Source of the DNA: an uncultured Lachnospiraceae bacterium
GTDB taxonomy: Bacteria > Bacillota > Clostridia > Lachnospirales > Lachnospiraceae
Direction: 5' to 3'
NCBI GenBank assembly: GCA_947165025.1
Contig: CAMUYQ010000001.1
Location: forward strand, 372,001-436,000
DNA length: 64,000 nucleotides
A program made the position numbers and the translations under genes. The notes below the pieces were generated by a model. The model saw only the letters and a program-made list of their open reading frames with translations, made no database searches and had not been told where the DNA came from. Below are positions 1 through 64,000 of the stretch, piece after piece (the stretch's first letter is position 1; every line of letters begins with the position of its first letter).

Positions 1-1105
1 CACTGCCATCCCTAAAGCTCTTTACCCTGCCCTCTTTGTTGTTCGACAAAAATAGAATTCCGAAACCGATGTTATCAAGCTTCTTCAGCAGTGCCACGGA
101 CCGCTCGTCAGGCGGGGCATCATGCATAACAAGCGTATTGTCAATATCGAATATGATCCCCCGTATCCCTTCGGCATAAAGTTTTTCATAATCAATAACA
201 TACGCACTTTCAATATACTCGTCAGGGTAAAAATAACCTATGATATCTATTTCGACCATCAACATGGCAACGACCATCATCACACATCCGACGATCATCC
301 TTTGTGTCATGGACTCACCGAGGATCACAAATGATGCGATCGCTCCTACAACAGCCTCCATCCCCATTATTATCGATGCGGGTGCGGGCGGAGCATATTC
401 CTGGCACACTGTCTGAAGCCCATACCCGAATATCGTAGGGAAGATTATAAGGAATGCGAGACTTCCTATCGTGCCTTCGGTAAACATCGAAGAAGTCATT
501 GCTCCCGAAGCAAACGGTGCAGACAGGAGTGAGAAAACACCCGTTACTAAAAACTGCCAGATAACGAGTACTATTGTATCATCGCCTTTGGCATAGCGCG
601 CTATAGTGATTATCTGAAGAGCGTAAATAAGGCCGCTGATGAGCGTAAGGGTATCTCCGAGTCCGATAGTTATCCTCTCGGTAAGTGATATGAGTCCTAT
701 CCCCCAGAATCCGATAACGGCAGCAACCAGATATCTTAATCTCGGCCTGACCTTATTGATGACAAAGTGAAGAAAAGGTACGAGTATGACATATATCGTT
801 GTCAGAAAAGCGTTTTTCCCGGCTGTTGTGTATTTACAGCCGTATGTCTGGAAAACTTCAGCGACAAAGAGAAGAAAACCTATCAGCATCCCGTGTATCA
901 TCTGGTGCCTGTCGGATGCGATAAGCCGTTTAATGAATATGAGCCCCAAAAGCACACCACCGATCGTGAACCTGATACCGAGCATGTAAAGGGGCGGCAT
1001 AACGTCAATACTTGTTTTTATAAATACAAAGCTCAGTCCCCAGTTGATCGTGACAAAGATCAGCCCGAGACAGGCGATAAGTTCGTTTTTCCTGCTCTTA
1101 CTCAT
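1..1105 (-). CDS. EamA/DMT-type transporter fused to YqeG-like HAD phosphatase (3' end cut by window)
   Basis: I translated this frame from the ATG at 1105 to the window edge (368 codons) and found no stop. Residues 1-288 are very hydrophobic with roughly ten membrane segments and look like a drug/metabolite exporter of the EamA type, including NWGLSFVFIK near the N-terminus and a late GAIASFVILGES motif. From about residue 290 the protein becomes soluble: GYFYPDEYIESAY, then GIIFDIDNTLV (residues 317-327) and LFLSNNKEGRV. These are the start and motifs I and II of YqeG-family HAD IIIA phosphatases. Frame continuity was checked at three internal codons and at the junction. The 3' end lies outside the window, so HAD motifs III and IV are not visible. 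The AGGAGG upstream lies 19 nt from the ATG, which is too far for normal use. Substrates of both halves are unknown. Confidence 0.8.
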   Translation of the reverse strand, partial: MSKSRKNELIACLGLIFVTINWGLSFVFIKTSIDVMPPLYMLGIRFTIGGVLLGLIFIKRLIASDRHQMIHGMLIGFLLFVAEVFQTYGCKYTTAGKNAFLTTIYVILVPFLHFVINKVRPRLRYLVAAVIGFWGIGLISLTERITIGLGDTLTLISGLIYALQIITIARYAKGDDTIVLVIWQFLVTGVFSLLSAPFASGAMTSSMFTEGTIGSLAFLIIFPTIFGYGLQTVCQEYAPPAPASIIMGMEAVVGAIASFVILGESMTQRMIVGCVMMVVAMLMVEIDIIGYFYPDEYIESAYVIDYEKLYAEGIRGIIFDIDNTLVMHDAPPDERSVALLKKLDNIGFGILFLSNNKEGRVKSFRDGS

Positions 1106-1116
1106 GAAAAGAAGTA

Positions 1117-1148
1117 TAAAAAAACCTCCTGCAAATTGCAAGAGGTTT
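1117..1148 (-). terminator. Rho-independent terminator after the 126-aa gene
   Basis: Read on the minus strand, AACCTCTTGCA, a 3-nt loop and TGCAGGAGGTT form an 11-bp stem with one G-U pair, followed by a run of seven T. It ends the transcript of the 126-residue protein just before the transporter fusion gene. Its 3' arm contains AGGAGG. Confidence 0.85.
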
Positions 1149-1169
1149 GATATCATACGATTTTGATCA

Positions 1170-1550
1170 TCACTTCTGTATAACGATACCGTCTTCGTCA
1201 GCCGAAAGGTTTGTGTCGCCTACAAAGTACTGGTACTGCATGAGCGCCTGATCCTTCTGCATGTCGGATACAGCCTTTTGAAGATCAAGTGATTCAAGAT
1301 CTGACTGTCTTCCCTTCATCTCAAAGCCACCCGGCTCATTAAGACTTAAGGAAATGTCCTCAAGACTTGCATTGGCTCTCGGACGGATATCGGAAAGACG
1401 GAGGTCTATGGTGGACTGTCCGACGGCTTCCTGTTTCTTCTCTTCCTGAGCGGTCTGCTGTTCGTTGATCTTGCGAAGCGCCTGATCGTTACGGACGTTA
1501 TTGATGTTGCCGTATATGCCGGTCTGGTAGTTGTCGATTCCCTGTATCAT
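1170..1550 (-). CDS. Unrecognised 126-aa soluble protein
   Basis: This is a small, charged protein with no signal peptide or membrane segment. It starts at an ATG with purine-rich sequence upstream (GGGAGAGGGAAATAAT). The middle is polar and rich in Gln, Glu and Lys (residues about 25-45), consistent with a helix. The C-terminal half carries DLQKAVSDMQKDQALMQYQYFVG-like heptad-style sequence ending in an acidic tail. I do not recognise a named family. It has its own promoter and terminator, so it is a monocistronic unit between the peptide importer and the transporter fusion. Its function is unknown. Confidence 0.75.
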   Translation of the reverse strand: MIQGIDNYQTGIYGNINNVRNDQALRKINEQQTAQEEKKQEAVGQSTIDLRLSDIRPRANASLEDISLSLNEPGGFEMKGRQSDLESLDLQKAVSDMQKDQALMQYQYFVGDTNLSADEDGIVIQK

Positions 1551-1601
1551 ATTATTTCCCTCTCCCTCGCACCGGTTGGTTTACATAACCGATACAAGGA
1601 A

Positions 1602-1629
1602 ATTATATCACATATTTGTTTGTTTGCAA
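1602..1629 (-). promoter_or_regulatory. Sigma-A-type promoter of the 126-aa gene
   Basis: On the minus strand, TTGCAA (1624-1629), a 16-bp spacer and TATAAT (1602-1607) sit about 50 bp upstream of the ATG at 1550. The -10 box is a perfect consensus match. Confidence 0.75.
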
Positions 1630-1682
1630 TATTTATATCGACAACCGCGGGAAAAAGTTTATAGCATTTTTAAAATAACTGA

Positions 1683-3233
1683 TCATTTTAAATATCCGGC
1701 ACTTGATAACAGTTGTTTTGTATACGGATCCTTGGGATCATTGTAGATTTCCTCATCCGTGCCCTGCTCGACTATCCTGCCGTCCTTCATGACGATGACC
1801 CGTGAACAGAGCTCATATACGACCTTCAGATCGTGTGAAATGAACAGTATCGCTATGCCAAGTTCCCTGTTAAGCTTTATGAGAAGATTGATGACCTGCT
1901 CCTGTACCGTTACATCGAGTGCTGATACAGGTTCGTCGGCTATTATCAGTTTCGGTCCGAGCATCAGGGCAAGTGCGATGCATACCCTCTGTCTCTGACC
2001 GCCCGAAAGGGCCTTGGGCCTTCGCTTAAGATACGTTTCATCAAGACCGACAAGGCTAAGCATTGATTTTGCGCGCTCGCGGCGCTCTTTAGCCGTATAT
2101 CCGCCTTTGATCCTCAGGGGTTCCTCAAGGATCCAGCCTACAGTCCTTGTGGGGTTAAGCGAACCGTACGGATCCTGGAATACCATCTGCGGCATTTCGG
2201 AATAATGTATTATCCGGCCGTCGGTGTCATCAAGCATACCGAGTATCGTTTTGCCGAGCGTTGTCTTTCCGCTCCCGCTCTCACCGACAAGACCCATTAT
2301 CTCGCCATCATACATCGTAAACGATGCATCTTTGACAACGAGCTTCTGCTTCGTACCGGGAACAAAAAAGCCGCTAACCTTTTTATATCTGGCGCTGACA
2401 TTCTTAACTTCAAGGATCGGCTTTCTGTCCGGATCCTGTGAGGGCTTTGCGATCTTTTTGAATTTGGGTATCGCTTCTATAAGATGCTTCGTATACTCTT
2501 CCTTCGGATGATCAAACACCTCGTCAACAAGACCGCTTTCGACGATACGGCCTTTATTCATGACAAGAACACGGCTGCATAGCGACCTTATTACGCTCAG
2601 ATCATGTGATATGAACAGGATCGCGGTACCCATCTGTCTGTTTATCTTTTTCAGAAGCTCGATTATCTGTGCCTGGATAGTGACATCAAGCGCAGTTGTC
2701 GGCTCATCGGCTATAAGAAGCTTCGGGTTGCATATGAGCGCTGCAGCGATCATGACCCTCTGTCTCATCCCGCCCGACAGTTCGTGGGGATATTTTTCAT
2801 AAATACTCTCCACATCGTCAAGTTCGACATCCCTGAGCATGTCAAGCGCGCGTTTCTTTATCTCTTCATCAGGCAGATCACTGTGTATCCTGAGTGCTTC
2901 CTCGACCTGATAACCGATCGTTTTGACCGGATTAAGGCTCGTCATCGGCTCCTGGAAAACTACCGCGATATCATCTCCCTGTATCGAGCGAAGGTGTGAA
3001 CGCGGTGCCGTCAGCAATTCCTCTCCCTCAAACATGATACTGCCTTTCTTTTTCATGTCCTTACGTGACAGAAGGCCTGCGATGGCGAGTGCGGACATTG
3101 ATTTTCCGGACCCGGATTCGCCGACGATGCCGACTATCTCACCGGGGGAGACCGTGATGTCAAAATCATACACGACCGTCTCCGGTATTATCGAATCCTC
3201 TATTTCGATGTGAAGATCAGTAACTTCAAGCAT
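1683..3233 (-). CDS. Peptide/nickel ABC importer, fused double ATPase
   Basis: This 516-residue cytoplasmic protein carries two complete ABC ATPase domains in tandem, equivalent to DppD and DppF (or OppD and OppF) in one chain. Each half has a Walker A (GESGSGKS near residue 38; GESGSGKT near residue 313), a signature ([16 protein letters not shown]) and a Walker B ending in ADEP. Each half ends with the oligopeptide-transporter extension that includes [10 protein letters not shown] in the second copy. It would energise uptake of peptides through the two permeases encoded upstream. Its start overlaps the end of the second permease gene by 8 nt, so the genes are translationally coupled. Double-ATPase fusions of this type are known (for example YejF and GsiA). 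The substrate cannot be told from the sequence. Confidence 0.92.
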
Positions 3234-4041
3234 TTTTCTTTAACCCGTCCCCGAGAAGTGAAAATCCCAGTACTATAAGTGCAATCGTAACACCCGTGAT
3301 AACGGCATATGAAGGCTCTGAAAACAGGAATGCCTGTGCATCCGAGAGCATCCTTCCGAGCGATGACTGCGGCGGCTGTACACCGATACCGAGAAAGCTC
3401 ATGCTCGCCTCGGCAAGTACCGCATTGTTAAAACCTATAACCGTAGATGACAGAAGGACCGGAATGGTATTGGGAAGTATATGCACGAACATTATCCTTA
3501 TGTCCGATGCTCCCATCAGTCTCGCACTCCTTACATAGTCAAGATTCTTGCATCTTTTGAACTCTCCCCTGACGATACGCGCAAAGCTCGGAACAAAGAC
3601 TATTCCGAGAGATACGATCACTTTCCATGTTCCGCTTCCGAACACGCTTATGAACACAAGTGCCAGCAGAATGCTCGGGAACGCAAGAACAGCATCGTTG
3701 AACCTCATCATGATCTCATCGACCGCACCACCGTAATAGCCTGTAAGGGCTCCGACGATGATCCCGAAGGTCACACCTATAAGGACCGTGAAAAAGGCCA
3801 CTAAAAGCGTTGTCGCGCCTCCTGTGGAGAGCCTTGTAAAGAGATCACGCCCGAAATTGTCGCATCCCATTATGTGATTAATCGAAGGATCGGCAAACTT
3901 GGCAGAGGCATCCATCGCATCCGGATCATATGGTGAAAACATGACCCCGAGCACGATAAGAAGCACCATGAATGCTGATATTATCAGTCCTATATACAGT
4001 TCCGGATTCTTTTTGAACGAAAAGAGAAACTTCTTCATCAT
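3226..4041 (-). CDS. Peptide ABC importer permease, DppC/OppC type
   Basis: This is a 271-residue inner-membrane permease of the DppC type. The N-terminus has one membrane segment followed by a short loop with the family-typical [13 protein letters not shown] sequence. The binding-protein-dependent transport domain follows, with the EAA-type loop [19 protein letters not shown] near residues 210-230, which contacts the ATPase. It overlaps the upstream DppB-type gene by one base and the downstream ATPase gene by 8 bases. It would form the translocation pore with the DppB-type partner. The family assignment is strong; the transported peptide or metal chelate is unknown. Confidence 0.93.
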
Positions 4042-4982
4042 CAGTTCCCCCTCATTCTCGGATCAAGGACCTGATACATGATATCTACCAGGAGATTGAT
4101 AAATATGACTATCATGGCGATTATCGCGATTATCGCCTGTACGACCGGGTAATCCCTGTTGGATATTGATGATATCAGAAGCCTACCGTATCCGGGGATC
4201 GAGAAAACCTGCTCTATCACAAGGCTTCCTGCAACTATATCGGCAAGCGTCATCCCCAGAAACGTGATGACAGGGATGAGGGCATTCTTCAGAACATGCT
4301 TATACAGAACATCCATCGTGGAATTTCCCCTGCTGTATGCGGTGCGCACATAGTCAAGCTTCCTTTCGGACAGTATCGAAGTCTTTAAAAGCTTCGTGCT
4401 CATGGCTGCCTTCGGAAGCGCTATGGCAACCGCAGGGAAGAACAGATATCCCATAAACCTGATGAAATTGACATCATAGGAAACAAATCCGCCCGGAGTG
4501 AACATATGAAGTATCATCCCGAACAGGTATGTGATCAGTATGCCGAGAAAGAACGGCGGAATGGACATAGTAAGCTGTCCGAGAACATCAACGGCCTTTG
4601 AAAGCGGTCTGTCCTCGTACTTTGACGTAATAACGCCTATAGGTATGGAAAGTGCAACAACAAGCACAAACGACATGAGCGTAAGTGTAAGTGTTATCGG
4701 GAGCTTTGATGCGAGCATGGAACGCACGCTGACACCGTATGATATCGATGTTCCCATATCTCCGAAGAAAAAATCACCCAGCCATGAAAAATAACGTACA
4801 AAAAACGGCCTGGTAAGGCCAAGCTCCTCCCGAAGCCGCTCAAGGGATTCGGGAGTAGCATTTATACCAAGCCTGTAAGTTGCCGCATCACCCGGTATCA
4901 GTTCAAAAGCAATGAACACAAAAAGGGTGACCAGCAGTACCGTTATAACAAAAGTAGCTATCTTCTTTAGTACAGTTTTCAT
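4041..4982 (-). CDS. Peptide ABC importer permease, DppB/OppB type
   Basis: This 313-residue inner-membrane permease has the usual DppB layout: one N-terminal membrane helix, an extracellular loop (ATYRLGINATPESLERLREE), then five helices. The EAA-like cytoplasmic loop near residues 245-275 reads GSLVIEQVFSIPGYGRLL. It starts at an ATG that overlaps the end of the binding-protein gene by 4 nt. It pairs with the DppC-type permease downstream and with the fused double ATPase. Confidence 0.93.
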   Translation of the reverse strand: MKTVLKKIATFVITVLLVTLFVFIAFELIPGDAATYRLGINATPESLERLREELGLTRPFFVRYFSWLGDFFFGDMGTSISYGVSVRSMLASKLPITLTLTLMSFVLVVALSIPIGVITSKYEDRPLSKAVDVLGQLTMSIPPFFLGILITYLFGMILHMFTPGGFVSYDVNFIRFMGYLFFPAVAIALPKAAMSTKLLKTSILSERKLDYVRTAYSRGNSTMDVLYKHVLKNALIPVITFLGMTLADIVAGSLVIEQVFSIPGYGRLLISSISNRDYPVVQAIIAIIAMIVIFINLLVDIMYQVLDPRMRGN

Positions 4983-6502
4983 TTACCGTCTGTTTTCAGC
5001 TTAAGCTTTGCAAAATCCTGAACATACATCGGGTAGAACACATAGCCCTCATATTTGTCAGAGAGCGCCACGAATTCAGCCATATCCTGAATATATATGT
5101 TTGCTGCATTGGCGGCAAGATTTTTCTGAAGCTCTTTGTACAGTTCAGTCCTTTCATCATCGGAATTGGATGCATATATCTTTTCGTATATCGCATCATA
5201 ATCCTTATCGGAATAATTGGTAAAGTTGTTCGGTGCATCCGTTATGAAGCGGTCAAGCATGGCACCGGCTGTAAGCGATGAAGCATCAACACCGATCAGT
5301 GTTGCTTCGTACTGTCTTCCCGAATAAACGTCCGAAAGCCAGCTGTTCCACTCAACAAGCTTGATTTCAGCATTTACGCCGATCTCCTTGAGCTGCTGTG
5401 CTACAACCTGAGCTGCCTCGATATGAGGCTGGTAATTGGACGGAACCGTGATTGAGAATGAAAATCCGTCAGGATATCCTGCCTTTGCAAGAAGCTCCTT
5501 AGCCTTTTCGGTATCGGTCGGATATGAATCGGACAGATCGATATAGTACTTTCCGAATGACGGGAACATGCTGCTTCCGACCGGATAGCCCTTACCGTCA
5601 CTTGTCAGATCAAGTATCTTCTTTACATCGACTGCATATGAGAGCGCACGGCAAACATCCACATTGTCAAAAGGTTTGACAGCGTGGTTAAGATATACAG
5701 CCTGTACAAGGTTCATCTGTCCTTCAAGAACATTGAAACTGTCATTCAGCTGCTCCGTCTGTGTCGATGTCAGTCTTGCGAACATATCAACGGATCCTCC
5801 GTTTAAGTTCATGACGATCGAATCTGCATTGGGGATTATCTTGAGCGTTATATTCTCAATATTTGCGGGCGTACCCCAGTATGAATCAAACTTCTTCAGG
5901 ACGATGTTCTCCTGAGGCGAGCGTGAAACATACATATACGGTCCCGTTCCGACAGGATTCGTTGACGGCTTGTCATTGTCCTTCGGAATGATAGACGCGT
6001 TCGTGTTGGCGATATATGCCGGAAAATCGATGTCCTTTTCGTTAAGGACTATCTCCACCGTATCATCACCTTTAACGGTAACGGATTTAATGTTTGAAAA
6101 AGCCGTTATGAGGGATTCCGATCCCGTCATACCGGCAGCTTTTTCGATACTGTATTTTACATCCTCTGCCGTTACCGTGTTTCCGTTATGGAATTTAACA
6201 TTATCCCGTATCACAAACGTGTACGTAAGTCCGTCATCAGATACGGAATATTCTTTGGCTACGGCGGGAATAAGATCTCCGTTTTCATCAGGCTTTAAAA
6301 GGCCTTCGTAAATGTTGAACAAAATCTCCTTAGTTCCTGCCGCAACTGCTTCGTGTGGGTCAAGACTGTCTTCCAGGTCCTGCGGAATACCAACAACTAT
6401 CTTGGAAGAAGCATCCGACTTATCACCTGAGCATGCGCCCAGTGCAACAGCCGGGATCAGTGCCACACACAATGCGACTGCAATAATACCTTTTCTTTTC
6501 AT
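4979..6502 (-). CDS. Peptide ABC importer substrate-binding lipoprotein (SBP family 5)
   Basis: This 507-residue extracellular lipoprotein has a lysine-rich start, a hydrophobic stretch and a lipobox ending ALGAC (Cys 23). The body is an extracellular solute-binding protein family 5 domain, with LEDSLDPHEAVAAGTKEILFN near the N-terminus and the typical DNVKFHNGNTVTAEDVKYS segment. In Gram-positive bacteria such proteins capture peptides or nickel chelates for the membrane permeases. It is the first gene of a four-gene operon and has a good ribosome binding site (GAGGAGATTGCACA before ATG). A terminator lies directly upstream, so the operon probably has its own promoter nearby, although I could not pick out clear -35 and -10 boxes. 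Confidence 0.93.
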   Translation of the reverse strand: MKRKGIIAVALCVALIPAVALGACSGDKSDASSKIVVGIPQDLEDSLDPHEAVAAGTKEILFNIYEGLLKPDENGDLIPAVAKEYSVSDDGLTYTFVIRDNVKFHNGNTVTAEDVKYSIEKAAGMTGSESLITAFSNIKSVTVKGDDTVEIVLNEKDIDFPAYIANTNASIIPKDNDKPSTNPVGTGPYMYVSRSPQENIVLKKFDSYWGTPANIENITLKIIPNADSIVMNLNGGSVDMFARLTSTQTEQLNDSFNVLEGQMNLVQAVYLNHAVKPFDNVDVCRALSYAVDVKKILDLTSDGKGYPVGSSMFPSFGKYYIDLSDSYPTDTEKAKELLAKAGYPDGFSFSITVPSNYQPHIEAAQVVAQQLKEIGVNAEIKLVEWNSWLSDVYSGRQYEATLIGVDASSLTAGAMLDRFITDAPNNFTNYSDKDYDAIYEKIYASNSDDERTELYKELQKNLAANAANIYIQDMAEFVALSDKYEGYVFYPMYVQDFAKLKLKTDGK

Positions 6503-6536
6503 TGTGCAATCTCCTCTCGATCATGTGATATTTGCA

Positions 6537-6566
6537 TAAAACACTCCGCGCTGCTGCGCGGAGTGT
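6537..6566 (-). terminator. Rho-independent terminator after nrdR
   Basis: On the minus strand, ACACTCCGCGC, loop AGCA and GCGCGGAGTGT form an 11-bp GC-rich stem followed by TTTTA. It closes the transcript containing ftsZ and nrdR before the peptide importer operon. Confidence 0.8.
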
Positions 6567-6591
6567 ATCAGCCTATTTAATTGTCATGATA

Positions 6592-7041
6592 CTATTTTAA
6601 AACTTTCTTAAGCTCATCCATGAAGGTGTTCACATCCTTGAACTCCCTGTATACGGATGCGAATCTGACATATGCGACGGCATCAAGATCCTTGAGCTTA
6701 CCCATTATGAGCTCACCGATGATGCTGCTCGGTATCTCCTTGTCCTCATATGAGAAGATAGCTGTTTCAACTTCATCAACTATCTGGCTGATACGGCTGG
6801 CGGAAACCGGACGCTTATGGCACGCACGCAGGATTCCTGCCTCTATCTTGGATCTGTCGTATGTTTCCCTGTTGTTATCCTTCTTGATGATTATTATCGG
6901 GATGGTCTCCACTTTTTCATAAGTGGTAAATCTCTTGTCGCACTCGTCGCATACACGACGGCGTCTGATCGAATTATTATCGTCAGCGGGTCTTGAGTCG
7001 ATAACCCTTGTGTTTTCATGACCGCAAAATGGACACTTCAT
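6592..7041 (-). CDS. nrdR: Transcriptional repressor NrdR
   Basis: This is a 149-residue cytoplasmic repressor of ribonucleotide reductase genes that senses ATP and dATP. The N-terminal zinc ribbon has Cys 3 and Cys 6 (MKCPFCG) and a second CDEC pair near residues 31-34, followed by RRRRVCDECDKRFTTYE. An ATP-cone domain fills residues about 48-138, with IIIIKKDNNRETYDRSKI. The length is typical of the family. It lies 17 nt after ftsZ and is likely co-transcribed with it, an arrangement that ties a dNTP-supply regulator to division genes. No NrdR box is recognisable in the window. Confidence 0.96.
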   Translation of the reverse strand: MKCPFCGHENTRVIDSRPADDNNSIRRRRVCDECDKRFTTYEKVETIPIIIIKKDNNRETYDRSKIEAGILRACHKRPVSASRISQIVDEVETAIFSYEDKEIPSSIIGELIMGKLKDLDAVAYVRFASVYREFKDVNTFMDELKKVLK

Positions 7042-7058
7042 AAGTTCTCTCCTGTTCT

Positions 7059-8450
7059 TTATTTATTATTCTTAAGGAAATCCGGTATCTTTATAGACTT
7101 GGCTTCAACTTTGCTCTCAAGCGGAGCCGTGGGTCTTGATATTCCGGATAAAGAACTTACTGTACGCTGTGTCGGCTGCGACGGTGTCGGAATACCCGGT
7201 GTTGCGGCCTGTCCCATCTGCTGCATGGGCATCGTTCCGGTCACGCCTGCGCCGGGAACCGCATTGTTCATTACAGGAGCCGCATTCTGTGCGAATCCTG
7301 CACCTGCCTGTGCACCATACATGGGCTGAGGCATATTCGGAATCATGCCGTTCATCATGCCGGGCTGCATCTGACCCAGTCCGTTCATGCCGCCCATACC
7401 TGCCATGCCGGGACCACCCATTCCCATGCCGGGCATTCCTGCCGCGGGTCTTCTGGCATATTTGGCACCGGGCTGTGCTACAGGCTGAGTCTTGACGGCA
7501 TTCTCATCAATACCTGTTGCAAATACGGTAACCGTACATGTATCGGTATCTCTGGAGTCATCTCTTGCACCCATTATGAGGTTAACTTCATCACCAGTGA
7601 TATCTCTTACGTACTCAACAGCATCATATGCGTCATACAATGAGATGTCACCGGAAATATTAACGATAAGATCGCTCGCGCCCTGGATCGTTGTCTCAAG
7701 GAGAGGCGAATTAACAGCAAGCTTGACTGCCTCAACAGCCTTATCATCACCGCTTGCCATACCTATTCCGAGATGCGCTACGCCCTTGTCCTGCATTACG
7801 GTGCGGACATCGGCAAAGTCGAGGTTGATTAGCGAAGGTACATTGATCAGGTCGGTGATACCTCTCACACCCTGCTGGAGTACTTCGTCCGCTTTCTTGA
7901 GCGCATCGGCCATGCTTGTTCTTCTGTCTACTATATCAAGGAGCTTGTCATTGGGGATAACGATAAGTGTATCTACATTCTGTTTGAGCTTTTCAATACC
8001 GCCTATGGCATTTTCCATACGCTTTCTTGCTTCAAACCTGAAAGGCTTCGTAACAATACCGACAGTAAGAGCACCCTGCTCTTTTGCTATCTTTGCGATG
8101 ACAGGCGCAGCACCGGTTCCGGTTCCGCCTCCCATTCCGCATGTGACGAATACCATGTGAGCGCCCTTAATGGCAGTCGCTATGGTTTCGGCCGATTCTT
8201 CAGCGGCCTTTTCGCCTATCTCCGGAACCGCTCCGGCTCCGAGACCCTGTGTAAGCTTTTCTCCGATCTGCAGAAGCCTGTGGGAATTACACATCTTAAG
8301 TGCCTGGCTGTCCGTATTGACACCCAGGAACTCAACTCCTGCGATATTCTCTTCGACCATGCGGTTAACCGCATTGTTGCCTGCCCCGCCGACCCCAACG
8401 ACGAGAATTCTTGCTGCAGCTTCTACTTCATTGTTCTTAATCTCCAGCAC
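7059..8450 (-). CDS. ftsZ: Cell division GTPase FtsZ with long Met/Gly-rich linker
   Basis: This is the tubulin-like GTPase that forms the division ring. The GTPase signature GGGTGTG is at residues 107-113, and NTDSQAL and the T7-loop region (NLDFADV) are present. The conserved C-terminal peptide [10 protein letters not shown], which binds partner proteins, ends the chain. At 463 residues it is longer than the usual 370-410. The excess is a linker of about 110 residues (330-445) dominated by Met, Gly, Pro, Gln and Ala. The start is a GTG with a strong AAGGAGGA at 7-nt spacing. It is preceded by a good promoter and followed by nrdR. ftsA is not next to it. Confidence 0.97.
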
Positions 8451-8566
8451 GTCTGACTCCTCCTTACAATCACTAAACTTTCCCTCATATTATATTTCTT
8501 GTGCTTTTGTAATGTCTCAACCACAATTTGTTACGTCAACAATATTACGTAAACCCATACAAACAT

Positions 8567-8595
8567 ATAATAAATACATTTATTTGATTTATCAA
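8567..8595 (-). promoter_or_regulatory. Sigma-A-type promoter of ftsZ
   Basis: On the minus strand, TTGATA (8590-8595), 17 bp and TATTAT (8567-8572) lie in the AT-rich gap between ftsQ and ftsZ, about 115 bp upstream of the GTG start. The leader also holds a TTGACG at about 8533-8538 without a convincing -10 partner. Confidence 0.7.
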
Positions 8596-8623
8596 CACTT
8601 TTTTGAAAATTTTTCAAAATAAT

Positions 8624-9463
8624 TTATTCTTTTTTCTCGTCCGGCTCTTCTTTTGCATCTTCGCCTTCTTCGGTTACCTCTTCCCCGGGAGTCTCTTCCT
8701 TGTCCATGTCAAACGAAAAATTGACTTCTTCCCCGACATAGTTTTCCATGTGAAGAACACCGGAATAGCCTTTAAGCTGCGGCAGGAGCAGATGCATCTC
8801 GTTGATCTTCTCGTCAATAAAATCATCCGTGCCGAGTGATACTCTCGCATCTCCGAAATAAAGCGTTATCTTGCCTTCCGAATCAAACGCTATCCTGTCC
8901 GTCTCTATCTCGTATTTCCCGAGAAGCTGGGTGACGTTCAGTATCGTCATGAACACGCCGGGATCCTTGACGGGAAGCGGCTCGTGGAGAACAACATGGT
9001 CATATGACAGCCCCGTCACGAACGGAATGCCCTCGATCTCCCTGTTGGAGCTTTCCACGACAATACCGTCCTTGTCAAAGTACATGTAATGGCCAAGGTA
9101 TTCAACATAACCTGCTATCGCCTTCTCGTACACGTTGATCCTGACGGAATTGGAACTTACTATGTCCACATCCATCTTTTCAATGAACGGGATGTTCTCT
9201 ATGCTTTTATCCCTGCAAAGAACCGAAAGGACGAGCGAATTGTATGAATACCGTCCCGTAAAGACCATATCCTTTATCTCGTCTTCCGTATAATGCGAGT
9301 TACCCGTAACAGTAACACTTGTTATCAGATAATTGTACCAAAGCCACGCAATGATCCCGCAGAGTGCCGCCATTATAATAACAACCGTCAGCAATACCCT
9401 GAGTATCTTATTGTTCTTAAATACTTTGGGCATACTGATTTTGGGCATCTTGACTTTGAACAT
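8624..9463 (-). CDS. ftsQ: Cell division protein FtsQ/DivIB
   Basis: This is a 279-residue bitopic membrane protein of the divisome. A short basic cytoplasmic tail is followed by one membrane helix (residues about 23-48). A POTRA domain begins near ITSVTVTGNSHYTEDEI, and a beta domain extends to about residue 250. The last 25 residues are a very acidic Glu-rich tail. FtsQ/DivIB links FtsW and the penicillin-binding protein to FtsL and DivIC at the septum. The gene starts 1 nt after the ftsW stop, so it is coupled to the dcw operon. It is followed by a new promoter for ftsZ. Confidence 0.88.
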   Translation of the reverse strand: MFKVKMPKISMPKVFKNNKILRVLLTVVIIMAALCGIIAWLWYNYLITSVTVTGNSHYTEDEIKDMVFTGRYSYNSLVLSVLCRDKSIENIPFIEKMDVDIVSSNSVRINVYEKAIAGYVEYLGHYMYFDKDGIVVESSNREIEGIPFVTGLSYDHVVLHEPLPVKDPGVFMTILNVTQLLGKYEIETDRIAFDSEGKITLYFGDARVSLGTDDFIDEKINEMHLLLPQLKGYSGVLHMENYVGEEVNFSFDMDKEETPGEEVTEEGEDAKEEPDEKKE

Positions 9464-9464
9464 C

Positions 9465-10616
9465 TTATCCCTCCAGACGTATGCTTCTGGAAACGCTCAG
9501 TACGAGCCCCATTTCCGCGAGAAGGAACACTATGGATGAACCTCCGTAGCTGATGAACGGAAGCGTTATACCTGTATTGGGAATGGTGTTTGTGACGACT
9601 GCGATGTTGAGTATGACCTGAATGGAAATGTGTGCCATTACTCCGACAACGAGAAGTGCACCGAACATATCCTGCGCATTGTTGGCGATTACCATAAATC
9701 TCCATATAAGGAGCATAAACAGAAGGATGATCGCAAGCGCCCCAAACAGGCCGAGCTCTTCGCAAATGATCGAGAAAATCATGTCGTTCTGGGCCTCGGG
9801 AAGATATCCGAGCTTCTGTATGCTCTCGCCGAGACCCTTGCCGAGGAAGTTACCGCTTCCTATGGCGTAAAGTGCCTGCAGTGTCTGGAAGCCTTTGCTG
9901 GAAGCATAGCTTTCCGGATCCATCCAGGCTTTGATCCTGGCAAATCTGTATGAAAGACTTGTCGGAATGACATCGTATTTAACTAGAAGAATGACTATGA
10001 CAGCAAGGCCGAGAGCTATACCTGCGATTATGAAGTATTCCTTGTACTGCGGTGTTGCAACGAACAGCATCATCAGCACGATCGAGAAAATGATGATCGC
10101 GGAACTTAAGTTCTGCGTGATCGTAAGGACGCATACGGCGTGCGGTATCGCGAGCGCTATGACAAAAAGGAATCCTTTCTTTGTTTTGATGGCCTCGGAG
10201 AACTTACAGACGACCGATGCGAAGAAAACGATAAGTGCAAGCTTTGCAACTTCGGCAGGCTGCAGCGACATTCCGAGGTTCAGCCATCTCCTTGCACCGC
10301 CTGCCTCATATCCGAGCGGTGACAGTACGAGAAGGATCAGTACAAGCGACACGACATATGCGATGAACGCAAACCTCTGTACCACATGGTAATCAAGCAC
10401 CATGATAAAAAGCATAACGCCTACACCTATGGCCGATGCCACCGCCTGCTTTTTGAAATAAAATGCAGGATCTTCAAACTTGATGTTTGCTTCATATGAG
10501 CTTGTGGAATAAAGCATTACAAGCCCGAAGAGCATCAGAAATACAACGATGAACAGCATCGTGTAATCAAAGAAATATTTAGGTTTTTTCTTCTGCGGTT
10601 TTGCCTGTTCGCTCAT
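9465..10616 (-). CDS. ftsW: Septal SEDS peptidoglycan polymerase FtsW
   Basis: This is a 383-residue polytopic membrane protein of the SEDS family with about ten membrane helices. It polymerises lipid II at the septum together with its partner penicillin-binding protein. Typical motifs are present: MLYSTSSYEA after the first helix, GGARRWLNLG, the long extracellular loop with GLGESIQKLGYLPEAQNDMIF and the C-terminal GITLPFISYGGSS. Position in the dcw cluster between murD and ftsQ supports FtsW rather than RodA. The start overlaps the murD stop by 4 nt. Confidence 0.95.
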   Translation of the reverse strand: MSEQAKPQKKKPKYFFDYTMLFIVVFLMLFGLVMLYSTSSYEANIKFEDPAFYFKKQAVASAIGVGVMLFIMVLDYHVVQRFAFIAYVVSLVLILLVLSPLGYEAGGARRWLNLGMSLQPAEVAKLALIVFFASVVCKFSEAIKTKKGFLFVIALAIPHAVCVLTITQNLSSAIIIFSIVLMMLFVATPQYKEYFIIAGIALGLAVIVILLVKYDVIPTSLSYRFARIKAWMDPESYASSKGFQTLQALYAIGSGNFLGKGLGESIQKLGYLPEAQNDMIFSIICEELGLFGALAIILLFMLLIWRFMVIANNAQDMFGALLVVGVMAHISIQVILNIAVVTNTIPNTGITLPFISYGGSSIVFLLAEMGLVLSVSRSIRLEG

Positions 10617-11962
10617 AAGCTCTCCACTATGGCTCTGAATGCATTTCCTCTTTCTTCGTAACCTCTGTACATGCCCCTTTCCTCACAGGCAGGTGATAAC
10701 AGTACCGCCTCTCCCGGATTGGCGTGGCATGTGCAAATGCTGACAGCCTCCTCAAGATTGTCCGCATAGATATAATCATAAAATCCGTGATTCTGGGCAC
10801 AGCTGGCCATCTTCTCACGGGTCTGTCCGATGAGAACGAGCTTTCTGACCTTTCCCCCAAATGAATCTATCCATTCACCGTAGTCGGCTCCGTTGTCATA
10901 TCCGCCTCCGATCAGGTATGTAGGGCAGTCCATCGCCTCTATACCGTTGATGGCCGACCCGATATCGGTTCCCTTCGAATCATTGTAGAATCTGACACCG
11001 TTCTTTGTCGCCACATACTCAACGCGATGTGCCACAGGTTCGAATTCCTTGCATGTTGTTATGATATTGTCGGTCGGGATGCCGTATTTATATGCCGCCG
11101 CAATGGCCGCAAATGCGTTTTCCAGATTATGGTTTCCGACGATTTTAAGATCGGACGTCCTCATGAGCTCACGCTCTCCCCATCCGTCACGGAGTATTAT
11201 CCGGTCACGCGACAGGAACAGACCACGCTTCAGTTCGCGTTTTGTCGAGAAGAAAAACGGTCTTGCGCAGTCAGCCTGTGAATCAAGTCTCATACCGAGT
11301 GCCCTGGTCCTGTCATCTTCGTAATTCAGTACCACACGGTCTGACGCGGTCTGATTTTCGCAAACGCGTTCAATAAGCCTGACATATTCATCAAACGGCA
11401 TGTTCATGTCATCGTGCGGCTTGATGTTTATTATGACGGAAACGACCGGATGGAACTCATCGATGACCTCAAGCTGACGATCGCTCATTTTGATAATGGT
11501 TGTTGAATCCTTGGTCGTCGAATACACCGAATCGCAGTATGACGCTGAATCCTCGACAATAAACGAGTTCCTCGTCTTGTCCTTTATGATCCTGCCCAGA
11601 AGTGCCGTACAGCTCGTCCTGCCTCTTGTTCCGGTCACGGCGACAACTCTTCCGCGGTCGTATGTATACGCAAGTTCAGTCTCGCCGATGACCTTTTTGC
11701 CTATCGCCGACAGTTCCAGCATCAGTCTCTCATCCGAAAGCGCATCCTCGGTTACGATGACCTCGCCTGCCTGATCTAGCACGCTTTCCGGGAGTGAATA
11801 AACGTATACACCCGCATCCTCCGGACTGTTCAGTTTTGAAATAACATCCGAGGGATCAACGGAGCCGTCCCTGACAAACACATCGCACGTAAGACCTTTC
11901 GCGAGCAGAAGGTTTGCGGCACCTGAAACTCCTGTCCCGTTTCCTATAACAAGATTCCTCAT
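10613..11962 (-). CDS. murD: UDP-N-acetylmuramoyl-alanine-D-glutamate ligase (MurD), divergent
   Basis: This 449-residue cytoplasmic ligase would add D-glutamate to UDP-MurNAc-Ala in peptidoglycan precursor synthesis. The three-domain Mur layout is visible: an N-terminal Rossmann part (LVIGNGTGVSG), a central ATPase part (residues about 105-300) and a C-terminal part with HRVEYVATKNGVRFYNDSKGT and IGGGYDNGADY. Two core motifs are unusual. The P-loop reads GTRGRTS (residues 111-117), with Arg where Mur ligases have Lys. The DHLDRH motif after the NI strand is replaced by KPHDDMN. The family call is strong, but full catalytic competence is uncertain. The gene lies between the penicillin-binding protein gene and ftsW, as expected for dcw clusters. 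Confidence 0.85.
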   Translation of the reverse strand: MRNLVIGNGTGVSGAANLLLAKGLTCDVFVRDGSVDPSDVISKLNSPEDAGVYVYSLPESVLDQAGEVIVTEDALSDERLMLELSAIGKKVIGETELAYTYDRGRVVAVTGTRGRTSCTALLGRIIKDKTRNSFIVEDSASYCDSVYSTTKDSTTIIKMSDRQLEVIDEFHPVVSVIINIKPHDDMNMPFDEYVRLIERVCENQTASDRVVLNYEDDRTRALGMRLDSQADCARPFFFSTKRELKRGLFLSRDRIILRDGWGERELMRTSDLKIVGNHNLENAFAAIAAAYKYGIPTDNIITTCKEFEPVAHRVEYVATKNGVRFYNDSKGTDIGSAINGIEAMDCPTYLIGGGYDNGADYGEWIDSFGGKVRKLVLIGQTREKMASCAQNHGFYDYIYADNLEEAVSICTCHANPGEAVLLSPACEERGMYRGYEERGNAFRAIVESL

Positions 11963-12005
11963 TTTGAAACTCTCCCCTTCATATAAAACTCTGTGACTTA
12001 TCGGA

Positions 12006-14504
12006 TCAGTTGAGATCCGTTACTGTCGGATCCACTGGCGCACCCGTCGACGGATCGAGTAGTACTCCGGTCGTCGGATCTATCGCGTATCCGGTTGCCG
12101 GATCGATCTCAACCTTTCTGCCGGTCTCATCTTCCTCATCAAGTTTATTTCCGTTCTCATCAACAAATGTTATAGCGCCTGTATCGCTGCCGGGATTTTC
12201 GCCTTCACCGTTTTGCTGGTCAACGATTATCTCGCCGGTAACTTCTTCCTCTTTCTCCTCGCCTGTTGAACCCTTTGAGAACTCCTGCTGTTTCTCTGCA
12301 AGTTCCTCGGCTTCCTTTTCGGTCAGCTCTTCTGTCTGGAATATTCCCATGTACGGAAGCACTTCCGTAAGGATATCCTTGCACAGTACTGCAGCGTATT
12401 TGGACACCGCCTGGTTTCCCGTGTTCGGCTCATCTATGACGACATAACAGACAAGCTGCGGATCATCCGCAGGCGCAAACGACATAAAAGATACGACGTA
12501 ATTACCCGTTCCTCTGGGGTATTTCTCGGCCGTACCGGTCTTGCCGCCGATCCTGTAACCGGCAGGTCTTGCTGATTTACCGGTTCCTTTATCGACAACG
12601 TTTATGCAAAGTTCCCGGATCTTATCACTCGTTTCCTCGGAGATCGTCTGTTTGAGGATACGCGGCTCGACTGTCTCAACAGTCGCTCCCGCCGAGTCAA
12701 GGATCTTTGTAACTACATGCGGTTTGTAGTAATAACCTCCGTTTATAAGGCTGCAGAAACCTGTAGCCATCTGTATCATCGTGACGTTGAATCCCTGTCC
12801 GAACGAACTGATCGCAAGGTCGGTAGGTGTCATGGTGTTGACGTCAAACACAAGTGAATTCGTAAGCGCCTCACCTGTCAGGTCAATGTTTGTCTTGAGT
12901 CCGAAATTGAACAGCTGGTTGTATTTCATGAAGACCGTCTTTCCTATCGTGGCACCTATCTTCATGAAAGCAATGTTACAGGACTGTTCGAGCGCGCCGG
13001 AGAAATCAAGTGTACCGTGTCCGAGTCGGTTACTGCAGTGGATCTCATGATCACCGACGGTCAGAACACCGTTGCACACATATGATTCATCTCCCTTAAG
13101 TATGCCTTCCTCCAGTCCGGTCGCCATTGTAAAGGGCTTCATCGTGGAACCCGGCTCATATGTTGAGTTGATACAGAAGTTCTTCCACAGGGCGTTGAGC
13201 GCCTCCATCTTGGCATCCTCATATGCCTTCTCGTAAGCCTCGGCATACGTCATGCCCGAATACGGATCGGATGCATCCGGAGCATTACCCTCGCCTTCTT
13301 CTTTATCGCCTCCGACGTTGATGTCTATGTTGGCTTCGCCTGTATCTTCCTTCTGATCATTCTCTTTCTTCTGTTCATTCTCCTCCTTTGGCTCTGCATT
13401 CAGGATCCCCGTGCTGTTCTCTTGTGCCGCAGCCCCTTCCTCAGCCGGCTTCTCCTGCTGCGTCATGTTCCTGACGGCTTCGGCAAGTTCGGCATCGTTC
13501 ATGTTCTCGATATCAAGATTGTTATCAAGGATCCCGTTCATTACACCGAACTTTTCGGGATCGAGCTCAACCTCGATCTCAAGTCCGTCCGTGTTACGCG
13601 GATCGTTAAGATTGAAGGTCGGATAACTTGCCATCGCAAGGACTTCACCGTTATTCGGGTTCATGATAATGACACCGGTGTTAGTGGACCCTGCGCCTTC
13701 TCTTGCCTCGTTCCTGTGCTGCTCGTTGAACGCGAGTATGTTCTTCTCAACGATACTCTGGATGTTCACATCGATGCTCGTAACAAGCGTCTTACCGTCC
13801 TGTGCAGGCTTCAGCGTTCTCTCAAGATTCTCGTCATCGTTAAGATATCCGTATTCCCTGCCGTTTGTTCCGACAAGGATATCATCGTAGAATTCCTCGA
13901 GTCCGTATGCGCCTTCGTTCTCGCCCTGGACAAACCCGATAACATCGCACGCCAGCGAATTGTACGGATACTGCCTCTGATATGTGTCCTCAAGCCAAAC
14001 GCCCTTAAAATCAGGATACATATTAGGGTTGTTGACCATGTTCATGATCTCACTGACGGCTTCGTAACTCTGCTTCTTTGCTATAACCCTGTACTGGCTG
14101 TCCGGATTGGACAGGATGTACGAGCGCAGTTCATCCTTCGTGTAATTAAACTCTACGGGAGTTGAAAACAGTGACGTGATCGTGCTCTCTATGAATGAGC
14201 CTTCATCTTTATTAAGAGTCTTGGAATCTATGCAGACGTTGTAAACCTTCTGGCTGACGGCCATCTTTGTGTTATTCCTGTCAACGATGTCTCCGCGTTT
14301 TGCAGGGATCGTGACGGAGTCATAGGCCTGTTGTGACAGCACTCTCTTCTTGTACTTCTCGCCGTCATTACGGTTGATGATGAAGAGCCTTATCACTAAA
14401 AAACCAAAAGCCACCAGTATCATTACAAACAATACTGCCAGCTTTATTGACATCTTCTGTGTAAATCTGTTTGATCCGTTTTGCTGTTGATTCCGCTTAG
14501 CCAA
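12006..14504 (-). CDS. ftsI: Class B penicillin-binding protein (FtsI/SpoVD type) with acidic insertion
   Basis: This 832-residue membrane-anchored transpeptidase cross-links septal peptidoglycan. There is one N-terminal membrane helix (residues 20-45) and a PBP dimerisation domain (about 55-230). The transpeptidase domain has STMK (Ser 453), SCN (508-510) and KTG (655-657). No PASTA domain follows. Instead there is a low-complexity acidic tail ending in repeats of the form DP(A/T/S)TG. An insertion of about 100 residues (roughly 325-430), rich in Glu, Lys, Asn and Gly, sits ahead of the catalytic serine. The start is a TTG preceded by AAAGGA; an in-frame ATG 17 codons later is possible. It follows ftsL in a standard dcw order. 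Confidence 0.93.
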   Translation of the reverse strand: MAKRNQQQNGSNRFTQKMSIKLAVLFVMILVAFGFLVIRLFIINRNDGEKYKKRVLSQQAYDSVTIPAKRGDIVDRNNTKMAVSQKVYNVCIDSKTLNKDEGSFIESTITSLFSTPVEFNYTKDELRSYILSNPDSQYRVIAKKQSYEAVSEIMNMVNNPNMYPDFKGVWLEDTYQRQYPYNSLACDVIGFVQGENEGAYGLEEFYDDILVGTNGREYGYLNDDENLERTLKPAQDGKTLVTSIDVNIQSIVEKNILAFNEQHRNEAREGAGSTNTGVIIMNPNNGEVLAMASYPTFNLNDPRNTDGLEIEVELDPEKFGVMNGILDNNLDIENMNDAELAEAVRNMTQQEKPAEEGAAAQENSTGILNAEPKEENEQKKENDQKEDTGEANIDINVGGDKEEGEGNAPDASDPYSGMTYAEAYEKAYEDAKMEALNALWKNFCINSTYEPGSTMKPFTMATGLEEGILKGDESYVCNGVLTVGDHEIHCSNRLGHGTLDFSGALEQSCNIAFMKIGATIGKTVFMKYNQLFNFGLKTNIDLTGEALTNSLVFDVNTMTPTDLAISSFGQGFNVTMIQMATGFCSLINGGYYYKPHVVTKILDSAGATVETVEPRILKQTISEETSDKIRELCINVVDKGTGKSARPAGYRIGGKTGTAEKYPRGTGNYVVSFMSFAPADDPQLVCYVVIDEPNTGNQAVSKYAAVLCKDILTEVLPYMGIFQTEELTEKEAEELAEKQQEFSKGSTGEEKEEEVTGEIIVDQQNGEGENPGSDTGAITFVDENGNKLDEEDETGRKVEIDPATGYAIDPTTGVLLDPSTGAPVDPTVTDLN

Positions 14505-14544
14505 AATATAACCGATCCTTTATGCTATCCGGAAATCACCCAGT

Positions 14545-14985
14545 TTATTCAAGCGAAACGAACTGCCTCACATAATCTGTTCCTTCGCTGTTGTATACCA
14601 CGATCTGCTCATCCGAAGCATACGTCATGCCGAGTTCTTCCATGGCGCGTTTCTTGATGTTCTCCAATCCTATCGCGCCTTTGATCCTGCTCTCGTAGTC
14701 GTCGTTCTCGGCCCTAAGTGCCTGGAGTTCGATCTCCTTAGCCGAGATCGTGTTAACATATGTTGTCAGTGAAGACTGAAGACGAATGTACTGAACGCAT
14801 ACGATACCTGTCAGCACCATCGCAAGTGTCATGAAAATCATGAACCCGGGGTTCATGCCCGTATCCCTGTCGATGTTCTTCCGGGACTTGGTCGTCAGCT
14901 TCCTGGGTGATCTTACTTCCTTTTCAATTGGACGAAGGGCTCTTGCTGTATTGCCATACACATATCTGTTTCTTCCAGCAGCCAC
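14545..14985 (-). CDS. ftsL: Cell division protein FtsL-like
   Basis: This is a 146-residue bitopic protein. It has a basic cytoplasmic N-terminus (1-45), one membrane helix (about 47-68) and an extracytoplasmic coiled coil (about 70-115) with LQALRAENDDYESRI. It ends in the short IKKRAMEELGMTYASDEQIV segment typical of FtsL and DivIC-type proteins. The position between rsmH and the class B penicillin-binding protein gene identifies it as FtsL, which scaffolds FtsQ and activates the septal synthase. The start is a GTG with GGAAGG upstream. Sequence similarity in this family is always weak, so the call rests on architecture and position. Confidence 0.85.
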   Translation of the reverse strand: MAAGRNRYVYGNTARALRPIEKEVRSPRKLTTKSRKNIDRDTGMNPGFMIFMTLAMVLTGIVCVQYIRLQSSLTTYVNTISAKEIELQALRAENDDYESRIKGAIGLENIKKRAMEELGMTYASDEQIVVYNSEGTDYVRQFVSLE

Positions 14986-15058
14986 TAAAACACCTTCCTT
15001 CCGAGTATACTATATCTTGTGTCTAATATCAAAGACTTTTACAAAATATTCCGCTTTT

Positions 15059-15991
15059 TTATTTTTTCTCGAAGATCCGAAGCTTTGCGCTCTTGGATCT
15101 CGGATTCTCTTCGATCTCCTCCTGCGTCGGCAGAATGGGCTTTTTCGTAATGACTGTTCCCTTTGAGACCTTTCCGCACGCACATACCGGAAAATCAGGC
15201 GGACATGTGCACGGATCCTGTGCATTCTTAAATATGTTCTTTACTATCCTGTCCTCAAGGGAATGGAATGTGATGACTGCGACCCTGCCGCCCGGTAGAA
15301 GACGGTCTATCATCGTATCCAGTGTTTCCTCAAGTACTTTCAGTTCGTTGTTGAGTTCAATGCGCAGCGCCTGAAATGTCTGTTTGGCCGGATGCCCTGC
15401 TGTCCTTAAATACTTTGCGGGTACCGATGCCTTTATGATCTCGACAAGCTCTCCTGTTGTCTTAATTGGGCCGCCTTCCCTGGCGGCTGTAATGTGAGCG
15501 GCGATCGATGCGGCATACTTCTCTTCCCCGTACATGCGGATGACTCTTGCAAGATCATCTCTTGAGTATCCGTTCACTATGTCTGCCGCAGTCCTTGCGC
15601 TCCTTGTATCCATCCTCATGTCAAGGGGCGCATCGCTTTTATAAGAAAATCCCCTCTCGGGCGTATCCAGTTGATATGAAGATACTCCCAGGTCGAGCAG
15701 AATGCCGTCAACGGCCGTGATGTTAAGGTCTGACAGAACCTGCCCTATGTTGCAGTAGTTGTTACGCACTATCGTAACGTTTGTAAAACCTTCAAGACGT
15801 TTGCCGGCGGCTGCAACTGCCGCCCCGTCCTGATCTATCCCGATCAATCTCCCCTGATCGTTTAACCTTTGAAGAATGTGATATGAATGCCCGCCGCCTC
15901 CTAACGTGCCGTCCACGTAGGTCCCTTCAGGCCTGATGCGGAGCCCTTCGATCACTTCTTCGAGCATTACGGATCTGTGTTTAAATTCCAA
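15059..15991 (-). CDS. rsmH: 16S rRNA (cytosine(1402)-N(4))-methyltransferase RsmH (MraW)
   Basis: This is a 310-residue SAM-dependent methyltransferase that modifies C1402 in the ribosomal decoding centre. Its start, [16 protein letters not shown], is standard for the family. The SAM-binding region has [16 protein letters not shown], and [13 protein letters not shown] follows. The C-terminus has [15 protein letters not shown]. Length is typical. The start is a TTG with GGAGGAAGG upstream. It lies 18 nt downstream of mraZ in the first part of the dcw operon. Confidence 0.96.
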
Positions 15992-16009
15992 GGTCCTTCC
16001 TCCCGGTAT

Positions 16010-16438
16010 TTAAATATCAAGTCCCAGATCCGCCAGTCTTTCGGCGATGTCATCGATGTCGTCAATATCCGACTCGCTGTCCCATCTGTTCTTATCCCAG
16101 ACTTCGATCTTATCGATCACGCCGGCCAGTACAACATCTTTTTCAAGTCCCGCATGTTCCCTCAATGCGGACGGAACAAGTATCCTGCCCTGTTTGTCGA
16201 CTTCAACCGTATTGGCCTGTGCAACAAACTTACGGACGATCTCTCTCTTGTCCCTTTTGTTCGGCAGAAGCTGCAGTTTTCCCAAAAAGGTTTCCCACGC
16301 CTCATTGGTGTAGATGTTCAGGCAACCATCGTTTCCGTTTGTTATCACGAATGCTTCCCCAAGCTCTTCGCGGAACTTTGCCGGAACTATCAGACGCCCC
16401 TTAGCATCGATTGTGTGGTTGTATTCCCCCATGAACAT
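16010..16438 (-). CDS. mraZ: Transcriptional regulator MraZ
   Basis: This is a 142-residue DNA-binding regulator of the division/cell-wall cluster. It carries two SpoVT-AbrB-like repeats, the first around GEYNHTIDAKGRLIVPAKF and the second around VDKQGRILVPSALREHA. MraZ is known to bind tandem short repeats upstream of its own gene. Such repeats lie just upstream here, overlapping the expected transcription start. It is the first gene of the dcw operon. A short acidic C-terminal tail rich in Asp and Ile extends beyond the second repeat. Confidence 0.96.
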   Translation of the reverse strand: MFMGEYNHTIDAKGRLIVPAKFREELGEAFVITNGNDGCLNIYTNEAWETFLGKLQLLPNKRDKREIVRKFVAQANTVEVDKQGRILVPSALREHAGLEKDVVLAGVIDKIEVWDKNRWDSESDIDDIDDIAERLADLGLDI

Positions 16439-16449
16439 AAAGGTTATCT

Positions 16450-16484
16450 CTACTTTCTACCACTTTCTACCACTTTGCACCACC
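16450..16484 (-). promoter_or_regulatory. MraZ box array (direct repeats at 10-bp spacing)
   Basis: On the minus strand the sequence runs GGTGGTGCAAA, GTGGTAGAAA, GTGGTAGAAA, GTAGAG. This gives four GTGG- or GTAG-type units at exact 10-bp intervals, between the -10 box and the mraZ start. Tandem GTGG or TGGG units at this helical repeat are the known MraZ operator, so the array likely mediates autorepression. Confidence 0.8.
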
Positions 16485-16493
16485 TATGTGCAA

Positions 16494-16522
16494 ATAATAA
16501 CCCCCACAGTAAAAAAATGCAA
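16494..16522 (-). promoter_or_regulatory. Promoter of the mraZ/dcw operon
   Basis: TTGCAT (16517-16522), 17 bp and TATTAT (16494-16499) on the minus strand. The MraZ box array begins about 10 bp downstream of the -10, so bound MraZ would block initiation. Confidence 0.8.
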
Positions 16523-16567
16523 CCCCATATTTTAAAAAAAGTGCCGTGAATATGCCGAATTTTCAAT

Positions 16568-16586
16568 AAGTGGGGAGAAGTGGGGG
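16568..16586 (+). promoter_or_regulatory. Possible second MraZ-type repeat pair, opposite orientation
   Basis: AAGTGGGGAG followed by AAGTGGGGG gives two AAGTGGGG units 10 bp apart on the plus strand, about 50 bp upstream of the mraZ -35. The unit and spacing match the MraZ operator style. A role is only inferred. Confidence 0.4.
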
Positions 16587-16618
16587 ATCGTTACAGCACA
16601 ATATATAGTGTTGGGCGC

Positions 16619-16663
16619 AAAAAAAGAGCGTCAAAACTTCTAAATATTGTTTTGACACTCTTT
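16619..16663 (-). terminator. Rho-independent terminator after ychF
   Basis: On the minus strand, AAAGAGTGTCAAAAC and GTTTTGACGCTCTTT form a 15-bp stem (one wobble) around an 11-nt loop, followed by a run of T. It ends the ychF transcript. Confidence 0.9.
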
Positions 16664-16707
16664 CCCATGATTTTTAATAATATTTTTTTATTTTAGTTGG
16701 TTACCGG

Positions 16708-17805
16708 TCATACGTTGAACCTGAACAGTATAACGTCTCCGTCCTTTACGACGTAATCCTTTCCTTCCATCCCGACAAGGCCTTTTTCCCTTGCCGCCGC
16801 CAGAGATCCGCATTCAAGCAGGTTTTTGTAATTAACAACCTCCGCCTTGATGAATCCTCTTTCAAAATCGGTATGGATCTTTCCGGCAGCCTGCGGAGCC
16901 TTTGTACCTATCTTTATCGTCCAGGCCCTGCACTCGTCCTCGCCCGCGGTAAGAAAGCTCATTAGATTGAGTATCCGATAGCTTGCCGCGATCAGTTTAT
17001 CAAGTCCCGATTCTTTGAGCCCGAGGTCTTCAAGGAACATCGCCTTCTCATCATCGTCCAGTTCCGCGATCTCCTGCTCTATCTGTGCGCAGATCACGAA
17101 CACTTCCGAATTGTTTGCCTTTGCAAATTCCCTTACCTTTTTGACATGTTCGTTTGATGCGCCGTCATCGGCAAGATCATCTTCTGAAACATTTGCCGCA
17201 AAGATAACAGGCTTTGCCGTCAGAAGATTATATGAAGAAAGCCATGCTTCCTCATCCTCATCGCTGCAGGAAAATCCGATCGCAAGATTTCCGTCCTCAA
17301 GATGCTTTATAACCTTCTTTAAGAATTCAACTTCCTTTGCGATCTTTTTATCATTGTTCGCTGCCCTGCCCTGCTTGGCGATACGCCTTTCCAGAACTTC
17401 GATATCAGCAAAGATGAGTTCCAAATTTATCGTCTCTATATCCCTTACCGGATCGACCGATCCGTCAACGTGAACGACATTCGTATCCTCAAAGCACCTT
17501 ACGACGTGAACGATCGCATCCACTTCCCTGATGTTTGCAAGGAACTGGTTTCCAAGACCTTCACCCTTTGAAGCTCCCTTTACAAGACCCGCGATATCGA
17601 CAAACTCGATCGTAGCAGGAGTGACCTTCTTCGTATTGTAAAGATCTCCGAGAAGCTTTATCCTCTCATCCGGCACCGCAACGACACCGACATTCGGGTC
17701 GATCGTGCAGAACGGATAGTTTGCCGATTCAGCTCCCGCCTTCGTGAGCGAGTTAAACAGTGTTGATTTGCCTACGTTTGGCAGGCCAACGATCCCTAGT
17801 TTCAT
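16708..17805 (-). CDS. ychF: Redox-regulated ATPase YchF
   Basis: This 365-residue cytoplasmic protein belongs to the Obg-like P-loop family, which prefers ATP over GTP and associates with ribosomes. It starts [17 protein letters not shown] (Walker A) and has [17 protein letters not shown] as switch region. The coiled-coil insertion occupies roughly residues 130-200, and the TGS-like C-terminus ends with [14 protein letters not shown]. Length and motifs are standard. It is transcribed alone, from a promoter 190 bp upstream through a structured leader, and has its own terminator. Confidence 0.97.
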
Positions 17806-17998
17806 AATATATTGATCTCCTTTGAATTATCTTTATTAATATCTCTATGCTTCTCATCCTCTGTAATCACGAACATACAGATTCATGGTAATGCCGATGT
17901 TGAAATGACACGAAATTTTCTGAAAGGTCCGGGGCTTTCATCCCGCCTCCGATGCGATTAGGGCTCCTTTCCCGACTGTAAGAGGCCCCAAATCAGCA
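17806..17998 (-). ncRNA. Structured leader of ychF or an unassigned small RNA
   Basis: A strong promoter would start transcription near 17998, 193 nt ahead of ychF. The first 75 nt are unusually GC-rich for this genome and can fold. GGGGCCTC can pair with GAGG and GCCCC on the far side, and an inner GGGAAAGGAGCCC hairpin is possible. The remaining 110 nt are AT-rich and end in the ychF ribosome binding site (AAAGGAGATC). No intrinsic terminator is visible, so I see a leader rather than a separate RNA. I could not match it to a riboswitch, T-box, SRP, RNase P or tmRNA core. A 6S-like RNA remains possible. Confidence 0.45.
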
Positions 17999-18004
17999 CG
18001 CTAC

Positions 18005-18033
18005 ATTCTACACCAACCGGGGCTCAATTGCAA
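18005..18033 (-). promoter_or_regulatory. Sigma-A-type promoter upstream of ychF leader
   Basis: TTGCAA (18028-18033), exactly 17 bp and TAGAAT (18005-18010) on the minus strand. Confidence 0.75.
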
Positions 18034-18094
18034 TGTTATTTCATTTTTTTGATAGCCGACAAACCGCGGAATCATCACGTTTGTCGGAGATGCG

Positions 18095-18193
18095 CTATAT
18101 CTCAATGTTGTCAGAAATGAACTTCTCAAATTCCTTTCTCTTAACAAGTTTTTTCTTACCCACATATAAGACAAGTGTGTCGCGACCGTGAAG
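18095..18193 (-). pseudogene. Remnant of an excisionase gene C-terminus
   Basis: A short open frame on the minus strand encodes DTLVLYVGKKKLVKRKEFEKF followed by a few residues and a stop. This matches the last third of Tn916-type excisionases, whose winged-helix DNA-binding domain ends in a segment of the form VLWVGNKRLIKRKxFxxFL. The frame is closed by an in-frame TGA just upstream and has no start codon or ribosome binding site. It is a truncated relic of an integrative element lying between glgP and ychF. The identification rests on recall of a short motif. Confidence 0.5.
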
Positions 18194-18262
18194 AAATCAT
18201 GTCCGGCCAACGAACGTCATTATGTATGGCAAGATGTGAGTGCTGATCTGACTATTCGCATT

Positions 18263-18292
18263 AAAAGAGGACCTGCCGTATGGCAAGCCCTC
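18263..18292 (-). terminator. Rho-independent terminator of the maltodextrin operon
   Basis: On the minus strand, GAGGGCTTGCC, loop ATAC and GGCAGGTCCTC form an 11-bp stem with two wobbles, followed by TTTTAA. It lies 24 nt after the glgP stop. Confidence 0.85.
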
Positions 18293-18315
18293 ATAAAAAC
18301 CGATCAGAACCTTAC

Positions 18316-20583
18316 TTACCTCAAATGCCAGATATCCGAATTGTAATCTGCTATCGTCCTGTCCGATGAGAAGTATCCGGCCTTTGCGATGTTGTTGATG
18401 CACATCTTCGCCCAGCGGCGTCTGTCCTCATAATCACCGATCATCCGGTCCTTGACGCGGATATAATCCTTAATGTCGAGAAGCGTCATGAACCAATCCT
18501 TGACTATCAGCTCATTATGGAGCCTGTTGAGGTTCTCGGCCGTACCCAGTGCCATGATCTCTGGTGAGATGATGAAGTCTACGAGCTTCTTTATCAGCTC
18601 ATCATTCTCATAAAAGTCACGTGACACATAGGCATGTCTGTCATAGAGTCCAATGACCGTATCAGAGCTCTCGCCGAAGATGTAGATATTGTCATCTCCC
18701 ACCAGCTCGTGGATCTCCACGTTGGCTCCGTCTTCGGTGCCGAGGGTAACTGCACCGTTGAGCATGAACTTCATGTTTGAGGTTCCGGATGCCTCTTTAC
18801 TGGCAAGGGAGATCTGCTCGGATATATCAGCCGCAGGTATGATGATCCCTGCCTTCTGAACGTTATAGTTTTCGATCATCACTACGCGCAGGTAAGGTGC
18901 CACCTCAGGATCCTTTGCACACAGATCCTGCAGGCAAAGGATCAGATGGATGATATCCTTTGCGATAACATAGGCAGGTGCTGCCTTTGCTCCGAAGATC
19001 ACGGTGATCGGACGGGTAGGCTTCTTGCCGCTCTTGATCTCAAAGTACTTGTAGATCACATAAAGCGCGTTCATCTGCTGTCTCTTGTACTCGTGGAGAC
19101 GCTTTACCTGAACATCATAGATCGAGTCAGGGCTTATCTCTGTATTCTGGGTATCCTTAAGATACTTCGCTGCAACTTTCTTATTATTTGTCTTTATTGC
19201 AAGCAGCTTATCGAGCACCTCGGTATCATCTGCATACTTTAACAGTTCCTCGAGTCTGTCCGCATCCTTTAAGAAGCCGTCTCCTATCAGACTTCTGATC
19301 AGCTCCGTAAGTTCGGGATTGCAGTGCATCAGCCATCTTCTGAAGGTGATACCGTTAGTCTTGTTGTTGAACTTTCCGGGATAGATCTTCGAGAAGTTCT
19401 TCAGCTCACTCTTCTTGAGGATGTCGGTGTGCAGCGCAGCCACTCCGTTAACGGAATATGAATAATGAATATCCATATGTGCCATGTGAACACGTCCGTC
19501 ATCATCGATGATGTATGTGGTCGGATCAGCAAACTCGTGTCTTACACGGTTATCAAGCTCCCTAATGATCGGAAGCAGATGAGGAACAACCTCCTCCATA
19601 TAGTCCATGGGCCACTTCTCAAGCGCCTCTGCCAGGATTGTGTGATTTGTGTAAGCACATGTCTTTCTGACTTCCGAGATAGCCTCGTCCATCGTGAACC
19701 CGCGAAGCTGCAGCAGTCTGATGAGCTCCGGGATGACCATCGAGGGATGTGTATCGTTGATCTGAATCGCGACATACTCATGGAGTCTGTGGATGTCTCC
19801 GCCGCGCTCCTCGGTCTCTGCGAGGATCAGCTGAGCCGCATTACTTACCATGAAATACTGCTGATATATCCTAAGTACCTGTCCCGCTCTGTCGCTGTCA
19901 TCAGGATACAGGAAAAGTGTCAGGTTCTTTTCTATCTCGTTCTTATCAAAGCTTATGGAATCTCCGTTTACCAGATTCTCATCCACGGAATCCAGATCAA
20001 ACAGATGCAGCTTATTGATGCCCTCCGTCTGATATCCGGGAACGTCTATATCATACATAGCCGAACGCACGGTACAGCGTCTGAAAGGAACCAAGAAGCT
20101 CCTGTCTGTACGGTTGAGCCAACATTTATCCGTGATCCAGGGATTCTTTACCTCTTTCTGAAGCCTGTTCTCAAACTTCTGCTCAAACAGACCGTAATGA
20201 TAGTTGAGTCCCACACCGTCTCCGGGCAGAGCCAGTGTCGCGATCGAATCCAGGAAACATGCCGCAAGTCTTCCGAGTCCGCCGTTTCCGAGTGAAGGCT
20301 CGGGTTCGTACTCCTCGATGAGCGACAGATCCTTGTTATGCTTCTTAAGTGCCTCCTTAACCCCGTCATACATGCCGAGATTGATGAGGTTGTTCGATAA
20401 AAGCTTTCCGATCAGAAACTCAGCCGAGATATAGTAAACCTTCTTCTTGCCTGAAAGCTTGGGACGATTTGCCATCTCCTGCTTCGTAAGGATCAGCAGT
20501 CCCTTTTGGATCTCTTCCTCGGTACACTGAGCGATCCCTCTGCCAAAATTGGCCTTCAGTACTTCCTCTATCCTTTGCTCCAT
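18316..20583 (-). CDS. glgP: Glycogen/maltodextrin phosphorylase
   Basis: This 755-residue cytoplasmic, PLP-dependent enzyme cleaves alpha-1,4-glucans with phosphate to give glucose-1-phosphate. Family marks include the N-terminal [14 protein letters not shown], the central [23 protein letters not shown], and the PLP-lysine region [14 protein letters not shown] followed by [12 protein letters not shown]. Length is somewhat short of the 800-840 of animal and E. coli enzymes, mainly at the N-terminus, as is common in Firmicutes. It is the last gene of the maltodextrin operon. It lies about 50 nt after malQ, whose product supplies longer chains as substrate. Confidence 0.96.
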
Positions 20584-20632
20584 TAATCTCTCCTTTCGTT
20601 ATCACAATGTGCTCAAATGATACACAAATGTT

Positions 20633-22132
20633 TTACCTTCCGTACAATCTCGTCAGTTTTTTCATCTCTGCCGAAAGATCCTTGGTCAGCGCGTCCTTGT
20701 CCATGCGCCATTTCCAATTCTCCCCTATCGTAGACGGAGTATTGATCCTGGCCTCGTTTGAAAGTCCGAGCCAGTCCTGAATAGGTATTATACACATATC
20801 TGCGGACGACGCCAGCGCTGCACGCACCAGCTTTCTGGTGAGAACCGCCTTATTCTTTACATGATAGTCGACATAATCCTGAACCTCGGCAAGCTCAGCT
20901 TTTTTGATGCTGTCCAGCCATCCGCGCAGCGTCTCGTTATCATGCGTGCCGGTATATACCACGCAGTTTTTACAATAATTGAAGGGCAGAAAGTCATTCG
21001 TCTTATCGGAGGATGAGTTCTCATCCCGTCCGTCAAATGCAAACTCCAGGACCTTCATATTCGGGAAACCTGTGTCTTTGACCAGCTTTCTGACGGAATC
21101 CGTCATAAAACCGAGATCCTCTGCAATGATCGGAGTCTCTCCTATCTCTTTTTTGACAGCCTTAAAGAGCGCCAGTCCGGGACCCTTCTTCCATTTGCCC
21201 TTCCTGGCATTCTTTGCACCGGCAACGATGCTGTAATACTCGTCAAATCCTCTGAAATGATCTATACGGATGACATCATAGAGCTTCATGCAGTTTTTCA
21301 TACGCTCTATCCACCAAGCATATCCGGTCTCTTTGTGATACTTCCAGTCATAGAGTGGATTACCCCAGAGTTGTCCGTCTGCCGAAAAAACATCCGGAGG
21401 ACAGCCAGCAACTGCAACCGGACTTCTGTCCTCATCCATCTGGAAAAGCTCGGGATGCGCCCATACATCTGCACTATCCTCGGCAACATAGATCGGAATG
21501 TCACCGATTATCTTGATCCCGGACTTATTGGCATACTTCTTCAGCTTCTCCCACTGACCGAAAAATTCATACTGGATCCACTCATAGAAGAGGACTTCAT
21601 CGGCATACTTTTGAAAAGCAGCATTGATCGCCACAGGCTTACGAAGTCTGAGCTCATCCTCCCACAGCATAAAAGAAGCTCCGCCGTGTGCGTTCTTTAA
21701 TGCCATGAACAGAGCATAATCCGGAAGCCACTTTTTATTCTTTTTCACAAATCGCTCCACCTTGGAACGCTTATCATCCGAGATCCTGCCAAAAGCTTTC
21801 TTCAGGAGCGGGTAGCGATTCTCATATAATAGTCCGTAGTTTATATATTTATCATCTGCCTTAAGCTTTGCACGATCGCACTCAGCCTTTTTCAGGAGTC
21901 CCTCATCTATAAGCTCCTTCAGATCGATAAAATAAGGATTTCCGGCAGCAGTCGAGAACGACTGATACGGCGAATCTCCGTAACTGGTCGGTCCTATCGG
22001 CAGCATCTGCCAGTAGCTCTGACCTGACTTTGCCAAAAAGTCCACAAATTTATATGCTTCTTTTGAAAAGCAGCCGATCCCATATGCACCCGGCAGTGAA
22101 AACACCGGGAAAAGTACTCCGCTTTTTCTCAT
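20633..22132 (-). CDS. malQ: 4-alpha-glucanotransferase (amylomaltase)
   Basis: This is a cytoplasmic GH77 enzyme of 499 residues that transfers glucan segments between maltodextrins, releasing glucose and building chains for the phosphorylase. It begins RKSGVLFPVFSLPGAYGIG and has SYWQMLPIGPTSYGDSPYQS, the conserved IRIDHFRGFDEYYSI catalytic region, and ENLG-type IIAEDLGFMT. The ATG at 22132 is preferred over the TTG one codon earlier because AAGGAG lies at 6-nt spacing. It sits between the LacI-type regulator and glgP. Confidence 0.96.
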   Translation of the reverse strand: MRKSGVLFPVFSLPGAYGIGCFSKEAYKFVDFLAKSGQSYWQMLPIGPTSYGDSPYQSFSTAAGNPYFIDLKELIDEGLLKKAECDRAKLKADDKYINYGLLYENRYPLLKKAFGRISDDKRSKVERFVKKNKKWLPDYALFMALKNAHGGASFMLWEDELRLRKPVAINAAFQKYADEVLFYEWIQYEFFGQWEKLKKYANKSGIKIIGDIPIYVAEDSADVWAHPELFQMDEDRSPVAVAGCPPDVFSADGQLWGNPLYDWKYHKETGYAWWIERMKNCMKLYDVIRIDHFRGFDEYYSIVAGAKNARKGKWKKGPGLALFKAVKKEIGETPIIAEDLGFMTDSVRKLVKDTGFPNMKVLEFAFDGRDENSSSDKTNDFLPFNYCKNCVVYTGTHDNETLRGWLDSIKKAELAEVQDYVDYHVKNKAVLTRKLVRAALASSADMCIIPIQDWLGLSNEARINTPSTIGENWKWRMDKDALTKDLSAEMKKLTRLYGR

Positions 22133-22148
22133 CAAATTCTCCTTTTGA

Positions 22149-23183
22149 TCAACCTATTTTCTTGACCGAATCGCGTGTCAAAAGCTCAGTGGGGAATACC
22201 GTATCAGCTATACCCTCTTCCTGTGATATGAGCTTTAAGAGGATCCTGACGGATTCCAAAGCCATCTCATGACGCGGCTGGACCATCGTTGTGATCCTGG
22301 GATTCATGTAATCTCCAAGCTCTATACCGTCGAATCCGACAACCGAGATATCATCGGGGATCTTCAGTCCCGCATCATATATGGCGCGATACGCACCTAT
22401 CGCGGTAAGATCCGATATACAGTAAACAGCCGTGAATTCTTTTTTTGACGCGATCAGTTCCTTGGTAACGACATATCCGTTTTCTACGGTGAACTCGTCG
22501 ATATCCTTCTTCATATGAAAGACCAGATCCTCGTCCACTTCTATGCCGTGTTCCTCCAGCGACTTCCTGTAGCCCAAAAGTCGCCCTCCTGCGACTGCCA
22601 TATCACCCTCGACACCGGCTATGATAGCAATCTTTTTATGACCCATATCGCAGAGATAATCCACCATACGCTTTGACGCAGCGATATCGTCAATACCTAC
22701 TGTCGGACAGGGAGCATGAGGCCCCTCGATCGTATGTGAGACCGTGCAAAAGACATAAGGAACATTAACGTTTAACAGAGACTTGCTGTTGGGATTGATC
22801 CATCCGCCGAGGAATACGATACCCTTAAGCCTCTTTTCCTTTGAAAGCCGAAGCGCTTCTGCCGGGATGTTCACATCATTGTCAACGGAATGAAGCAAAA
22901 AGTCATAACCGTTCTTTTCAAGCTCGTTCTGAAAATCGTCATACATCGATGTGAAGAAGGTGTTCCCAACACCACAGACTATCAATGCTATGGTGTTGGA
23001 CTCCGTCATCTTGAGATTCCTTGCACTCGTATTGGGAACGTATCTGAACTTCCTTACGGTCTCAAGTATCCTCTCTTTTGTCTTTTCATTGATGCCCGGA
23101 TCATCATTTATCGCACGCGAAACAGTGGAAACACCCACTCCGCAGATCCTGGCAATGTCTTTTATGGTGATATTTTCGCTCAT
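22149..23183 (-). CDS. LacI-family repressor of the maltodextrin operon (MalR-like)
   Basis: This is a 344-residue regulator. The N-terminal helix-turn-helix and hinge read TIKDIARICGVGVSTVSRAIN, followed by the periplasmic-binding-protein-like sensor domain. Co-localisation with maltodextrin uptake and breakdown genes suggests it senses a maltooligosaccharide. Three near-perfect GAAACGTTTC palindromes at the operon promoter are the expected operator type for LacI-family proteins. The gene sits inside the operon it probably controls, 2 nt after the permease stop, giving autoregulation. The effector is inferred from context only. Confidence 0.92.
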   Translation of the reverse strand: MSENITIKDIARICGVGVSTVSRAINDDPGINEKTKERILETVRKFRYVPNTSARNLKMTESNTIALIVCGVGNTFFTSMYDDFQNELEKNGYDFLLHSVDNDVNIPAEALRLSKEKRLKGIVFLGGWINPNSKSLLNVNVPYVFCTVSHTIEGPHAPCPTVGIDDIAASKRMVDYLCDMGHKKIAIIAGVEGDMAVAGGRLLGYRKSLEEHGIEVDEDLVFHMKKDIDEFTVENGYVVTKELIASKKEFTAVYCISDLTAIGAYRAIYDAGLKIPDDISVVGFDGIELGDYMNPRITTMVQPRHEMALESVRILLKLISQEEGIADTVFPTELLTRDSVKKIG

Positions 23184-23185
23184 TC

Positions 23186-24028
23186 TTATCCCTTAACTGC
23201 ACCTGCCGCAACGCCCTTGATGATGTACTTCTGGCAGGCAAAATAGAATATGATTACCGGAATGATGGATAACAGGATCAGTGCCATCGTAGCACCGAGG
23301 TCAACCGTTCCGTAGCTTCCCTTAAGATACTGGATATGTATCGGTATGGTCCTGTACTCGTTGATATCCAAAACAAGATAAGGGAGCAGATAGTCGTTCC
23401 ATACCCACATAAGCTCCAGGATGCCGACTGAGATAAGCGTAGGCTTAAGCATGTGGACAACTACCATAAAGTATGTACCGATAGGTCCGCAACCATCGAT
23501 CGCTGCCGCCTCCTCTATCTCCAGAGGAATGCTCTTTACAAATCCCACAAACATAAAGATCGCCAATCCTGCACCGAAGCCTAGGTATACGATCGGAATC
23601 GTAAAGGGCGTGTTGAGCTTGAGCTTGTCCGCTGTCTTTGAAAGCGTGAACATTACCATCTGGAAAGGAACTACCATTGAGAATACGCAAAGGAAATATA
23701 CGATCTTGCAGATCATATTATCAACTCTTGCGATATACCATGCAGCCATGGATGTAAAGAGAAGGATCAGTCCGACTGAAAGGACGGTGATCACAACGCT
23801 GTACAGAACGCTCTTGAAAAAAGGATAGTTTCCGAAGGTCATACCATTTACAAAGTTGGAGAATCCTGCGTTCATCTCACCCGTAGGCAGATCAAAAGTA
23901 TTTGTCTTAACAAATGTATTTACCTTAAAAGAATTGATCACAACTGCCAGAACCGGGAGCACCCATATGATACATACGAAAGCAAGAACGACTGAGTAGA
24001 TCGTTTTTCCTATTATATCTTTCTTCAT
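23186..24028 (-). CDS. Maltodextrin ABC importer permease, MalG type
   Basis: This 280-residue CUT1-family permease has six predicted membrane helices. The EAA loop near residues 185-205 reads EIEEAAAIDGCGPIGTYF, the contact site for the ATPase (usually MsmX- or MalK-like, encoded elsewhere in Firmicutes). The C-terminus IIKGVAAGAVKG is typical of the MalG/UgpE type. It overlaps the upstream permease stop by one base. No ATPase gene is present in this operon, so a shared one is likely used. Confidence 0.94.
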   Translation of the reverse strand: MKKDIIGKTIYSVVLAFVCIIWVLPVLAVVINSFKVNTFVKTNTFDLPTGEMNAGFSNFVNGMTFGNYPFFKSVLYSVVITVLSVGLILLFTSMAAWYIARVDNMICKIVYFLCVFSMVVPFQMVMFTLSKTADKLKLNTPFTIPIVYLGFGAGLAIFMFVGFVKSIPLEIEEAAAIDGCGPIGTYFMVVVHMLKPTLISVGILELMWVWNDYLLPYLVLDINEYRTIPIHIQYLKGSYGTVDLGATMALILLSIIPVIIFYFACQKYIIKGVAAGAVKG

Positions 24029-24924
24029 TACTGCTGCACCTCCCTCTTTCTGGTATAAGCAAGCTGTAACAGTCCAAGTCCGGCAACCAGGATGAAGAAC
24101 AATACCGCCTTTGCCTGAGCCACGCCTGTAGCTGACTTGTTGGAACCGTAGAATGTATTAAAGATATTTAATGCCATCATCTCTGTTGTCTTGATCGCCG
24201 ATCCGTCGGGCTGGATGATGAAAGGCTGTCCGCCTGTCAGTGCAAGGTTCTGATCGAAAAGCTTGAACCCATTGGTAAGTCCGAGGAATGAGCAGATCGT
24301 TATCGAAGGCATGACATTCGGGATCGTGATCCTGAAAAGGATCTGGCTGCGACTTGCTCCGTCTATGCTGGCAGCCTCGATCATATCGTCCGGAACTGCC
24401 TGAAGTCCTGCGATATAGATGATCATCATATATCCGACCTGCTGCCAGATCATCAGTATGATCAGTCCCCAGAAGCCGTACTTTGTCTCCAAAAGGATGG
24501 ATGTACTGTATCTGGAAAGAATACCGTCAAAGATCATCGCCCAGATGTATCCCAAAACGATACCGCCGATAAGGTTCGGCATAAAGAATACCGTTCTGAA
24601 AAGATTGCTTCCCTTTATGTTCTGAGTCAGGATGTATGCAACCGTGAAAGCCAGAACATTTATAAGTACAAGACTTACTACCGCAAAAACAGCTGTATAA
24701 TCAAAGGAATATCTGAAGCTGGCATCCGAAAAGGCTTTGCCGTAGTTCGAAAAGCCGATAAACTCAGCATCCTTTATCAATCGAAATTTACAAAATGAAA
24801 GATATATTCCCTGGATGAACGGCCATACAAAGCCGATGATAAATGCTGCTAAAACCGGCCCCATAAATAACAGAAAATGTTTTTTGATTGATTCCTTCGG
24901 GGTTTTGGATCGTGTTTTGTTCAT
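24028..24924 (-). CDS. Maltodextrin ABC importer permease, MalF type
   Basis: This is a 298-residue CUT1-family permease with six membrane helices. The EAA loop near residues 195-215 reads MIEAASIDGASRSQILFRI. The start was set at the ATG at 24924 because it has a perfect TAGGAGG at 6-nt spacing; the open frame extends ten codons upstream without a better site. It pairs with the MalG-type permease. A stem-loop between this gene and the binding-protein gene may keep its expression lower. Confidence 0.93.
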   Translation of the reverse strand: MNKTRSKTPKESIKKHFLLFMGPVLAAFIIGFVWPFIQGIYLSFCKFRLIKDAEFIGFSNYGKAFSDASFRYSFDYTAVFAVVSLVLINVLAFTVAYILTQNIKGSNLFRTVFFMPNLIGGIVLGYIWAMIFDGILSRYSTSILLETKYGFWGLIILMIWQQVGYMMIIYIAGLQAVPDDMIEAASIDGASRSQILFRITIPNVMPSITICSFLGLTNGFKLFDQNLALTGGQPFIIQPDGSAIKTTEMMALNIFNTFYGSNKSATGVAQAKAVLFFILVAGLGLLQLAYTRKREVQQ

Positions 24925-24935
24925 ACGAAACCTCC

Positions 24936-24973
24936 TAAAAAGAGAGGCGAGCAATTTGTGTCACCCGCCTCTT
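24936..24973 (-). terminator. Attenuating stem-loop between binding-protein and permease genes
   Basis: On the minus strand, AGAGGCG and CGCCTCT form a stem around a 16-nt loop, followed by a run of T that runs into the permease ribosome binding site. Such leaky terminators commonly set binding protein above permease. Confidence 0.6.
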
Positions 24974-25006
24974 TGATAAGTCTAGTATGCAGATCGTGAG
25001 GCTTTA

Positions 25007-26368
25007 TCAGTCAGCGTTTGCAAGTCCGTACTGTGTAGCCCAGCCGTCAACGAATGCTGCCCTTACGTGATCCCAGTTAGCATCGCTCTGATCAGCGTTG
25101 TACTGGTTAAGTGCTGCAACAAGTGCTGCGCGATAGTCATCTACGTTAGGCTGATAGTTTGTAGCCCAATCCATTACGTAGCAGCCGTCAGCAGTGTACT
25201 TAGCTGCATCGTTAAGGAAGCCGTTTGAAGACTCAGCTGCGTTCTTGTAAGGCATGATACCAAGCTGCTCAACCATAGCCTTGCTTGCATCAGGATCAGA
25301 TACGAGCCATACCATGAAGTCGATGGTAGCCTGCTGATCTGCCTCGGAAGCATTTGCATTAACTGCCCAGCAGTTCTCTGTACCGCAGTTAAGACCAGCC
25401 TTCTCCTCGCCTGCGACACCACAGTAGTAAGGGATCATTGTAGCGTTCGGAACATCGCCGGATACTGCTGCATACTCCCAGGAACCGTTTACGAAGAATG
25501 CTGCCTTGCCCTCTTTGAACTCTGCCTCAGCGTCATGTCCGCCGTTTGCAAGATCCTTGGGGTCTGTAAGGCTGTTGTTGATGATGAGGTCATAGAGGTT
25601 CTTGTAGTTCTCCATGTACTTACCTGTAAGAGATGCGGGGCACTCTTCCCACTTAGCACCTGACTCCTTCTCCTCATAGAAGTACTCAAGGTTAGCAAGG
25701 TGTCCTGTGAATCTCCAGGAAGAAGAATCATCCATATCGGAAGATGAGAATGCATCGAAACCAAGAGTATCAGCATTCTTGTGGATATCCTCAGCTACTG
25801 TCTTGAGACCTTCAAAGTTCTTGATCTCGTCCATGCTGTGACCAGCCTTCTCGATCAGATCGGGGTTAACGATGATGCCGTAGCACTCATAGCAGTAACC
25901 GATAGAAACGAGCTTTCCATTCTCATCATAGAGGTTGTATGCGTCTGTTGAAAGCTCATCAGCGATCTTTGTGCCTGTAAGATCGATAGCGTAATCAGCC
26001 CAATCCTTAACGCCTGCTGCGTTACCTACTACGAAAAGTGTAGGAGCCTCAGACTTGTCCATCTCGGACTGAAGTGTCTGACTGTAAGTACCTGAAGCTG
26101 CGGTTACGATCTTAACCGGAACGCCTGTGGTCTCTGTGTACTTCTTGCCCAGCTCCTGGATGGTCTCATCAAGCTCGGGCTTGAAGTTGAGCCAGTATAC
26201 GGAACCCTCTCCGCTTGCTGCTGTCTCTGTAACAGCCTCTGCATCACCTGATGCGTCAGTGCTTCCTGCATCGGTGCCTGTAGCTGCGCTACCGCTACCG
26301 CCGCAGCCTGCGAATAATGACATTGTCACTGCCGCACATAACAATACACTAAGTAACTTCTTTTTCAT
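25007..26368 (-). CDS. Maltodextrin-binding lipoprotein (CUT1 SBP family 1)
   Basis: This 453-residue surface lipoprotein has a signal peptide ending LFAGC and a Gly/Ser/Thr-rich linker. The family 1 solute-binding domain follows from about residue 55 (VYWLNFKPELDETIQELGKKY), with the typical later segments EFKEGKAAFFVNGSWEYAA and MVWLVSDPDASKAMVEQLGI. It is the first gene of the maltodextrin operon. Codon use is biased towards common codons, consistent with high expression. Substrate assignment comes from malQ and glgP in the same operon. Confidence 0.92.
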   Translation of the reverse strand: MKKKLLSVLLCAAVTMSLFAGCGGSGSAATGTDAGSTDASGDAEAVTETAASGEGSVYWLNFKPELDETIQELGKKYTETTGVPVKIVTAASGTYSQTLQSEMDKSEAPTLFVVGNAAGVKDWADYAIDLTGTKIADELSTDAYNLYDENGKLVSIGYCYECYGIIVNPDLIEKAGHSMDEIKNFEGLKTVAEDIHKNADTLGFDAFSSSDMDDSSSWRFTGHLANLEYFYEEKESGAKWEECPASLTGKYMENYKNLYDLIINNSLTDPKDLANGGHDAEAEFKEGKAAFFVNGSWEYAAVSGDVPNATMIPYYCGVAGEEKAGLNCGTENCWAVNANASEADQQATIDFMVWLVSDPDASKAMVEQLGIMPYKNAAESSNGFLNDAAKYTADGCYVMDWATNYQPNVDDYRAALVAALNQYNADQSDANWDHVRAAFVDGWATQYGLANAD

Positions 26369-26404
26369 TATCTTCCTCCTTAATCATTTGATTTCATGAA
26401 AATA

Positions 26405-26420
26405 TCGGAAACGTTTCCGA
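26405..26420. promoter_or_regulatory. LacI-type operator O1, downstream of -10
   Basis: TCGGAAACGTTTCCGA is a perfect 16-bp palindrome just downstream of the -10 box of the maltodextrin promoter. Confidence 0.85.
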
Positions 26421-26427
26421 CGCAGAT

Positions 26428-26456
26428 AGAATATCATGGAAACGTTTCCAATGCAA
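26428..26456 (-). promoter_or_regulatory. Promoter of the maltodextrin operon
   Basis: TTGCAT (26451-26456), 17 bp and TATTCT (26428-26433) on the minus strand. The spacer is filled by the second operator palindrome, so a bound repressor would directly exclude RNA polymerase. Confidence 0.85.
26437..26450. promoter_or_regulatory. LacI-type operator O2, inside the promoter spacer
   Basis: TGGAAACGTTTCCA is a perfect 14-bp palindrome located between the -35 and -10 boxes. Confidence 0.85.
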
Positions 26457-26482
26457 GCACTTTTCCAGATAATTATTGACAA

Positions 26483-26492
26483 GAAACGTTTC
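26483..26492. promoter_or_regulatory. LacI-type operator O3, upstream
   Basis: GAAACGTTTC is a third copy of the palindrome core, about 27 bp upstream of the -35. Its flanks are less symmetric than those of the other two sites. Confidence 0.7.
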
Positions 26493-26531
26493 CGAAACTT
26501 TGTAACATTTTCACAAAGCTCCTTTATCAGT

Positions 26532-26600
26532 TATAAGGTATATGAATATCGTATGGCTCATGGATGGTCTCAGAAGGACGCCCTTACTCTTCCATCTCGC
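26532..26600 (+). pseudogene. Possible phage-type gene scrap (AP2-like motif)
   Basis: A short plus-strand stretch encodes YKVYEYRMAHGWSQKDALTL. It resembles the motif (arginine, Gly-Trp-Ser, Ala-Leu-Thr-Thr-Pro) seen in AP2/HNH-associated phage proteins. It lies in a 350-base gap between two minus-strand operons and has no convincing start or domain around it. The gap also holds a doubled TTTTACGCCC sequence near 26670-26693. This is a weak identification. Confidence 0.25.
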
Positions 26601-26605
26601 CAATC

Positions 26606-26639
26606 AAAAAAACTGCCAGATAATTATTTGGCAGTTTTT
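26606..26639. terminator. Bidirectional terminator
   Basis: AAAAACTGCCA and TGGCAGTTTTT form an 11-bp stem with T runs on both sides. It closes the minus-strand transcript ending in the 155-aa membrane protein gene. The rest of the 26369-26722 gap holds the maltodextrin promoter and operators and a possible gene scrap. Confidence 0.85.
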
Positions 26640-26722
26640 GTTATACTGAGCCCTGTTGGTAGTTTCATTTTACGCCCTTTTTACGCCCTTTTGTCATGGA
26701 ACTATATAGACTTTTATGTCGG

Positions 26723-27190
26723 TTACATGATTCTGGCATTTTTGAGAAGACGCTTACTTTTGACAATAACGATACTGACGCATCCGGCTATAACTGCCGC
26801 CGCGCCAAGTGATATCAGCAGTATGGGAAGCCACAGACCGGTCCATGCCCCAACGTCCGTCGGATCATCGGGATTATAGTCAACCGTAACCGTGGAACCT
26901 ATCTTCATATTATCTCCGCTGTCAATTGACCCTTCATATTCCTGTCCGTCAACGGTGTACTTGATATAATTCCTATATACTCTGCTATCAGTATTATCCT
27001 CCGAATCATAACTTCCACTTAAAAGTTCGGAATCTGTAACTGTTGCCTCACACCTTGGATAGTCCTTCCTGTCAACGTAAATAGTACTTGCATAGATACC
27101 GATCGCGATCACTATAATTCCGATGGGAATAACAGACCTTGCAAAGACATAATCCCTCATAAAATTAACAAATTTGTTCATCTTATCCAT
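26723..27190 (-). CDS. DUF3592-type membrane protein, 155 aa
   Basis: This is a small membrane protein with one helix near residues 18-36 and a second near residues 118-142, bracketing an extracellular beta-rich domain. The domain contains EATVTDSELL, YIKYTVDGQEYEG and GSTVTVDYNPDDPTDVG, the pattern of DUF3592 proteins (a short loop that reads like YxYxVdGqeY followed by VxYnPxdP). Function of the family is unknown. It lies 12 nt after a longer protein with the same domain, so the two are likely co-transcribed and may interact. Confidence 0.75.
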   Translation of the reverse strand: MDKMNKFVNFMRDYVFARSVIPIGIIVIAIGIYASTIYVDRKDYPRCEATVTDSELLSGSYDSEDNTDSRVYRNYIKYTVDGQEYEGSIDSGDNMKIGSTVTVDYNPDDPTDVGAWTGLWLPILLISLGAAAVIAGCVSIVIVKSKRLLKNARIM

Positions 27191-27202
27191 ATTCCCCTCT
27201 TA

Positions 27203-28255
27203 TCATATATTTCCTTCATGATTTTTCATTTTATCAATTGTTCCAAGTATAGCTCCGTAGGTGCCGCCCCTGTCATCACCGGCTCCGCTTCTGGCGAAGG
27301 CCATAAGAGTAACAAACAGCAGGTCAAGATATACCTCTGTCGTCCAAATACGATAAAATCCCCGAATAGGTATCTTGCCTTCCACTTTATGTGCTTCTGT
27401 ATCTTCCTCATGGGGGAACTGACTTGTCTGCACAGCGCGTGCAATTTCTTCTCCGTCCCGCAAAATGCGATATTCCATTCCTACAAGCGCACCCTCACCC
27501 GCTGTGACAGATGACTCGACACTTATGCCGTTTTGCTTCAAATGCTTCCATATATCCACGCCGTCAAATTCAAATGTATCATGAACATCGGCAAGAAGAG
27601 TACCCCAGGTGCTCTCAAGCACCTGTCCTACGAGATGTGGAACAGTCTTTCCATGTTCATGGTCTATGAAATCAAATTTATAGTCAACAGCCACACCGAA
27701 TTTTGTCATTTTTGCCTCATAAAGCACTCTTCTGTTTTCATCTTCAATTCGGTGACCCGCCTTGGGGGTGCCAAGATCGGTAAGGAAATATAGTTCTCTT
27801 TCCCCTCCCGCAACATGCGGAGCATAACCTGTATATCCACTTAATTCCTGACGTTCCTTGTTCTCCTGCCTTTCCCTTCTTCCCTTGAAAATAGAGATTA
27901 AAACAAATGCCAGAATAAGCGGGCAGACGATCAGCAGATAAATGCCCATCCCGTTTTTGCCATAGGCAAGCTCCGGGTTTGACGGATCGTATAAAACAGT
28001 GATCGTATTGCCTACACTATCGGCTTTAACGGAATTATCAAGCTTAACGATATAAGTTTCGCCGTCAACCTCATACTCCACAGTGGGCCGATAGGTTGTA
28101 TCATCGCCGCTCCCTTCCTCTGTAAGGTCTGTAATCACGGCTGTTGTTTCCGCAAAACCCCGTGTCTGAAAAAAGGTGACATTCACACCAACGCAAAGTC
28201 CTATAATTGCCAGTATCCCTGCAATTATTTTAACCATAGACTGATGAAAAATCAT
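27203..28255 (-). CDS. DUF3592-type membrane protein with C-terminal cytoplasmic domain, 350 aa
   Basis: Residues 1-130 repeat the DUF3592 plan: a membrane helix (8-28), an extracellular segment with YRPTVEYEVDGETYIVKL and ITVLYDPSNPELAYG, and a second helix (about 103-122). A basic stretch follows. The C-terminal part (about 155-330) is a soluble beta-rich domain with ELYFLTDLGTPKAGHRI and VLYEAKMTKFGVAVDYKFDF. This looks like the tubby-C-terminal or LURP-one fold, but I would not press that. It sits 18 nt after the cysteine-peptidase-like lipoprotein gene and just before a second DUF3592 gene. Function is unknown. Confidence 0.7.
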   Translation of the reverse strand: MIFHQSMVKIIAGILAIIGLCVGVNVTFFQTRGFAETTAVITDLTEEGSGDDTTYRPTVEYEVDGETYIVKLDNSVKADSVGNTITVLYDPSNPELAYGKNGMGIYLLIVCPLILAFVLISIFKGRRERQENKERQELSGYTGYAPHVAGGERELYFLTDLGTPKAGHRIEDENRRVLYEAKMTKFGVAVDYKFDFIDHEHGKTVPHLVGQVLESTWGTLLADVHDTFEFDGVDIWKHLKQNGISVESSVTAGEGALVGMEYRILRDGEEIARAVQTSQFPHEEDTEAHKVEGKIPIRGFYRIWTTEVYLDLLFVTLMAFARSGAGDDRGGTYGAILGTIDKMKNHEGNI

Positions 28256-28273
28256 ATACTAAATTCCTCCGGT

Positions 28274-30016
28274 TCATTTTATTGTAAAATGATACTCTTT
28301 GGGCACGTTGTTCAGGTAATAGGCTTCCGGTACGGATCTGTCCGTATTAAGATCCAAAGTGACTGTATAATCGCCGGGATCCCATGACACTACTTTATCC
28401 CCGTCCTGATTGAGATTGATCATATAGGAGTCGCTTACATTACAATAATAAATGGGTTCGTCTGCAACAAACCGGTCCTTTGCAACGACCGAACCGTCAT
28501 CAGCACGTACAACGCTCCAGTCCACGACAACATCCTTGCCATTCAGGTAATCCTCATCCAATATTACACCGCCCCTGTTGGCAATAAGGAAATTCAGATT
28601 GACCGGATCTCCGGATGAGAATTCAGTGACCGGTGCGGTATTCAGTGTGTCTCCGTAAAGATCTGCGATCGGCTCCGACTCACTAGTTGTGAATAAAAGG
28701 TCCAGCGTCAGATCCACGCTGTCATATGCGGTTTTTGTACCTTCCGTTTCCGTATTTGCCGCAATGATATCCTCGCTGTAATGCGGAAGTTCCTCCACTT
28801 TATAAAGGACCATTACCGTATCATATCCTTCATCTGCATAGCCCTTCATCATCCAATAAGGAGCATCGTTTGCATCTTTCGTGCGTTGCAGATTATAAAC
28901 CGTAACTGAATTCGGTCGTGCTTCCTTTGCCGCATCCTTCTGTTCTATCGTCGGGTTCTCACCTACACCGTCATCCTCTGAGGGATGGGCGTCATTATCC
29001 GGATCCACGATCAAAATCGCTTTCATACTCTCTTCCACATCGGCTACACTCGGATCCGTAATGACTCCGACTACAGAAACAGCGTGATCGGACTCAAGCA
29101 GTTCCCCTTCCGATTCAATCTCACCTACGCTCCCTATAAAACACACTGCGTCACTGTCTTGATCACCACAGTGCTTCAAGACTTCGATATTATCGGGTTC
29201 CTTGGTCAGGTCATATCCCGTAACCAGATTCGAACTGAAGAAAGATTTCATCAATCCATCCTCCGAACTTAACTGATCAATAAGCATGGCACTGTGCATG
29301 CTATTATACGGTGCCATATAAAACTCACCCATAAAGAGAAAATCAACTGCAGCATCCGTATCGGCTCCGTCGTTTGTGATCTTCCGGTTGTAGTACCTGA
29401 AAACATCGTCCTCGGAAGAAAAGGTATTCCCTGTGATCGGATTCTGCAGTTTTTCTGCCCATCCGTTTACCCAGAGCGCATCGGCAAGAGCACCCGCCCA
29501 GCATTGCTCGGAATCATTATCCAGCTCCGGATCCATTTCAGCATGGGAAATAAGAGTATCCGAATCGGCATAATCATCATACTTTTCCGCGTCAGCAAAA
29601 GCATCATCATAGATCGTAAGTCCATCTTCACTATCCGCATCGTAATACAAGGACAGGGCATGAAGCATGGCATCCTTGTTCTCATCCTTCAGCCCGTTCA
29701 TGAAAAGATTATACTGATTTCCCTTTTGATCCGTAAAAGTTTCATTTACCGAAATATATCCCGCACCTCTTGTTGCCTTGCTGTTTAGATGCACAGTATG
29801 CGCTTCCGTATCCGCAGTGATCGCGGTATCCGATGCCTCATTTTCAGATCCGACTTCTGTTTCGTCTTCCGATCCGCTCTCCGGTGCCGTACTTGGCTCC
29901 CCGGTCTTATTTAAATTAACGTTCACATTTGCGCCGCATCCCGTCACCGAGAGGGTTGTCAGCATCATTGCTGCTATCAATGACAATGCGCATCTTTGTT
30001 TCTTTTTAATACTCAT
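28274..30016 (-). CDS. Lipoprotein with putative papain-fold cysteine peptidase domain
   Basis: This is a 580-residue secreted lipoprotein with a signal peptide and lipobox ending VTGC (Cys 27), followed by ANVNVNLN and an acidic linker. The middle contains NDSEQCWAGALADALW (Cys 172), LESDHAVSVVGVI (His 311) and LIVDPDND (Asp 339). The order Cys, His, Asp, the CWA motif and the HAVxVVG motif match papain-fold peptidases of the IdeS/Mac or C39-like type. From about residue 430 the chain looks like a CARDB-type beta domain (PVNLNFLIANRGG). Activity is inferred from these motifs only. It follows the repeat lipoprotein gene and precedes two DUF3592 genes, next to the RiPP export genes. Confidence 0.6.
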   Translation of the reverse strand: MSIKKKQRCALSLIAAMMLTTLSVTGCGANVNVNLNKTGEPSTAPESGSEDETEVGSENEASDTAITADTEAHTVHLNSKATRGAGYISVNETFTDQKGNQYNLFMNGLKDENKDAMLHALSLYYDADSEDGLTIYDDAFADAEKYDDYADSDTLISHAEMDPELDNDSEQCWAGALADALWVNGWAEKLQNPITGNTFSSEDDVFRYYNRKITNDGADTDAAVDFLFMGEFYMAPYNSMHSAMLIDQLSSEDGLMKSFFSSNLVTGYDLTKEPDNIEVLKHCGDQDSDAVCFIGSVGEIESEGELLESDHAVSVVGVITDPSVADVEESMKAILIVDPDNDAHPSEDDGVGENPTIEQKDAAKEARPNSVTVYNLQRTKDANDAPYWMMKGYADEGYDTVMVLYKVEELPHYSEDIIAANTETEGTKTAYDSVDLTLDLLFTTSESEPIADLYGDTLNTAPVTEFSSGDPVNLNFLIANRGGVILDEDYLNGKDVVVDWSVVRADDGSVVAKDRFVADEPIYYCNVSDSYMINLNQDGDKVVSWDPGDYTVTLDLNTDRSVPEAYYLNNVPKEYHFTIK

Positions 30017-30060
30017 GGAACATTCTCCAATTATTCGCAGAAATCTTTACACCGCTCTCA

Positions 30061-32427
30061 TTATGACGGTAAATGCTTACTTTCAATATGTACGCGCACC
30101 AGAACAAATTCCGTTCCGATAAGTGCATCCTCAAGTGTAAAACGAACCGTTCCGTCATCATCAACGACTGCGGCCATCTCCTGATAAGATGAGCCCTTGT
30201 CCCTGTACATGACATAAATGTTGTCTCCCTTTTGGGCTCCGGTCTCCTTCCACAGATATGTGCGTACCAGCCCGTCAAATTCCTCGGGAGGCTCTGTGTA
30301 TATGGCAGCAACTATTTCCGAGTCATACCTCTCGCCGAACTTGTCAAGACTAATTGACTTGGCCGAATTCATAAGATCATCTATATCCTTGATCTTCTCT
30401 ATGGGGATCACTTCTCCATTTGTTGTGGTAAGAATTCCTTCTGCAAGGGTTACGTCCGATGCCGAAAGCTTCCTGTCAAAATAATCCCTGACTGATGCCA
30501 CGGCTCCATATGAATGAAGAGACGGTAGGTCATTGGCATTTCGCAGTTTGTCATAGGATACCGATACTGCCGCCAGGTTTTCCATAGTCTGTTTGGTAAC
30601 AGTGTAGTTCGGCTCTGTAAATGACCTCTTATCGTTATAGAAGTGCTCATCCACAATGTCGGTTGTAGCCTTGTAGTTCTTGTCCTTTTCAAACACTCCC
30701 ACATAGGTTACACTCTTATCGACTACCGTTGCTTTTTTACTCTTGTATAAAATCGTACCGCCATCTTCCTTCCAACCTACAAAGTTCCAGCCTCTGTTTG
30801 GATAAGCCGTGATGTCCACTTTTCCTGCCGTAGCTGCCTTCTTGCGTACATGGCCGCCGCTTGCAGGTTCTGCCACAACCCTTAGGCCCTTCGCGTCCTG
30901 ATCGGAACTCTCACTTACAAAAATTGCCGTGTAGGTCCTATCCTCCGACAGCCCCGAAATTCCGATCTCCTTACTGTTAAACACATTACCTACACTGTCC
31001 TCCCAGTTCAGGAATTTGTATCCCGTTGCCGGAATTGCAACGAGTGTGAATGACGGCTCATTGCTCGGATTATATTCATATGTTCCCGATGATACTGCCT
31101 CCTCGCTGTTATATTTAACCTTGCCGCCATCTTTCGGAGATGCCTGTACGGTAACATTCACCTTTGAAGTACTTTTATACTTGGCGGTTATAGTGATATC
31201 CTGGTAAACATCTTTGAGAGTCAGTGTATAACCTCCGGCACCGTTGTCAGTTCCCGAGACCCTTGTGCCATCTTGAGTTACAAAGCAGTCGAATTTATAT
31301 CCATTAGCCGGTATTGCGGTAATTACCACAGTATTGCCGGAAGTGATCTCCGCCTGTCCGGATAGTTGGGCTCCCACATATTCTCCTGTACTTTTATCCT
31401 TTTCCTGAATGGTCGACCTTCCTCCCGAAGGTGGATCGTTAACTACTTTTACCGTATATGCACCCTTTGGTTTGAAAAAAGCAAAACACCAAGTGACAAA
31501 GACAGTATCTGTTTCTTGTGTTTGATAGATGGTTACTGAACTTGAGCTCGCATTATAATCTCTGATAAATCTCTTAAATGATTCTCCATCGTTTAACGCC
31601 ATATCTATAATACGCCAGTGATCGAATTCATATCCCTGACTTGGTACTGCATTAATTACAGTAGCATATCTGTCACCTCCTATATAACCTCCGCTTACAG
31701 TTCCCTTTGACTCTTCGCCCGGGGCAACATACACAAATATTCGATGAAATGCCTCCCCAATGTAATTCCCGGTAGGCTTCGGAAGCTGATTATATGCTTG
31801 TTCTGCGTTACCTTTTGTAATAGGTTGGTTCGGGAGCGAATTTGTAGCAGGTGCACCAAGTAGCCCGGGTGCTCGAAGTGACGATGTCATGGAAAGCAGA
31901 CTTTGCTCTTGCGAAAGCCCGGAATCCGAATCCGCAAATACCGCCACAAGATTTATATCCCCGGTTATATCCGTTATAGAAACCGACTCATTATCTCCGA
32001 GCTCTGTTGCCTCTTCTCCGTTTACCATCCAATGGTCAAGTACATAGCCCTCAGCCGATGTTGCCGTTGCAGTAACCGTCTGTCTGCCGTCCGTATATCC
32101 GGTCTCATATTTCACCGTTCCGAATGAATCATCATTTGACGATACATTCACAGAGTATGAGGTTATCTCATCCGCCTGATAAATAACTTCTTCCTCTCCG
32201 GCATAATACATCGGAATCTCCACACTCGATTCCACCTCTATGGACTGTTCGTATTTCGCGGTGTTCCCCTTGCCCTGCGCCTTCCCGTCTGCAAAAGAAA
32301 CAGAGCCGCATGATGCAAGCGACCCTGTCATGATCAACAGGCAAAGCAAGACCGCAATCACTGATGTGACCTTTTGTGCCCTGTTCTTCATTGTATTATT
32401 TCCCTTAGTATTCCCCTTCAATGACAT
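30061..32427 (-). CDS. Surface lipoprotein with InlB-B-like repeats
   Basis: This is a 788-residue secreted protein. A signal peptide ends LASC (Cys 42 in this version). The body holds at least five beta repeats recognisable by a GYxFDHW-type motif: GYVLDHWMVNGEE, GYEFDHWRI, GYKFDCFV, GYKFLNWED and GWNFVGWKEDGG. Such modules (InlB B-repeat or bacterial repeat domain) are found in surface adhesins. The C-terminal 200 residues are a separate domain without a name I recognise. An ATG 12 codons downstream (32391) would give a more typical signal peptide. It is the first gene of a likely operon with the cysteine-peptidase-like lipoprotein and two DUF3592 proteins. Confidence 0.75.
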   Translation of the reverse strand: MSLKGNTKGNNTMKNRAQKVTSVIAVLLCLLIMTGSLASCGSVSFADGKAQGKGNTAKYEQSIEVESSVEIPMYYAGEEEVIYQADEITSYSVNVSSNDDSFGTVKYETGYTDGRQTVTATATSAEGYVLDHWMVNGEEATELGDNESVSITDITGDINLVAVFADSDSGLSQEQSLLSMTSSLRAPGLLGAPATNSLPNQPITKGNAEQAYNQLPKPTGNYIGEAFHRIFVYVAPGEESKGTVSGGYIGGDRYATVINAVPSQGYEFDHWRIIDMALNDGESFKRFIRDYNASSSSVTIYQTQETDTVFVTWCFAFFKPKGAYTVKVVNDPPSGGRSTIQEKDKSTGEYVGAQLSGQAEITSGNTVVITAIPANGYKFDCFVTQDGTRVSGTDNGAGGYTLTLKDVYQDITITAKYKSTSKVNVTVQASPKDGGKVKYNSEEAVSSGTYEYNPSNEPSFTLVAIPATGYKFLNWEDSVGNVFNSKEIGISGLSEDRTYTAIFVSESSDQDAKGLRVVAEPASGGHVRKKAATAGKVDITAYPNRGWNFVGWKEDGGTILYKSKKATVVDKSVTYVGVFEKDKNYKATTDIVDEHFYNDKRSFTEPNYTVTKQTMENLAAVSVSYDKLRNANDLPSLHSYGAVASVRDYFDRKLSASDVTLAEGILTTTNGEVIPIEKIKDIDDLMNSAKSISLDKFGERYDSEIVAAIYTEPPEEFDGLVRTYLWKETGAQKGDNIYVMYRDKGSSYQEMAAVVDDDGTVRFTLEDALIGTEFVLVRVHIESKHLPS

Positions 32428-32572
32428 TCTAATCCTTTACCCAAGACTGGATAATCTTTATTTGATCCTATAACAACGATCGTGATACAACGATTATCTT
32501 ACAATAGTTTATCTTTTCTGTAACTAATTATTTACTTAATCCACGTCTTTTCCCGAAAACATTTTTCAACTA

Positions 32573-35161
32573 TCAATCAATTAATCCATCTTCAAGTTCC
32601 TGCCTCCTTACCATTTTGTAGAACAAACCTTTTTTCGCCATCAGCTCCTTGTATGAGCCTATCTCCTCAATCCTGCCTTCATTAAATACATATATCCTGT
32701 CACAGTTCATAACTGTTGTCATCCTGTGGGCGATCATTACCCTTGTCATATTTCTGTGTGCCATATTCTCGCACACCTTCTGCTGGGTAATATTGTCAAG
32801 GGCGCTTGTGGCCTCGTCAAGATACAGTATTACCGGGTCATTTGCCAGTGCCCTGGCAATAAGTATCCTTTGCTGCTGCCCACCCGATACTGTTCCGCCT
32901 CCCTCTGAGATTGTTGTAAACATTCCCATGGGCATCCTGTCAATATCATCGGCAAGTCCTACCTCTTCCAGGAGCGGTTCCACATCCGACGGCTGCAGGT
33001 GCGGCGCCGAGAGCGTGATATTGGTGTATATATTACCAACCACCATTTTGCCGTCCTGCAATACAACGCCCATCTGTCGCCTCATTTCGGTCTTCTCAAG
33101 TGAGTCTATATCTCTGCTGTCATAAAAAATATTCCCCGAGGTAGGTGACGCAAATCCGAGCAAGAGCTTTAGGAGGGTTGATTTTCCGCATCCGGATGGC
33201 CCCACAATGCCGATGTATTCACCGGGACTGATATGCATATTGATATCAGTCAGTACGTCAGGCTCGTTTTCCTCATATCTGAAGGTTACATGATCTACGG
33301 ATATCTCACCTTTAAGTGCCTTGGAAGTAGGGGACAGATCGGCAACCTCGGCGGATTCCGAGAATATTGGTCTGATACGATCCATAACGGGTATAAGACC
33401 CGCTACCGAAATAAAGAATGATACCAGCTGGGATACCGCAGACGTGAACATGCCGTATACACTTGTAAAAGCTGTATATTCACCTATTGTCAATGTCTGC
33501 TTCTTCTTGACTACCGTATAATATATTATCCCCGTATACGCAACTGACATAAGAGATGAAAAGACGTTTCCCATGTTTGATATTCTGGTGGATCTCATAT
33601 CGTAGCGCATGGAGGCCACGTTCGCCTTCTGGAATTCGTACAGGCTTCTGTCCTCAAGGCCTGATACCTTGACCTTGAGTATTCCGGACAGGAACTGATA
33701 CAGCAGCCCGTTTGCCTTGGTGCTAGTCTCAATACGGGCTCTTTCCTTGGAAACGCGAAGATACCCGAAGGCAAACATGATAATCCCCGACAGAATAGCC
33801 ATTATCAGCCCCCGCCATGCAAGTGTCTTGCTCTTGTCAAACATCCTGTACAGGTAGAACAGGGACAATATGAACCCGAGGGTTGCCGTCACACCGCTCG
33901 TTACTGTCTGCGTAAATACCCCTGAAACGGAGCTTACACGGTTGACCAGTTCTATAGTTCCGAACTTTTCGATAAACTGCTGCGGAAGCTTGAATATTCT
34001 GTCAAAAGTCGCCCCTACAATGGTATATTCCATTGTCTTGACCCCGCGGAAATTTGCCAGGTTCTTCACAAGGTTAAAGAACATATTGCCTACCATGATA
34101 ATGAATATCACTAAACCAATCTGGATAATCGGGTCAAATACCCCCAAAGGGATCAGTTCGTCATAAAGTTTCTCGTTAAGATATGGCATAGCCAGTCCGA
34201 TAAGGATCGACAGGATGTACATTGCAACAAACAGTATCACATCACGCAGTCTAACCGTCCTAAGTCCGTAGAGCAGCACATCTTTAAGCGACAGCTTTCC
34301 GTCCGGAAGATGCCTGTATATCACGTATGCATTTTGTGAAAGTGATGCTGCCTCCTCTTCCTCTACTACCTTCTCGGACTTGTTCTCCACATCATACATC
34401 ATGTATGTACGGTGGTTCTTCGGAATCAGTAGAACAGGTTTATTATCGTCGGCCGTAAAAGCGATAAATGCACCCGCATCCTTTTTGTACCACTTCTTTT
34501 CCAGGGTGACTGGTCGTATTACGAAATGAGACAGCCGCGCTATGTCCTCTATTGTGTAATCCTCCCCCCTGACTGCCACCAGTCTCTGATGGGCAACAAG
34601 AGGAATATTCATATAGTCACACAGCACGCTTACTGTATTATACAGCGGAGAGTCCGATGAGAATTCATACTTAAGCACACGCTTGTTTTTAAAGAGGGAT
34701 TCCATCAGATCATGATTTGAGCTTATATCCTTCTTCTTCTGCTCGCGCATTCTGTGTATGCCTGCAGTCTCGCTCTGCATGACGGCAATATACCATCTGG
34801 CAAACCTTTTCTGGTAATCCTTCTCATCACTTTGGGGGAACCCTTCGATGCTGTCGGCAAATTCATTACCGAGTGCGGAATTTGCATCCTCCGACATGAA
34901 TCTCTTAAGTGTCACTTCACTCTTGGGTATTATAACAAAGTGCCACTTATTCTCAGACTCCGGAAGCAGGCATGCAAGTCCCGGAATGAGATCTCCTGCC
35001 TTAGCACTTCGAAGAAATAGAGACCTGTCCGGTACATCTCCTTCATTAAACTGCATATAGACATTGGCTTCACCCTCTGTTACCTCAAAGTATTCCTTCG
35101 AATCCGGTGTCATGAAGGACTCAGAGCCTTTTAGTTTTATCAGTCCGTAATCTTCCGCCAT
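32573..35161 (-). CDS. NHLM-type bacteriocin exporter, second ABC transporter (no peptidase)
   Basis: This 862-residue membrane protein has a long N-terminal soluble part (residues 1-300, including a cyclic-nucleotide-binding-like fold start SKEYFEVTEGEANVYMQF). Six membrane helices follow (about 305-560). The C-terminal ABC ATPase has GPSGCGKST, VSGGQQQR and VILYLDEATSALD. This is the layout of the NHLM bacteriocin system ABC2 proteins, which always accompany a peptidase-containing ABC partner. It follows that partner by 3 nt. It probably helps export the modified peptide, perhaps as a heterodimer with the peptidase transporter. Confidence 0.88.
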   Translation of the reverse strand: MAEDYGLIKLKGSESFMTPDSKEYFEVTEGEANVYMQFNEGDVPDRSLFLRSAKAGDLIPGLACLLPESENKWHFVIIPKSEVTLKRFMSEDANSALGNEFADSIEGFPQSDEKDYQKRFARWYIAVMQSETAGIHRMREQKKKDISSNHDLMESLFKNKRVLKYEFSSDSPLYNTVSVLCDYMNIPLVAHQRLVAVRGEDYTIEDIARLSHFVIRPVTLEKKWYKKDAGAFIAFTADDNKPVLLIPKNHRTYMMYDVENKSEKVVEEEEAASLSQNAYVIYRHLPDGKLSLKDVLLYGLRTVRLRDVILFVAMYILSILIGLAMPYLNEKLYDELIPLGVFDPIIQIGLVIFIIMVGNMFFNLVKNLANFRGVKTMEYTIVGATFDRIFKLPQQFIEKFGTIELVNRVSSVSGVFTQTVTSGVTATLGFILSLFYLYRMFDKSKTLAWRGLIMAILSGIIMFAFGYLRVSKERARIETSTKANGLLYQFLSGILKVKVSGLEDRSLYEFQKANVASMRYDMRSTRISNMGNVFSSLMSVAYTGIIYYTVVKKKQTLTIGEYTAFTSVYGMFTSAVSQLVSFFISVAGLIPVMDRIRPIFSESAEVADLSPTSKALKGEISVDHVTFRYEENEPDVLTDINMHISPGEYIGIVGPSGCGKSTLLKLLLGFASPTSGNIFYDSRDIDSLEKTEMRRQMGVVLQDGKMVVGNIYTNITLSAPHLQPSDVEPLLEEVGLADDIDRMPMGMFTTISEGGGTVSGGQQQRILIARALANDPVILYLDEATSALDNITQQKVCENMAHRNMTRVMIAHRMTTVMNCDRIYVFNEGRIEEIGSYKELMAKKGLFYKMVRRQELEDGLID

Positions 35162-35164
35162 TTC

Positions 35165-37399
35165 TTATACTGATTCCGATACAAGTTTTCTGTACAAACC
35201 CGGGTACGATATAAGCTGGTCATGTGTACCCCTCTCTTTTATCCTGCCGTGGTCCATTACTATGATCTCGTCACAGTCACGGATGGTTGACAGACGCTGC
35301 GCAACCACAATGCATGTGCAGTGCCGTCTCTTGATATTATCAAGTATCTCTTTCTCTGTAGTAGAATCAAGCGATGATGTGGCCTCATCAAGTATCAGAA
35401 CCGTTGGGTTGACAGCCAGTGCCTTGGCAATCTCAATTCTCTGTCTCTGACCGCCGGAAATGTTAGAGCCGTTCTCCCGAAGGACATAGCCGTATCCTCC
35501 GCTCTTCTGTACGATTTCATCATGGATGCATGCATCCTTGGCGGCAGCTATTACCTGTTCCTGTGTCAGCCCGGCATTCCACCCGCTTATATTCTCATAT
35601 ATACTTCCCTCAAACAGTGATATCTGCTGGGTTACAACCGCTATTGAGCTTGTAACCACTTCTGCGGTAATATTCTCAATCTCTGTTCCGTCAAACAGAA
35701 TACTTCCACCCCATGGCTCGTACAGTCCGCTAAGCATTTTCGATATGGTTGATTTGCCGCATCCGCTTGAACCTACGAGGGCTATAGACTGTCCCGGAGT
35801 GGCTTTTAGGTCAAAACCCTTAACAAGAGGATTCTCAAGCTTGTTGTATCCGAAGGAAATATTTTCCATGATTACTTCACCCCTAAGCTTCCTTCCCTCC
35901 ATATCCTCATCCTTGACCGTGATATAACGATTTTCCTCCTTGTAGTTCATTATGTCATCAACGCGCATCATATCATTTTTGACCTGCTGGATAGAGCGGA
36001 CAAAACTTACAATATTATCAAAGGGCGATGAAAATGCAGACACGAATCCGTTAAAGCACATAAGCATACCCGGAGTCATATCCCCGTTTATCACTTCCAT
36101 GCTTCCGAATATCAGCATAACAACGGTATTTACATACCCCATGGTCTGAGGAATAACATCAAGCATGGACTGCATTCTGCCCAGCTTCTGGTCATTATTG
36201 TTGACCTCGGAATAATATCCCATAATCCTTCCGACATATTCACCCTCGGCTCCGACTGCCTTGAGGCTTGCCGATGAAGCGATGCCGTTATAGAGAACAC
36301 CCTGAAGCTTTCCGCTATCCATCCCGAACTTCATAGTCATTGTCTTGATCTTCGATGATGTCCGTATGGCTATTACAATGGAAATCGCTGCTGATAAAAC
36401 CGCGATCAGTGACAGTCGGGGAGAGTATCCGATCATCAGGATCAGATAAATAATACCGGTTACGGAGCTTATGAGGACAGTTATCAGACTGCCGGATAAA
36501 AACGTTGCAACCGCCATGTTGTTGTACACTCTGGAGACAAGATCGCCCGCATATCTTTGTTCATAAAAAACCATTGGAAGTCGCAGCATATGGGCAATCA
36601 TTGTATCGGTGGATATAAGACTTGTTTTGACGCGAAGTAGCAGAGCTACTTTGGAATTAAGCCAGTTAAAATACGCCGAAAACAGAGCTGTTGAAATCAT
36701 GAACAGTAACAGCCACTTCACCCATGTAAGATCACGCTTTACGAGTATGTCATCAAGAAATACCTGTGAGAATACAGGCGTCAAAATACCCGGAAGTATT
36801 AAAGCAACACCTATCAGGAACAGTGCTAAAAGTGTGCTTCCCTGTCCCTCGAGCCGCTTTCTCATAAAATTAAAGAGGGTTCTCTTCTTTCTGGACTTGA
36901 CAAATCTTTTTGTAGGCTTGAACTGAAGAACCGTCCCCGAATATCCTTCATCAAGCTCTTCATATGTAAGCTTACGTCTTCCCTGCTGGGGATCGTTGAT
37001 ATAGTACTTTCCGTACTTCTTGCCTTCGAATACGACAAAATGGGAGAAATTCCAGTGCAGGATGCAGGGTGGAGGATTCTTGGCGAGCATACGGTCCAGA
37101 TCCCTGCGGCTGGCCGTCACCTCGAGATTGTATTTTTCTGCTGCATAGTATATGTTCTTGGCGTTACAGCCGTTTCTGGATACGCCGGTTTCCACACGGA
37201 GTTCTTCAAGAGGCACGTATCTCCCGTAATACTGGAGTATCATTGAAAGGGATGCTGCTCCGCATTCATTAACCTCCATCTGGTATACGGTGGGAGTCTT
37301 GACGTACTCTATGCGCACCTTCCTCTTCTTCTCTTTTTTGCTCTCCTTGTGATATCTGCGCGTGATCTCTTCGGAGGAAGCATGCTTAGGTTGTTTCAT
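35165..37399 (-). CDS. Peptidase-containing ABC exporter (C39, NHLM type)
   Basis: This 744-residue transporter both cleaves the Gly-Gly leader and exports the product. The N-terminal C39 domain has QMEVNECGAASLSMILQYYG, with the catalytic Cys, then HWNFSHFVVFEG with His and YINDPQQG with Asp. Six membrane helices follow (about 185-460). The ATPase domain has GSSGCGKST, ISGGQRQR and LILDEATSSLD. The start was set at the ATG at 37399 because GAGGAAG lies ahead of it. It overlaps the adaptor gene by 14 nt. The precursor in this cluster ends its leader in Gly-Gly, the expected substrate. Confidence 0.92.
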   Translation of the reverse strand: MKQPKHASSEEITRRYHKESKKEKKRKVRIEYVKTPTVYQMEVNECGAASLSMILQYYGRYVPLEELRVETGVSRNGCNAKNIYYAAEKYNLEVTASRRDLDRMLAKNPPPCILHWNFSHFVVFEGKKYGKYYINDPQQGRRKLTYEELDEGYSGTVLQFKPTKRFVKSRKKRTLFNFMRKRLEGQGSTLLALFLIGVALILPGILTPVFSQVFLDDILVKRDLTWVKWLLLFMISTALFSAYFNWLNSKVALLLRVKTSLISTDTMIAHMLRLPMVFYEQRYAGDLVSRVYNNMAVATFLSGSLITVLISSVTGIIYLILMIGYSPRLSLIAVLSAAISIVIAIRTSSKIKTMTMKFGMDSGKLQGVLYNGIASSASLKAVGAEGEYVGRIMGYYSEVNNNDQKLGRMQSMLDVIPQTMGYVNTVVMLIFGSMEVINGDMTPGMLMCFNGFVSAFSSPFDNIVSFVRSIQQVKNDMMRVDDIMNYKEENRYITVKDEDMEGRKLRGEVIMENISFGYNKLENPLVKGFDLKATPGQSIALVGSSGCGKSTISKMLSGLYEPWGGSILFDGTEIENITAEVVTSSIAVVTQQISLFEGSIYENISGWNAGLTQEQVIAAAKDACIHDEIVQKSGGYGYVLRENGSNISGGQRQRIEIAKALAVNPTVLILDEATSSLDSTTEKEILDNIKRRHCTCIVVAQRLSTIRDCDEIIVMDHGRIKERGTHDQLISYPGLYRKLVSESV

Positions 37400-39092
37400 C
37401 TTCTTCCTCGACAAAATCAAGCTTGTTTTTCAAATACGGAATCAATAATTCTATGGGCTTCTTGTTCTCTGTAATGATAGTGGCGGACACAAGCGTACCT
37501 GTGGAAAGCTTGATATCTTTTCCCTTTTTGGTGCTCCATGTATATCCGCTTGCAGTCATGGGATCACGCTCCAGGCGGCATCTGACCTCCACAACCGATC
37601 CTTCCTTCTCTATATCCCTTATTACTTCATCACTTGCGATCTGCATTCTAAGATCTTCTTCAGATGCAACGTGACTGCTGATAGAATCAACAACACCCTC
37701 TATATGCCCGTACTCCTGCTTATCAACCGTAGAAGGATAAATGTATGCCTTCATTCCCAGCTGGAGCTTGAATGCGTCAGCAAGCTTTACATAGCATATA
37801 GCCTGATCGTTGGTCAGATCTCCTGACAGAAGGGAGGCAACCTTTCCGCCTGTGCTTATGGCCTGACCTTCTGAAATTGCAACATCATATACTTTACCGT
37901 CCACGGTAGATTTGATCTCGCCCTTTGCAGCTTTGTTGAGAAGTTCCTCCCTTTGAGCCTTAAGGTCGATAAGCACCGCGGATTTCTCATTATTAAACTG
38001 CTGCTCATAGTTCTCCGCATCGAGCTCTCCCTCGCCCTCTGCAAGAACGCTCTTAAGCTCCAGTTCATCTATCTCGTCCTTTAATGACTTGTAAGCCGCT
38101 TTGGCATTATAGTAATCCTGCAAAACTTCGGAATACTCGGTTGAAGCAATGGTATTTTGAGCCGTTGTGGCGGACAGTCCGTTCACGTATTCAAGGTATG
38201 ATTTTCTGGCTGCGTCAAGGCTGGTGTTTGCAGACCTTACATTCTCTTCTTCTCTCTCCATAAATACTCTTGCATCATTGGCGGCCGCTTCCTTGGCTTC
38301 AAGATCTGCAAGACCTGCATCGTATGCGTTTCTCTCCTCTTCGGTATGCTCAAGGGCGTCGAAGTTGTAGTACCTGGCATCAAAAGCCTCCTGGGCCGAA
38401 TAATAAGCTTCCTGAAGTGATATATAGTTATTCTTGGCACTCTCGTATCTGGAGTAATATGTTTCGTAATCGGTATTGGCTTCGTTATATTTAAGCTGTG
38501 GCTCCTGATCTGTAATACTTAATGTAGCAAAAAACTGCTGCTTGTATGCAAGCATCTGTGCTTCCTTCTCCTCGGCAACCGCCTTAGCCTCGGGAAGTTT
38601 TTCCTTCTTGAGCTCAAGTTCTGCCTTGGCACTTATGGCATCCTTATCAGCATTTTGGGCCGACAGCTTAATCTGAGCCATATTTTCAGTATCCGTTGTC
38701 ACCACATCCATTTCGGAATCAAAGGTCATATTCTCAACGTACTGGATTCTTGTATCAAGCTGCTTTATCTTGAATATATCCTCTTCATCCCCTATGGTTG
38801 CTACCACATCTCCGGCATGAACAAAATCCTCGTCATTTATGTTTACAGAGACAACAAACCCTTCGGTCTGCGAATAAATATAACCCGCTCCCTCTGCATT
38901 AAGATATATTCCGTTTGTATCAACCTTGGTGGGAAGCGATCCGAAATTACCCCAGATCAGCAGTCCAAATATAATAGCAAAAGCACCGATAATAGAGATC
39001 CACGCCGCAGGTGAAACAAGGATGATCATACGATCAAGCTTGTCCTGTGCAGCAACTCTATTCAGTGCTTCTTTGTTATATGCGCCCTTCAA
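37386..39092 (-). CDS. HlyD-type secretion adaptor of the NHLM exporter
   Basis: This is a 568-residue membrane fusion protein. It has a short cytoplasmic tail, one membrane helix (about 28-52) and a lipoyl half near GYIYSQTEGFVVSVNIND. A very long, Ala- and Glu-rich coiled coil occupies residues about 120-400, then the second lipoyl half (GEIKSTVDGKVYDVAISEGQ) and a beta-barrel domain. The coiled coil is longer than in typical adaptors. The start is a TTG with AAGGGG upstream. In Gram-positive NHLM systems such adaptors help the ABC exporters pass the cell wall. Confidence 0.88.
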   Translation of the reverse strand: MKGAYNKEALNRVAAQDKLDRMIILVSPAAWISIIGAFAIIFGLLIWGNFGSLPTKVDTNGIYLNAEGAGYIYSQTEGFVVSVNINDEDFVHAGDVVATIGDEEDIFKIKQLDTRIQYVENMTFDSEMDVVTTDTENMAQIKLSAQNADKDAISAKAELELKKEKLPEAKAVAEEKEAQMLAYKQQFFATLSITDQEPQLKYNEANTDYETYYSRYESAKNNYISLQEAYYSAQEAFDARYYNFDALEHTEEERNAYDAGLADLEAKEAAANDARVFMEREEENVRSANTSLDAARKSYLEYVNGLSATTAQNTIASTEYSEVLQDYYNAKAAYKSLKDEIDELELKSVLAEGEGELDAENYEQQFNNEKSAVLIDLKAQREELLNKAAKGEIKSTVDGKVYDVAISEGQAISTGGKVASLLSGDLTNDQAICYVKLADAFKLQLGMKAYIYPSTVDKQEYGHIEGVVDSISSHVASEEDLRMQIASDEVIRDIEKEGSVVEVRCRLERDPMTASGYTWSTKKGKDIKLSTGTLVSATIITENKKPIELLIPYLKNKLDFVEEEDETT

Positions 39093-39121
39093 TTATATTC
39101 CCCTTATTATCCCCTAAACTT

Positions 39122-39493
39122 CTACTCGCCGAACTTTTCCTTGAGCTTCATCTCAGTCGGTACAATCATAGCTATTGTCATCGTTACAGTCTGCACAAGG
39201 ATAACAACGAGCATTGCCAGAAGCTCACCCCAGTGTACAGACACTGTTAACAGTGCATAGAAAACTATGCTTACCGGAAGAGATACGATTCCATAGATAA
39301 ACGTATTCTTACCGCTATATACATTGGCAAAATCCCAGGCCTCCTGACTTGCCTTGGAACGCCTGGTTCTGTAGCCTGCAGTGTTATTAATCTCTTTGGG
39401 AGGTCTCGTTTTCATGATATAACCGGTAATAATCGTAACAACGGGAATAATTATCACACAAACCACAAACATTATATTAAGCCCCATTAACAT
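39122..39493 (-). CDS. SdpI-like membrane protein, putative immunity protein
   Basis: This is a 123-residue protein with three or four membrane helices. Between the first and second helix it carries NNTAGYRTRRSKASQEAWDF followed by ANVYSGK. This is the conserved loop of the SdpI domain (pattern GYRT-[KR]-S-x2-[SN]-x-E-x-W-x2-A-N). SdpI in Bacillus subtilis confers immunity to the secreted toxin SDP. Here it is the first gene after the RiPP precursor and its terminator and the first of the export operon, with its own promoter. Producer immunity is a natural inference but is not proven. Confidence 0.72.
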   Translation of the reverse strand: MLMGLNIMFVVCVIIIPVVTIITGYIMKTRPPKEINNTAGYRTRRSKASQEAWDFANVYSGKNTFIYGIVSLPVSIVFYALLTVSVHWGELLAMLVVILVQTVTMTIAMIVPTEMKLKEKFGE

Positions 39494-39583
39494 ATTTCGC
39501 CTCCGTTATCTTCGATTGAAATCCACAACTAAATAAATACATAAAAAGCCGTCAAGGCACTATATTGTGTCCCGCTCAAAAGA

Positions 39584-39613
39584 ATAATACCATATGATGT
39601 GCTTCATTGTAAA
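39584..39613 (-). promoter_or_regulatory. Promoter of the immunity/export operon
   Basis: TTTACA (39608-39613), 18 bp and TATTAT (39584-39589) on the minus strand, about 90 bp upstream of the SdpI-like start. Confidence 0.65.
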
Positions 39614-39664
39614 GATTCTCTATGATACAAATTCAAAGTGACGCTTTATTACTTCAGTTGAAAT

Positions 39665-39725
39665 AAAAAAAGCGCAGACACCCAGAACCGATCCTGCGAT
39701 CAGTCCTGTCTTTAGTCTGCGCTTT
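39665..39725 (-). terminator. Terminator after the RiPP precursor gene
   Basis: On the minus strand, AAAGCGCAGAC and GTCTGCGCTTT form a perfect 11-bp stem around a 35-nt inner region and are followed by a run of six T. The large loop is unusual. It separates the precursor and maturation genes from the export genes. Confidence 0.75.
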
Positions 39726-39789
39726 TGTTCACTATTGCGTCATCTCATACTGATGTCGGTACGTATAATCATCAAGTATGAATCATCTA

Positions 39790-40461
39790 TCATTTTTTCC
39801 CCGACTTCGCAAAATCATTTGCAGTAGCCTGCGTGGCAAAGGCAACCGATGAAAGCACTCCCAAAGCTTCAATCACGATTACTCCTATAGCAGCGGCAAG
39901 AGCCGCTTCAAGTGCAACTGCCACATCAATGGCAAGAAGGACAAATACTTCGGCTTCCGTTACGGCTGTCGTGGTGGTAGCTATTGACTGAGCCTCAAAC
40001 AGGAACAGGATGGCAAATATGATACATCCGCCGTTTACCATCTCAAGCTCTTCCGGTGAAAGGTTTTCGGGACTGCGCGGTATGGGAATGTAGTATACAT
40101 CTTCCGTGTTCTGATATATTTCCCATTTCCAACCCTCAAGCAGGATCTGTTTGGATTCGTCGTCCGCAAGGTCCTCCACGCTCTTGTTAATTCTGTCTGT
40201 CATAGCCTTAACAGCTGCCTTGGTATTCTCATACGGCAGAACCTGAATGATAGTCTTGGGCGGAGTGTCGAGAACACGGTATTCCTTGTCATCATTGTAT
40301 TCCAGCCCGTATTTATCAAATACCTTCTTGGGATCGGCGATAAACTCCTTCTTGAAATCCTCTGATTCCCAACACTGCGAGAATACCTCACCAAGCTTGG
40401 TCGCCTGATCTCCCAGATAGTCCTTCAGTTCTTCCTTGGACACATTCTTCTTATCTTCCAT
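39790..40461 (-). CDS. Proteusin-like RiPP precursor with NHLP leader and hydrophobic core
   Basis: The 145-residue leader resembles nitrile hydratase alpha subunit: FSQCWESEDFKKEFIADPKK, FDKYGLEYNDDKEYRVL and TPPKTIIQVLPYENT. It ends in NLSPEELEMVNGG, the Gly-Gly site cut by C39 peptidases. The 78-residue core starts CIIFAILFLFEAQS and is almost entirely Ala, Val, Ile, Leu and Thr, with one Cys at position 1 and a polar tail ending KSGKK. NHLP leaders of this kind direct peptides to proteusin-type maturation. Two radical SAM genes lie directly upstream, with no gap to the nearest one. The precursor is long for the class. The mature product is unknown. Confidence 0.88.
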   Translation of the reverse strand: MEDKKNVSKEELKDYLGDQATKLGEVFSQCWESEDFKKEFIADPKKVFDKYGLEYNDDKEYRVLDTPPKTIIQVLPYENTKAAVKAMTDRINKSVEDLADDESKQILLEGWKWEIYQNTEDVYYIPIPRSPENLSPEELEMVNGGCIIFAILFLFEAQSIATTTTAVTEAEVFVLLAIDVAVALEAALAAAIGVIVIEALGVLSSVAFATQATANDFAKSGKK

Positions 40462-41835
40462 TTAACCCTCCTTTACAGATAAAATGCCCTTTTTCCACAG
40501 CCTGTTTATCATAAAGAACAGATATTGGGACTGAATAGCCGGAACTTTCGTATCATTTACAATTTCAGTCACAATCTCACGTCTAGTATAGCACCCCTGT
40601 TTTGCCAGTTCAAACACTTTCTTCACGAGCGCTTCGCCGTTCTTTTCGCGTATCACAAGGGCTGAGCCGCGATCGCTCTCCACATACAGATCATCTTCCT
40701 TTTGTACTACATTAAGATACGGCGGAGCATATATGATATCATCCGGCTCCAGAGTTACTTTCATATTCTCCTTTATCATCCGTCCGATCTTATCAAAGAG
40801 ATCCTCTGCATCGGTAAACTCTTCCTTCGCCAGTATGATCATTCCCTCCGGGTGCTCATCATCGGCCCACGTTGGCGTTGTGAGTGTTACTGTCCTCGTG
40901 CACATATTGATAAGAAATCCCGAAACACATGATATGGTCCCGCTTATTGCCTCCTTGCCGGTTCTTCCTTCGTTTCTTCCGACATCGGCAAAATGATTTC
41001 CCGGAGCCTCATCATACTGTGGCAGAAGTTCCACCAGCGCAAGCTCCTCCGGTGTAAAGGCTTCACATATCTGTTTGAACATATCCTGCGAGAGAATCGA
41101 AAAACGGTAGATAAACCTGCCGTCCTCATTAAGTTCCTTAATAAGCGGCTTAAGTCTTTCAATATTCCTGGTGGATACTGCCGTCGTTATCTGCGGGAGA
41201 TTATCGAATTCCTTAAAGTAATCATCCTTAAAATGCTCGTAATCGGGATTATCAAGAGGCTCCGTTCCAAAATACAGTGTCCCCTCACCCGCAGCGCTTC
41301 CAAACATTTCCTTTGCCCGGGCAAGTATATCCTTCCAAAGCGCGGCATTTTCATCGGTATATCTGAACAGTCCGCGAAGAGGTCCGGCGTTAAGGCCGCA
41401 GAATTCGCATCCCACTGAGCATCCGTTTGCAAGTTCAAACGTCAAAGGCGTATGGATGATCATCATATTCTGGGGCCCGAGATCCAGAAGACACCTATCC
41501 ATCTGCCGCTGTCTCCAATTTTGAAACTTTGGTTCCGAAGGAGTACAGTCGTCCCTGGTCTTTGCTACGGTCCTGATCTTCCTATTTACAAAATCGGCAT
41601 ACAGTTTCCCCTTTGATTCGGGGTAAACAGCCACAAGACGCATCGGATCATCAGGATCCGTATGCGAAAGTGCTACATCTTCCGGTGTAAGGGGAAAGCC
41701 GTACTTATCAAGTGTGCCCTTCGGATCCTTTTTAAGTTCTTCCTCGAATCCGGGGATCATAGTTATATATTCCAGTACTCTCTTGACCCAACCTATCGCT
41801 TCCCTGTCATCATCATACACATCTTTTCCTGCCAT
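40462..41835 (-). CDS. Radical SAM protein A, PoyD-like RiPP epimerase
   Basis: This is a radical SAM enzyme of about 457 residues. The iron-sulfur motif CSVGCEFC (Cys 142, 146 and 149 counting from the GTG at 41844) follows FELANG. The pattern CxxxCxxC with LNAGPL next to it is typical of PoyD-type peptide epimerases, which convert L- to D-residues in proteusins. Residues 32-60 (GFEEELKKDPKGTLDKYG) look like part of an NHLP leader. The C-terminal region has SGTISCVSGFLINM and then TTPTWADDEHPEG, with Thr where paralogue B has Cys. The ATG at 41835 with GGGAG upstream is preferred. The gene directly precedes the precursor gene. Confidence 0.8.
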   Translation of the reverse strand: MAGKDVYDDDREAIGWVKRVLEYITMIPGFEEELKKDPKGTLDKYGFPLTPEDVALSHTDPDDPMRLVAVYPESKGKLYADFVNRKIRTVAKTRDDCTPSEPKFQNWRQRQMDRCLLDLGPQNMMIIHTPLTFELANGCSVGCEFCGLNAGPLRGLFRYTDENAALWKDILARAKEMFGSAAGEGTLYFGTEPLDNPDYEHFKDDYFKEFDNLPQITTAVSTRNIERLKPLIKELNEDGRFIYRFSILSQDMFKQICEAFTPEELALVELLPQYDEAPGNHFADVGRNEGRTGKEAISGTISCVSGFLINMCTRTVTLTTPTWADDEHPEGMIILAKEEFTDAEDLFDKIGRMIKENMKVTLEPDDIIYAPPYLNVVQKEDDLYVESDRGSALVIREKNGEALVKKVFELAKQGCYTRREIVTEIVNDTKVPAIQSQYLFFMINRLWKKGILSVKEG

Positions 41836-41852
41836 GGTATCCACTCCCTGTC

Positions 41853-43316
41853 TTATGCCTGTATGCTTCCGAAAAGTCTGCTGTCATATATATATCCCTG
41901 TTTCCAGAACTGATTGAGCATCCAGAATACATTTTCAGGATTCGCATCATATTCGCCGGTAACAATACGAACTATTTCATGCTTGTTCCAGGTACCGTCC
42001 TGCAGAAGTTCGATCACCCGCTTCGCATACGGCCTTGACAGCTTGTCGAGCGCAAATATCATGCCCCCGAACCTGCTTTGCAGCGAGTCACCGTACATCG
42101 TTTCACAGCGTTCAAGATAAGGATACAGCCGCAATGGCTCTTCATCCGGAATGTCCGTTATCATGTATTCTTCAATTATCTCTTCCATGATCTTTGCACA
42201 TTCATCCGCACTTTCAAAATATCTCTTCACCGGCTCGGCAACACCGTTCGGGAACTTATCGGTCATATGGCATGGCGTGATGAGCCTGATACTCTTTTCG
42301 GCCATGTTTATCACGAAACCGTCCGCGCAGCATATGGTTCCGGGATCACCCTCCCTTACATCTTCTTCCTTAACGTGTTTTGCCTGGCCGCCTACAACGG
42401 TAAAGGGCACAAATGTCGGTGCTTCGGGAAACATGGGGAGGAGTTCCACGCGAAGCAGTTCCATGGGAGTAAACTTTGCGAATATCTTCTCCGCCATTTC
42501 AACCGATCTTAAAGTAAACCTGTGGATGAATCCGGCACTGGAATAAAGCTTGTGTACGAGCCTGCGAGTCCTCTCGATATCCCTGTCGGCAACCGCTGTG
42601 GTTATCTGCGGTATGAACCGGAACTCTTTGACAAAATCCTCTTCGAACAGTTCGTAATCGGGATTATCAAGCGGCTCTGTCGCAAGATAGAGCGTTCCGA
42701 ACCCTGCCGCATCTCCTATTATCCTGTGCGCATCGGCCAGAATCTGTCTGAACATTGCGGCATTTTCTTCGGTATAACGGCATATCTTCTGCAGTTTCGG
42801 AGCTCCCAGCCCGCAGAAATCACAGCCTACTGAGCATCCCAGATCCAGCTCGATCGCAAGGGGACAGTGAACGAATGCCTTGTTGACTCCTCCGACTCCG
42901 GCAAGACACCTGTTCATCTGCCTCTCGCGCCATTTGATCATGCGGGGGTTTGAAGGTTTGCAATACTTATCGATCATCATGTCTCTTGCTGCGAATTTGT
43001 TGGCAAGAAACTGCCTGAATCGAAATGCCGCTTCGGGAAGAAGATCGATGGCATCGGGATCCTCGTCCAGCCTTTTACGCTCCTGCGCATACTCATCATT
43101 AACGAGGAATTTCATTTCCTCGGGATCGACATCAAGATGATGTTTTGCAAGGAATGCTTCTGAATCTTCGTTAAACTCATCCCTTACATAGGGAAGTGTT
43201 GCGTACATCTCAAGGAAACGCTTTGTATCCGCAACAAGCCTGTTTATCCGCTCCAGATCCTCCGGCGTCATCTGATCGTTCATCAGCCTCCGGGATCTTA
43301 AATCTTTTTCCATCAT
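41853..43316 (-). CDS. Radical SAM protein B, PoyD-like RiPP epimerase
   Basis: This is a 487-residue paralogue of radical SAM protein A. The cluster-binding motif CSVGCDFC is at residues 161-168, preceded by VHCPLAIELDLG. A leader-like N-terminal segment (PYVRDEFNEDSEAFLAKHHL) is present. The C-terminal region reads GTICCADGFVINM and then LITPCHMTDKFPNG, keeping a Cys at residue 349. Members of this family install D-amino acids, with a Cys acting as hydrogen donor in characterised examples. The open frame extends to a TTG at 43379, but the ATG at 43316 with AGAGG upstream is preferred. It is probably the first enzyme gene of the RiPP operon. Confidence 0.8.
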   Translation of the reverse strand: MMEKDLRSRRLMNDQMTPEDLERINRLVADTKRFLEMYATLPYVRDEFNEDSEAFLAKHHLDVDPEEMKFLVNDEYAQERKRLDEDPDAIDLLPEAAFRFRQFLANKFAARDMMIDKYCKPSNPRMIKWRERQMNRCLAGVGGVNKAFVHCPLAIELDLGCSVGCDFCGLGAPKLQKICRYTEENAAMFRQILADAHRIIGDAAGFGTLYLATEPLDNPDYELFEEDFVKEFRFIPQITTAVADRDIERTRRLVHKLYSSAGFIHRFTLRSVEMAEKIFAKFTPMELLRVELLPMFPEAPTFVPFTVVGGQAKHVKEEDVREGDPGTICCADGFVINMAEKSIRLITPCHMTDKFPNGVAEPVKRYFESADECAKIMEEIIEEYMITDIPDEEPLRLYPYLERCETMYGDSLQSRFGGMIFALDKLSRPYAKRVIELLQDGTWNKHEIVRIVTGEYDANPENVFWMLNQFWKQGYIYDSRLFGSIQA

Positions 43317-43366
43317 ATCTGCTGCCTCTTTACAAGTTCGAAGATAAAATATTCTATCACAGTTTC

Positions 43367-43537
43367 TTACCGTGGGCAATCTCCCAGCCGCTCTCCCGGT
43401 GGGTTTCTCTCAGAGTCTCTTCCCAAGGCATTCCGGATGAATTCATCGATCAGTTCCCCGATAAGTTCCCCCGCCGCCAGGTTTGTTGTCGTAATCTTTT
43501 TAGGCTCTTCCTTTTTTAGATTCAGGTAAATATTCAT
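43367..43537 (-). CDS. Possible small protein, 56 aa, at the head of the RiPP operon
   Basis: This short open frame starts at an ATG with GGGGAAG about 5 nt upstream and ends 50 nt before the radical SAM B start. It encodes a polar N-terminus (NIYLNLKKEEPKKITTTN), an amphipathic helix (LAAGELIGELIDEFIRNALG) and a basic, Pro-rich tail. I do not recognise a family. Position between a putative promoter and the maturation enzymes suggests it belongs to the cluster, perhaps as an accessory or second precursor. Expression is unproven. Confidence 0.45.
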   Translation of the reverse strand: MNIYLNLKKEEPKKITTTNLAAGELIGELIDEFIRNALGRDSERNPPGERLGDCPR

Positions 43538-43549
43538 AAGGCTTCCCCA

Positions 43550-43578
43550 AATATATGTAATACGATGTTGATCCTCAA
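43550..43578 (-). promoter_or_regulatory. Candidate promoter of the RiPP operon
   Basis: TTGAGG (43573-43578), 17 bp and TATATT (43550-43555) on the minus strand, directly downstream of the cobalamin operon terminator. The -35 is imperfect. Confidence 0.45.
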
Positions 43579-43581
43579 AAG

Positions 43582-43625
43582 AAAAAACGCATTTTTCAAC
43601 GAAATTCAATCCATTGAAAAACACG
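43582..43625 (-). terminator. Terminator of the cobalamin operon
   Basis: On the minus strand, CGTGTTTTTCAA and TTGAAAAATGCG form a 12-bp stem with two wobbles around a 14-nt loop, followed by six T. It separates the cobalamin genes from the RiPP cluster. Confidence 0.75.
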
Positions 43626-43654
43626 CTTCCATCGCTATTTCCTATTTCGGCAGA

Positions 43655-44122
43655 TTAAATGATTTCCTTAACCGCAGGTGTATCATCTGTCTTCCAGTTG
43701 AGCGGATTGATCGTATATGCTTTCGTACCCTTTGGTGTTATGAACGTCTCAGTCACATCAGGGGCTTCGCAGTCGATACTTATCACCACGCCCGTATCCG
43801 TTTCGGATTCGGCCGGATTTATCTGCGGATATTTATCAACCATCTCTTTTGTGCACGGCCAGCCGATCGCATATACAGCGACAAGCCTGTCCTGCATTTT
43901 CTCATCTTCGAAGTAATCTTCAAGAAGTCGGTAGCACAGATCCGCATCCTTCCCTTCGCCTTCGCCGAAGTATGCCCAGTTCCCTTTGTCAGAATAATCA
44001 ACACTGCTTTTATTCCTGTCAGGCATATTGATATTTACCGTGACATTCGCGCATCCACCGGTCATCAGGGTCACAAGCACAAGCATGACCATAGACAGGG
44101 TAAGTGTTCTTATTCTTCTCAT
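43655..44122 (-). CDS. Small lipoprotein, 155 aa
   Basis: This is a secreted lipoprotein with signal peptide and lipobox ending MTGGC (Cys 24), followed by ANVTVNINMPDRN. The mature part is short, acidic and without a recognised domain. It includes WAYFGEGEGKDADLCYRLLE and a GWPCTKEMVDKYPQI segment. The residues after the lipid-anchored Cys closely match those of the cysteine-peptidase-like lipoprotein at 28-30 kb. It is the last gene before the terminator, 18 nt after a dehydrogenase gene, so it is probably co-transcribed with the cobalamin genes. Function is unknown. Confidence 0.7.
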   Translation of the reverse strand: MRRIRTLTLSMVMLVLVTLMTGGCANVTVNINMPDRNKSSVDYSDKGNWAYFGEGEGKDADLCYRLLEDYFEDEKMQDRLVAVYAIGWPCTKEMVDKYPQINPAESETDTGVVISIDCEAPDVTETFITPKGTKAYTINPLNWKTDDTPAVKEII

Positions 44123-44140
44123 ATAAGTCTTCCTTTCGTA

Positions 44141-45199
44141 TCAGAATATCTCTTCCATCCGTGCGTATATCTCTTTGAGCCTTGAAGTGCTCAGATCGGT
44201 CTCATTCAAGATCGAATATCTGTCGGGCCGGCTTGCCGAAGCGCCCTGCCATGCCGCAACAAATATATCCTCGGTAACTCCGTTGAGCGACGGCTTCACC
44301 GGAATATTGTAACGTTTTATTATGTCCGCGATCATGTCCGCATCCCTCTCCTGGAAGATGCATGCGGGATAGCTTCCCATTGCCGTTGCGATACCGTGTG
44401 CCACAACAGTCTGGTCGGAATGATTTTCTTCGAGGGCGTGACAGAACAGATGCTCAGATCCGCTGCTGGGCCGCGAACATCCGGCGATCTCCATTGCAAG
44501 TCCTCCCATGACGAGAGCGTTTGTAAGTCTCTGTATAAAATCGGAACTCTTGAGTTCTTCGTCTTTGCAGTTAAGTATGCTGTCGCATGCAACATGCGAG
44601 ATCATGCATGCAAAATCGTCCACGGCCTCACCTGTCTTTTCGCCGGCAAGCTTCCAGTCATAGAGAGCCGTATACTTGGAGATCGTATCTCCTATCCCGG
44701 CAAGAAGCTGACGGTCGGGTGCACTCTTTACAACGTTTATATCTACGATTATTGCATCGGGTATCGTACATCTGAAGCTCCGTCTCGCCTTTCCTTCCGT
44801 CCCGAGCACCGCCACGGGTGATGCGAGCGAATCGTTTGAAAGGGTTGTAGGAAGCGATATGAGCTTTGTCTTTGATACGAACGCGGCAAACTTCGCAAGA
44901 TCAAGTACAGTTCCTCCGCCGAATCCCACGACAAGCGTGATATCATTCATCGCGATATACTTTGCAAGAGCTACCGCGGAATCATAATCCGTTTTCTGTA
45001 TCAGATACAGTTCGCTCTTCGGAAAATCTTTCTGTATCTCATCAAGTACTCCCCCGAAAATGCCCTTGAGATTCTCCTCGGTGACGACGATCGTCTTTGT
45101 CTTCTTAAGTTTCGGAAATACATCCTTCATGCAGCCGGGAATATCGGCAAATATCCCTTCCTCAACAATAAGATGATAAGGCAGTCTGAATCTGTTCAT
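44141..45199 (-). CDS. Iron-containing alcohol dehydrogenase / glycerol-1-phosphate dehydrogenase-like protein
   Basis: This 352-residue NAD(P)-dependent dehydrogenase has the dehydroquinate-synthase-like fold. Visible features are the nucleotide-binding GFGGGTVLDLAKF (near residue 95), the substrate region LPTTLSNDSLASPVAV, the metal-binding AGIGDTISKYTALYDW, then SGSEHLFCHALEE and VAHGIATAMGSYPA with His ligands. The closest family I recall is the AraM/EgsA group of sn-glycerol-1-phosphate dehydrogenases. It overlaps the preceding Cys-rich gene by 4 nt, inside the cobalamin operon. A role in supplying the aminopropanol arm is conceivable but speculative. Confidence 0.8.
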   Translation of the reverse strand: MNRFRLPYHLIVEEGIFADIPGCMKDVFPKLKKTKTIVVTEENLKGIFGGVLDEIQKDFPKSELYLIQKTDYDSAVALAKYIAMNDITLVVGFGGGTVLDLAKFAAFVSKTKLISLPTTLSNDSLASPVAVLGTEGKARRSFRCTIPDAIIVDINVVKSAPDRQLLAGIGDTISKYTALYDWKLAGEKTGEAVDDFACMISHVACDSILNCKDEELKSSDFIQRLTNALVMGGLAMEIAGCSRPSSGSEHLFCHALEENHSDQTVVAHGIATAMGSYPACIFQERDADMIADIIKRYNIPVKPSLNGVTEDIFVAAWQGASASRPDRYSILNETDLSTSRLKEIYARMEEIF

Positions 45200-45453
45200 G
45201 ATGTTTGATCGCTCTCCTTCTTTGCTCTGAGTATCGCCATTATCTTATCATAGTTTTCGGCTTTGTGGGGAAATGTGCAGTTGATGCAGTTCTTTATCGA
45301 TCTGCCATCCTTCTCTATCATCGTATAGTTCCCGGGACAGACTCTGTCATAAAGCGGGCAGTAACAGAACAGACAGTTTATGTCACTGTCGCATTCATGG
45401 CACGGATAGTATTCGCATTCCTTATTTGCAAAAAACCTGCTCGAATTATCCAA
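45196..45453 (-). CDS. Cysteine-rich small domain protein of cobalamin operons
   Basis: This is an 85-residue soluble protein with ten Cys arranged in NKECEYYPCHECDSDINCLF, CYCPLYDRVCPG and IKNCINCTFPHK, probably binding metal or an iron-sulfur cluster. Proteins with this small domain often sit in anaerobic cobalamin operons, frequently next to or fused with CobD-like or CbiA-like genes, but the function is unknown. The start is a TTG that overlaps the end of cbiA by 8 nt, and the length matches relatives. Confidence 0.8.
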   Translation of the reverse strand: MDNSSRFFANKECEYYPCHECDSDINCLFCYCPLYDRVCPGNYTMIEKDGRSIKNCINCTFPHKAENYDKIMAILRAKKESDQTS

Positions 45454-46858
45454 AGGATACCTCTTTCATCTTCGCGATAAAATCATCGACAAACTTCGGT
45501 GAAGAATCATAATAAAAATGCGGAAAGCCCCATATACCGTTGTGGGCGCATATCATCGAATCCCATGTCGCGTCTAAGTTAGGCTTGGCCGCCGTTGCCG
45601 CATCGGCTTTTGCAGACGATTCATAATAATGAAACTCATGTCCTTTTAATCCGGCAAGGATGCTCAGGCCCGCCTCCTTTATATACATATATCCGAATCT
45701 TACAAGATGTCCGGTAAATGCGCAATCCCCGTCGATGACTCCGGCCATCTTATATTTCCTGCCGTCCTTATCCGCGACCGTATCATGAAGATACATGAAC
45801 CCTCCGCATTCCGCAAGGCTCGGTACACCCGCTTCTATCGCGCTTTTTATCGCCGAGAGCATCGCCGTGTTTGCTGACAGCTTTTCAAGATACAGCTCCG
45901 GATATCCTCCGGGAAGAAGTATACCGGATGTCCCTTCGGGAAGAGAGTCATCCTCAAGCGGCGAGAAGTATCTGACGGTTACACCTCTTTTCTCAAACGC
46001 CTCGATGTTATCTCTGTATATGAAACAGAACGCATCATCTGAAGCCACGGCAAGAGTACATCCGCTGCCATCCTCTCTTTCCGGTGCGCCCGGCGCGAAA
46101 ATCATATGGTCCGCTTTCTCCTCAGTCTTTATGTCTTCGGCGTCTTCCATTATTTCAAGAAGTCTTTTGATATCGACATATTCTTCAAACGCATCGGCTG
46201 ACGTTTCGATCTTTTCTCTTATATCATCTATCTCTTTTGGAAGAAGGAGTCCGAGATGCCGGCTCTTCAATGACAGTTTCGGATCATTCGGAATAAACCC
46301 GAGAAGCTTCACGTCATCCCTGACGCGCGATATCTCCTGTTCAAGATGTACTTTCAGCTTATCGAAAAATCCTTCGCTCATCCTGTTTAAGATAATGCCT
46401 TTTATCAGATGATCTTCATCATCTGCAAGCACACCTTTTATAACTGAAATGACAGTTCTGCCGATACCCTTTGCATCAGCAGTCAGAACGATCGGCGTGC
46501 GTGTTATCTTTGCGATCTCATAGCATGAGCCTTTAATGTCCGAAGCACTCATCCCGTCATAGATCCCCATTACGCCTTCGATGACCGCGTATCCTCCGGT
46601 GTATTCCGATACGATCCTCTTAACCCCGTCAGAACCTGCGAAGAAAGTATCAAGATTCCTTCCTTCGATCCCGAGAACTTTTTTGTGGAACATCGGATCT
46701 ATATAATCCGGTCCGCACTTAAACGAGACCGGATCACACCCTTTCCGCTTCAGCGCTTCAAGAAGTGCGCACGTTACCGTTGTTTTTCCGCTCCCGCTTG
46801 AAGGCGCTGCTATCATTATCCTGTTTGATCTTTTTTCCGGAATGCTTTTTGTTGTCAT
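45446..46858 (-). CDS. cbiA: Cobyrinate a,c-diamide synthase CbiA
   Basis: This 470-residue cytoplasmic enzyme uses ATP and glutamine to amidate side chains a and c of cobyrinate. The N-terminal dethiobiotin-synthetase-like part starts MIAAPSSGSGKTTVTCALLE (P-loop), with FKCGPDYIDPMFH. The C-terminal class I amidotransferase-like part has ILLPGGYPELYLE, SLAECGGFMYLHD with the nucleophilic Cys, and GHEFHYYES with His. Length is typical. Start and stop overlap its neighbours by 4 and 8 nt. Confidence 0.95.
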   Translation of the reverse strand: MTTKSIPEKRSNRIMIAAPSSGSGKTTVTCALLEALKRKGCDPVSFKCGPDYIDPMFHKKVLGIEGRNLDTFFAGSDGVKRIVSEYTGGYAVIEGVMGIYDGMSASDIKGSCYEIAKITRTPIVLTADAKGIGRTVISVIKGVLADDEDHLIKGIILNRMSEGFFDKLKVHLEQEISRVRDDVKLLGFIPNDPKLSLKSRHLGLLLPKEIDDIREKIETSADAFEEYVDIKRLLEIMEDAEDIKTEEKADHMIFAPGAPEREDGSGCTLAVASDDAFCFIYRDNIEAFEKRGVTVRYFSPLEDDSLPEGTSGILLPGGYPELYLEKLSANTAMLSAIKSAIEAGVPSLAECGGFMYLHDTVADKDGRKYKMAGVIDGDCAFTGHLVRFGYMYIKEAGLSILAGLKGHEFHYYESSAKADAATAAKPNLDATWDSMICAHNGIWGFPHFYYDSSPKFVDDFIAKMKEVSFG

Positions 46859-48843
46859 AGCGTAAATGAAAATATGTATACGGGATTTTGGGCCTGAAGC
46901 ATACGGTGTGAGCCAGCTTTCTTAACATTGCTGACCGATATCATCACCGCTTCATCGTCAGAAGGTGCATACTCTTTTATAAGAGCCGTTATTTCCTCTA
47001 CTGTTTCAAAAGTGACCGCGTTGATAACGAATCTTATACCGTCACCTTTTGAATGAAGGATCTTTATGATATCGCGAAGTTTCCCGCCGCTTCCGCCGAT
47101 AAAAACGCAGTCGGGTCTTGGCATATCCTTAAGAGCATTCGCGGCATCGCCTTCAATGACCTTTACATTGCCAAGCGCGCACTTTGAAATATTCTTTTTG
47201 ATTAGTTCGACTGCATCATGATCCTTCTCTATGGTGACAACGCTGATCCCGTCACTGAGGGATGCAGCTTCTATCGCAACAGATCCGGTGCCCCCTCCGA
47301 TATCATAAAACAGGTCATTCTCTTTGAGATCGAGACGGATGATACTCTCATGACGTATGCATTCTTTTGTCATCGGGACATTGTCCCTGATGAGTTCATC
47401 ATCCCTGACGATGTTCATGACCGGCCTTCCTGTCGCATTTTTGTTTTCGATAAACGCGGTGCATATGCCGGTGTCGTCAAAGCTTAATGCTTCTTCAAAA
47501 GTCATGGTCGTGATCTTCTCACTCTCATACGACAGGTCGCTTCCGACAGTAATGTTTCCGTTCAGGCCGGAATCAAGAAGGATGCGCGAGGCAGCTGCAA
47601 CATCGTTTCCGCCCGATAACAGTACAAATACTTTTTCATTGTATCTAACCGTGCCGGCAAGTTTATGAATATCTTCATCGGAGTTCTTTCCGTGTATGCT
47701 TGTAAGGCACGCATCATCATAACTTATGCCGAGCCTTGCAGCCAGATATGAAACTGACGATATCCCCGGATAAACGCTCACATTAGCATCCTTTTTCAGG
47801 CGCCTGAGATCTTCGACCATAGCTTTTGTCCCGCTGAAGAATCCCGAATCTCCCGAAAAGAGTATCACGGCGTTTCTTATCTTTTCGCTTTCTATGACGG
47901 GAATGATGTCGGATGCACGGTAGATCTCATATGTTCTTAGTCCGTCAAATCCTTTCACAAGTCTTGCAGCTCCGAAGAGCGCATCGCACTCTCTGATAGC
48001 AGATGCAGCATCTTCTGTCATGCATCCTCTGCCTCCCGGTCCGATACCGATAAGAGTGATCTTTACAACAGCTGCCCGTTCCGCCTTCCTGCCCGTTATC
48101 ATTTCAAAACAGTCCGGAACGCTCACTCCGTTTTCCTCGCACGGCCTGGCTATTACGTGAACAGTTGATTTGCAGGCTGCAGCCGCATCGATCTTTTCGG
48201 AAAAACCGCCGGTGCTTCCGCTGTCTTTTGTGATAAGATGTCTGATATCATACTGCCTGATCAGAGCCTCGTTCATCTCTTTTGAAAACGGGCCGTGCAT
48301 TGCTATAACGTGGTCGGCTGCAATACCTTCCTCTTCACATATCCGTATGCTCTCTGCCGAAGGAAGAACGCGAACATATGTCGCCGATGCGGTTTCTTTT
48401 GAAACGTTATCAAGATAGTTCTTCAGCTCCTTGCTGCCCGTTGTGAGCAGAATGTTTCCCGAAAGCTTATCAACGGCTCGTGCGCACTCTTCGATACTTT
48501 CATAATAACTCATCCCGTCGTGTGTCATATCCTCTTCATCCCTTGTGACTCTGATATATGAAATGCCACATGACCGTGATGCATCCTCAATATTTTGTGA
48601 GGCTTCGACCGCATATGGATGTGTCGCGTCAACAACCGTGTCAAAGCCCTGTTCTTTGAAGAACCGGATCATCTCTTCTTTGTCCATCCGTCCCGTATGA
48701 ACGGAAACACTCGGTTCATCATCCATAAGCGCTGCTCCGTAACCTGTCGCAACGCACACCGTATGTTTAATGCCTTCACCGGACAGCATCTTTGAAAGAG
48801 TCCTGCCTTCGGTCGTTCCCGAAAAAATGACTGTTCTTTTCAT
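46855..48843 (-). CDS. cbiJ/cbiE/cbiT: Fused CbiJ-CbiE-CbiT (precorrin-6A reductase, C5/C15 methyltransferase)
   Basis: This is a 662-residue triple fusion. Residues 1-255 are the CbiJ/CobK reductase (VIFSGTTEGRTLSKMLS, VVDATHPYAVEASQNI). Residues 259-470 are the CbiE tetrapyrrole methylase (VKITLIGIGPGGRGCMTED, ILFSGDSGFFSGT). Residues 480-662 are CbiT (RDNVPMTKECIRHESI, YDIGGGTGSVAIEAASL), which methylates C15 and decarboxylates the acetate side chain. CbiE-CbiT fusions (CobL) are common; adding CbiJ puts three successive steps in one chain. Neighbours overlap by 4 nt on both sides. Confidence 0.94.
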   Translation of the reverse strand: MKRTVIFSGTTEGRTLSKMLSGEGIKHTVCVATGYGAALMDDEPSVSVHTGRMDKEEMIRFFKEQGFDTVVDATHPYAVEASQNIEDASRSCGISYIRVTRDEEDMTHDGMSYYESIEECARAVDKLSGNILLTTGSKELKNYLDNVSKETASATYVRVLPSAESIRICEEEGIAADHVIAMHGPFSKEMNEALIRQYDIRHLITKDSGSTGGFSEKIDAAAACKSTVHVIARPCEENGVSVPDCFEMITGRKAERAAVVKITLIGIGPGGRGCMTEDAASAIRECDALFGAARLVKGFDGLRTYEIYRASDIIPVIESEKIRNAVILFSGDSGFFSGTKAMVEDLRRLKKDANVSVYPGISSVSYLAARLGISYDDACLTSIHGKNSDEDIHKLAGTVRYNEKVFVLLSGGNDVAAASRILLDSGLNGNITVGSDLSYESEKITTMTFEEALSFDDTGICTAFIENKNATGRPVMNIVRDDELIRDNVPMTKECIRHESIIRLDLKENDLFYDIGGGTGSVAIEAASLSDGISVVTIEKDHDAVELIKKNISKCALGNVKVIEGDAANALKDMPRPDCVFIGGSGGKLRDIIKILHSKGDGIRFVINAVTFETVEEITALIKEYAPSDDEAVMISVSNVKKAGSHRMLQAQNPVYIFSFTL

Positions 48844-49568
48844 ATGTCATAACCTCTCGGTGTGATGAGACGGCCGCCTTTTATCTTCGTTTGGGAGTTT
48901 CCGACAAACACCGTCGTTGTCATATCAACTTCACTTTGTGCCAGCTTTGAAAGTGTGCAGACATGTTTTTCACATCCTTCTCTTCCGATGTTTCTGACAA
49001 AACCGCAGACTCTGTCGGCCGGAAGTGTTTCCATCAGTATCTCACAGGCTCTCTTCAGATAGTCTGCCCTCTTATGGCTGGACGGGTTATAGAGTGCGAT
49101 ACAAAGATCAGCCTCTGCTGACAGCCTCAGTCTCTTTTCGATAAGCTCCCACGGTGTCAGAAGATCACTTAAGCTTATAACGCAAAAATCATGTGCGAGC
49201 GGTGCACCAAGCTCGGCAGCTCCGCTGAGTGCCGCAGTCACTCCGGGTATGATCTTAACGTCACTGAAGGCTTCACGTTCCGCGATCTCAAGAAGCGGTG
49301 ATGCCATACCGTATACTCCGGAATCTCCGCTGCATATAAGGGCAACGGTCTTTCCGGCCTTTGCAAGCTCTACACACTTTTCGCATCTTTCGATCTCGCC
49401 CCTCATCCCGTTCTCAAAGTATTCCTTATCCGGATAACGGTCCCTGACAAGATCGGTATACGCCCTGTATCCGGCGATAACATCACATGAAGCAAGTGCT
49501 TCATTCGCCGCTCTCGTCATCATCTTTTCATCACCGGGACCAATCCCGATCACATAAATCTTCCCCAT
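48840..49568 (-). CDS. cbiH: Cobalt-factor III / precorrin-3B C17-methyltransferase CbiH
   Basis: This is a 242-residue SAM-dependent tetrapyrrole methylase that methylates C17 and drives ring contraction in the anaerobic pathway. It begins GKIYVIGIGPGDEKMMTRAA and has DVIAGYRAYTDLVRD, LICSGDSGVYGMASPLLE and PGVTAALSGAAELGAPLAHD, all characteristic of CbiH/CobJ. Length is that of the single-domain form. It overlaps cbiG by 19 nt at its start. Confidence 0.95.
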   Translation of the reverse strand: MGKIYVIGIGPGDEKMMTRAANEALASCDVIAGYRAYTDLVRDRYPDKEYFENGMRGEIERCEKCVELAKAGKTVALICSGDSGVYGMASPLLEIAEREAFSDVKIIPGVTAALSGAAELGAPLAHDFCVISLSDLLTPWELIEKRLRLSAEADLCIALYNPSSHKRADYLKRACEILMETLPADRVCGFVRNIGREGCEKHVCTLSKLAQSEVDMTTTVFVGNSQTKIKGGRLITPRGYDI

Positions 49569-50524
49569 AAATTACCTCTTTTTGCTATCGCGATCGTCAT
49601 TCCGTCTTCGGCTTTCTTCTTCATGACAAGCTCCGACCGTACTCCTGCTCCGAGAATGGCTGCCCTTTCGCATACATTGTCAACACCGACCGTATCTTTC
49701 ACAAAGGCGGATGATGAAAAATCACCATCTGCTTTTTCAAGGAGTGCGCTGTCAAATGAGAGTACCGGTATCCTGTATTTATCACGCAGGTTATTGACGG
49801 CTTTTTCATCCTCTTTAACGTCTATCGTGCAGATCGCGTACACATCGGAATGATCGATGTTACACTCTTTTAGTGTTCTTAAAAAGAACGCCTCAACATC
49901 ATCTTTGTCCCTGTTCTTTTTCATCCCGATACCGACAGTATATTCTTTCGGTTTCAGAAGAAGGGAACACTCTCTGTCCGTGTCATCGGCCACGATGATA
50001 TCAACCGGCTCATCCGGCGGATAATCTTTTATCGAAAGAGTTATCTTCTTTTCCTCGATCGACTTTACGGATATCTTTTTGATCGCGCTTCGGTCCAGGA
50101 TCCGAAGCCTGTTCTCTGCAGCAAACGTATCAACGGAAAAAGCATCGTTTACATCGGTTGCGGTTGTTATGACGGGAATGGCCCCGATCAGATCAGCAAG
50201 TACTGCAGCAAGCTTATTGGCACCACCCGCATGTCCCGACAGTATCGGGATCACGAACGTTGCGTTATCATCGATAACAATGACCGGACAGTCGCTGAGC
50301 TTATCCTTTGGAAGATGCGACAGTGCCCTGACAGCAATACCTGTTGCGCACACAAATATAAGTACATTACCGGCAGCAAAGTTTGAGCGTGTCCACTCGT
50401 CAACTCCTTCGTCCGGCGATATACACACCCCGACAGGCTCAATGCCCTTTTTAGCACCTTCTTCATTTATCCTGTCTATGATATGCTCTGCTTTTTCTGT
50501 AAAGCATACCGCCAGCTTCTTCAT
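49550..50524 (-). CDS. cbiG: Cobalt-precorrin-5A hydrolase CbiG
   Basis: This 324-residue enzyme opens the delta-lactone of cobalt-precorrin-5A and releases acetaldehyde. The N-terminal domain has VCFTEKAEHIIDRINEE, then ICATGIAVRALS-type sequence (VCATGIAVRALSHL) and PILSGHAGGANKLAAVLAD. The C-terminal domain starts YTVGIGMKKNRDKDDVEAF. The ATG at 50524 is chosen, 4 nt after the cbiF stop. A longer open frame to 50620 has no support because it would lie inside cbiF. Confidence 0.94.
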   Translation of the reverse strand: MKKLAVCFTEKAEHIIDRINEEGAKKGIEPVGVCISPDEGVDEWTRSNFAAGNVLIFVCATGIAVRALSHLPKDKLSDCPVIVIDDNATFVIPILSGHAGGANKLAAVLADLIGAIPVITTATDVNDAFSVDTFAAENRLRILDRSAIKKISVKSIEEKKITLSIKDYPPDEPVDIIVADDTDRECSLLLKPKEYTVGIGMKKNRDKDDVEAFFLRTLKECNIDHSDVYAICTIDVKEDEKAVNNLRDKYRIPVLSFDSALLEKADGDFSSSAFVKDTVGVDNVCERAAILGAGVRSELVMKKKAEDGMTIAIAKRGNLWGRFM

Positions 50525-50528
50525 CAGT

Positions 50529-51287
50529 TTACTTCTCTGCCTTTCTGTACTTCGTTGAAAACGACGGATCATATAGCTTTGATCTGTCAAAGTTCTTGTG
50601 AACAACGGCGTCCCCGACAAGAACGACCGCCATCCTGTCTATGTTTTCTTTCTGCGCCATCTCATGAAGATCCCCGACCGTTCCCGTTACGATCTTTTCA
50701 TCATCCCATGTTGCCTTATATACTATCGCCGCCGGAGTATCCGCTTTGTATCCTCCCGCTATCAGTTCCTCGGAAAGCTTTTCTGTCATACCGGAACTTA
50801 AGTAAACAGCCATGGATGCACCGTGCCCGGCAAGTTCTCTCATCTTCTCCTTTTCCGGAACCGGAGTTTTACCCTCCAGTCTTGTGATCACAAGTGTCTG
50901 TGAGATGCCGGGAAGAGTATACTCAATATTCATGTCTGCTGCCGCACCGAAGCATGCGCTCACGCCCGGACAGGAGTCGTAATCGATCCCCTGCTCATCC
51001 AGTATTTCCATCTGCTCCCTGACAGCGCCGTAAAGACTCGGCTCTCCGGTATGAAGTCTTACAACTTCCTTTCCGGCTTTGTCTGCACTTATCATGACCT
51101 CTGATACTTCTTCGAGCGTCATCGTTGCACTGCTATAAATCTCTGTATCCTTCGGGGCATATTCAAGTAGTGCGGGATTGACAAGGCTTCCTGCATATAT
51201 GATCAAATCTGCTTTTTTTATCAGTTCCATTCCTCTTACGGTTATGAGATCAACAGCCCCCGGGCCGGCTCCGACAAAATGGATCAT
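50529..51287 (-). CDS. cbiF: Cobalt-precorrin-4 C11-methyltransferase CbiF
   Basis: This is a SAM-dependent tetrapyrrole methylase of 252 residues. It starts IHFVGAGPGAVDLITVRG and has IYAGSLVNPALLEYAPKD, VRLHTGEPSLYGAVREQ and SCPGVSACFGAAADMNIEYT, all standard CbiF/CobM motifs. The ATG at 51287 is preferred because it forms an ATGA overlap with the cbiD stop; an ATG three codons earlier exists. Confidence 0.95.
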   Translation of the reverse strand: MIHFVGAGPGAVDLITVRGMELIKKADLIIYAGSLVNPALLEYAPKDTEIYSSATMTLEEVSEVMISADKAGKEVVRLHTGEPSLYGAVREQMEILDEQGIDYDSCPGVSACFGAAADMNIEYTLPGISQTLVITRLEGKTPVPEKEKMRELAGHGASMAVYLSSGMTEKLSEELIAGGYKADTPAAIVYKATWDDEKIVTGTVGDLHEMAQKENIDRMAVVLVGDAVVHKNFDRSKLYDPSFSTKYRKAEK

Positions 51288-52414
51288 CGCGCACATCCTT
51301 TCGCTTCTTTTATGAATTCATCAGCCTTTTCGCTTTGGGCCAGAAGTCCGTATTCATTCGAGTACATGATATGCTGTACATCAATCCGTCCTGCCGACCT
51401 GTTGTTCAGATAATATGAAATCTTTTCGCTTATATACGAAAAACATTTCTCCCTTATACCTTCACGGATATATATCGCTGCCGCCTCTTCGGTAGAGACG
51501 CATCCGAGTATCTCCTTTGCGGTTTCCGATGATGCACCGCAGTTTATCGCGGCTGATGCCATCAGTTCCATCCTGCAGTCAGCTTCCCTTGAGTGAGTGT
51601 TCATTATTCCGCCCGACAGCTTGATGAGCTTTCCTATGTGACCGCACAGAAGCATTTGAGAAAATCCCGTATCCGCTGCCATGTCAACTGCTTCCCCGAT
51701 AAAGTTCGAGCACTTGACCGCCCGGTCAAGATCGTATCCGTAATGATCTTTCATGAACCCGAGCCCGTAGTTTCCGGGGGAAACAACGGCAACTGTGCTT
51801 CCCAGCGCCTTTTGCTGTTTCAGTTCAACCCGGATCGTATCAAGGAGCGCCTTAGTGCTCATCGGCTCCACTATCCCCGTGGTTCCTATTATCGATATAC
51901 CGCCTTCTATACCGAGTCTCGGATTGAATGTTTTACGGGCAAGCTCAGCGCCTTCGGGGACAGATATCTCAACAGACAGTCCTCCCGGGTATCCGAACAG
52001 ATCCATAACATCCATAACTTCCTCTTCTATCATCTTTCGAGGTACGTAATTGATCGCGGCATTTCCGACAGGCTGGTCAAGCCCGGGGCGTGTTACTTTT
52101 CCGATACCTTCACCACCGTCTATGTACACGGCCCGTTTGTTCGGCCCTTCATGAGCAAAACACACTTTTGCAAACACAAGTATCCCGTCCGTGATATCAG
52201 GATCATCACCCGACTGTTTTTTGACGGCGCATGATACATGATCCTCACACATTTGTATCTCTTCGATCTCAGGACTGTATTCCTCACCCGACGGCGTCAT
52301 GATACCGATCTTTGTGATCCGTCTTCCGGACAGGAACATATATGCCGCAGCCTTTGAGGCCGCCGCCGCACAGCTTCCGGTAGTGAATCCTTTTTTCAGA
52401 TCAGAACTCTTCAT
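51284..52414 (-). CDS. cbiD: Cobalt-precorrin-5B C1-methyltransferase CbiD
   Basis: This is a 376-residue enzyme that methylates C1 of the corrin ring in the anaerobic pathway. It starts LKKGFTTGSCAAAASKAAAY and has VGNAAINYVPRKMIEEEV, ISIIGTTGIVEPMSTKALL and MLLCGHIGKLIKLSGGIMNT, the family hallmarks. Length is typical. The ATG overlaps the cbiC stop (TGATG). Confidence 0.95.
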   Translation of the reverse strand: MKSSDLKKGFTTGSCAAAASKAAAYMFLSGRRITKIGIMTPSGEEYSPEIEEIQMCEDHVSCAVKKQSGDDPDITDGILVFAKVCFAHEGPNKRAVYIDGGEGIGKVTRPGLDQPVGNAAINYVPRKMIEEEVMDVMDLFGYPGGLSVEISVPEGAELARKTFNPRLGIEGGISIIGTTGIVEPMSTKALLDTIRVELKQQKALGSTVAVVSPGNYGLGFMKDHYGYDLDRAVKCSNFIGEAVDMAADTGFSQMLLCGHIGKLIKLSGGIMNTHSREADCRMELMASAAINCGASSETAKEILGCVSTEEAAAIYIREGIREKCFSYISEKISYYLNNRSAGRIDVQHIMYSNEYGLLAQSEKADEFIKEAKGCAR

Positions 52415-53040
52415 CACATATCGTATAAGACGGCATTTACTATCGCAGCAGCGATGTTGCTCCCGCCTTTTCTCCCTCTGTTTATGATATACGGAACATC
52501 TGTGCCTATGAACAGTTCCTTGGCTGCCTCAACGTTAACAAATCCTACCGGAACTGCGATGATAAACTCCGGTGTATAGACTCCATCCTCCATCATCTCA
52601 TGCAGTTTCATCAGCGCCGTCGGTGCGTTTCCGATCACGAATATTACATTTTCAGAAAGCATCGCCGCTCTTTCCATGGATACGGCAGCTCTTGTTATCT
52701 GCCTCTCGGCTGCTTCCTCTGCAACATCCTCATCGGCCATAAAGCACACCGCTTTGGCACCGAATGATGCAAGCTTTTTTTTGTTTATACCGGCAAGAGC
52801 CATGTTCGTGTCGGTCACGATACAGGCACCTTTTCTTATGAGCGACTTCATCACATCCACACATCCTTCGGAAAATGTGAGCGTCTTTGCATAATCAAAA
52901 TCCGCCGAAGTATGTATGCAGCGCTTCGTTATAAACGCGGTTCTTTCATCGACTGTGATACCTGCCTTATTCAGTTCATCCGTGATGATCTCAAAGCTTC
53001 TCTTTTCGATCGCGGAAGCTTCTATCGTTTCAATCTTCAT
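52414..53040 (-). CDS. cbiC: Cobalt-precorrin-8 methylmutase CbiC
   Basis: This 208-residue enzyme moves the C11 methyl group to C12, giving cobyrinate. It has RCIHTSADFDYAKTL with the catalytic His, IVTDTNMALAGINKK, and FIIAVPVGFVNVEAAKE. The ATG at 53040 is chosen because AAAGAGG lies ahead of it and because the protein then begins KIETIEASAIEKRSFEII as in relatives. It overlaps cobD by 11 nt. Confidence 0.94.
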   Translation of the reverse strand: MKIETIEASAIEKRSFEIITDELNKAGITVDERTAFITKRCIHTSADFDYAKTLTFSEGCVDVMKSLIRKGACIVTDTNMALAGINKKKLASFGAKAVCFMADEDVAEEAAERQITRAAVSMERAAMLSENVIFVIGNAPTALMKLHEMMEDGVYTPEFIIAVPVGFVNVEAAKELFIGTDVPYIINRGRKGGSNIAAAIVNAVLYDM

Positions 53041-54082
53041 TAATGGCCTCTTTGAGTACAGCTGCAAACTTTTGGTTTTCTTCATGGGACTTCACCGCGA
53101 TCCTGTACCATCCTTCCGACAGTCCGTTAAGATCGCTGCAGTCCCTTATGAGTATCCCCCGGGTGAGCATTTTTTCATAAAGACCTTCGCATCCCCTGAA
53201 CAGGATATACGGTGCACTGCTCTTTACATACGAAAATCGTGCCGCCTCAAGCACACCGTACAGATACTCTCTCTCTTCTTTTATAACCCGAATCGTTCTG
53301 TCGATAAGGTCAGTACCTGCCATGCACTTTATACCGGCGATGATCGCCTCTTCCGACACTACCGGAAGATTCCATTCCGGAAGATGACGTATCAGTCTGC
53401 TGATATTTGAAGGAGATGATAAAACATATCCCGCACGTATCCCGGGGATCGCAAGTATCTTTGTCATGGAGCGCACTATAAACAGGTTGTCATACTCTTT
53501 TAACAGTGCCTCGCTCCTGTCGCATTTATCATCAGCGAATACATCCGACATATGATAAAAGCTCTCGTCAAGTATCACAGCCGCACCGGAATCTTTGGCA
53601 CGTTCAAGAATCTTTTTAATCAGATCATCGCCTGTGTTTTTTCCGGAAGGGCTTGACGGATCACTTACAATTAAAAGCCCAATATCATTGGATATCGCAT
53701 TGATGTCATCGGATGATATTGCAAAGCCGTTCTCCTCTTTCAGTATGTGGCGAACGATCAAACACGAAGAATCTTCAAGCACATGTTCGTATCCCGAAAA
53801 ACACGGTTCAAACAGAAACGCTTTTTTTGCCCCGACAGCCCTTACCGCTGCCATGATAAGTTCCGATGCTCCCGCTCCCGCGTAAACGTTTTGCGGTGTC
53901 AGTCCTGTATAGTCTGCGATCGTACCCCTTACTCTTTCCTGAAGTATATCCGGATACTCCCCTGCTCTTTTGACAGAGTCTGCGACCGCGCTGATAACTT
54001 CCTGCACCTGCCCAAGCGGATTGCAGTTTACCGACATATCTGTATCGATCTTATTTCTGTAAATATCTCCACCGTGTTTCAT
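53030..54082 (-). CDS. cobD: Threonine-phosphate decarboxylase-like aminotransferase CobD
   Basis: This 350-residue PLP enzyme of the aminotransferase class I/II fold probably makes aminopropanol phosphate from threonine phosphate for the nucleotide loop. It starts HGGDIYRNKIDTDMSVNCNP, the usual CobD opening, and has YAGAGASELIMAAVR, VSDPSSPSGKNTGDD, LDESFYHMSD and the PLP-lysine region FIVRSMTKILAIPGIRAGY. It is separated from cbiB by 1 nt. HisC-type activity is the main alternative, but operon context favours CobD. Confidence 0.9.
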   Translation of the reverse strand: MKHGGDIYRNKIDTDMSVNCNPLGQVQEVISAVADSVKRAGEYPDILQERVRGTIADYTGLTPQNVYAGAGASELIMAAVRAVGAKKAFLFEPCFSGYEHVLEDSSCLIVRHILKEENGFAISSDDINAISNDIGLLIVSDPSSPSGKNTGDDLIKKILERAKDSGAAVILDESFYHMSDVFADDKCDRSEALLKEYDNLFIVRSMTKILAIPGIRAGYVLSSPSNISRLIRHLPEWNLPVVSEEAIIAGIKCMAGTDLIDRTIRVIKEEREYLYGVLEAARFSYVKSSAPYILFRGCEGLYEKMLTRGILIRDCSDLNGLSEGWYRIAVKSHEENQKFAAVLKEAINED

Positions 54083-54083
54083 A

Positions 54084-55094
54084 TCATCTTATCAACATAC
54101 AGATCGTAAGCATGATGACAACCAGCATTAAGCACGCAACAGCCTCCGTCATGAACATGAGAGTGTTCGCATCTTTTATACAGTCCTTATCAGCTCTTTT
54201 TTTCTCATCACCTATAGAGGGCTTTTCAACAGTAACACCACCGTACGTATGAGTCCCGCCCAGTTTCAGGCCGAGGGAGCCCGCACATACACTTTCGGTC
54301 ATTGCACTGTTTGGCGAGAGATGATTTTTCCTGTCGCGTTTATATATCCTGTAAGCATCATGAACATCAAATCGCTTTGAGAAAAATGATGCGATCGCAC
54401 ATCCCACTGTCATAAAAGCGGCGCTCAGCCTTGCAGGTACAAAGTTTATAACATCATCGCTCTTTGCGGCAAAACGTCCGAAGTTTTCATACCTGTCATT
54501 GCGGTACCCTATCATCGAATCCATCGTATTGACAGCCTTATAAAACATTCCGAGTACCGGGCAGATCGCATCATACAAAAGCGGTGCGATCACTCCGTCG
54601 GATGTATTCTCGGCAACGGTCTCAACTGCGGCTTTGACGATATCCTCTTCATCAAGTTCTGCCGAATCACGTCCGACTATCATGGAAAGAGCTTCCCTTG
54701 CCCCGGCAATGTCATGCCCGGAAAGCTTTTTGTATACTGCCATACTCTCCCTGAACAGACTTCTGGCGGCAAGTGTATATGCGACCATAACACTCTCAAC
54801 GGCGATACCTGCATAAATGTTTATCGTGTATGCAACGATAAGAAGAGACGCACTTATACTGACAGTGACAATGATAACGATCATCCAGCAGACAAAACCG
54901 CGCCATCTCTCCTTTGCCGGATCACGCTGAGCATCGTCCGGCCTCACGCCCAGAAGCTTTCCGTCAAGGAACGAAATGAGCCGTCCTATCGCCCTTACCG
55001 GATGAGGCGCAAAATGCGGATCACCGATCACCTGGTCCGCTATTATCCCGAGTATCAAACTTATTAAATGCGATACCGCGTATGCCCTCATCAT
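54084..55094 (-). CDS. cbiB: Adenosylcobinamide-phosphate synthase CbiB
   Basis: This is a membrane protein of 336 residues with about five helices that joins aminopropanol phosphate to cobyric acid. It has IADQVIGDPHFAPHPVRAIG near the start, then AAVETVAENTSDGVIAPLLY and the late NSAMTESVCAGSLGLKLGG. The start is one of two adjacent ATGs (55094 or 55091) preceded by GGAGACGG; a TTG further up is less likely. It overlaps the end of the phosphatase gene by about 74 nt. Confidence 0.93.
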   Translation of the reverse strand: MMRAYAVSHLISLILGIIADQVIGDPHFAPHPVRAIGRLISFLDGKLLGVRPDDAQRDPAKERWRGFVCWMIVIIVTVSISASLLIVAYTINIYAGIAVESVMVAYTLAARSLFRESMAVYKKLSGHDIAGAREALSMIVGRDSAELDEEDIVKAAVETVAENTSDGVIAPLLYDAICPVLGMFYKAVNTMDSMIGYRNDRYENFGRFAAKSDDVINFVPARLSAAFMTVGCAIASFFSKRFDVHDAYRIYKRDRKNHLSPNSAMTESVCAGSLGLKLGGTHTYGGVTVEKPSIGDEKKRADKDCIKDANTLMFMTEAVACLMLVVIMLTICMLIR

Positions 55095-55653
55095 CCGTCT
55101 CCAGTTCAATAACAAATCCGCAAAGATTCGAAACTATATAGTCATAAAAATTGCCGCCGAATATCCGGCTCATAACAGCCATGATATTCCCGCCGTGACA
55201 TATCACGGCAATGCGCTCATCATCAACCGTGTCTTTAAGAAGTTCTTCAAAAGCCCTATACGAACGGTGCGAAAAATCCGAAACATTCTCACCTTCCGGA
55301 ATGTCAGCCATCCCGTTCTTTTCGATCCATGTAAGATACCGTGCATCATGCGCAAGCTCGTTGTGATCTTTGTTTTCAAATGTCCCGAAATCAATCTCTG
55401 TCAGATCTTCAACGATCGTTATCTCCTTTTCTCCGAACAGAATACTCGCCGTCTCGAAAGCGCGCTTCATCGGACCCGAACAGACTCTGTTGCAGTTTGG
55501 AGCCAATTGATCTTTTATTATGAGGGACACTTTTTCGGCCTCACTTCTTCCCGCTTCGGAAAGCGGCTCATCCGTCCTGTTTCCTATGAATCTTTTCTTC
55601 TCGTTTCCGGGTGTTATCCCGTGTCTGATGAGATAAACGGTTTTATGCGGCAT
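55021..55653 (-). CDS. cobC: Alpha-ribazole phosphatase-like histidine phosphatase CobC
   Basis: This is a 210-residue phosphoglycerate-mutase-fold phosphatase. The catalytic YLIRHGITPGNEKKRFIG contains the nucleophilic His, and DEPLSEAGRSEAEKVS and IAVICHGGNIMAV with the second His follow. CobC removes the phosphate from alpha-ribazole phosphate in the nucleotide loop pathway, and the position between cbiB and cobS supports this. The ATG at 55653, overlapping the cobS stop by 11 nt, is preferred to an upstream GTG. Confidence 0.85.
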   Translation of the reverse strand: MPHKTVYLIRHGITPGNEKKRFIGNRTDEPLSEAGRSEAEKVSLIIKDQLAPNCNRVCSGPMKRAFETASILFGEKEITIVEDLTEIDFGTFENKDHNELAHDARYLTWIEKNGMADIPEGENVSDFSHRSYRAFEELLKDTVDDERIAVICHGGNIMAVMSRIFGGNFYDYIVSNLCGFVIELETDDEGIRGIAFNKFDTRDNSGPGDR

Positions 55654-56419
55654 AGACTGTGGCGGCAAGTGCGAGCGCACAGATGATCTCGCAGACGGTC
55701 AGATACCATCCCGCTGTATCTCCGGTCACACCACCGAACTCCTTGTAAGATTTATAACGGTAATATACGGTAAATGCCACGGCTGCGACGATCACCACAG
55801 ATGCATAGACGGCATTGAGCCAAAGCGATACCGCTGCTGCGGCGACAAGCTGGATCGCAACAGCAAAAGCGATCATGACTTTTTTATTCTTCGTCATCAT
55901 ATGAAGCATGCCCGATGTCTTTGCCTTTTTCATATACAGTGAAGCGAGCGCGCTTAAACATCTTGATATGACAAATGACAATCCGAAGATGATAACGACC
56001 GACCTGTTCGTTTTCGGGTTCAACAGCAATGCAGTCACTGAACAAGCATGCAGAAGGTATGCCTTCAGAAGGGATATAACGGCAAATGAACCGGTATGAG
56101 GATCCTTCATTATCTCAAGTTTTCTCTCACTTGGAAGATATGAACCGAGGGCATCCGAAGTGTCCATGAATCCGTCTGTATGAATCCCTCCTGTTATGAC
56201 AAGAGGAATGAAGAGCGTAAGGATGATCCTGACTGCAACCGGTATGAATGATAAATGATGATCAAGGTTAAGGACGATGATACAGATCCCGATAAGAGTC
56301 CCTACAACAGGAAAAAAAGCAAGCGAATAAGATATATCATCCTCGCCCGGGGATATGTCAGGCACGGGGATCTTTGAAAACATCGCAATTGATGTTATAA
56401 AGCTTCTGATCACCTTCAT
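55643..56419 (-). CDS. cobS: Adenosylcobinamide-GDP ribazoletransferase (cobalamin synthase) CobS
   Basis: This is a 258-residue polytopic membrane enzyme that joins adenosylcobinamide-GDP with alpha-ribazole (phosphate). It has FFPVVGTLIGICIIVL, the metal-binding GGIHTDGFMDTSDALGSYL and GSFAVISLLKAYLLHA, then GVTGDTAGWYLTVCEII near the C-terminus. Length and motifs are typical. The start overlaps the cobU stop by one base. Confidence 0.95.
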   Translation of the reverse strand: MKVIRSFITSIAMFSKIPVPDISPGEDDISYSLAFFPVVGTLIGICIIVLNLDHHLSFIPVAVRIILTLFIPLVITGGIHTDGFMDTSDALGSYLPSERKLEIMKDPHTGSFAVISLLKAYLLHACSVTALLLNPKTNRSVVIIFGLSFVISRCLSALASLYMKKAKTSGMLHMMTKNKKVMIAFAVAIQLVAAAAVSLWLNAVYASVVIVAAVAFTVYYRYKSYKEFGGVTGDTAGWYLTVCEIICALALAATVYAA

Positions 56420-56931
56420 CAGTTTTCGCCTTTCGACATGTCATATGTCCTGTCTGCAACAGACTTAAGCTTAGCATTAACGCTGTTAAGACTCTTTACA
56501 TACTCTCTCGTTTCATCATCATATCCTTCACCGTCTTCATCGTAGATTCCGGTCACGATGATCGTATTATGAAAGCTCTTTGACAATTCAGCGATGTCAT
56601 AAAGAACTTTGTCGGCAGCATCTTTTCCGGTAAGACCTCCGTCATGTATCTCGTTTCCGAGAAGGTTCGTCACACACTCAAGCAAAAGTGTTGCCCTGTC
56701 CAAAGACTCTCTGTCCGAAAAAGCATCGCGTATATCGCGCTCTCTTTCCACCGTGACAAATCCTTTCCCTTCACGCATCTTTTTGTGCCGTTCGACTCTG
56801 GCCTCGCCTTCCCTGTCCATTACCTTCATTGTGGCAAGGTAATATACGACGTCATCATTCATCTTCAATGCAAGGCCTTCAGCGAAGGATGATTTTCCGC
56901 TTGCGGATCTTCCGGTTATAAGTACCGTCAT
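56419..56931 (-). CDS. cobU: Adenosylcobinamide kinase / guanylyltransferase CobU
   Basis: This 170-residue bifunctional enzyme phosphorylates adenosylcobinamide and then adds GMP. It begins TVLITGRSASGKSSFAEGLA (P-loop), with YLATMKVMDREGEARVERHK containing the guanylylated His, and LLECVTNLLGNEIHD. Length is close to the E. coli enzyme. The start overlaps the cobT stop by 4 nt. Confidence 0.94.
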   Translation of the reverse strand: MTVLITGRSASGKSSFAEGLALKMNDDVVYYLATMKVMDREGEARVERHKKMREGKGFVTVERERDIRDAFSDRESLDRATLLLECVTNLLGNEIHDGGLTGKDAADKVLYDIAELSKSFHNTIIVTGIYDEDGEGYDDETREYVKSLNSVNAKLKSVADRTYDMSKGEN

Positions 56932-58010
56932 TCTTCTTCAAACCTCTCGTATTTTTCGATCGGCGTCTCATCAAAAGAGGTTCCCGACAGGTAAAGTGAT
57001 GCTGCCATATCAAGAAGAGGGAATATCATTACCGCACCGGTCCCCTCACCAAGTGCCATCTTTGCGTTTATGACGCTTTTGATCGACAGCTCGTTAAGAA
57101 TGATCCTGACTCCGTTCTCTTTTCCCATATGCGAGCCGATCATGAAGCGCGAACATCCCGGCAGGAACCTTTCTGCGCAAAATGCTGCCACAGCGCTGAT
57201 AACACCGTCGATAACGGCCGGGATATGACAGATCGCACAGCCTATGAACACTCCTGTAAGCGCTGCTATATCAAGTCCTCCGAGAGAAGTCAGAATATCG
57301 AAGACCTCATCAGGCGACGTGATCTTTCCCGGATGCGCGTGGATACGAAGTCCCTCTTTGATAACTTCGATCTTCCTCTTCAGTCCTTCATCCGACAGTC
57401 CTGCGCCTCTTCCGGTGCACTCCGCGGGATCGTGTCCTGTCAGTGCGCATAAAAGCGCTGTCGTAGTTGTAGTGTTTCCTATTCCCATCTCGCCGGTCGC
57501 GATCATACCGTAACCGTTTCGGGCGCACTCTTTTACCGCATCGATCCCGACAGTTATCGCACCGAGGCACTCCTCTTCGCTCATCGCCTTCTGCTTCAGG
57601 AAATTTGCCGTCCCCTTTGATATCTTTTTGTTGATCACGCCTTCGGGAGTATCGTCGGAATCAATACCGACATCATATGTGAATATGTCGACAGCCTGAT
57701 CCTTTGTCATGATTCCCACGCTGCTCATTCTCTTTCCCATAAGCGAAGCGACCTTATATGTGACATCGCTTCCGGTCTGGGACACTCCCTCCTCAACAAC
57801 ACCATTGTCGGAGCACATGATAATAAGCGCTTTCTTTGCGATATCAATTTCACGCTTACCCTGAACAGAAGCGATACGGCATATGATATCCTCAAATTCT
57901 CCCATACTGTCCACCGGCTTTGCGATAGAGTCCCATCTTTCCTTTGCCTGAAAATATACCGCTTCATCCGGCTCTGTTATCTTTTGTGAAAACAGTTCAT
58001 CTTTTGTCAT
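56928..58010 (-). CDS. cobT: Nicotinate-nucleotide-dimethylbenzimidazole phosphoribosyltransferase CobT
   Basis: This 360-residue enzyme activates the lower ligand base as alpha-ribazole phosphate. It has AKERWDSIAKPVDSMGEFED, IIMCSDNGVVEEGVSQTGSD, IATGEMGIGNTTTTTALLCA and the C-terminal ALGEGTGAVMIFPLLDMA with the catalytic Glu. Which base it uses cannot be read from the sequence. It overlaps both neighbours by 4 nt. Confidence 0.95.
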   Translation of the reverse strand: MTKDELFSQKITEPDEAVYFQAKERWDSIAKPVDSMGEFEDIICRIASVQGKREIDIAKKALIIMCSDNGVVEEGVSQTGSDVTYKVASLMGKRMSSVGIMTKDQAVDIFTYDVGIDSDDTPEGVINKKISKGTANFLKQKAMSEEECLGAITVGIDAVKECARNGYGMIATGEMGIGNTTTTTALLCALTGHDPAECTGRGAGLSDEGLKRKIEVIKEGLRIHAHPGKITSPDEVFDILTSLGGLDIAALTGVFIGCAICHIPAVIDGVISAVAAFCAERFLPGCSRFMIGSHMGKENGVRIILNELSIKSVINAKMALGEGTGAVMIFPLLDMAASLYLSGTSFDETPIEKYERFEEE

Positions 58011-60331
58011 TTTATTACTCCCATTGCTTTATATATACTTTCAATGTCAAGTGATCTTCTGAGTCCTTCGGCAAGCATGTTATACTGCGTGTTTTTGAAT
58101 TCATCATGATCAACGGCCGCATCCGTTCTGATGCATTTACCGTTCTGTTTTGCGATACTTTCCACAACCGCACACATAACATCCTTTTTATCAAAGAACC
58201 CGTGAATGTATGTGCCGTAAACATTATTGCTGCAGTATCCGCTGCCGTTTGACGTAAACTCTTCCAAATCATCAAACGGTTCGGTTTTGCCCATATGTAT
58301 CTCATATCCGGTGATCTCAGTGTTTCTGATCTTTTCAAAAACCCCTGTGGAATTTACGATCGTATGAACACCGTTTGTCTGTACCTTTGCCGTCTGAAGT
58401 AGGGTATCAACCGGAAGAAGATTGAGCCCTTCGACCGAGCCTCCCTCTTCAACATTATCCGGATCTTCTATCCGCCTTCCGAGCATCTGGTATCCTCCGC
58501 ATATTCCAAACACGACGGTGCCTCTGTCTGCAGCAGATACGATCGCTTCCGCAATACCGTTTTCTTTGATCTTCTTAAGATCCGAGATCGTATTCTTGGT
58601 CCCGGGGATGATGATCATATCGGCTCCTTCAAGCTCTGCGGCATCCGATACATATCTGACCGACACATCATCAAGCTGTTCGAAAACATCAAAGTCAGTG
58701 AAATTCGAAATATGGTCAAGCCTTATGACGGCAATATCAAACTCTTTTGCATCCTTCGTTTTGAATCTGTCGGAAAGTGAATCCTCGTCATCAAGTTTCA
58801 GATCCATAAAAGGAACGACGCCTATGACTTTCTTCTTTCCTTTTTTCTCAAGTATACTGATCCCCTCTTCAAAGAGTGAACTGTCTCCCCTGAACTTATT
58901 GACTATCAGTCCTGCGACCATGTCCCTTTCGTCTTTTTCAAGAAGATCGAGCGTCCCCAAAAGCTGCGCAAACACGCCGCCCCTGTCGATGTCCCCGACA
59001 AGAAGGACCGGTGCGTCAAGCATCTTTGCAAGTCCCATGTTCACTATGTCATCTTTTTTGAGGTTCATCTCAACAGGAGACCCCGCGCCTTCAACAACGA
59101 TTATATCAACCTTTTGGGACAGTTCATCAAAAGCATTGATAATATCATCCGCATACTTTGTCTTTTGGCATTGATATTCGGCAGCGGTCATATCAGATTC
59201 GACCTTTCCGTTCACAATGACCTGTGACCTTCTGTCCGTTGTAGGCTTAAGAAGTATCGGGTTCATAAGATAAGACGGGGCGATCCTTGCACATTCGGCC
59301 TGCATCGCCTGTGCTCTTCCTATCTCGAGACCTTCATCTGTAATAAAGGAATTCAGCGCCATGTTCTGTGATTTGAAAGGTGCAACTTTGTATCCGTCAT
59401 CGGAAAAAATACGGCAGAGGCCTGCAGCGATCACACTCTTTCCGGCGTTTGACATCGTACCCTGGATCATTATGACCGACGCCTTACCGGATGCACTTTT
59501 TCTGAAGTTGTCAGGCTGCGTCTCTTCTGATGCTTCACTGTCCTCCCACGGCATCCTTCCCAGTATCGATGTGTCCATATCCTCAATATGATAAAGTTTT
59601 CTGATAAACGGTTCCTTAAATACCTCATCCGGCGTTCCGATCCTGAGAACGCTTCCTTCACCGAGTGCGACAACGGTATCCGATATATTCCTTGCTATAT
59701 CAAGCTCATGTACGGACATGAGTACTGCAACATTTTTCTCCGAAGCAAAGCTTTTTATCTGCAACAGCAGATCGATCTTATGTCTGATATCAAGATATGA
59801 TGTGGGCTCATCAAGTATCAGTACTTCCGGCTCCTGGCAGATCGCTCTTGCAAGCAGCACTCTCTGTTTCTGACCGTCGCTGACGCTGCCAAAAAAACTG
59901 TCCGCTATCTCTTCGACATCCGTTCGTTTCATCGCATCGGAAACCTTTATCCTGTCATCCTCGGAGAGGATACCCAACGCTCCCGTGTACGGATAGCGGC
60001 CTATCTCAACAACTTCGCGGCATGTCATGAGAGCAGGGTGCAATTTCTGAGTCATGACCATTGACAAGCGCTTTGCCACATCCGTCGCCGGCAGTGCCGA
60101 CCTGTCACTTCCGCAAAGATATACTGTCCCGCCCCTCTCTTTAAGCTGACCGGTCAGAGTCCTGAGCAGTGTTGTCTTTCCGCATCCGTTCGGTCCGATG
60201 AGTGAAACGATATGTCCGCTCTTAACTTCAAGACAGATGTCCCTGATCAGATCGGATGCATAACCTATATTCAGATTTTCGGCTACTATCCCGCTCTTAT
60301 CCTGCATCGTGTCTGTTCCCGTATAAATCAT
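58007..60331 (-). CDS. cbiP: ABC ATPase (BtuD/FecE type) fused to cobyric acid synthase CbiP
   Basis: This is a 774-residue fusion. Residues 15-255 are an ABC ATPase with GPNGCGKTT (Walker A, 46-54), VSDGQKQR (signature) and LILDEPTSYLD. Residues 284-774 are CbiP/CobQ with MIQGTMSNAGKSVIAAGLCR, the class I amidotransferase FGICGGYQMLG (Cys 611) and GTYIHGFFD (His 710). CbiP amidates side chains b, d, e and g of adenosylcobyrinate diamide. The ATPase would pair with the adjacent FecCD-type permease, whose gene overlaps by 35 nt (an ATG at 60307 would reduce this to 11). Both halves look complete. Confidence 0.93.
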   Translation of the reverse strand: MIYTGTDTMQDKSGIVAENLNIGYASDLIRDICLEVKSGHIVSLIGPNGCGKTTLLRTLTGQLKERGGTVYLCGSDRSALPATDVAKRLSMVMTQKLHPALMTCREVVEIGRYPYTGALGILSEDDRIKVSDAMKRTDVEEIADSFFGSVSDGQKQRVLLARAICQEPEVLILDEPTSYLDIRHKIDLLLQIKSFASEKNVAVLMSVHELDIARNISDTVVALGEGSVLRIGTPDEVFKEPFIRKLYHIEDMDTSILGRMPWEDSEASEETQPDNFRKSASGKASVIMIQGTMSNAGKSVIAAGLCRIFSDDGYKVAPFKSQNMALNSFITDEGLEIGRAQAMQAECARIAPSYLMNPILLKPTTDRRSQVIVNGKVESDMTAAEYQCQKTKYADDIINAFDELSQKVDIIVVEGAGSPVEMNLKKDDIVNMGLAKMLDAPVLLVGDIDRGGVFAQLLGTLDLLEKDERDMVAGLIVNKFRGDSSLFEEGISILEKKGKKKVIGVVPFMDLKLDDEDSLSDRFKTKDAKEFDIAVIRLDHISNFTDFDVFEQLDDVSVRYVSDAAELEGADMIIIPGTKNTISDLKKIKENGIAEAIVSAADRGTVVFGICGGYQMLGRRIEDPDNVEEGGSVEGLNLLPVDTLLQTAKVQTNGVHTIVNSTGVFEKIRNTEITGYEIHMGKTEPFDDLEEFTSNGSGYCSNNVYGTYIHGFFDKKDVMCAVVESIAKQNGKCIRTDAAVDHDEFKNTQYNMLAEGLRRSLDIESIYKAMGVIK

Positions 60332-61325
60332 TTCTTCTGATCATCATATATATGACTACCGGCACAAGAAGCACTGCCGTTACCGAACTGATGCTGACTT
60401 CCACCGGTGCGAACAAAACCCTTGATACCGTATCGCAGAGAAGAGTCACAGCTGCGCCGAAAAGAAAACTTCCCGGTATCATAACGGATGGTGAATCCGT
60501 CTTTATGCTCATCCTCACAAGATGCGGAACGGCGATACCGACAAAAGCGATCGGTCCGGCAAACGCGGTAACACATGATGCCAGAATACTCGAGATCAGA
60601 ATCAGCATTATGCGAAGCAGCATGATGTTTACACCTACACTTTTGGCATATGCTTCACCCAGTCTGTATGCGTTCATCGGTTTTATGACAGCAACTGTCA
60701 TTATAAGAGTTACGGTCACGATAACCGCTATTATCTTTATCTCGTCCCAGTTGACTCCCGACAGGCTTCCCATCGACCAGTTATGAAGATTGACGATGTT
60801 TGAATCATCCGCAAAGGTAACTACAAGATCGCATATGGCGGAGCAAATGTATCCGATCATTATCCCGCACACTACGAGCGTACTCATGTTTCTGACCTTC
60901 ACAGAGATCAGGAGCACAAACAGCATTGCCGTAAGCGATCCCACAAAAGCCGATATGACCATAATCGCAAGACTCATACCTCTTCCGGCGGATAGGAAGA
61001 AGATCATTGCAAGTGCCACGGTAAGCTTAGCACCCGATGATATTCCGAGAACAAAAGGACCGACTATGGGATTTGCAAAAAAAGCCTGAAGGACAAATCC
61101 CGACAGGGCGAGTGCTCCTCCGAGAAGAACCGCGGATACAGCCCTCGGAAGCCTGATGTTCGTGATGATGTTCTCATGCATGGCATCATCAGAGTTTCCT
61201 GTCATCATGCCGAATATCTCACCTGCAGATACGTCAAGACTTCCGAGCCTTATGCTGACCCAGAAAAGTATAACGATCATTATCGATATTAAAATGAAGA
61301 ATATCAGGCATCGTCTGTTTTTCAT
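60297..61325 (-). CDS. FecCD/BtuC-family ABC permease
   Basis: This is a 342-residue polytopic permease with about ten helices. Family motifs include RLPRAVSAVLLGGALALSG, FFANPIVGPFVLGISSGA and the cytoplasmic VAFAGPIAFVGIAVPHLVR-type segment (AFAGPIAFVGIAVPHLVRM). Such permeases import cobalamin, haem or ferric siderophores. In this setting corrinoid uptake is most likely. Its ATPase is the N-terminal half of the CbiP fusion, and the binding protein is encoded 3 nt upstream. Confidence 0.92.
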   Translation of the reverse strand: MKNRRCLIFFILISIMIVILFWVSIRLGSLDVSAGEIFGMMTGNSDDAMHENIITNIRLPRAVSAVLLGGALALSGFVLQAFFANPIVGPFVLGISSGAKLTVALAMIFFLSAGRGMSLAIMVISAFVGSLTAMLFVLLISVKVRNMSTLVVCGIMIGYICSAICDLVVTFADDSNIVNLHNWSMGSLSGVNWDEIKIIAVIVTVTLIMTVAVIKPMNAYRLGEAYAKSVGVNIMLLRIMLILISSILASCVTAFAGPIAFVGIAVPHLVRMSIKTDSPSVMIPGSFLFGAAVTLLCDTVSRVLFAPVEVSISSVTAVLLVPVVIYMMIRRNDLYGNRHDAG

Positions 61326-61328
61326 CCG

Positions 61329-62867
61329 TTATTCCAGTCTCTTTAAAAATGTATAGTCTCTCTTGATTCCGTTTGCGACATCATTAAGATCCTTCATGAA
61401 CTCGGCCGTCTGTGTCGTCTTCTGGAACAGGTTGCGTTTCGTACAGTAAACATTCGAATCCTTAACAGCCTTAAATTCCTTAAAAAGCGGATTTTTATCA
61501 ACAAGCTCGGCAACGGAGGATATCTCACCGCCTATCGTACTGTTGTAGATGATGATATCGGCTTCGCCAGCCTGAGAATAAAAATCCTCCATCTGCATGT
61601 TCATCGTGGATGCGCCATCGCTTTCATCTCCGGTATCTTCGGGCACATAATGCGCTCCGGCCAGATCTATCATCCGTGTCACGTATTCTCCCTGTCTTCT
61701 TACGTTGATAAGACCGTTCGCCGTTACGTGAAAGAACGCGATACTCTTATGCGTATCGGTGTTATCGGAAATTACCGGCAAGGCTATATCAAGCTTTTCC
61801 TTAAAAACTTTTTCAGCCTCTTCCTCTTTGTCAAAAATCACACCGTACAGTTTGATCCATTCAAGCCTTCCGAGCGGATGATTTTCATAGCTTGACGTTT
61901 CAACAAGTACCGGGATACCAAGCTCGGTAAGCTTGCTTTGAACTGCAGGTTCGTGATATATCATCGTGTTCTCTATCGCAAGATCGCACCCGTTTTCGAG
62001 GATCACTTCGTAGTCGGGTGCCCTGTACCTGCCTGCATAGATCATACGACCGCTTTCCATGGCCGATCGTGCCTCATCAACATACCAGTCGCTCTCCTTC
62101 GTTCCGGACAGTTTTATCCTGTCAATGGCACCGCACGCATTTATAAGATCCATCGCAGAGGTCGATACGAGATATGTCGAATCGACCGGCTTTTTTATTA
62201 TCACTGTCGTATCGGGGAGACCTTCCGGCACACTTGAGTTTTCGGGAACGAGAAGATAATCTCCCGAGTTTTCGATCGATATAAGATCATAGTCGCCGAA
62301 TCGTCTTATAATAAACCTTTTTGCATACTCAGGCTCTATCGTATCCGTAACGGACATCCCCGCATTTTCAAGTGCCTTTACAGCGGCATCGGTATCCGAA
62401 GCCGCAGGAAGTTTCGTTCCTGTTTCATCATCAGCATGATCCTCACTCTTCTCCCATCTGATAACATATTCGATCTCATGAGGCACGCTCATCGCAACGG
62501 TATCGGCAACGACATGAAGCGGTTCTTCGGTACCGTCTATCTCAACGGTAAAGGTTGACTTTCCGCCGTTGCTCTCATTATCGTAACGTTTTCCCCCAAC
62601 GATCATATAATCGTAGTTCTTGCTGCTCCATATGAGCTTTGCGCTCATTTTCCCGTCTTTTACAGTGATCTCAACAGGAGATTCAATATATGCTTTTCCT
62701 GTCCCGCCTTCAAGAGTGATATCAGCGTATACCGTCTCATCACCCGCGGGGATTTTCTCTTCAATAGCAGAAGTAACCTCCCGCGAAGCGCAGGAGGTTA
62801 CACAAAATGCCATAAGCACAATGCAAAGAAATGCCGTTATTCTGTTAAAAGGTGTTTTCTTTGCCAT
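61329..62867 (-). CDS. Corrinoid/iron-complex binding lipoprotein with extra N-terminal domain (BtuF-like)
   Basis: This is a 512-residue surface lipoprotein with signal peptide and lipobox ending VTSC (Cys 26). Residues about 40-150 form an additional beta domain (ITLEGGTGKAYIESPVEITV, YDYMIVGGKRYDNES, VADTVAMSVPHEIEYVIRW). The second half, from about residue 200, is a helical-backbone class III binding protein with DTTVIIKKPVDSTYLVSTSA, YRAPDYEVILENGCDLAI and TKRNLFQKTTQTAEFM. The ligand is probably a corrinoid because of its operon, but iron complexes are an alternative. Confidence 0.88.
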   Translation of the reverse strand: MAKKTPFNRITAFLCIVLMAFCVTSCASREVTSAIEEKIPAGDETVYADITLEGGTGKAYIESPVEITVKDGKMSAKLIWSSKNYDYMIVGGKRYDNESNGGKSTFTVEIDGTEEPLHVVADTVAMSVPHEIEYVIRWEKSEDHADDETGTKLPAASDTDAAVKALENAGMSVTDTIEPEYAKRFIIRRFGDYDLISIENSGDYLLVPENSSVPEGLPDTTVIIKKPVDSTYLVSTSAMDLINACGAIDRIKLSGTKESDWYVDEARSAMESGRMIYAGRYRAPDYEVILENGCDLAIENTMIYHEPAVQSKLTELGIPVLVETSSYENHPLGRLEWIKLYGVIFDKEEEAEKVFKEKLDIALPVISDNTDTHKSIAFFHVTANGLINVRRQGEYVTRMIDLAGAHYVPEDTGDESDGASTMNMQMEDFYSQAGEADIIIYNSTIGGEISSVAELVDKNPLFKEFKAVKDSNVYCTKRNLFQKTTQTAEFMKDLNDVANGIKRDYTFLKRLE

Positions 62868-62876
62868 GATCTGTCA

Positions 62877-64000
62877 TCAATTCTTCGGAGAGGTCACTTT
62901 CACCTTATGATCATACCACTTACCTTTTGTTCCGATAAGTGCAAGATCGAATTCCTTATCAAGATACGGCACCGGAACATCGAACCCGTTTACCGTCTCT
63001 TCCGAGCCGTCGCTGTACTTTACCTTGTCCTTTGTCGGCTCAAGAAGCTTCGCGCCGTCTTTTTTCGCATCTTCTGCTTTCCCCGGGAAAAGGTTTACGA
63101 TCTTTTCGGACTGAAGGCTGATATGAATGACCATTTCTCCGTCTTTGACCGTCAGTTTTCCCATATCCTTGTATTCTTCGTTTACCGAAAACATTGAACC
63201 GTCGGTCGTAAACTTGGCTTCATACTCTCCGTCAGGAAGAGCAGATGTTACTGAGTTACCGTTTTTTTCCGTATCAAGCGCTTTAGCCGTATGATCTACA
63301 TACAGATCCTGAACGGCCTTGATCCTTCCGAGACCTTCTATCTGGCAGTCAACACTGTCAAACTTGCCTGTCGCATTGAACATGCTCTTCCATGAGTCAT
63401 CATCGTCTCCTGCCATGTCATTGTTTGCGTGATCTCCTGCAACGACCATAAGCGGACGGAGAACAACATTCTTGTAACCGGCCTTTGCAACATCTTCGAT
63501 CACGTTCTCGCATGCCGTCTCTTCGGGTTCGCCCTCAACGGTTCCGATAAACACATTCTTGTACCCAAGATCCTTCATCTGCGTTGCCATCTGTGAATAG
63601 CTTACCTTTGCGGTATGAGCTGTTCCGTGTCCCATGAACACGAATGCCGTTCCATCCTTATCGGCAGCGTCCAAAGAATCAAATCCGGCACTCTTTACAG
63701 CCTCTGCAACTACAGCCTCTGCAACGGCCTTCTTGTCATCATTTATAACGCTCGCATCTTTTCCGACTTCTCCGAGAAGCGGTTCAGCGACTGAGACACT
63801 CTCGAACTTATCTGTATATTCTGCAAGGGCATCACAGAGTTCATCATACTCTGCACCGTGCATGAGATGCGTAGGCTGAACTACAAGGTTCTTAACACCG
63901 CTTGCAACGGCCCTGTCAAGCGCCTGCTTAACATTGTCTATCTTCTCGCCGTCCCTTGACTGAACGTGATTGATTATGATCTGAGCGGTAAAAGCTCTTC
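62877..64000 (-). CDS. cbiK: Sirohydrochlorin cobaltochelatase CbiK with C-terminal domain (5' end outside window)
   Basis: I translated the frame to the right edge, and it stays open: TAQIIINHVQSRDGEKIDNV and VKNLVVQPTHLMHGAEYDEL precede an internal Met. The chelatase part has AFVFMGHGTAHTAKVSYSQM with the metal-handling His, IGTVEGEP, and LRPLMVVAGDHANNDMAGDD with the second His, all typical of CbiK. CbiK inserts cobalt into sirohydrochlorin at the start of the anaerobic pathway. After about 240 visible residues there is an extra domain of about 120 residues (YEAKFTTDGSMFSVNEEYKD, GKLTVKDGEMVIHISLQS). It resembles the extra domain of the adjacent binding protein. The N-terminus, and so any signal peptide, is not in the window. 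Confidence 0.9.
   Translation of the reverse strand, partial: RAFTAQIIINHVQSRDGEKIDNVKQALDRAVASGVKNLVVQPTHLMHGAEYDELCDALAEYTDKFESVSVAEPLLGEVGKDASVINDDKKAVAEAVVAEAVKSAGFDSLDAADKDGTAFVFMGHGTAHTAKVSYSQMATQMKDLGYKNVFIGTVEGEPEETACENVIEDVAKAGYKNVVLRPLMVVAGDHANNDMAGDDDDSWKSMFNATGKFDSVDCQIEGLGRIKAVQDLYVDHTAKALDTEKNGNSVTSALPDGEYEAKFTTDGSMFSVNEEYKDMGKLTVKDGEMVIHISLQSEKIVNLFPGKAEDAKKDGAKLLEPTKDKVKYSDGSEETVNGFDVPVPYLDKEFDLALIGTKGKWYDHKVKVTSPKN

Follow-up and report, generated by a model that had tools for sequence, protein, structure and literature searches.

A proteusin-type gene cluster with paired PoyD-type epimerases, an SdpI-family gene and a B-repeat surface protein in a Lachnospiraceae bacterium

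Like the cluster described here, the polytheonamide and aeronamide pathways have an NHLP leader and a PoyD-family epimerase. In PoyD-type enzymes the alpha hydrogen is reported to be abstracted and a cysteine to act as hydrogen donor, and loss of this cysteine in PoyD stops epimerisation in vivo; PoyD introduces many epimerisations in a strict 1,3 pattern, and a C-terminal RiPP recognition element has been reported for proteusin epimerases (PMC8326336). The cyanobacterial proteusin systems of PlpD, OspD and AvpD likewise combine an NHLP precursor with a PoyD homologue; a single epimerase is named for each of them, and their epimerisations are limited in number (PMC8326336). NHLP leaders were linked to a three-gene exporter by Haft and others (PMC2887384). 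Epipeptides (EpeX/EpeE) are likewise exported peptides in which a radical SAM epimerase installs D residues, as is predicted for the peptide described here. Compared with the polytheonamide and aeronamide pathways, the present cluster differs in having two epimerase clades, NHLM export, an SdpI-family gene and a B-repeat protein.

The window, a 64,000-nucleotide stretch of an uncultured Lachnospiraceae genome, carries on its minus strand (32573-43379) two PoyD-type epimerases (E1 and E2), an NHLP precursor, three NHLM exporter genes and an SdpI-family gene (Table 1). Reading down from 43316, the order is E1, E2, precursor, hairpin, SdpI, HlyD, C39-ABC, ABC and B-repeat gene, and six of these genes (both epimerases, the precursor and the exporter trio) each score above a curated NCBIfam cut-off. 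All the genes that a first-pass annotation had named, a precursor, two radical SAM proteins, SdpI-like, HlyD-like, C39-ABC and second ABC genes, were found in its order by NCBIfam and Pfam searches. For its two CxxxCxxC radical SAM proteins the top-scoring family is PoyD (TIGR04517), with both above cut-off; the exporter that it called complete is represented by TIGR03794, TIGR03796 and TIGR03797, all above cut-off, with a C39 domain (PF03412) in one subunit. The two outcomes it had held to be damaging, radical SAM proteins falling to another family and a leader lacking an NHLP match, did not occur. The bounds it had proposed (32573..43537) were revised at both ends: the B-repeat gene belongs to the cluster, which extends it to 30061, and E1 likely starts at 43316, where an ATG judged by eye is the most likely start of a reading frame that is open to 43379 (a 508-aa ORF). 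These matches support a proteusin precursor, PoyD-type epimerases and an NHLM export system, and the genes probably make, epimerise, trim and export a long hydrophobic peptide.

Table 1. Features of the cluster, in window coordinates
Feature	Coordinates	Strand	Evidence
E1, first PoyD-type radical SAM epimerase	41853..43316	-	TIGR04517 378.2 bits, cut-off 325
E2, second PoyD-type radical SAM epimerase	40462..41844	-	TIGR04517 415.0 bits, cut-off 325
Proteusin precursor, 223 aa	39790..40461	-	TIGR03793 53.9 bits, cut-off 50.9
NHLP leader, 145 aa, ends EELEMVNGG	40027..40461	-	GG invariant in 11/11
Core, 78 aa, N-terminal Cys	39793..40026	-	residues 1-64 hydrophobic
Terminator-like hairpin and U run, precursor/SdpI gap	39655..39745	-	RNA fold -38.1 kcal/mol, z -6.87
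Proposed immunity protein, a membrane protein of the SdpI family	39122..39493	-	PF13630 52.9 bits, cut-off 28.2
NHLM membrane-fusion (HlyD-like) subunit	37386..39092	-	TIGR03794 224.3, cut-off 156.2
NHLM exporter with C39 peptidase	35165..37420	-	TIGR03796 884.2, cut-off 853.3; PF03412
Second NHLM exporter subunit, no peptidase match	32573..35161	-	TIGR03797 723.2, cut-off 709.4
B-repeat protein, lipobox-like signal (LASC, by eye)	30061..32427	-	PF18998, five stretches
B-repeat protein C-terminal domain	30070..30681	-	homologues tied to cluster type

The genes are tightly arranged, with 8 bases between E1 and E2 and the precursor ATG immediately 3' of the E2 stop. The hairpin behind the precursor, which none of 200 shuffles matched in folding and which is absent from the four sites given by a simple terminator scan, could allow the precursor to be made in excess over the exporter. 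No Rfam family reached threshold within 28000-46000. A cobalamin gene group lies upstream of the cluster, and DUF3592 proteins and ABC importer genes lie downstream. The Poy gene set reportedly includes C- and N-methyltransferases and related tailoring genes. In contrast to polytheonamide, the 12 ORFs of the window that were scanned at 28274-45199 include neither a tailoring set of that type nor any methyltransferase, hydroxylase or dehydratase; methyltransferase domains at 46855-49568 are part of the cobalamin gene group. The first-pass remark that no methyltransferase, hydroxylase or LanM was in sight agrees with a Pfam scan of 31 window ORFs, among which there was no further RiPP tailoring enzyme. 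The simplicity of this proteusin system (epimerases, exporter and SdpI) makes it suitable for examining if D residues by themselves suffice to render a hydrophobic peptide membrane-active. Just upstream of E1 are an 85-aa ORF (43367-43624) that matched no NCBIfam or Pfam family, a terminator-like hairpin at that ORF (43583-43630) and a small DUF3089-like lipoprotein (43655-44122; PF11288).

A protein-only scan of genome contigs with E2 confirmed no relative. An alignment-profile scan returned at least 593 stretches and at least 168 relatives, of which the best 80 were resolved into 78 loci; being drawn from the best 80 of at least 168, the set of loci is biased to E2-like sequences. PoyD matches are rare in the broader samples, at 3/397 genomes of the family, 3/392 of the order (2 above cut-off) and 7/398 of the phylum (3 above cut-off), with the source genome included each time. 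Among the matches listed, E1, E2 and a similar precursor occur together at nine loci: the window, L008, L010-L014, L016 and L017, with the L008 contig, which is also L015, counted once. L010-L014 and L016 are from Lachnospiraceae and L017 is from Candidatus Darwinimomas equi; L012 comes from goat rumen, and codes such as RUG presumably denote rumen. Several relatives are from rumen or gut material, an environment in which peptides of this kind could affect competition. A different type of locus is represented by L009, L123 and L126 (same family or genus), which combine an NHLM exporter with a single PoyD homologue and an adjacent ORF of ~440-460 aa that, at L009, resembles a radical SAM protein by eye; a leader query found no precursor at these three loci.

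In phylogenetic trees E1 and E2 are separate, well supported sister clades, which indicates one old duplication. A quick tree of 111 rows placed each in one clade (SH-aLRT 98 for E1, 86 for E2, 91 for both together), and a more careful tree of 39 rows gave support of 99/97 for E1 (9 rows), 96/99 for E2 (10 rows) and 98/94 for both together. In both trees the pair groups with Bacillota sequences, apart from the cyanobacterial rows. E1 and E2 occur together at 9/9 related loci among the matches listed, in the order E1-E2-precursor at seven, E2-E1-precursor at L014 and E1-SdpI-precursor-E2 at L013. That both enzymes were kept despite these changes suggests that each is needed, and each probably handles its own positions or residue types. 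A pair of one origin in nine orthologous settings makes site choice by such enzymes directly testable.

CxxxCxxC is present in 19/19 E1/E2 sequences and, among the matches listed, in 109/109 homologues, a set that excludes two L090 rows, duplicates of L088. A further cysteine (Cys306 in E2, Cys351 in E1 by the 508-aa ORF numbering) is retained in 18/19 E1/E2 sequences and 108/109 of the listed homologues; in an alignment that does not include PoyD itself, it may be the counterpart of the hydrogen donor Cys372 of PoyD. Two adjacent cysteines occupy this position in 8/9 E1 and 0/10 E2 sequences, and the double cysteine is not exclusive to E1, as eight of the 14/109 homologues that carry it are E1. 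The one departure is the E1 homologue of L013 (L013:4079-5521), in which CxxxCxxC is intact and Ser-Ala stands in place of Cys-Cys; with two neighbouring residues changed, a single read error is unlikely, and the protein offers a natural test of how a PoyD-type enzyme behaves once the thiol is gone. A possible NHLP-leader-like segment at the epimerase N-termini was dropped as too weak (hhalign gave a probability of 76.8 for the two clades combined, across 36 columns, and 75.7 for E2 and 22.4 for E1 taken apart; the E2 match to NF038399 is below cut-off), and a profile of five epimerases found no match at E 0.1 among sequences of solved structures.

It is unlikely, in our estimate, that the cluster makes a conventional proteusin with a single epimerising enzyme, the second being a helper, a leader-binding partner or in decay, so that the work is not shared. 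An L013 E1 that lacks the conserved cysteine and is still encoded in full fits that account, as does the repeated origin of several PoyD homologues per locus, exemplified by the L020 pair, whose members are mutual nearest rows. Two or more full-length PoyD homologues occur at 21/78 loci (among the best 80 of at least 168 relatives), 8 in the E1/E2 clade (L015 counted) and 13 outside it among the matches listed; the idea that two PoyD homologues are a unique trait was dropped for this reason. The cluster cysteines in every E1 and E2, the near-universal donor candidate and the persistence of both genes through rearrangement argue for shared work. The first-pass impression of a cluster unlike known ones is right only in part: several epimerases at one locus are shared with other loci, and the cluster stands out by its anciently duplicated and conserved E1/E2 pair, by the link to SdpI and by the B-repeat partner, features that the first pass overlooked or left unused. 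The literature on the topic that was covered, mainly titles and abstracts with few subscription papers, contains no description of E1/E2 pairing in gut bacteria, and a subset of it mentions neither SdpI nor InlB B-repeats; rumen papers in it mention or count proteusin clusters.

The precursor exceeds its TIGR03793 cut-off by only 3 bits, and a six-frame genome search gave 40.0 bits, below cut-off; the same model matches 11/11 related precursors (those of the nine loci plus L122 and L127) at E 0.001 or better. Nitrile hydratase chains head the structure list for the predicted leader model, which resembles nitrile hydratase alpha (Z to 7.3), and the nitrile-hydratase-like leader and Gly-Gly site of the first-pass annotation are well founded. 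Median identity over 55 pairs each is 56% for leaders and 26% for cores. The cores are 54-96 residues long and begin with Cys in 10/11 (Phe in L017); each of the 11 has a hydrophobic stretch of 52-88 residues from core residue 1 that holds no Lys or Arg, and these residues, where present, are confined to the tails. The window core, which had been described as very hydrophobic, is so over residues 1-64, with no Lys/Arg and six acidic residues, followed by a 14-residue tail with three Lys. The L017 core (L017:3005-3736) has a regular Asn/Val/Ala alternation, which we liken to polytheonamide.

Large and small residues alternate along the cores more than in shuffled sequences, with 0/5000 shuffles as extreme for 11 cores and 1/5000 for 8; the effect is weaker when residues are coded by volume (99 and 34 of 5000) or as Val/Ile/Thr (34 and 98 of 5000; 11 and 8 cores, respectively). 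A first test on 9 cores had given a Stouffer z of +2.2 at lag 2, and the analysis was then repeated on 11 cores, with residues coded in three ways and power taken at six Fourier angles. Fourier power in two codings gave p 0.0017 and 0.045 at 180 degrees, p 0.18 and 0.035 at 120 degrees, and no periodicity at 100 degrees (p 0.43 and 0.33). The alternation is a statistical hint, over related sequences, that would fit epimerisation at every second residue. Compared with 22 other proteusin cores, the best alignment beat 200/200 shuffles for the window and L127. It had p 0.02-0.035 for L010, L011, L008 and L017, and the five remaining cores gave p 0.09-0.77, so that a core motif common to other proteusins is a hint only; the alignment of the window core with the core of L031, a locus of the Selenomonadaceae type, was better than 200/200 shuffles. 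The lack of a 100-degree signal bears against a class II-like helical bacteriocin with a core that is little or not epimerised, as do the two PoyD-type enzymes beside the precursor at all nine listed loci. TIGR03949 (class IIb bacteriocin) does match 2/11 related precursors (best 9.1e-6) and gave no hit with the window precursor at E 0.01, and AF2 puts helices in the core at pLDDT under 50; we consider a bacteriocin of this kind very improbable.

SdpI gives immunity to SDP, and the SDP system (SdpC toxin, SdpI immunity) likewise links an SdpI-family gene to a hydrophobic secreted peptide; its precursor, export and maturation differ from those of the window cluster. A search of 37 genomes of the genus found PoyD matches in nine, seven above cut-off, with G1111 cut by its contig (164 bits) and G1135 weak (18 bits). 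Setting G1135 aside leaves eight genomes with a PoyD homologue, of which G1129 has a different, single-PoyD locus (L126). The other seven have the cluster type: E1 and E2 share a contig in G000, G1108, G1114, G1122 and G1137, and contigs break inside the cluster in G1113 and G1111. SdpI is present in exactly these 7/7 genomes and in 0/30 others, a match expected by chance about once in 10 million (1/C(37,7), worked out by hand without regard to descent). A further copy lies elsewhere in G1137. The gene adjoins exporter genes in the window, L014, L128 and L129, follows the B-repeat gene in L010 and L011, and lies between E1 and the precursor in L013. Among the matches listed, it occurs at 5/9 loci and was not seen at L008, L012, L016 or L017. 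This distribution suggests that the SdpI-family gene encodes the producer's immunity protein, a candidate immunity gene for a proteusin.

The B-repeat protein (788 aa) combines InlB-type B-repeats (PF18998), the only Pfam family found in it, with a C-terminal domain that has no Pfam match. Among the matches listed, this domain occurs at 8/9 loci, and for the ninth on another contig of the same genome: the L008 B-repeat gene runs off its contig, and a matching piece lies elsewhere in that genome. The L016 homologue is only 321 aa long and keeps the domain, and in L013 the domain is on the locus contig, beyond the stretch retrieved for the locus (G1137:C65:204-809). A profile built from six copies (window, L010, L011, L012, L014 and L016) found the left-out L017 at E 9.2e-31 and nothing else among the ORFs of at least 40 aa in 97 sources. 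The domain matched 6/397 genomes of the family sample, strongly in G000 and G241, as a fragment with a stop in G023 and at ~20 bits in G104, G109 and G251. Within the genus it matched 7/37, with full-length matches in five cluster genomes, a 27-bit match in G1111 and fragments in G1139, a genome without PoyD; the cluster genome G1113 gave no match. The link between domain and cluster is strong but imperfect, with remnants that occur without the cluster. As the AF2 model is modest (pLDDT 65.5) and matched nothing in a PDB fold search at E 0.001 or better, no fold is claimed for this cluster-tied secreted domain, for which Pfam has no name. The B-repeat gene is followed immediately by the gene for a 580-aa lipoprotein (28274-30016), in which Cys/His stretches resemble papain by eye. 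This lipoprotein matched no Pfam family and had one match among solved-structure sequences, at E 0.37 and not meaningful; by eye, its signal region resembles that of the DUF3089-like lipoprotein.

The wider occurrence of the B-repeat C-terminal domain than of SdpI at the nine loci would suit a D-rich peptide that does not kill, namely a cell-surface or extracellular structure captured by the B-repeat protein for adhesion, coating or signalling, with SdpI as a sensor or other partner. Such a role appears unlikely: in the genus SdpI follows the cluster without exception, as would be expected for an immunity gene, and neither Pfam nor the PDB fold search assigns a function to the B-repeat domain. 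Together with the biosynthesis and export genes, the probable gene for self-protection and the large surface protein point to a membrane-attacking peptide of an uncharacterised kind. We favour, with reasonable though far from full confidence, a RiPP cluster of the proteusin kind for an exported, D-residue-rich, membrane-active peptide, with SdpI immunity and a B-repeat surface partner. E1 and E2 would epimerise alpha carbons along the long hydrophobic core, and the C39 half of the NHLM exporter would cut after Gly-Gly before the peptide is released. The predicted product has 78 residues, with an N-terminal Cys, a hydrophobic stretch of ~64 residues of mixed D/L configuration and a basic tail. 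It would most likely insert into the membranes of competing bacteria, the SdpI-family protein would protect the producer, and the B-repeat surface lipoprotein may be a dedicated partner whose role could be to hold or display the peptide on the cell. A bolder version, which we put forward tentatively and think rather doubtful, is that in rumen and gut Lachnospiraceae epimerisation alone yields a membrane-spanning peptide of alternating D and L residues, with two ancient paralogues dividing the work, B-repeat display or handover, and SdpI as guard; if so, the peptide would correspond, in the gut, to the channel peptides of sponge symbionts, minus their methylations.

Loci of the Selenomonadaceae type (e.g. 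L021, L033 and L034) likewise have an NHLP precursor, a PoyD homologue and, where the contig reaches, NHLM genes. They differ, among the listed matches, in having one full-length epimerase each except at L020, often several precursors and more polar cores, and they show no match to the B-repeat C-terminal domain. At the Eremiobacterota locus L071, an NHLP-like precursor with an Asn/Val/Ala-repeat core (L071:11407-11925) lies directly behind two of the three PoyD homologues of the locus. Amid the cobalamin genes of the window, a single ORF (58007-60331) joins an ABC ATPase to a CobQ-like part (CbiA and GATase_3).
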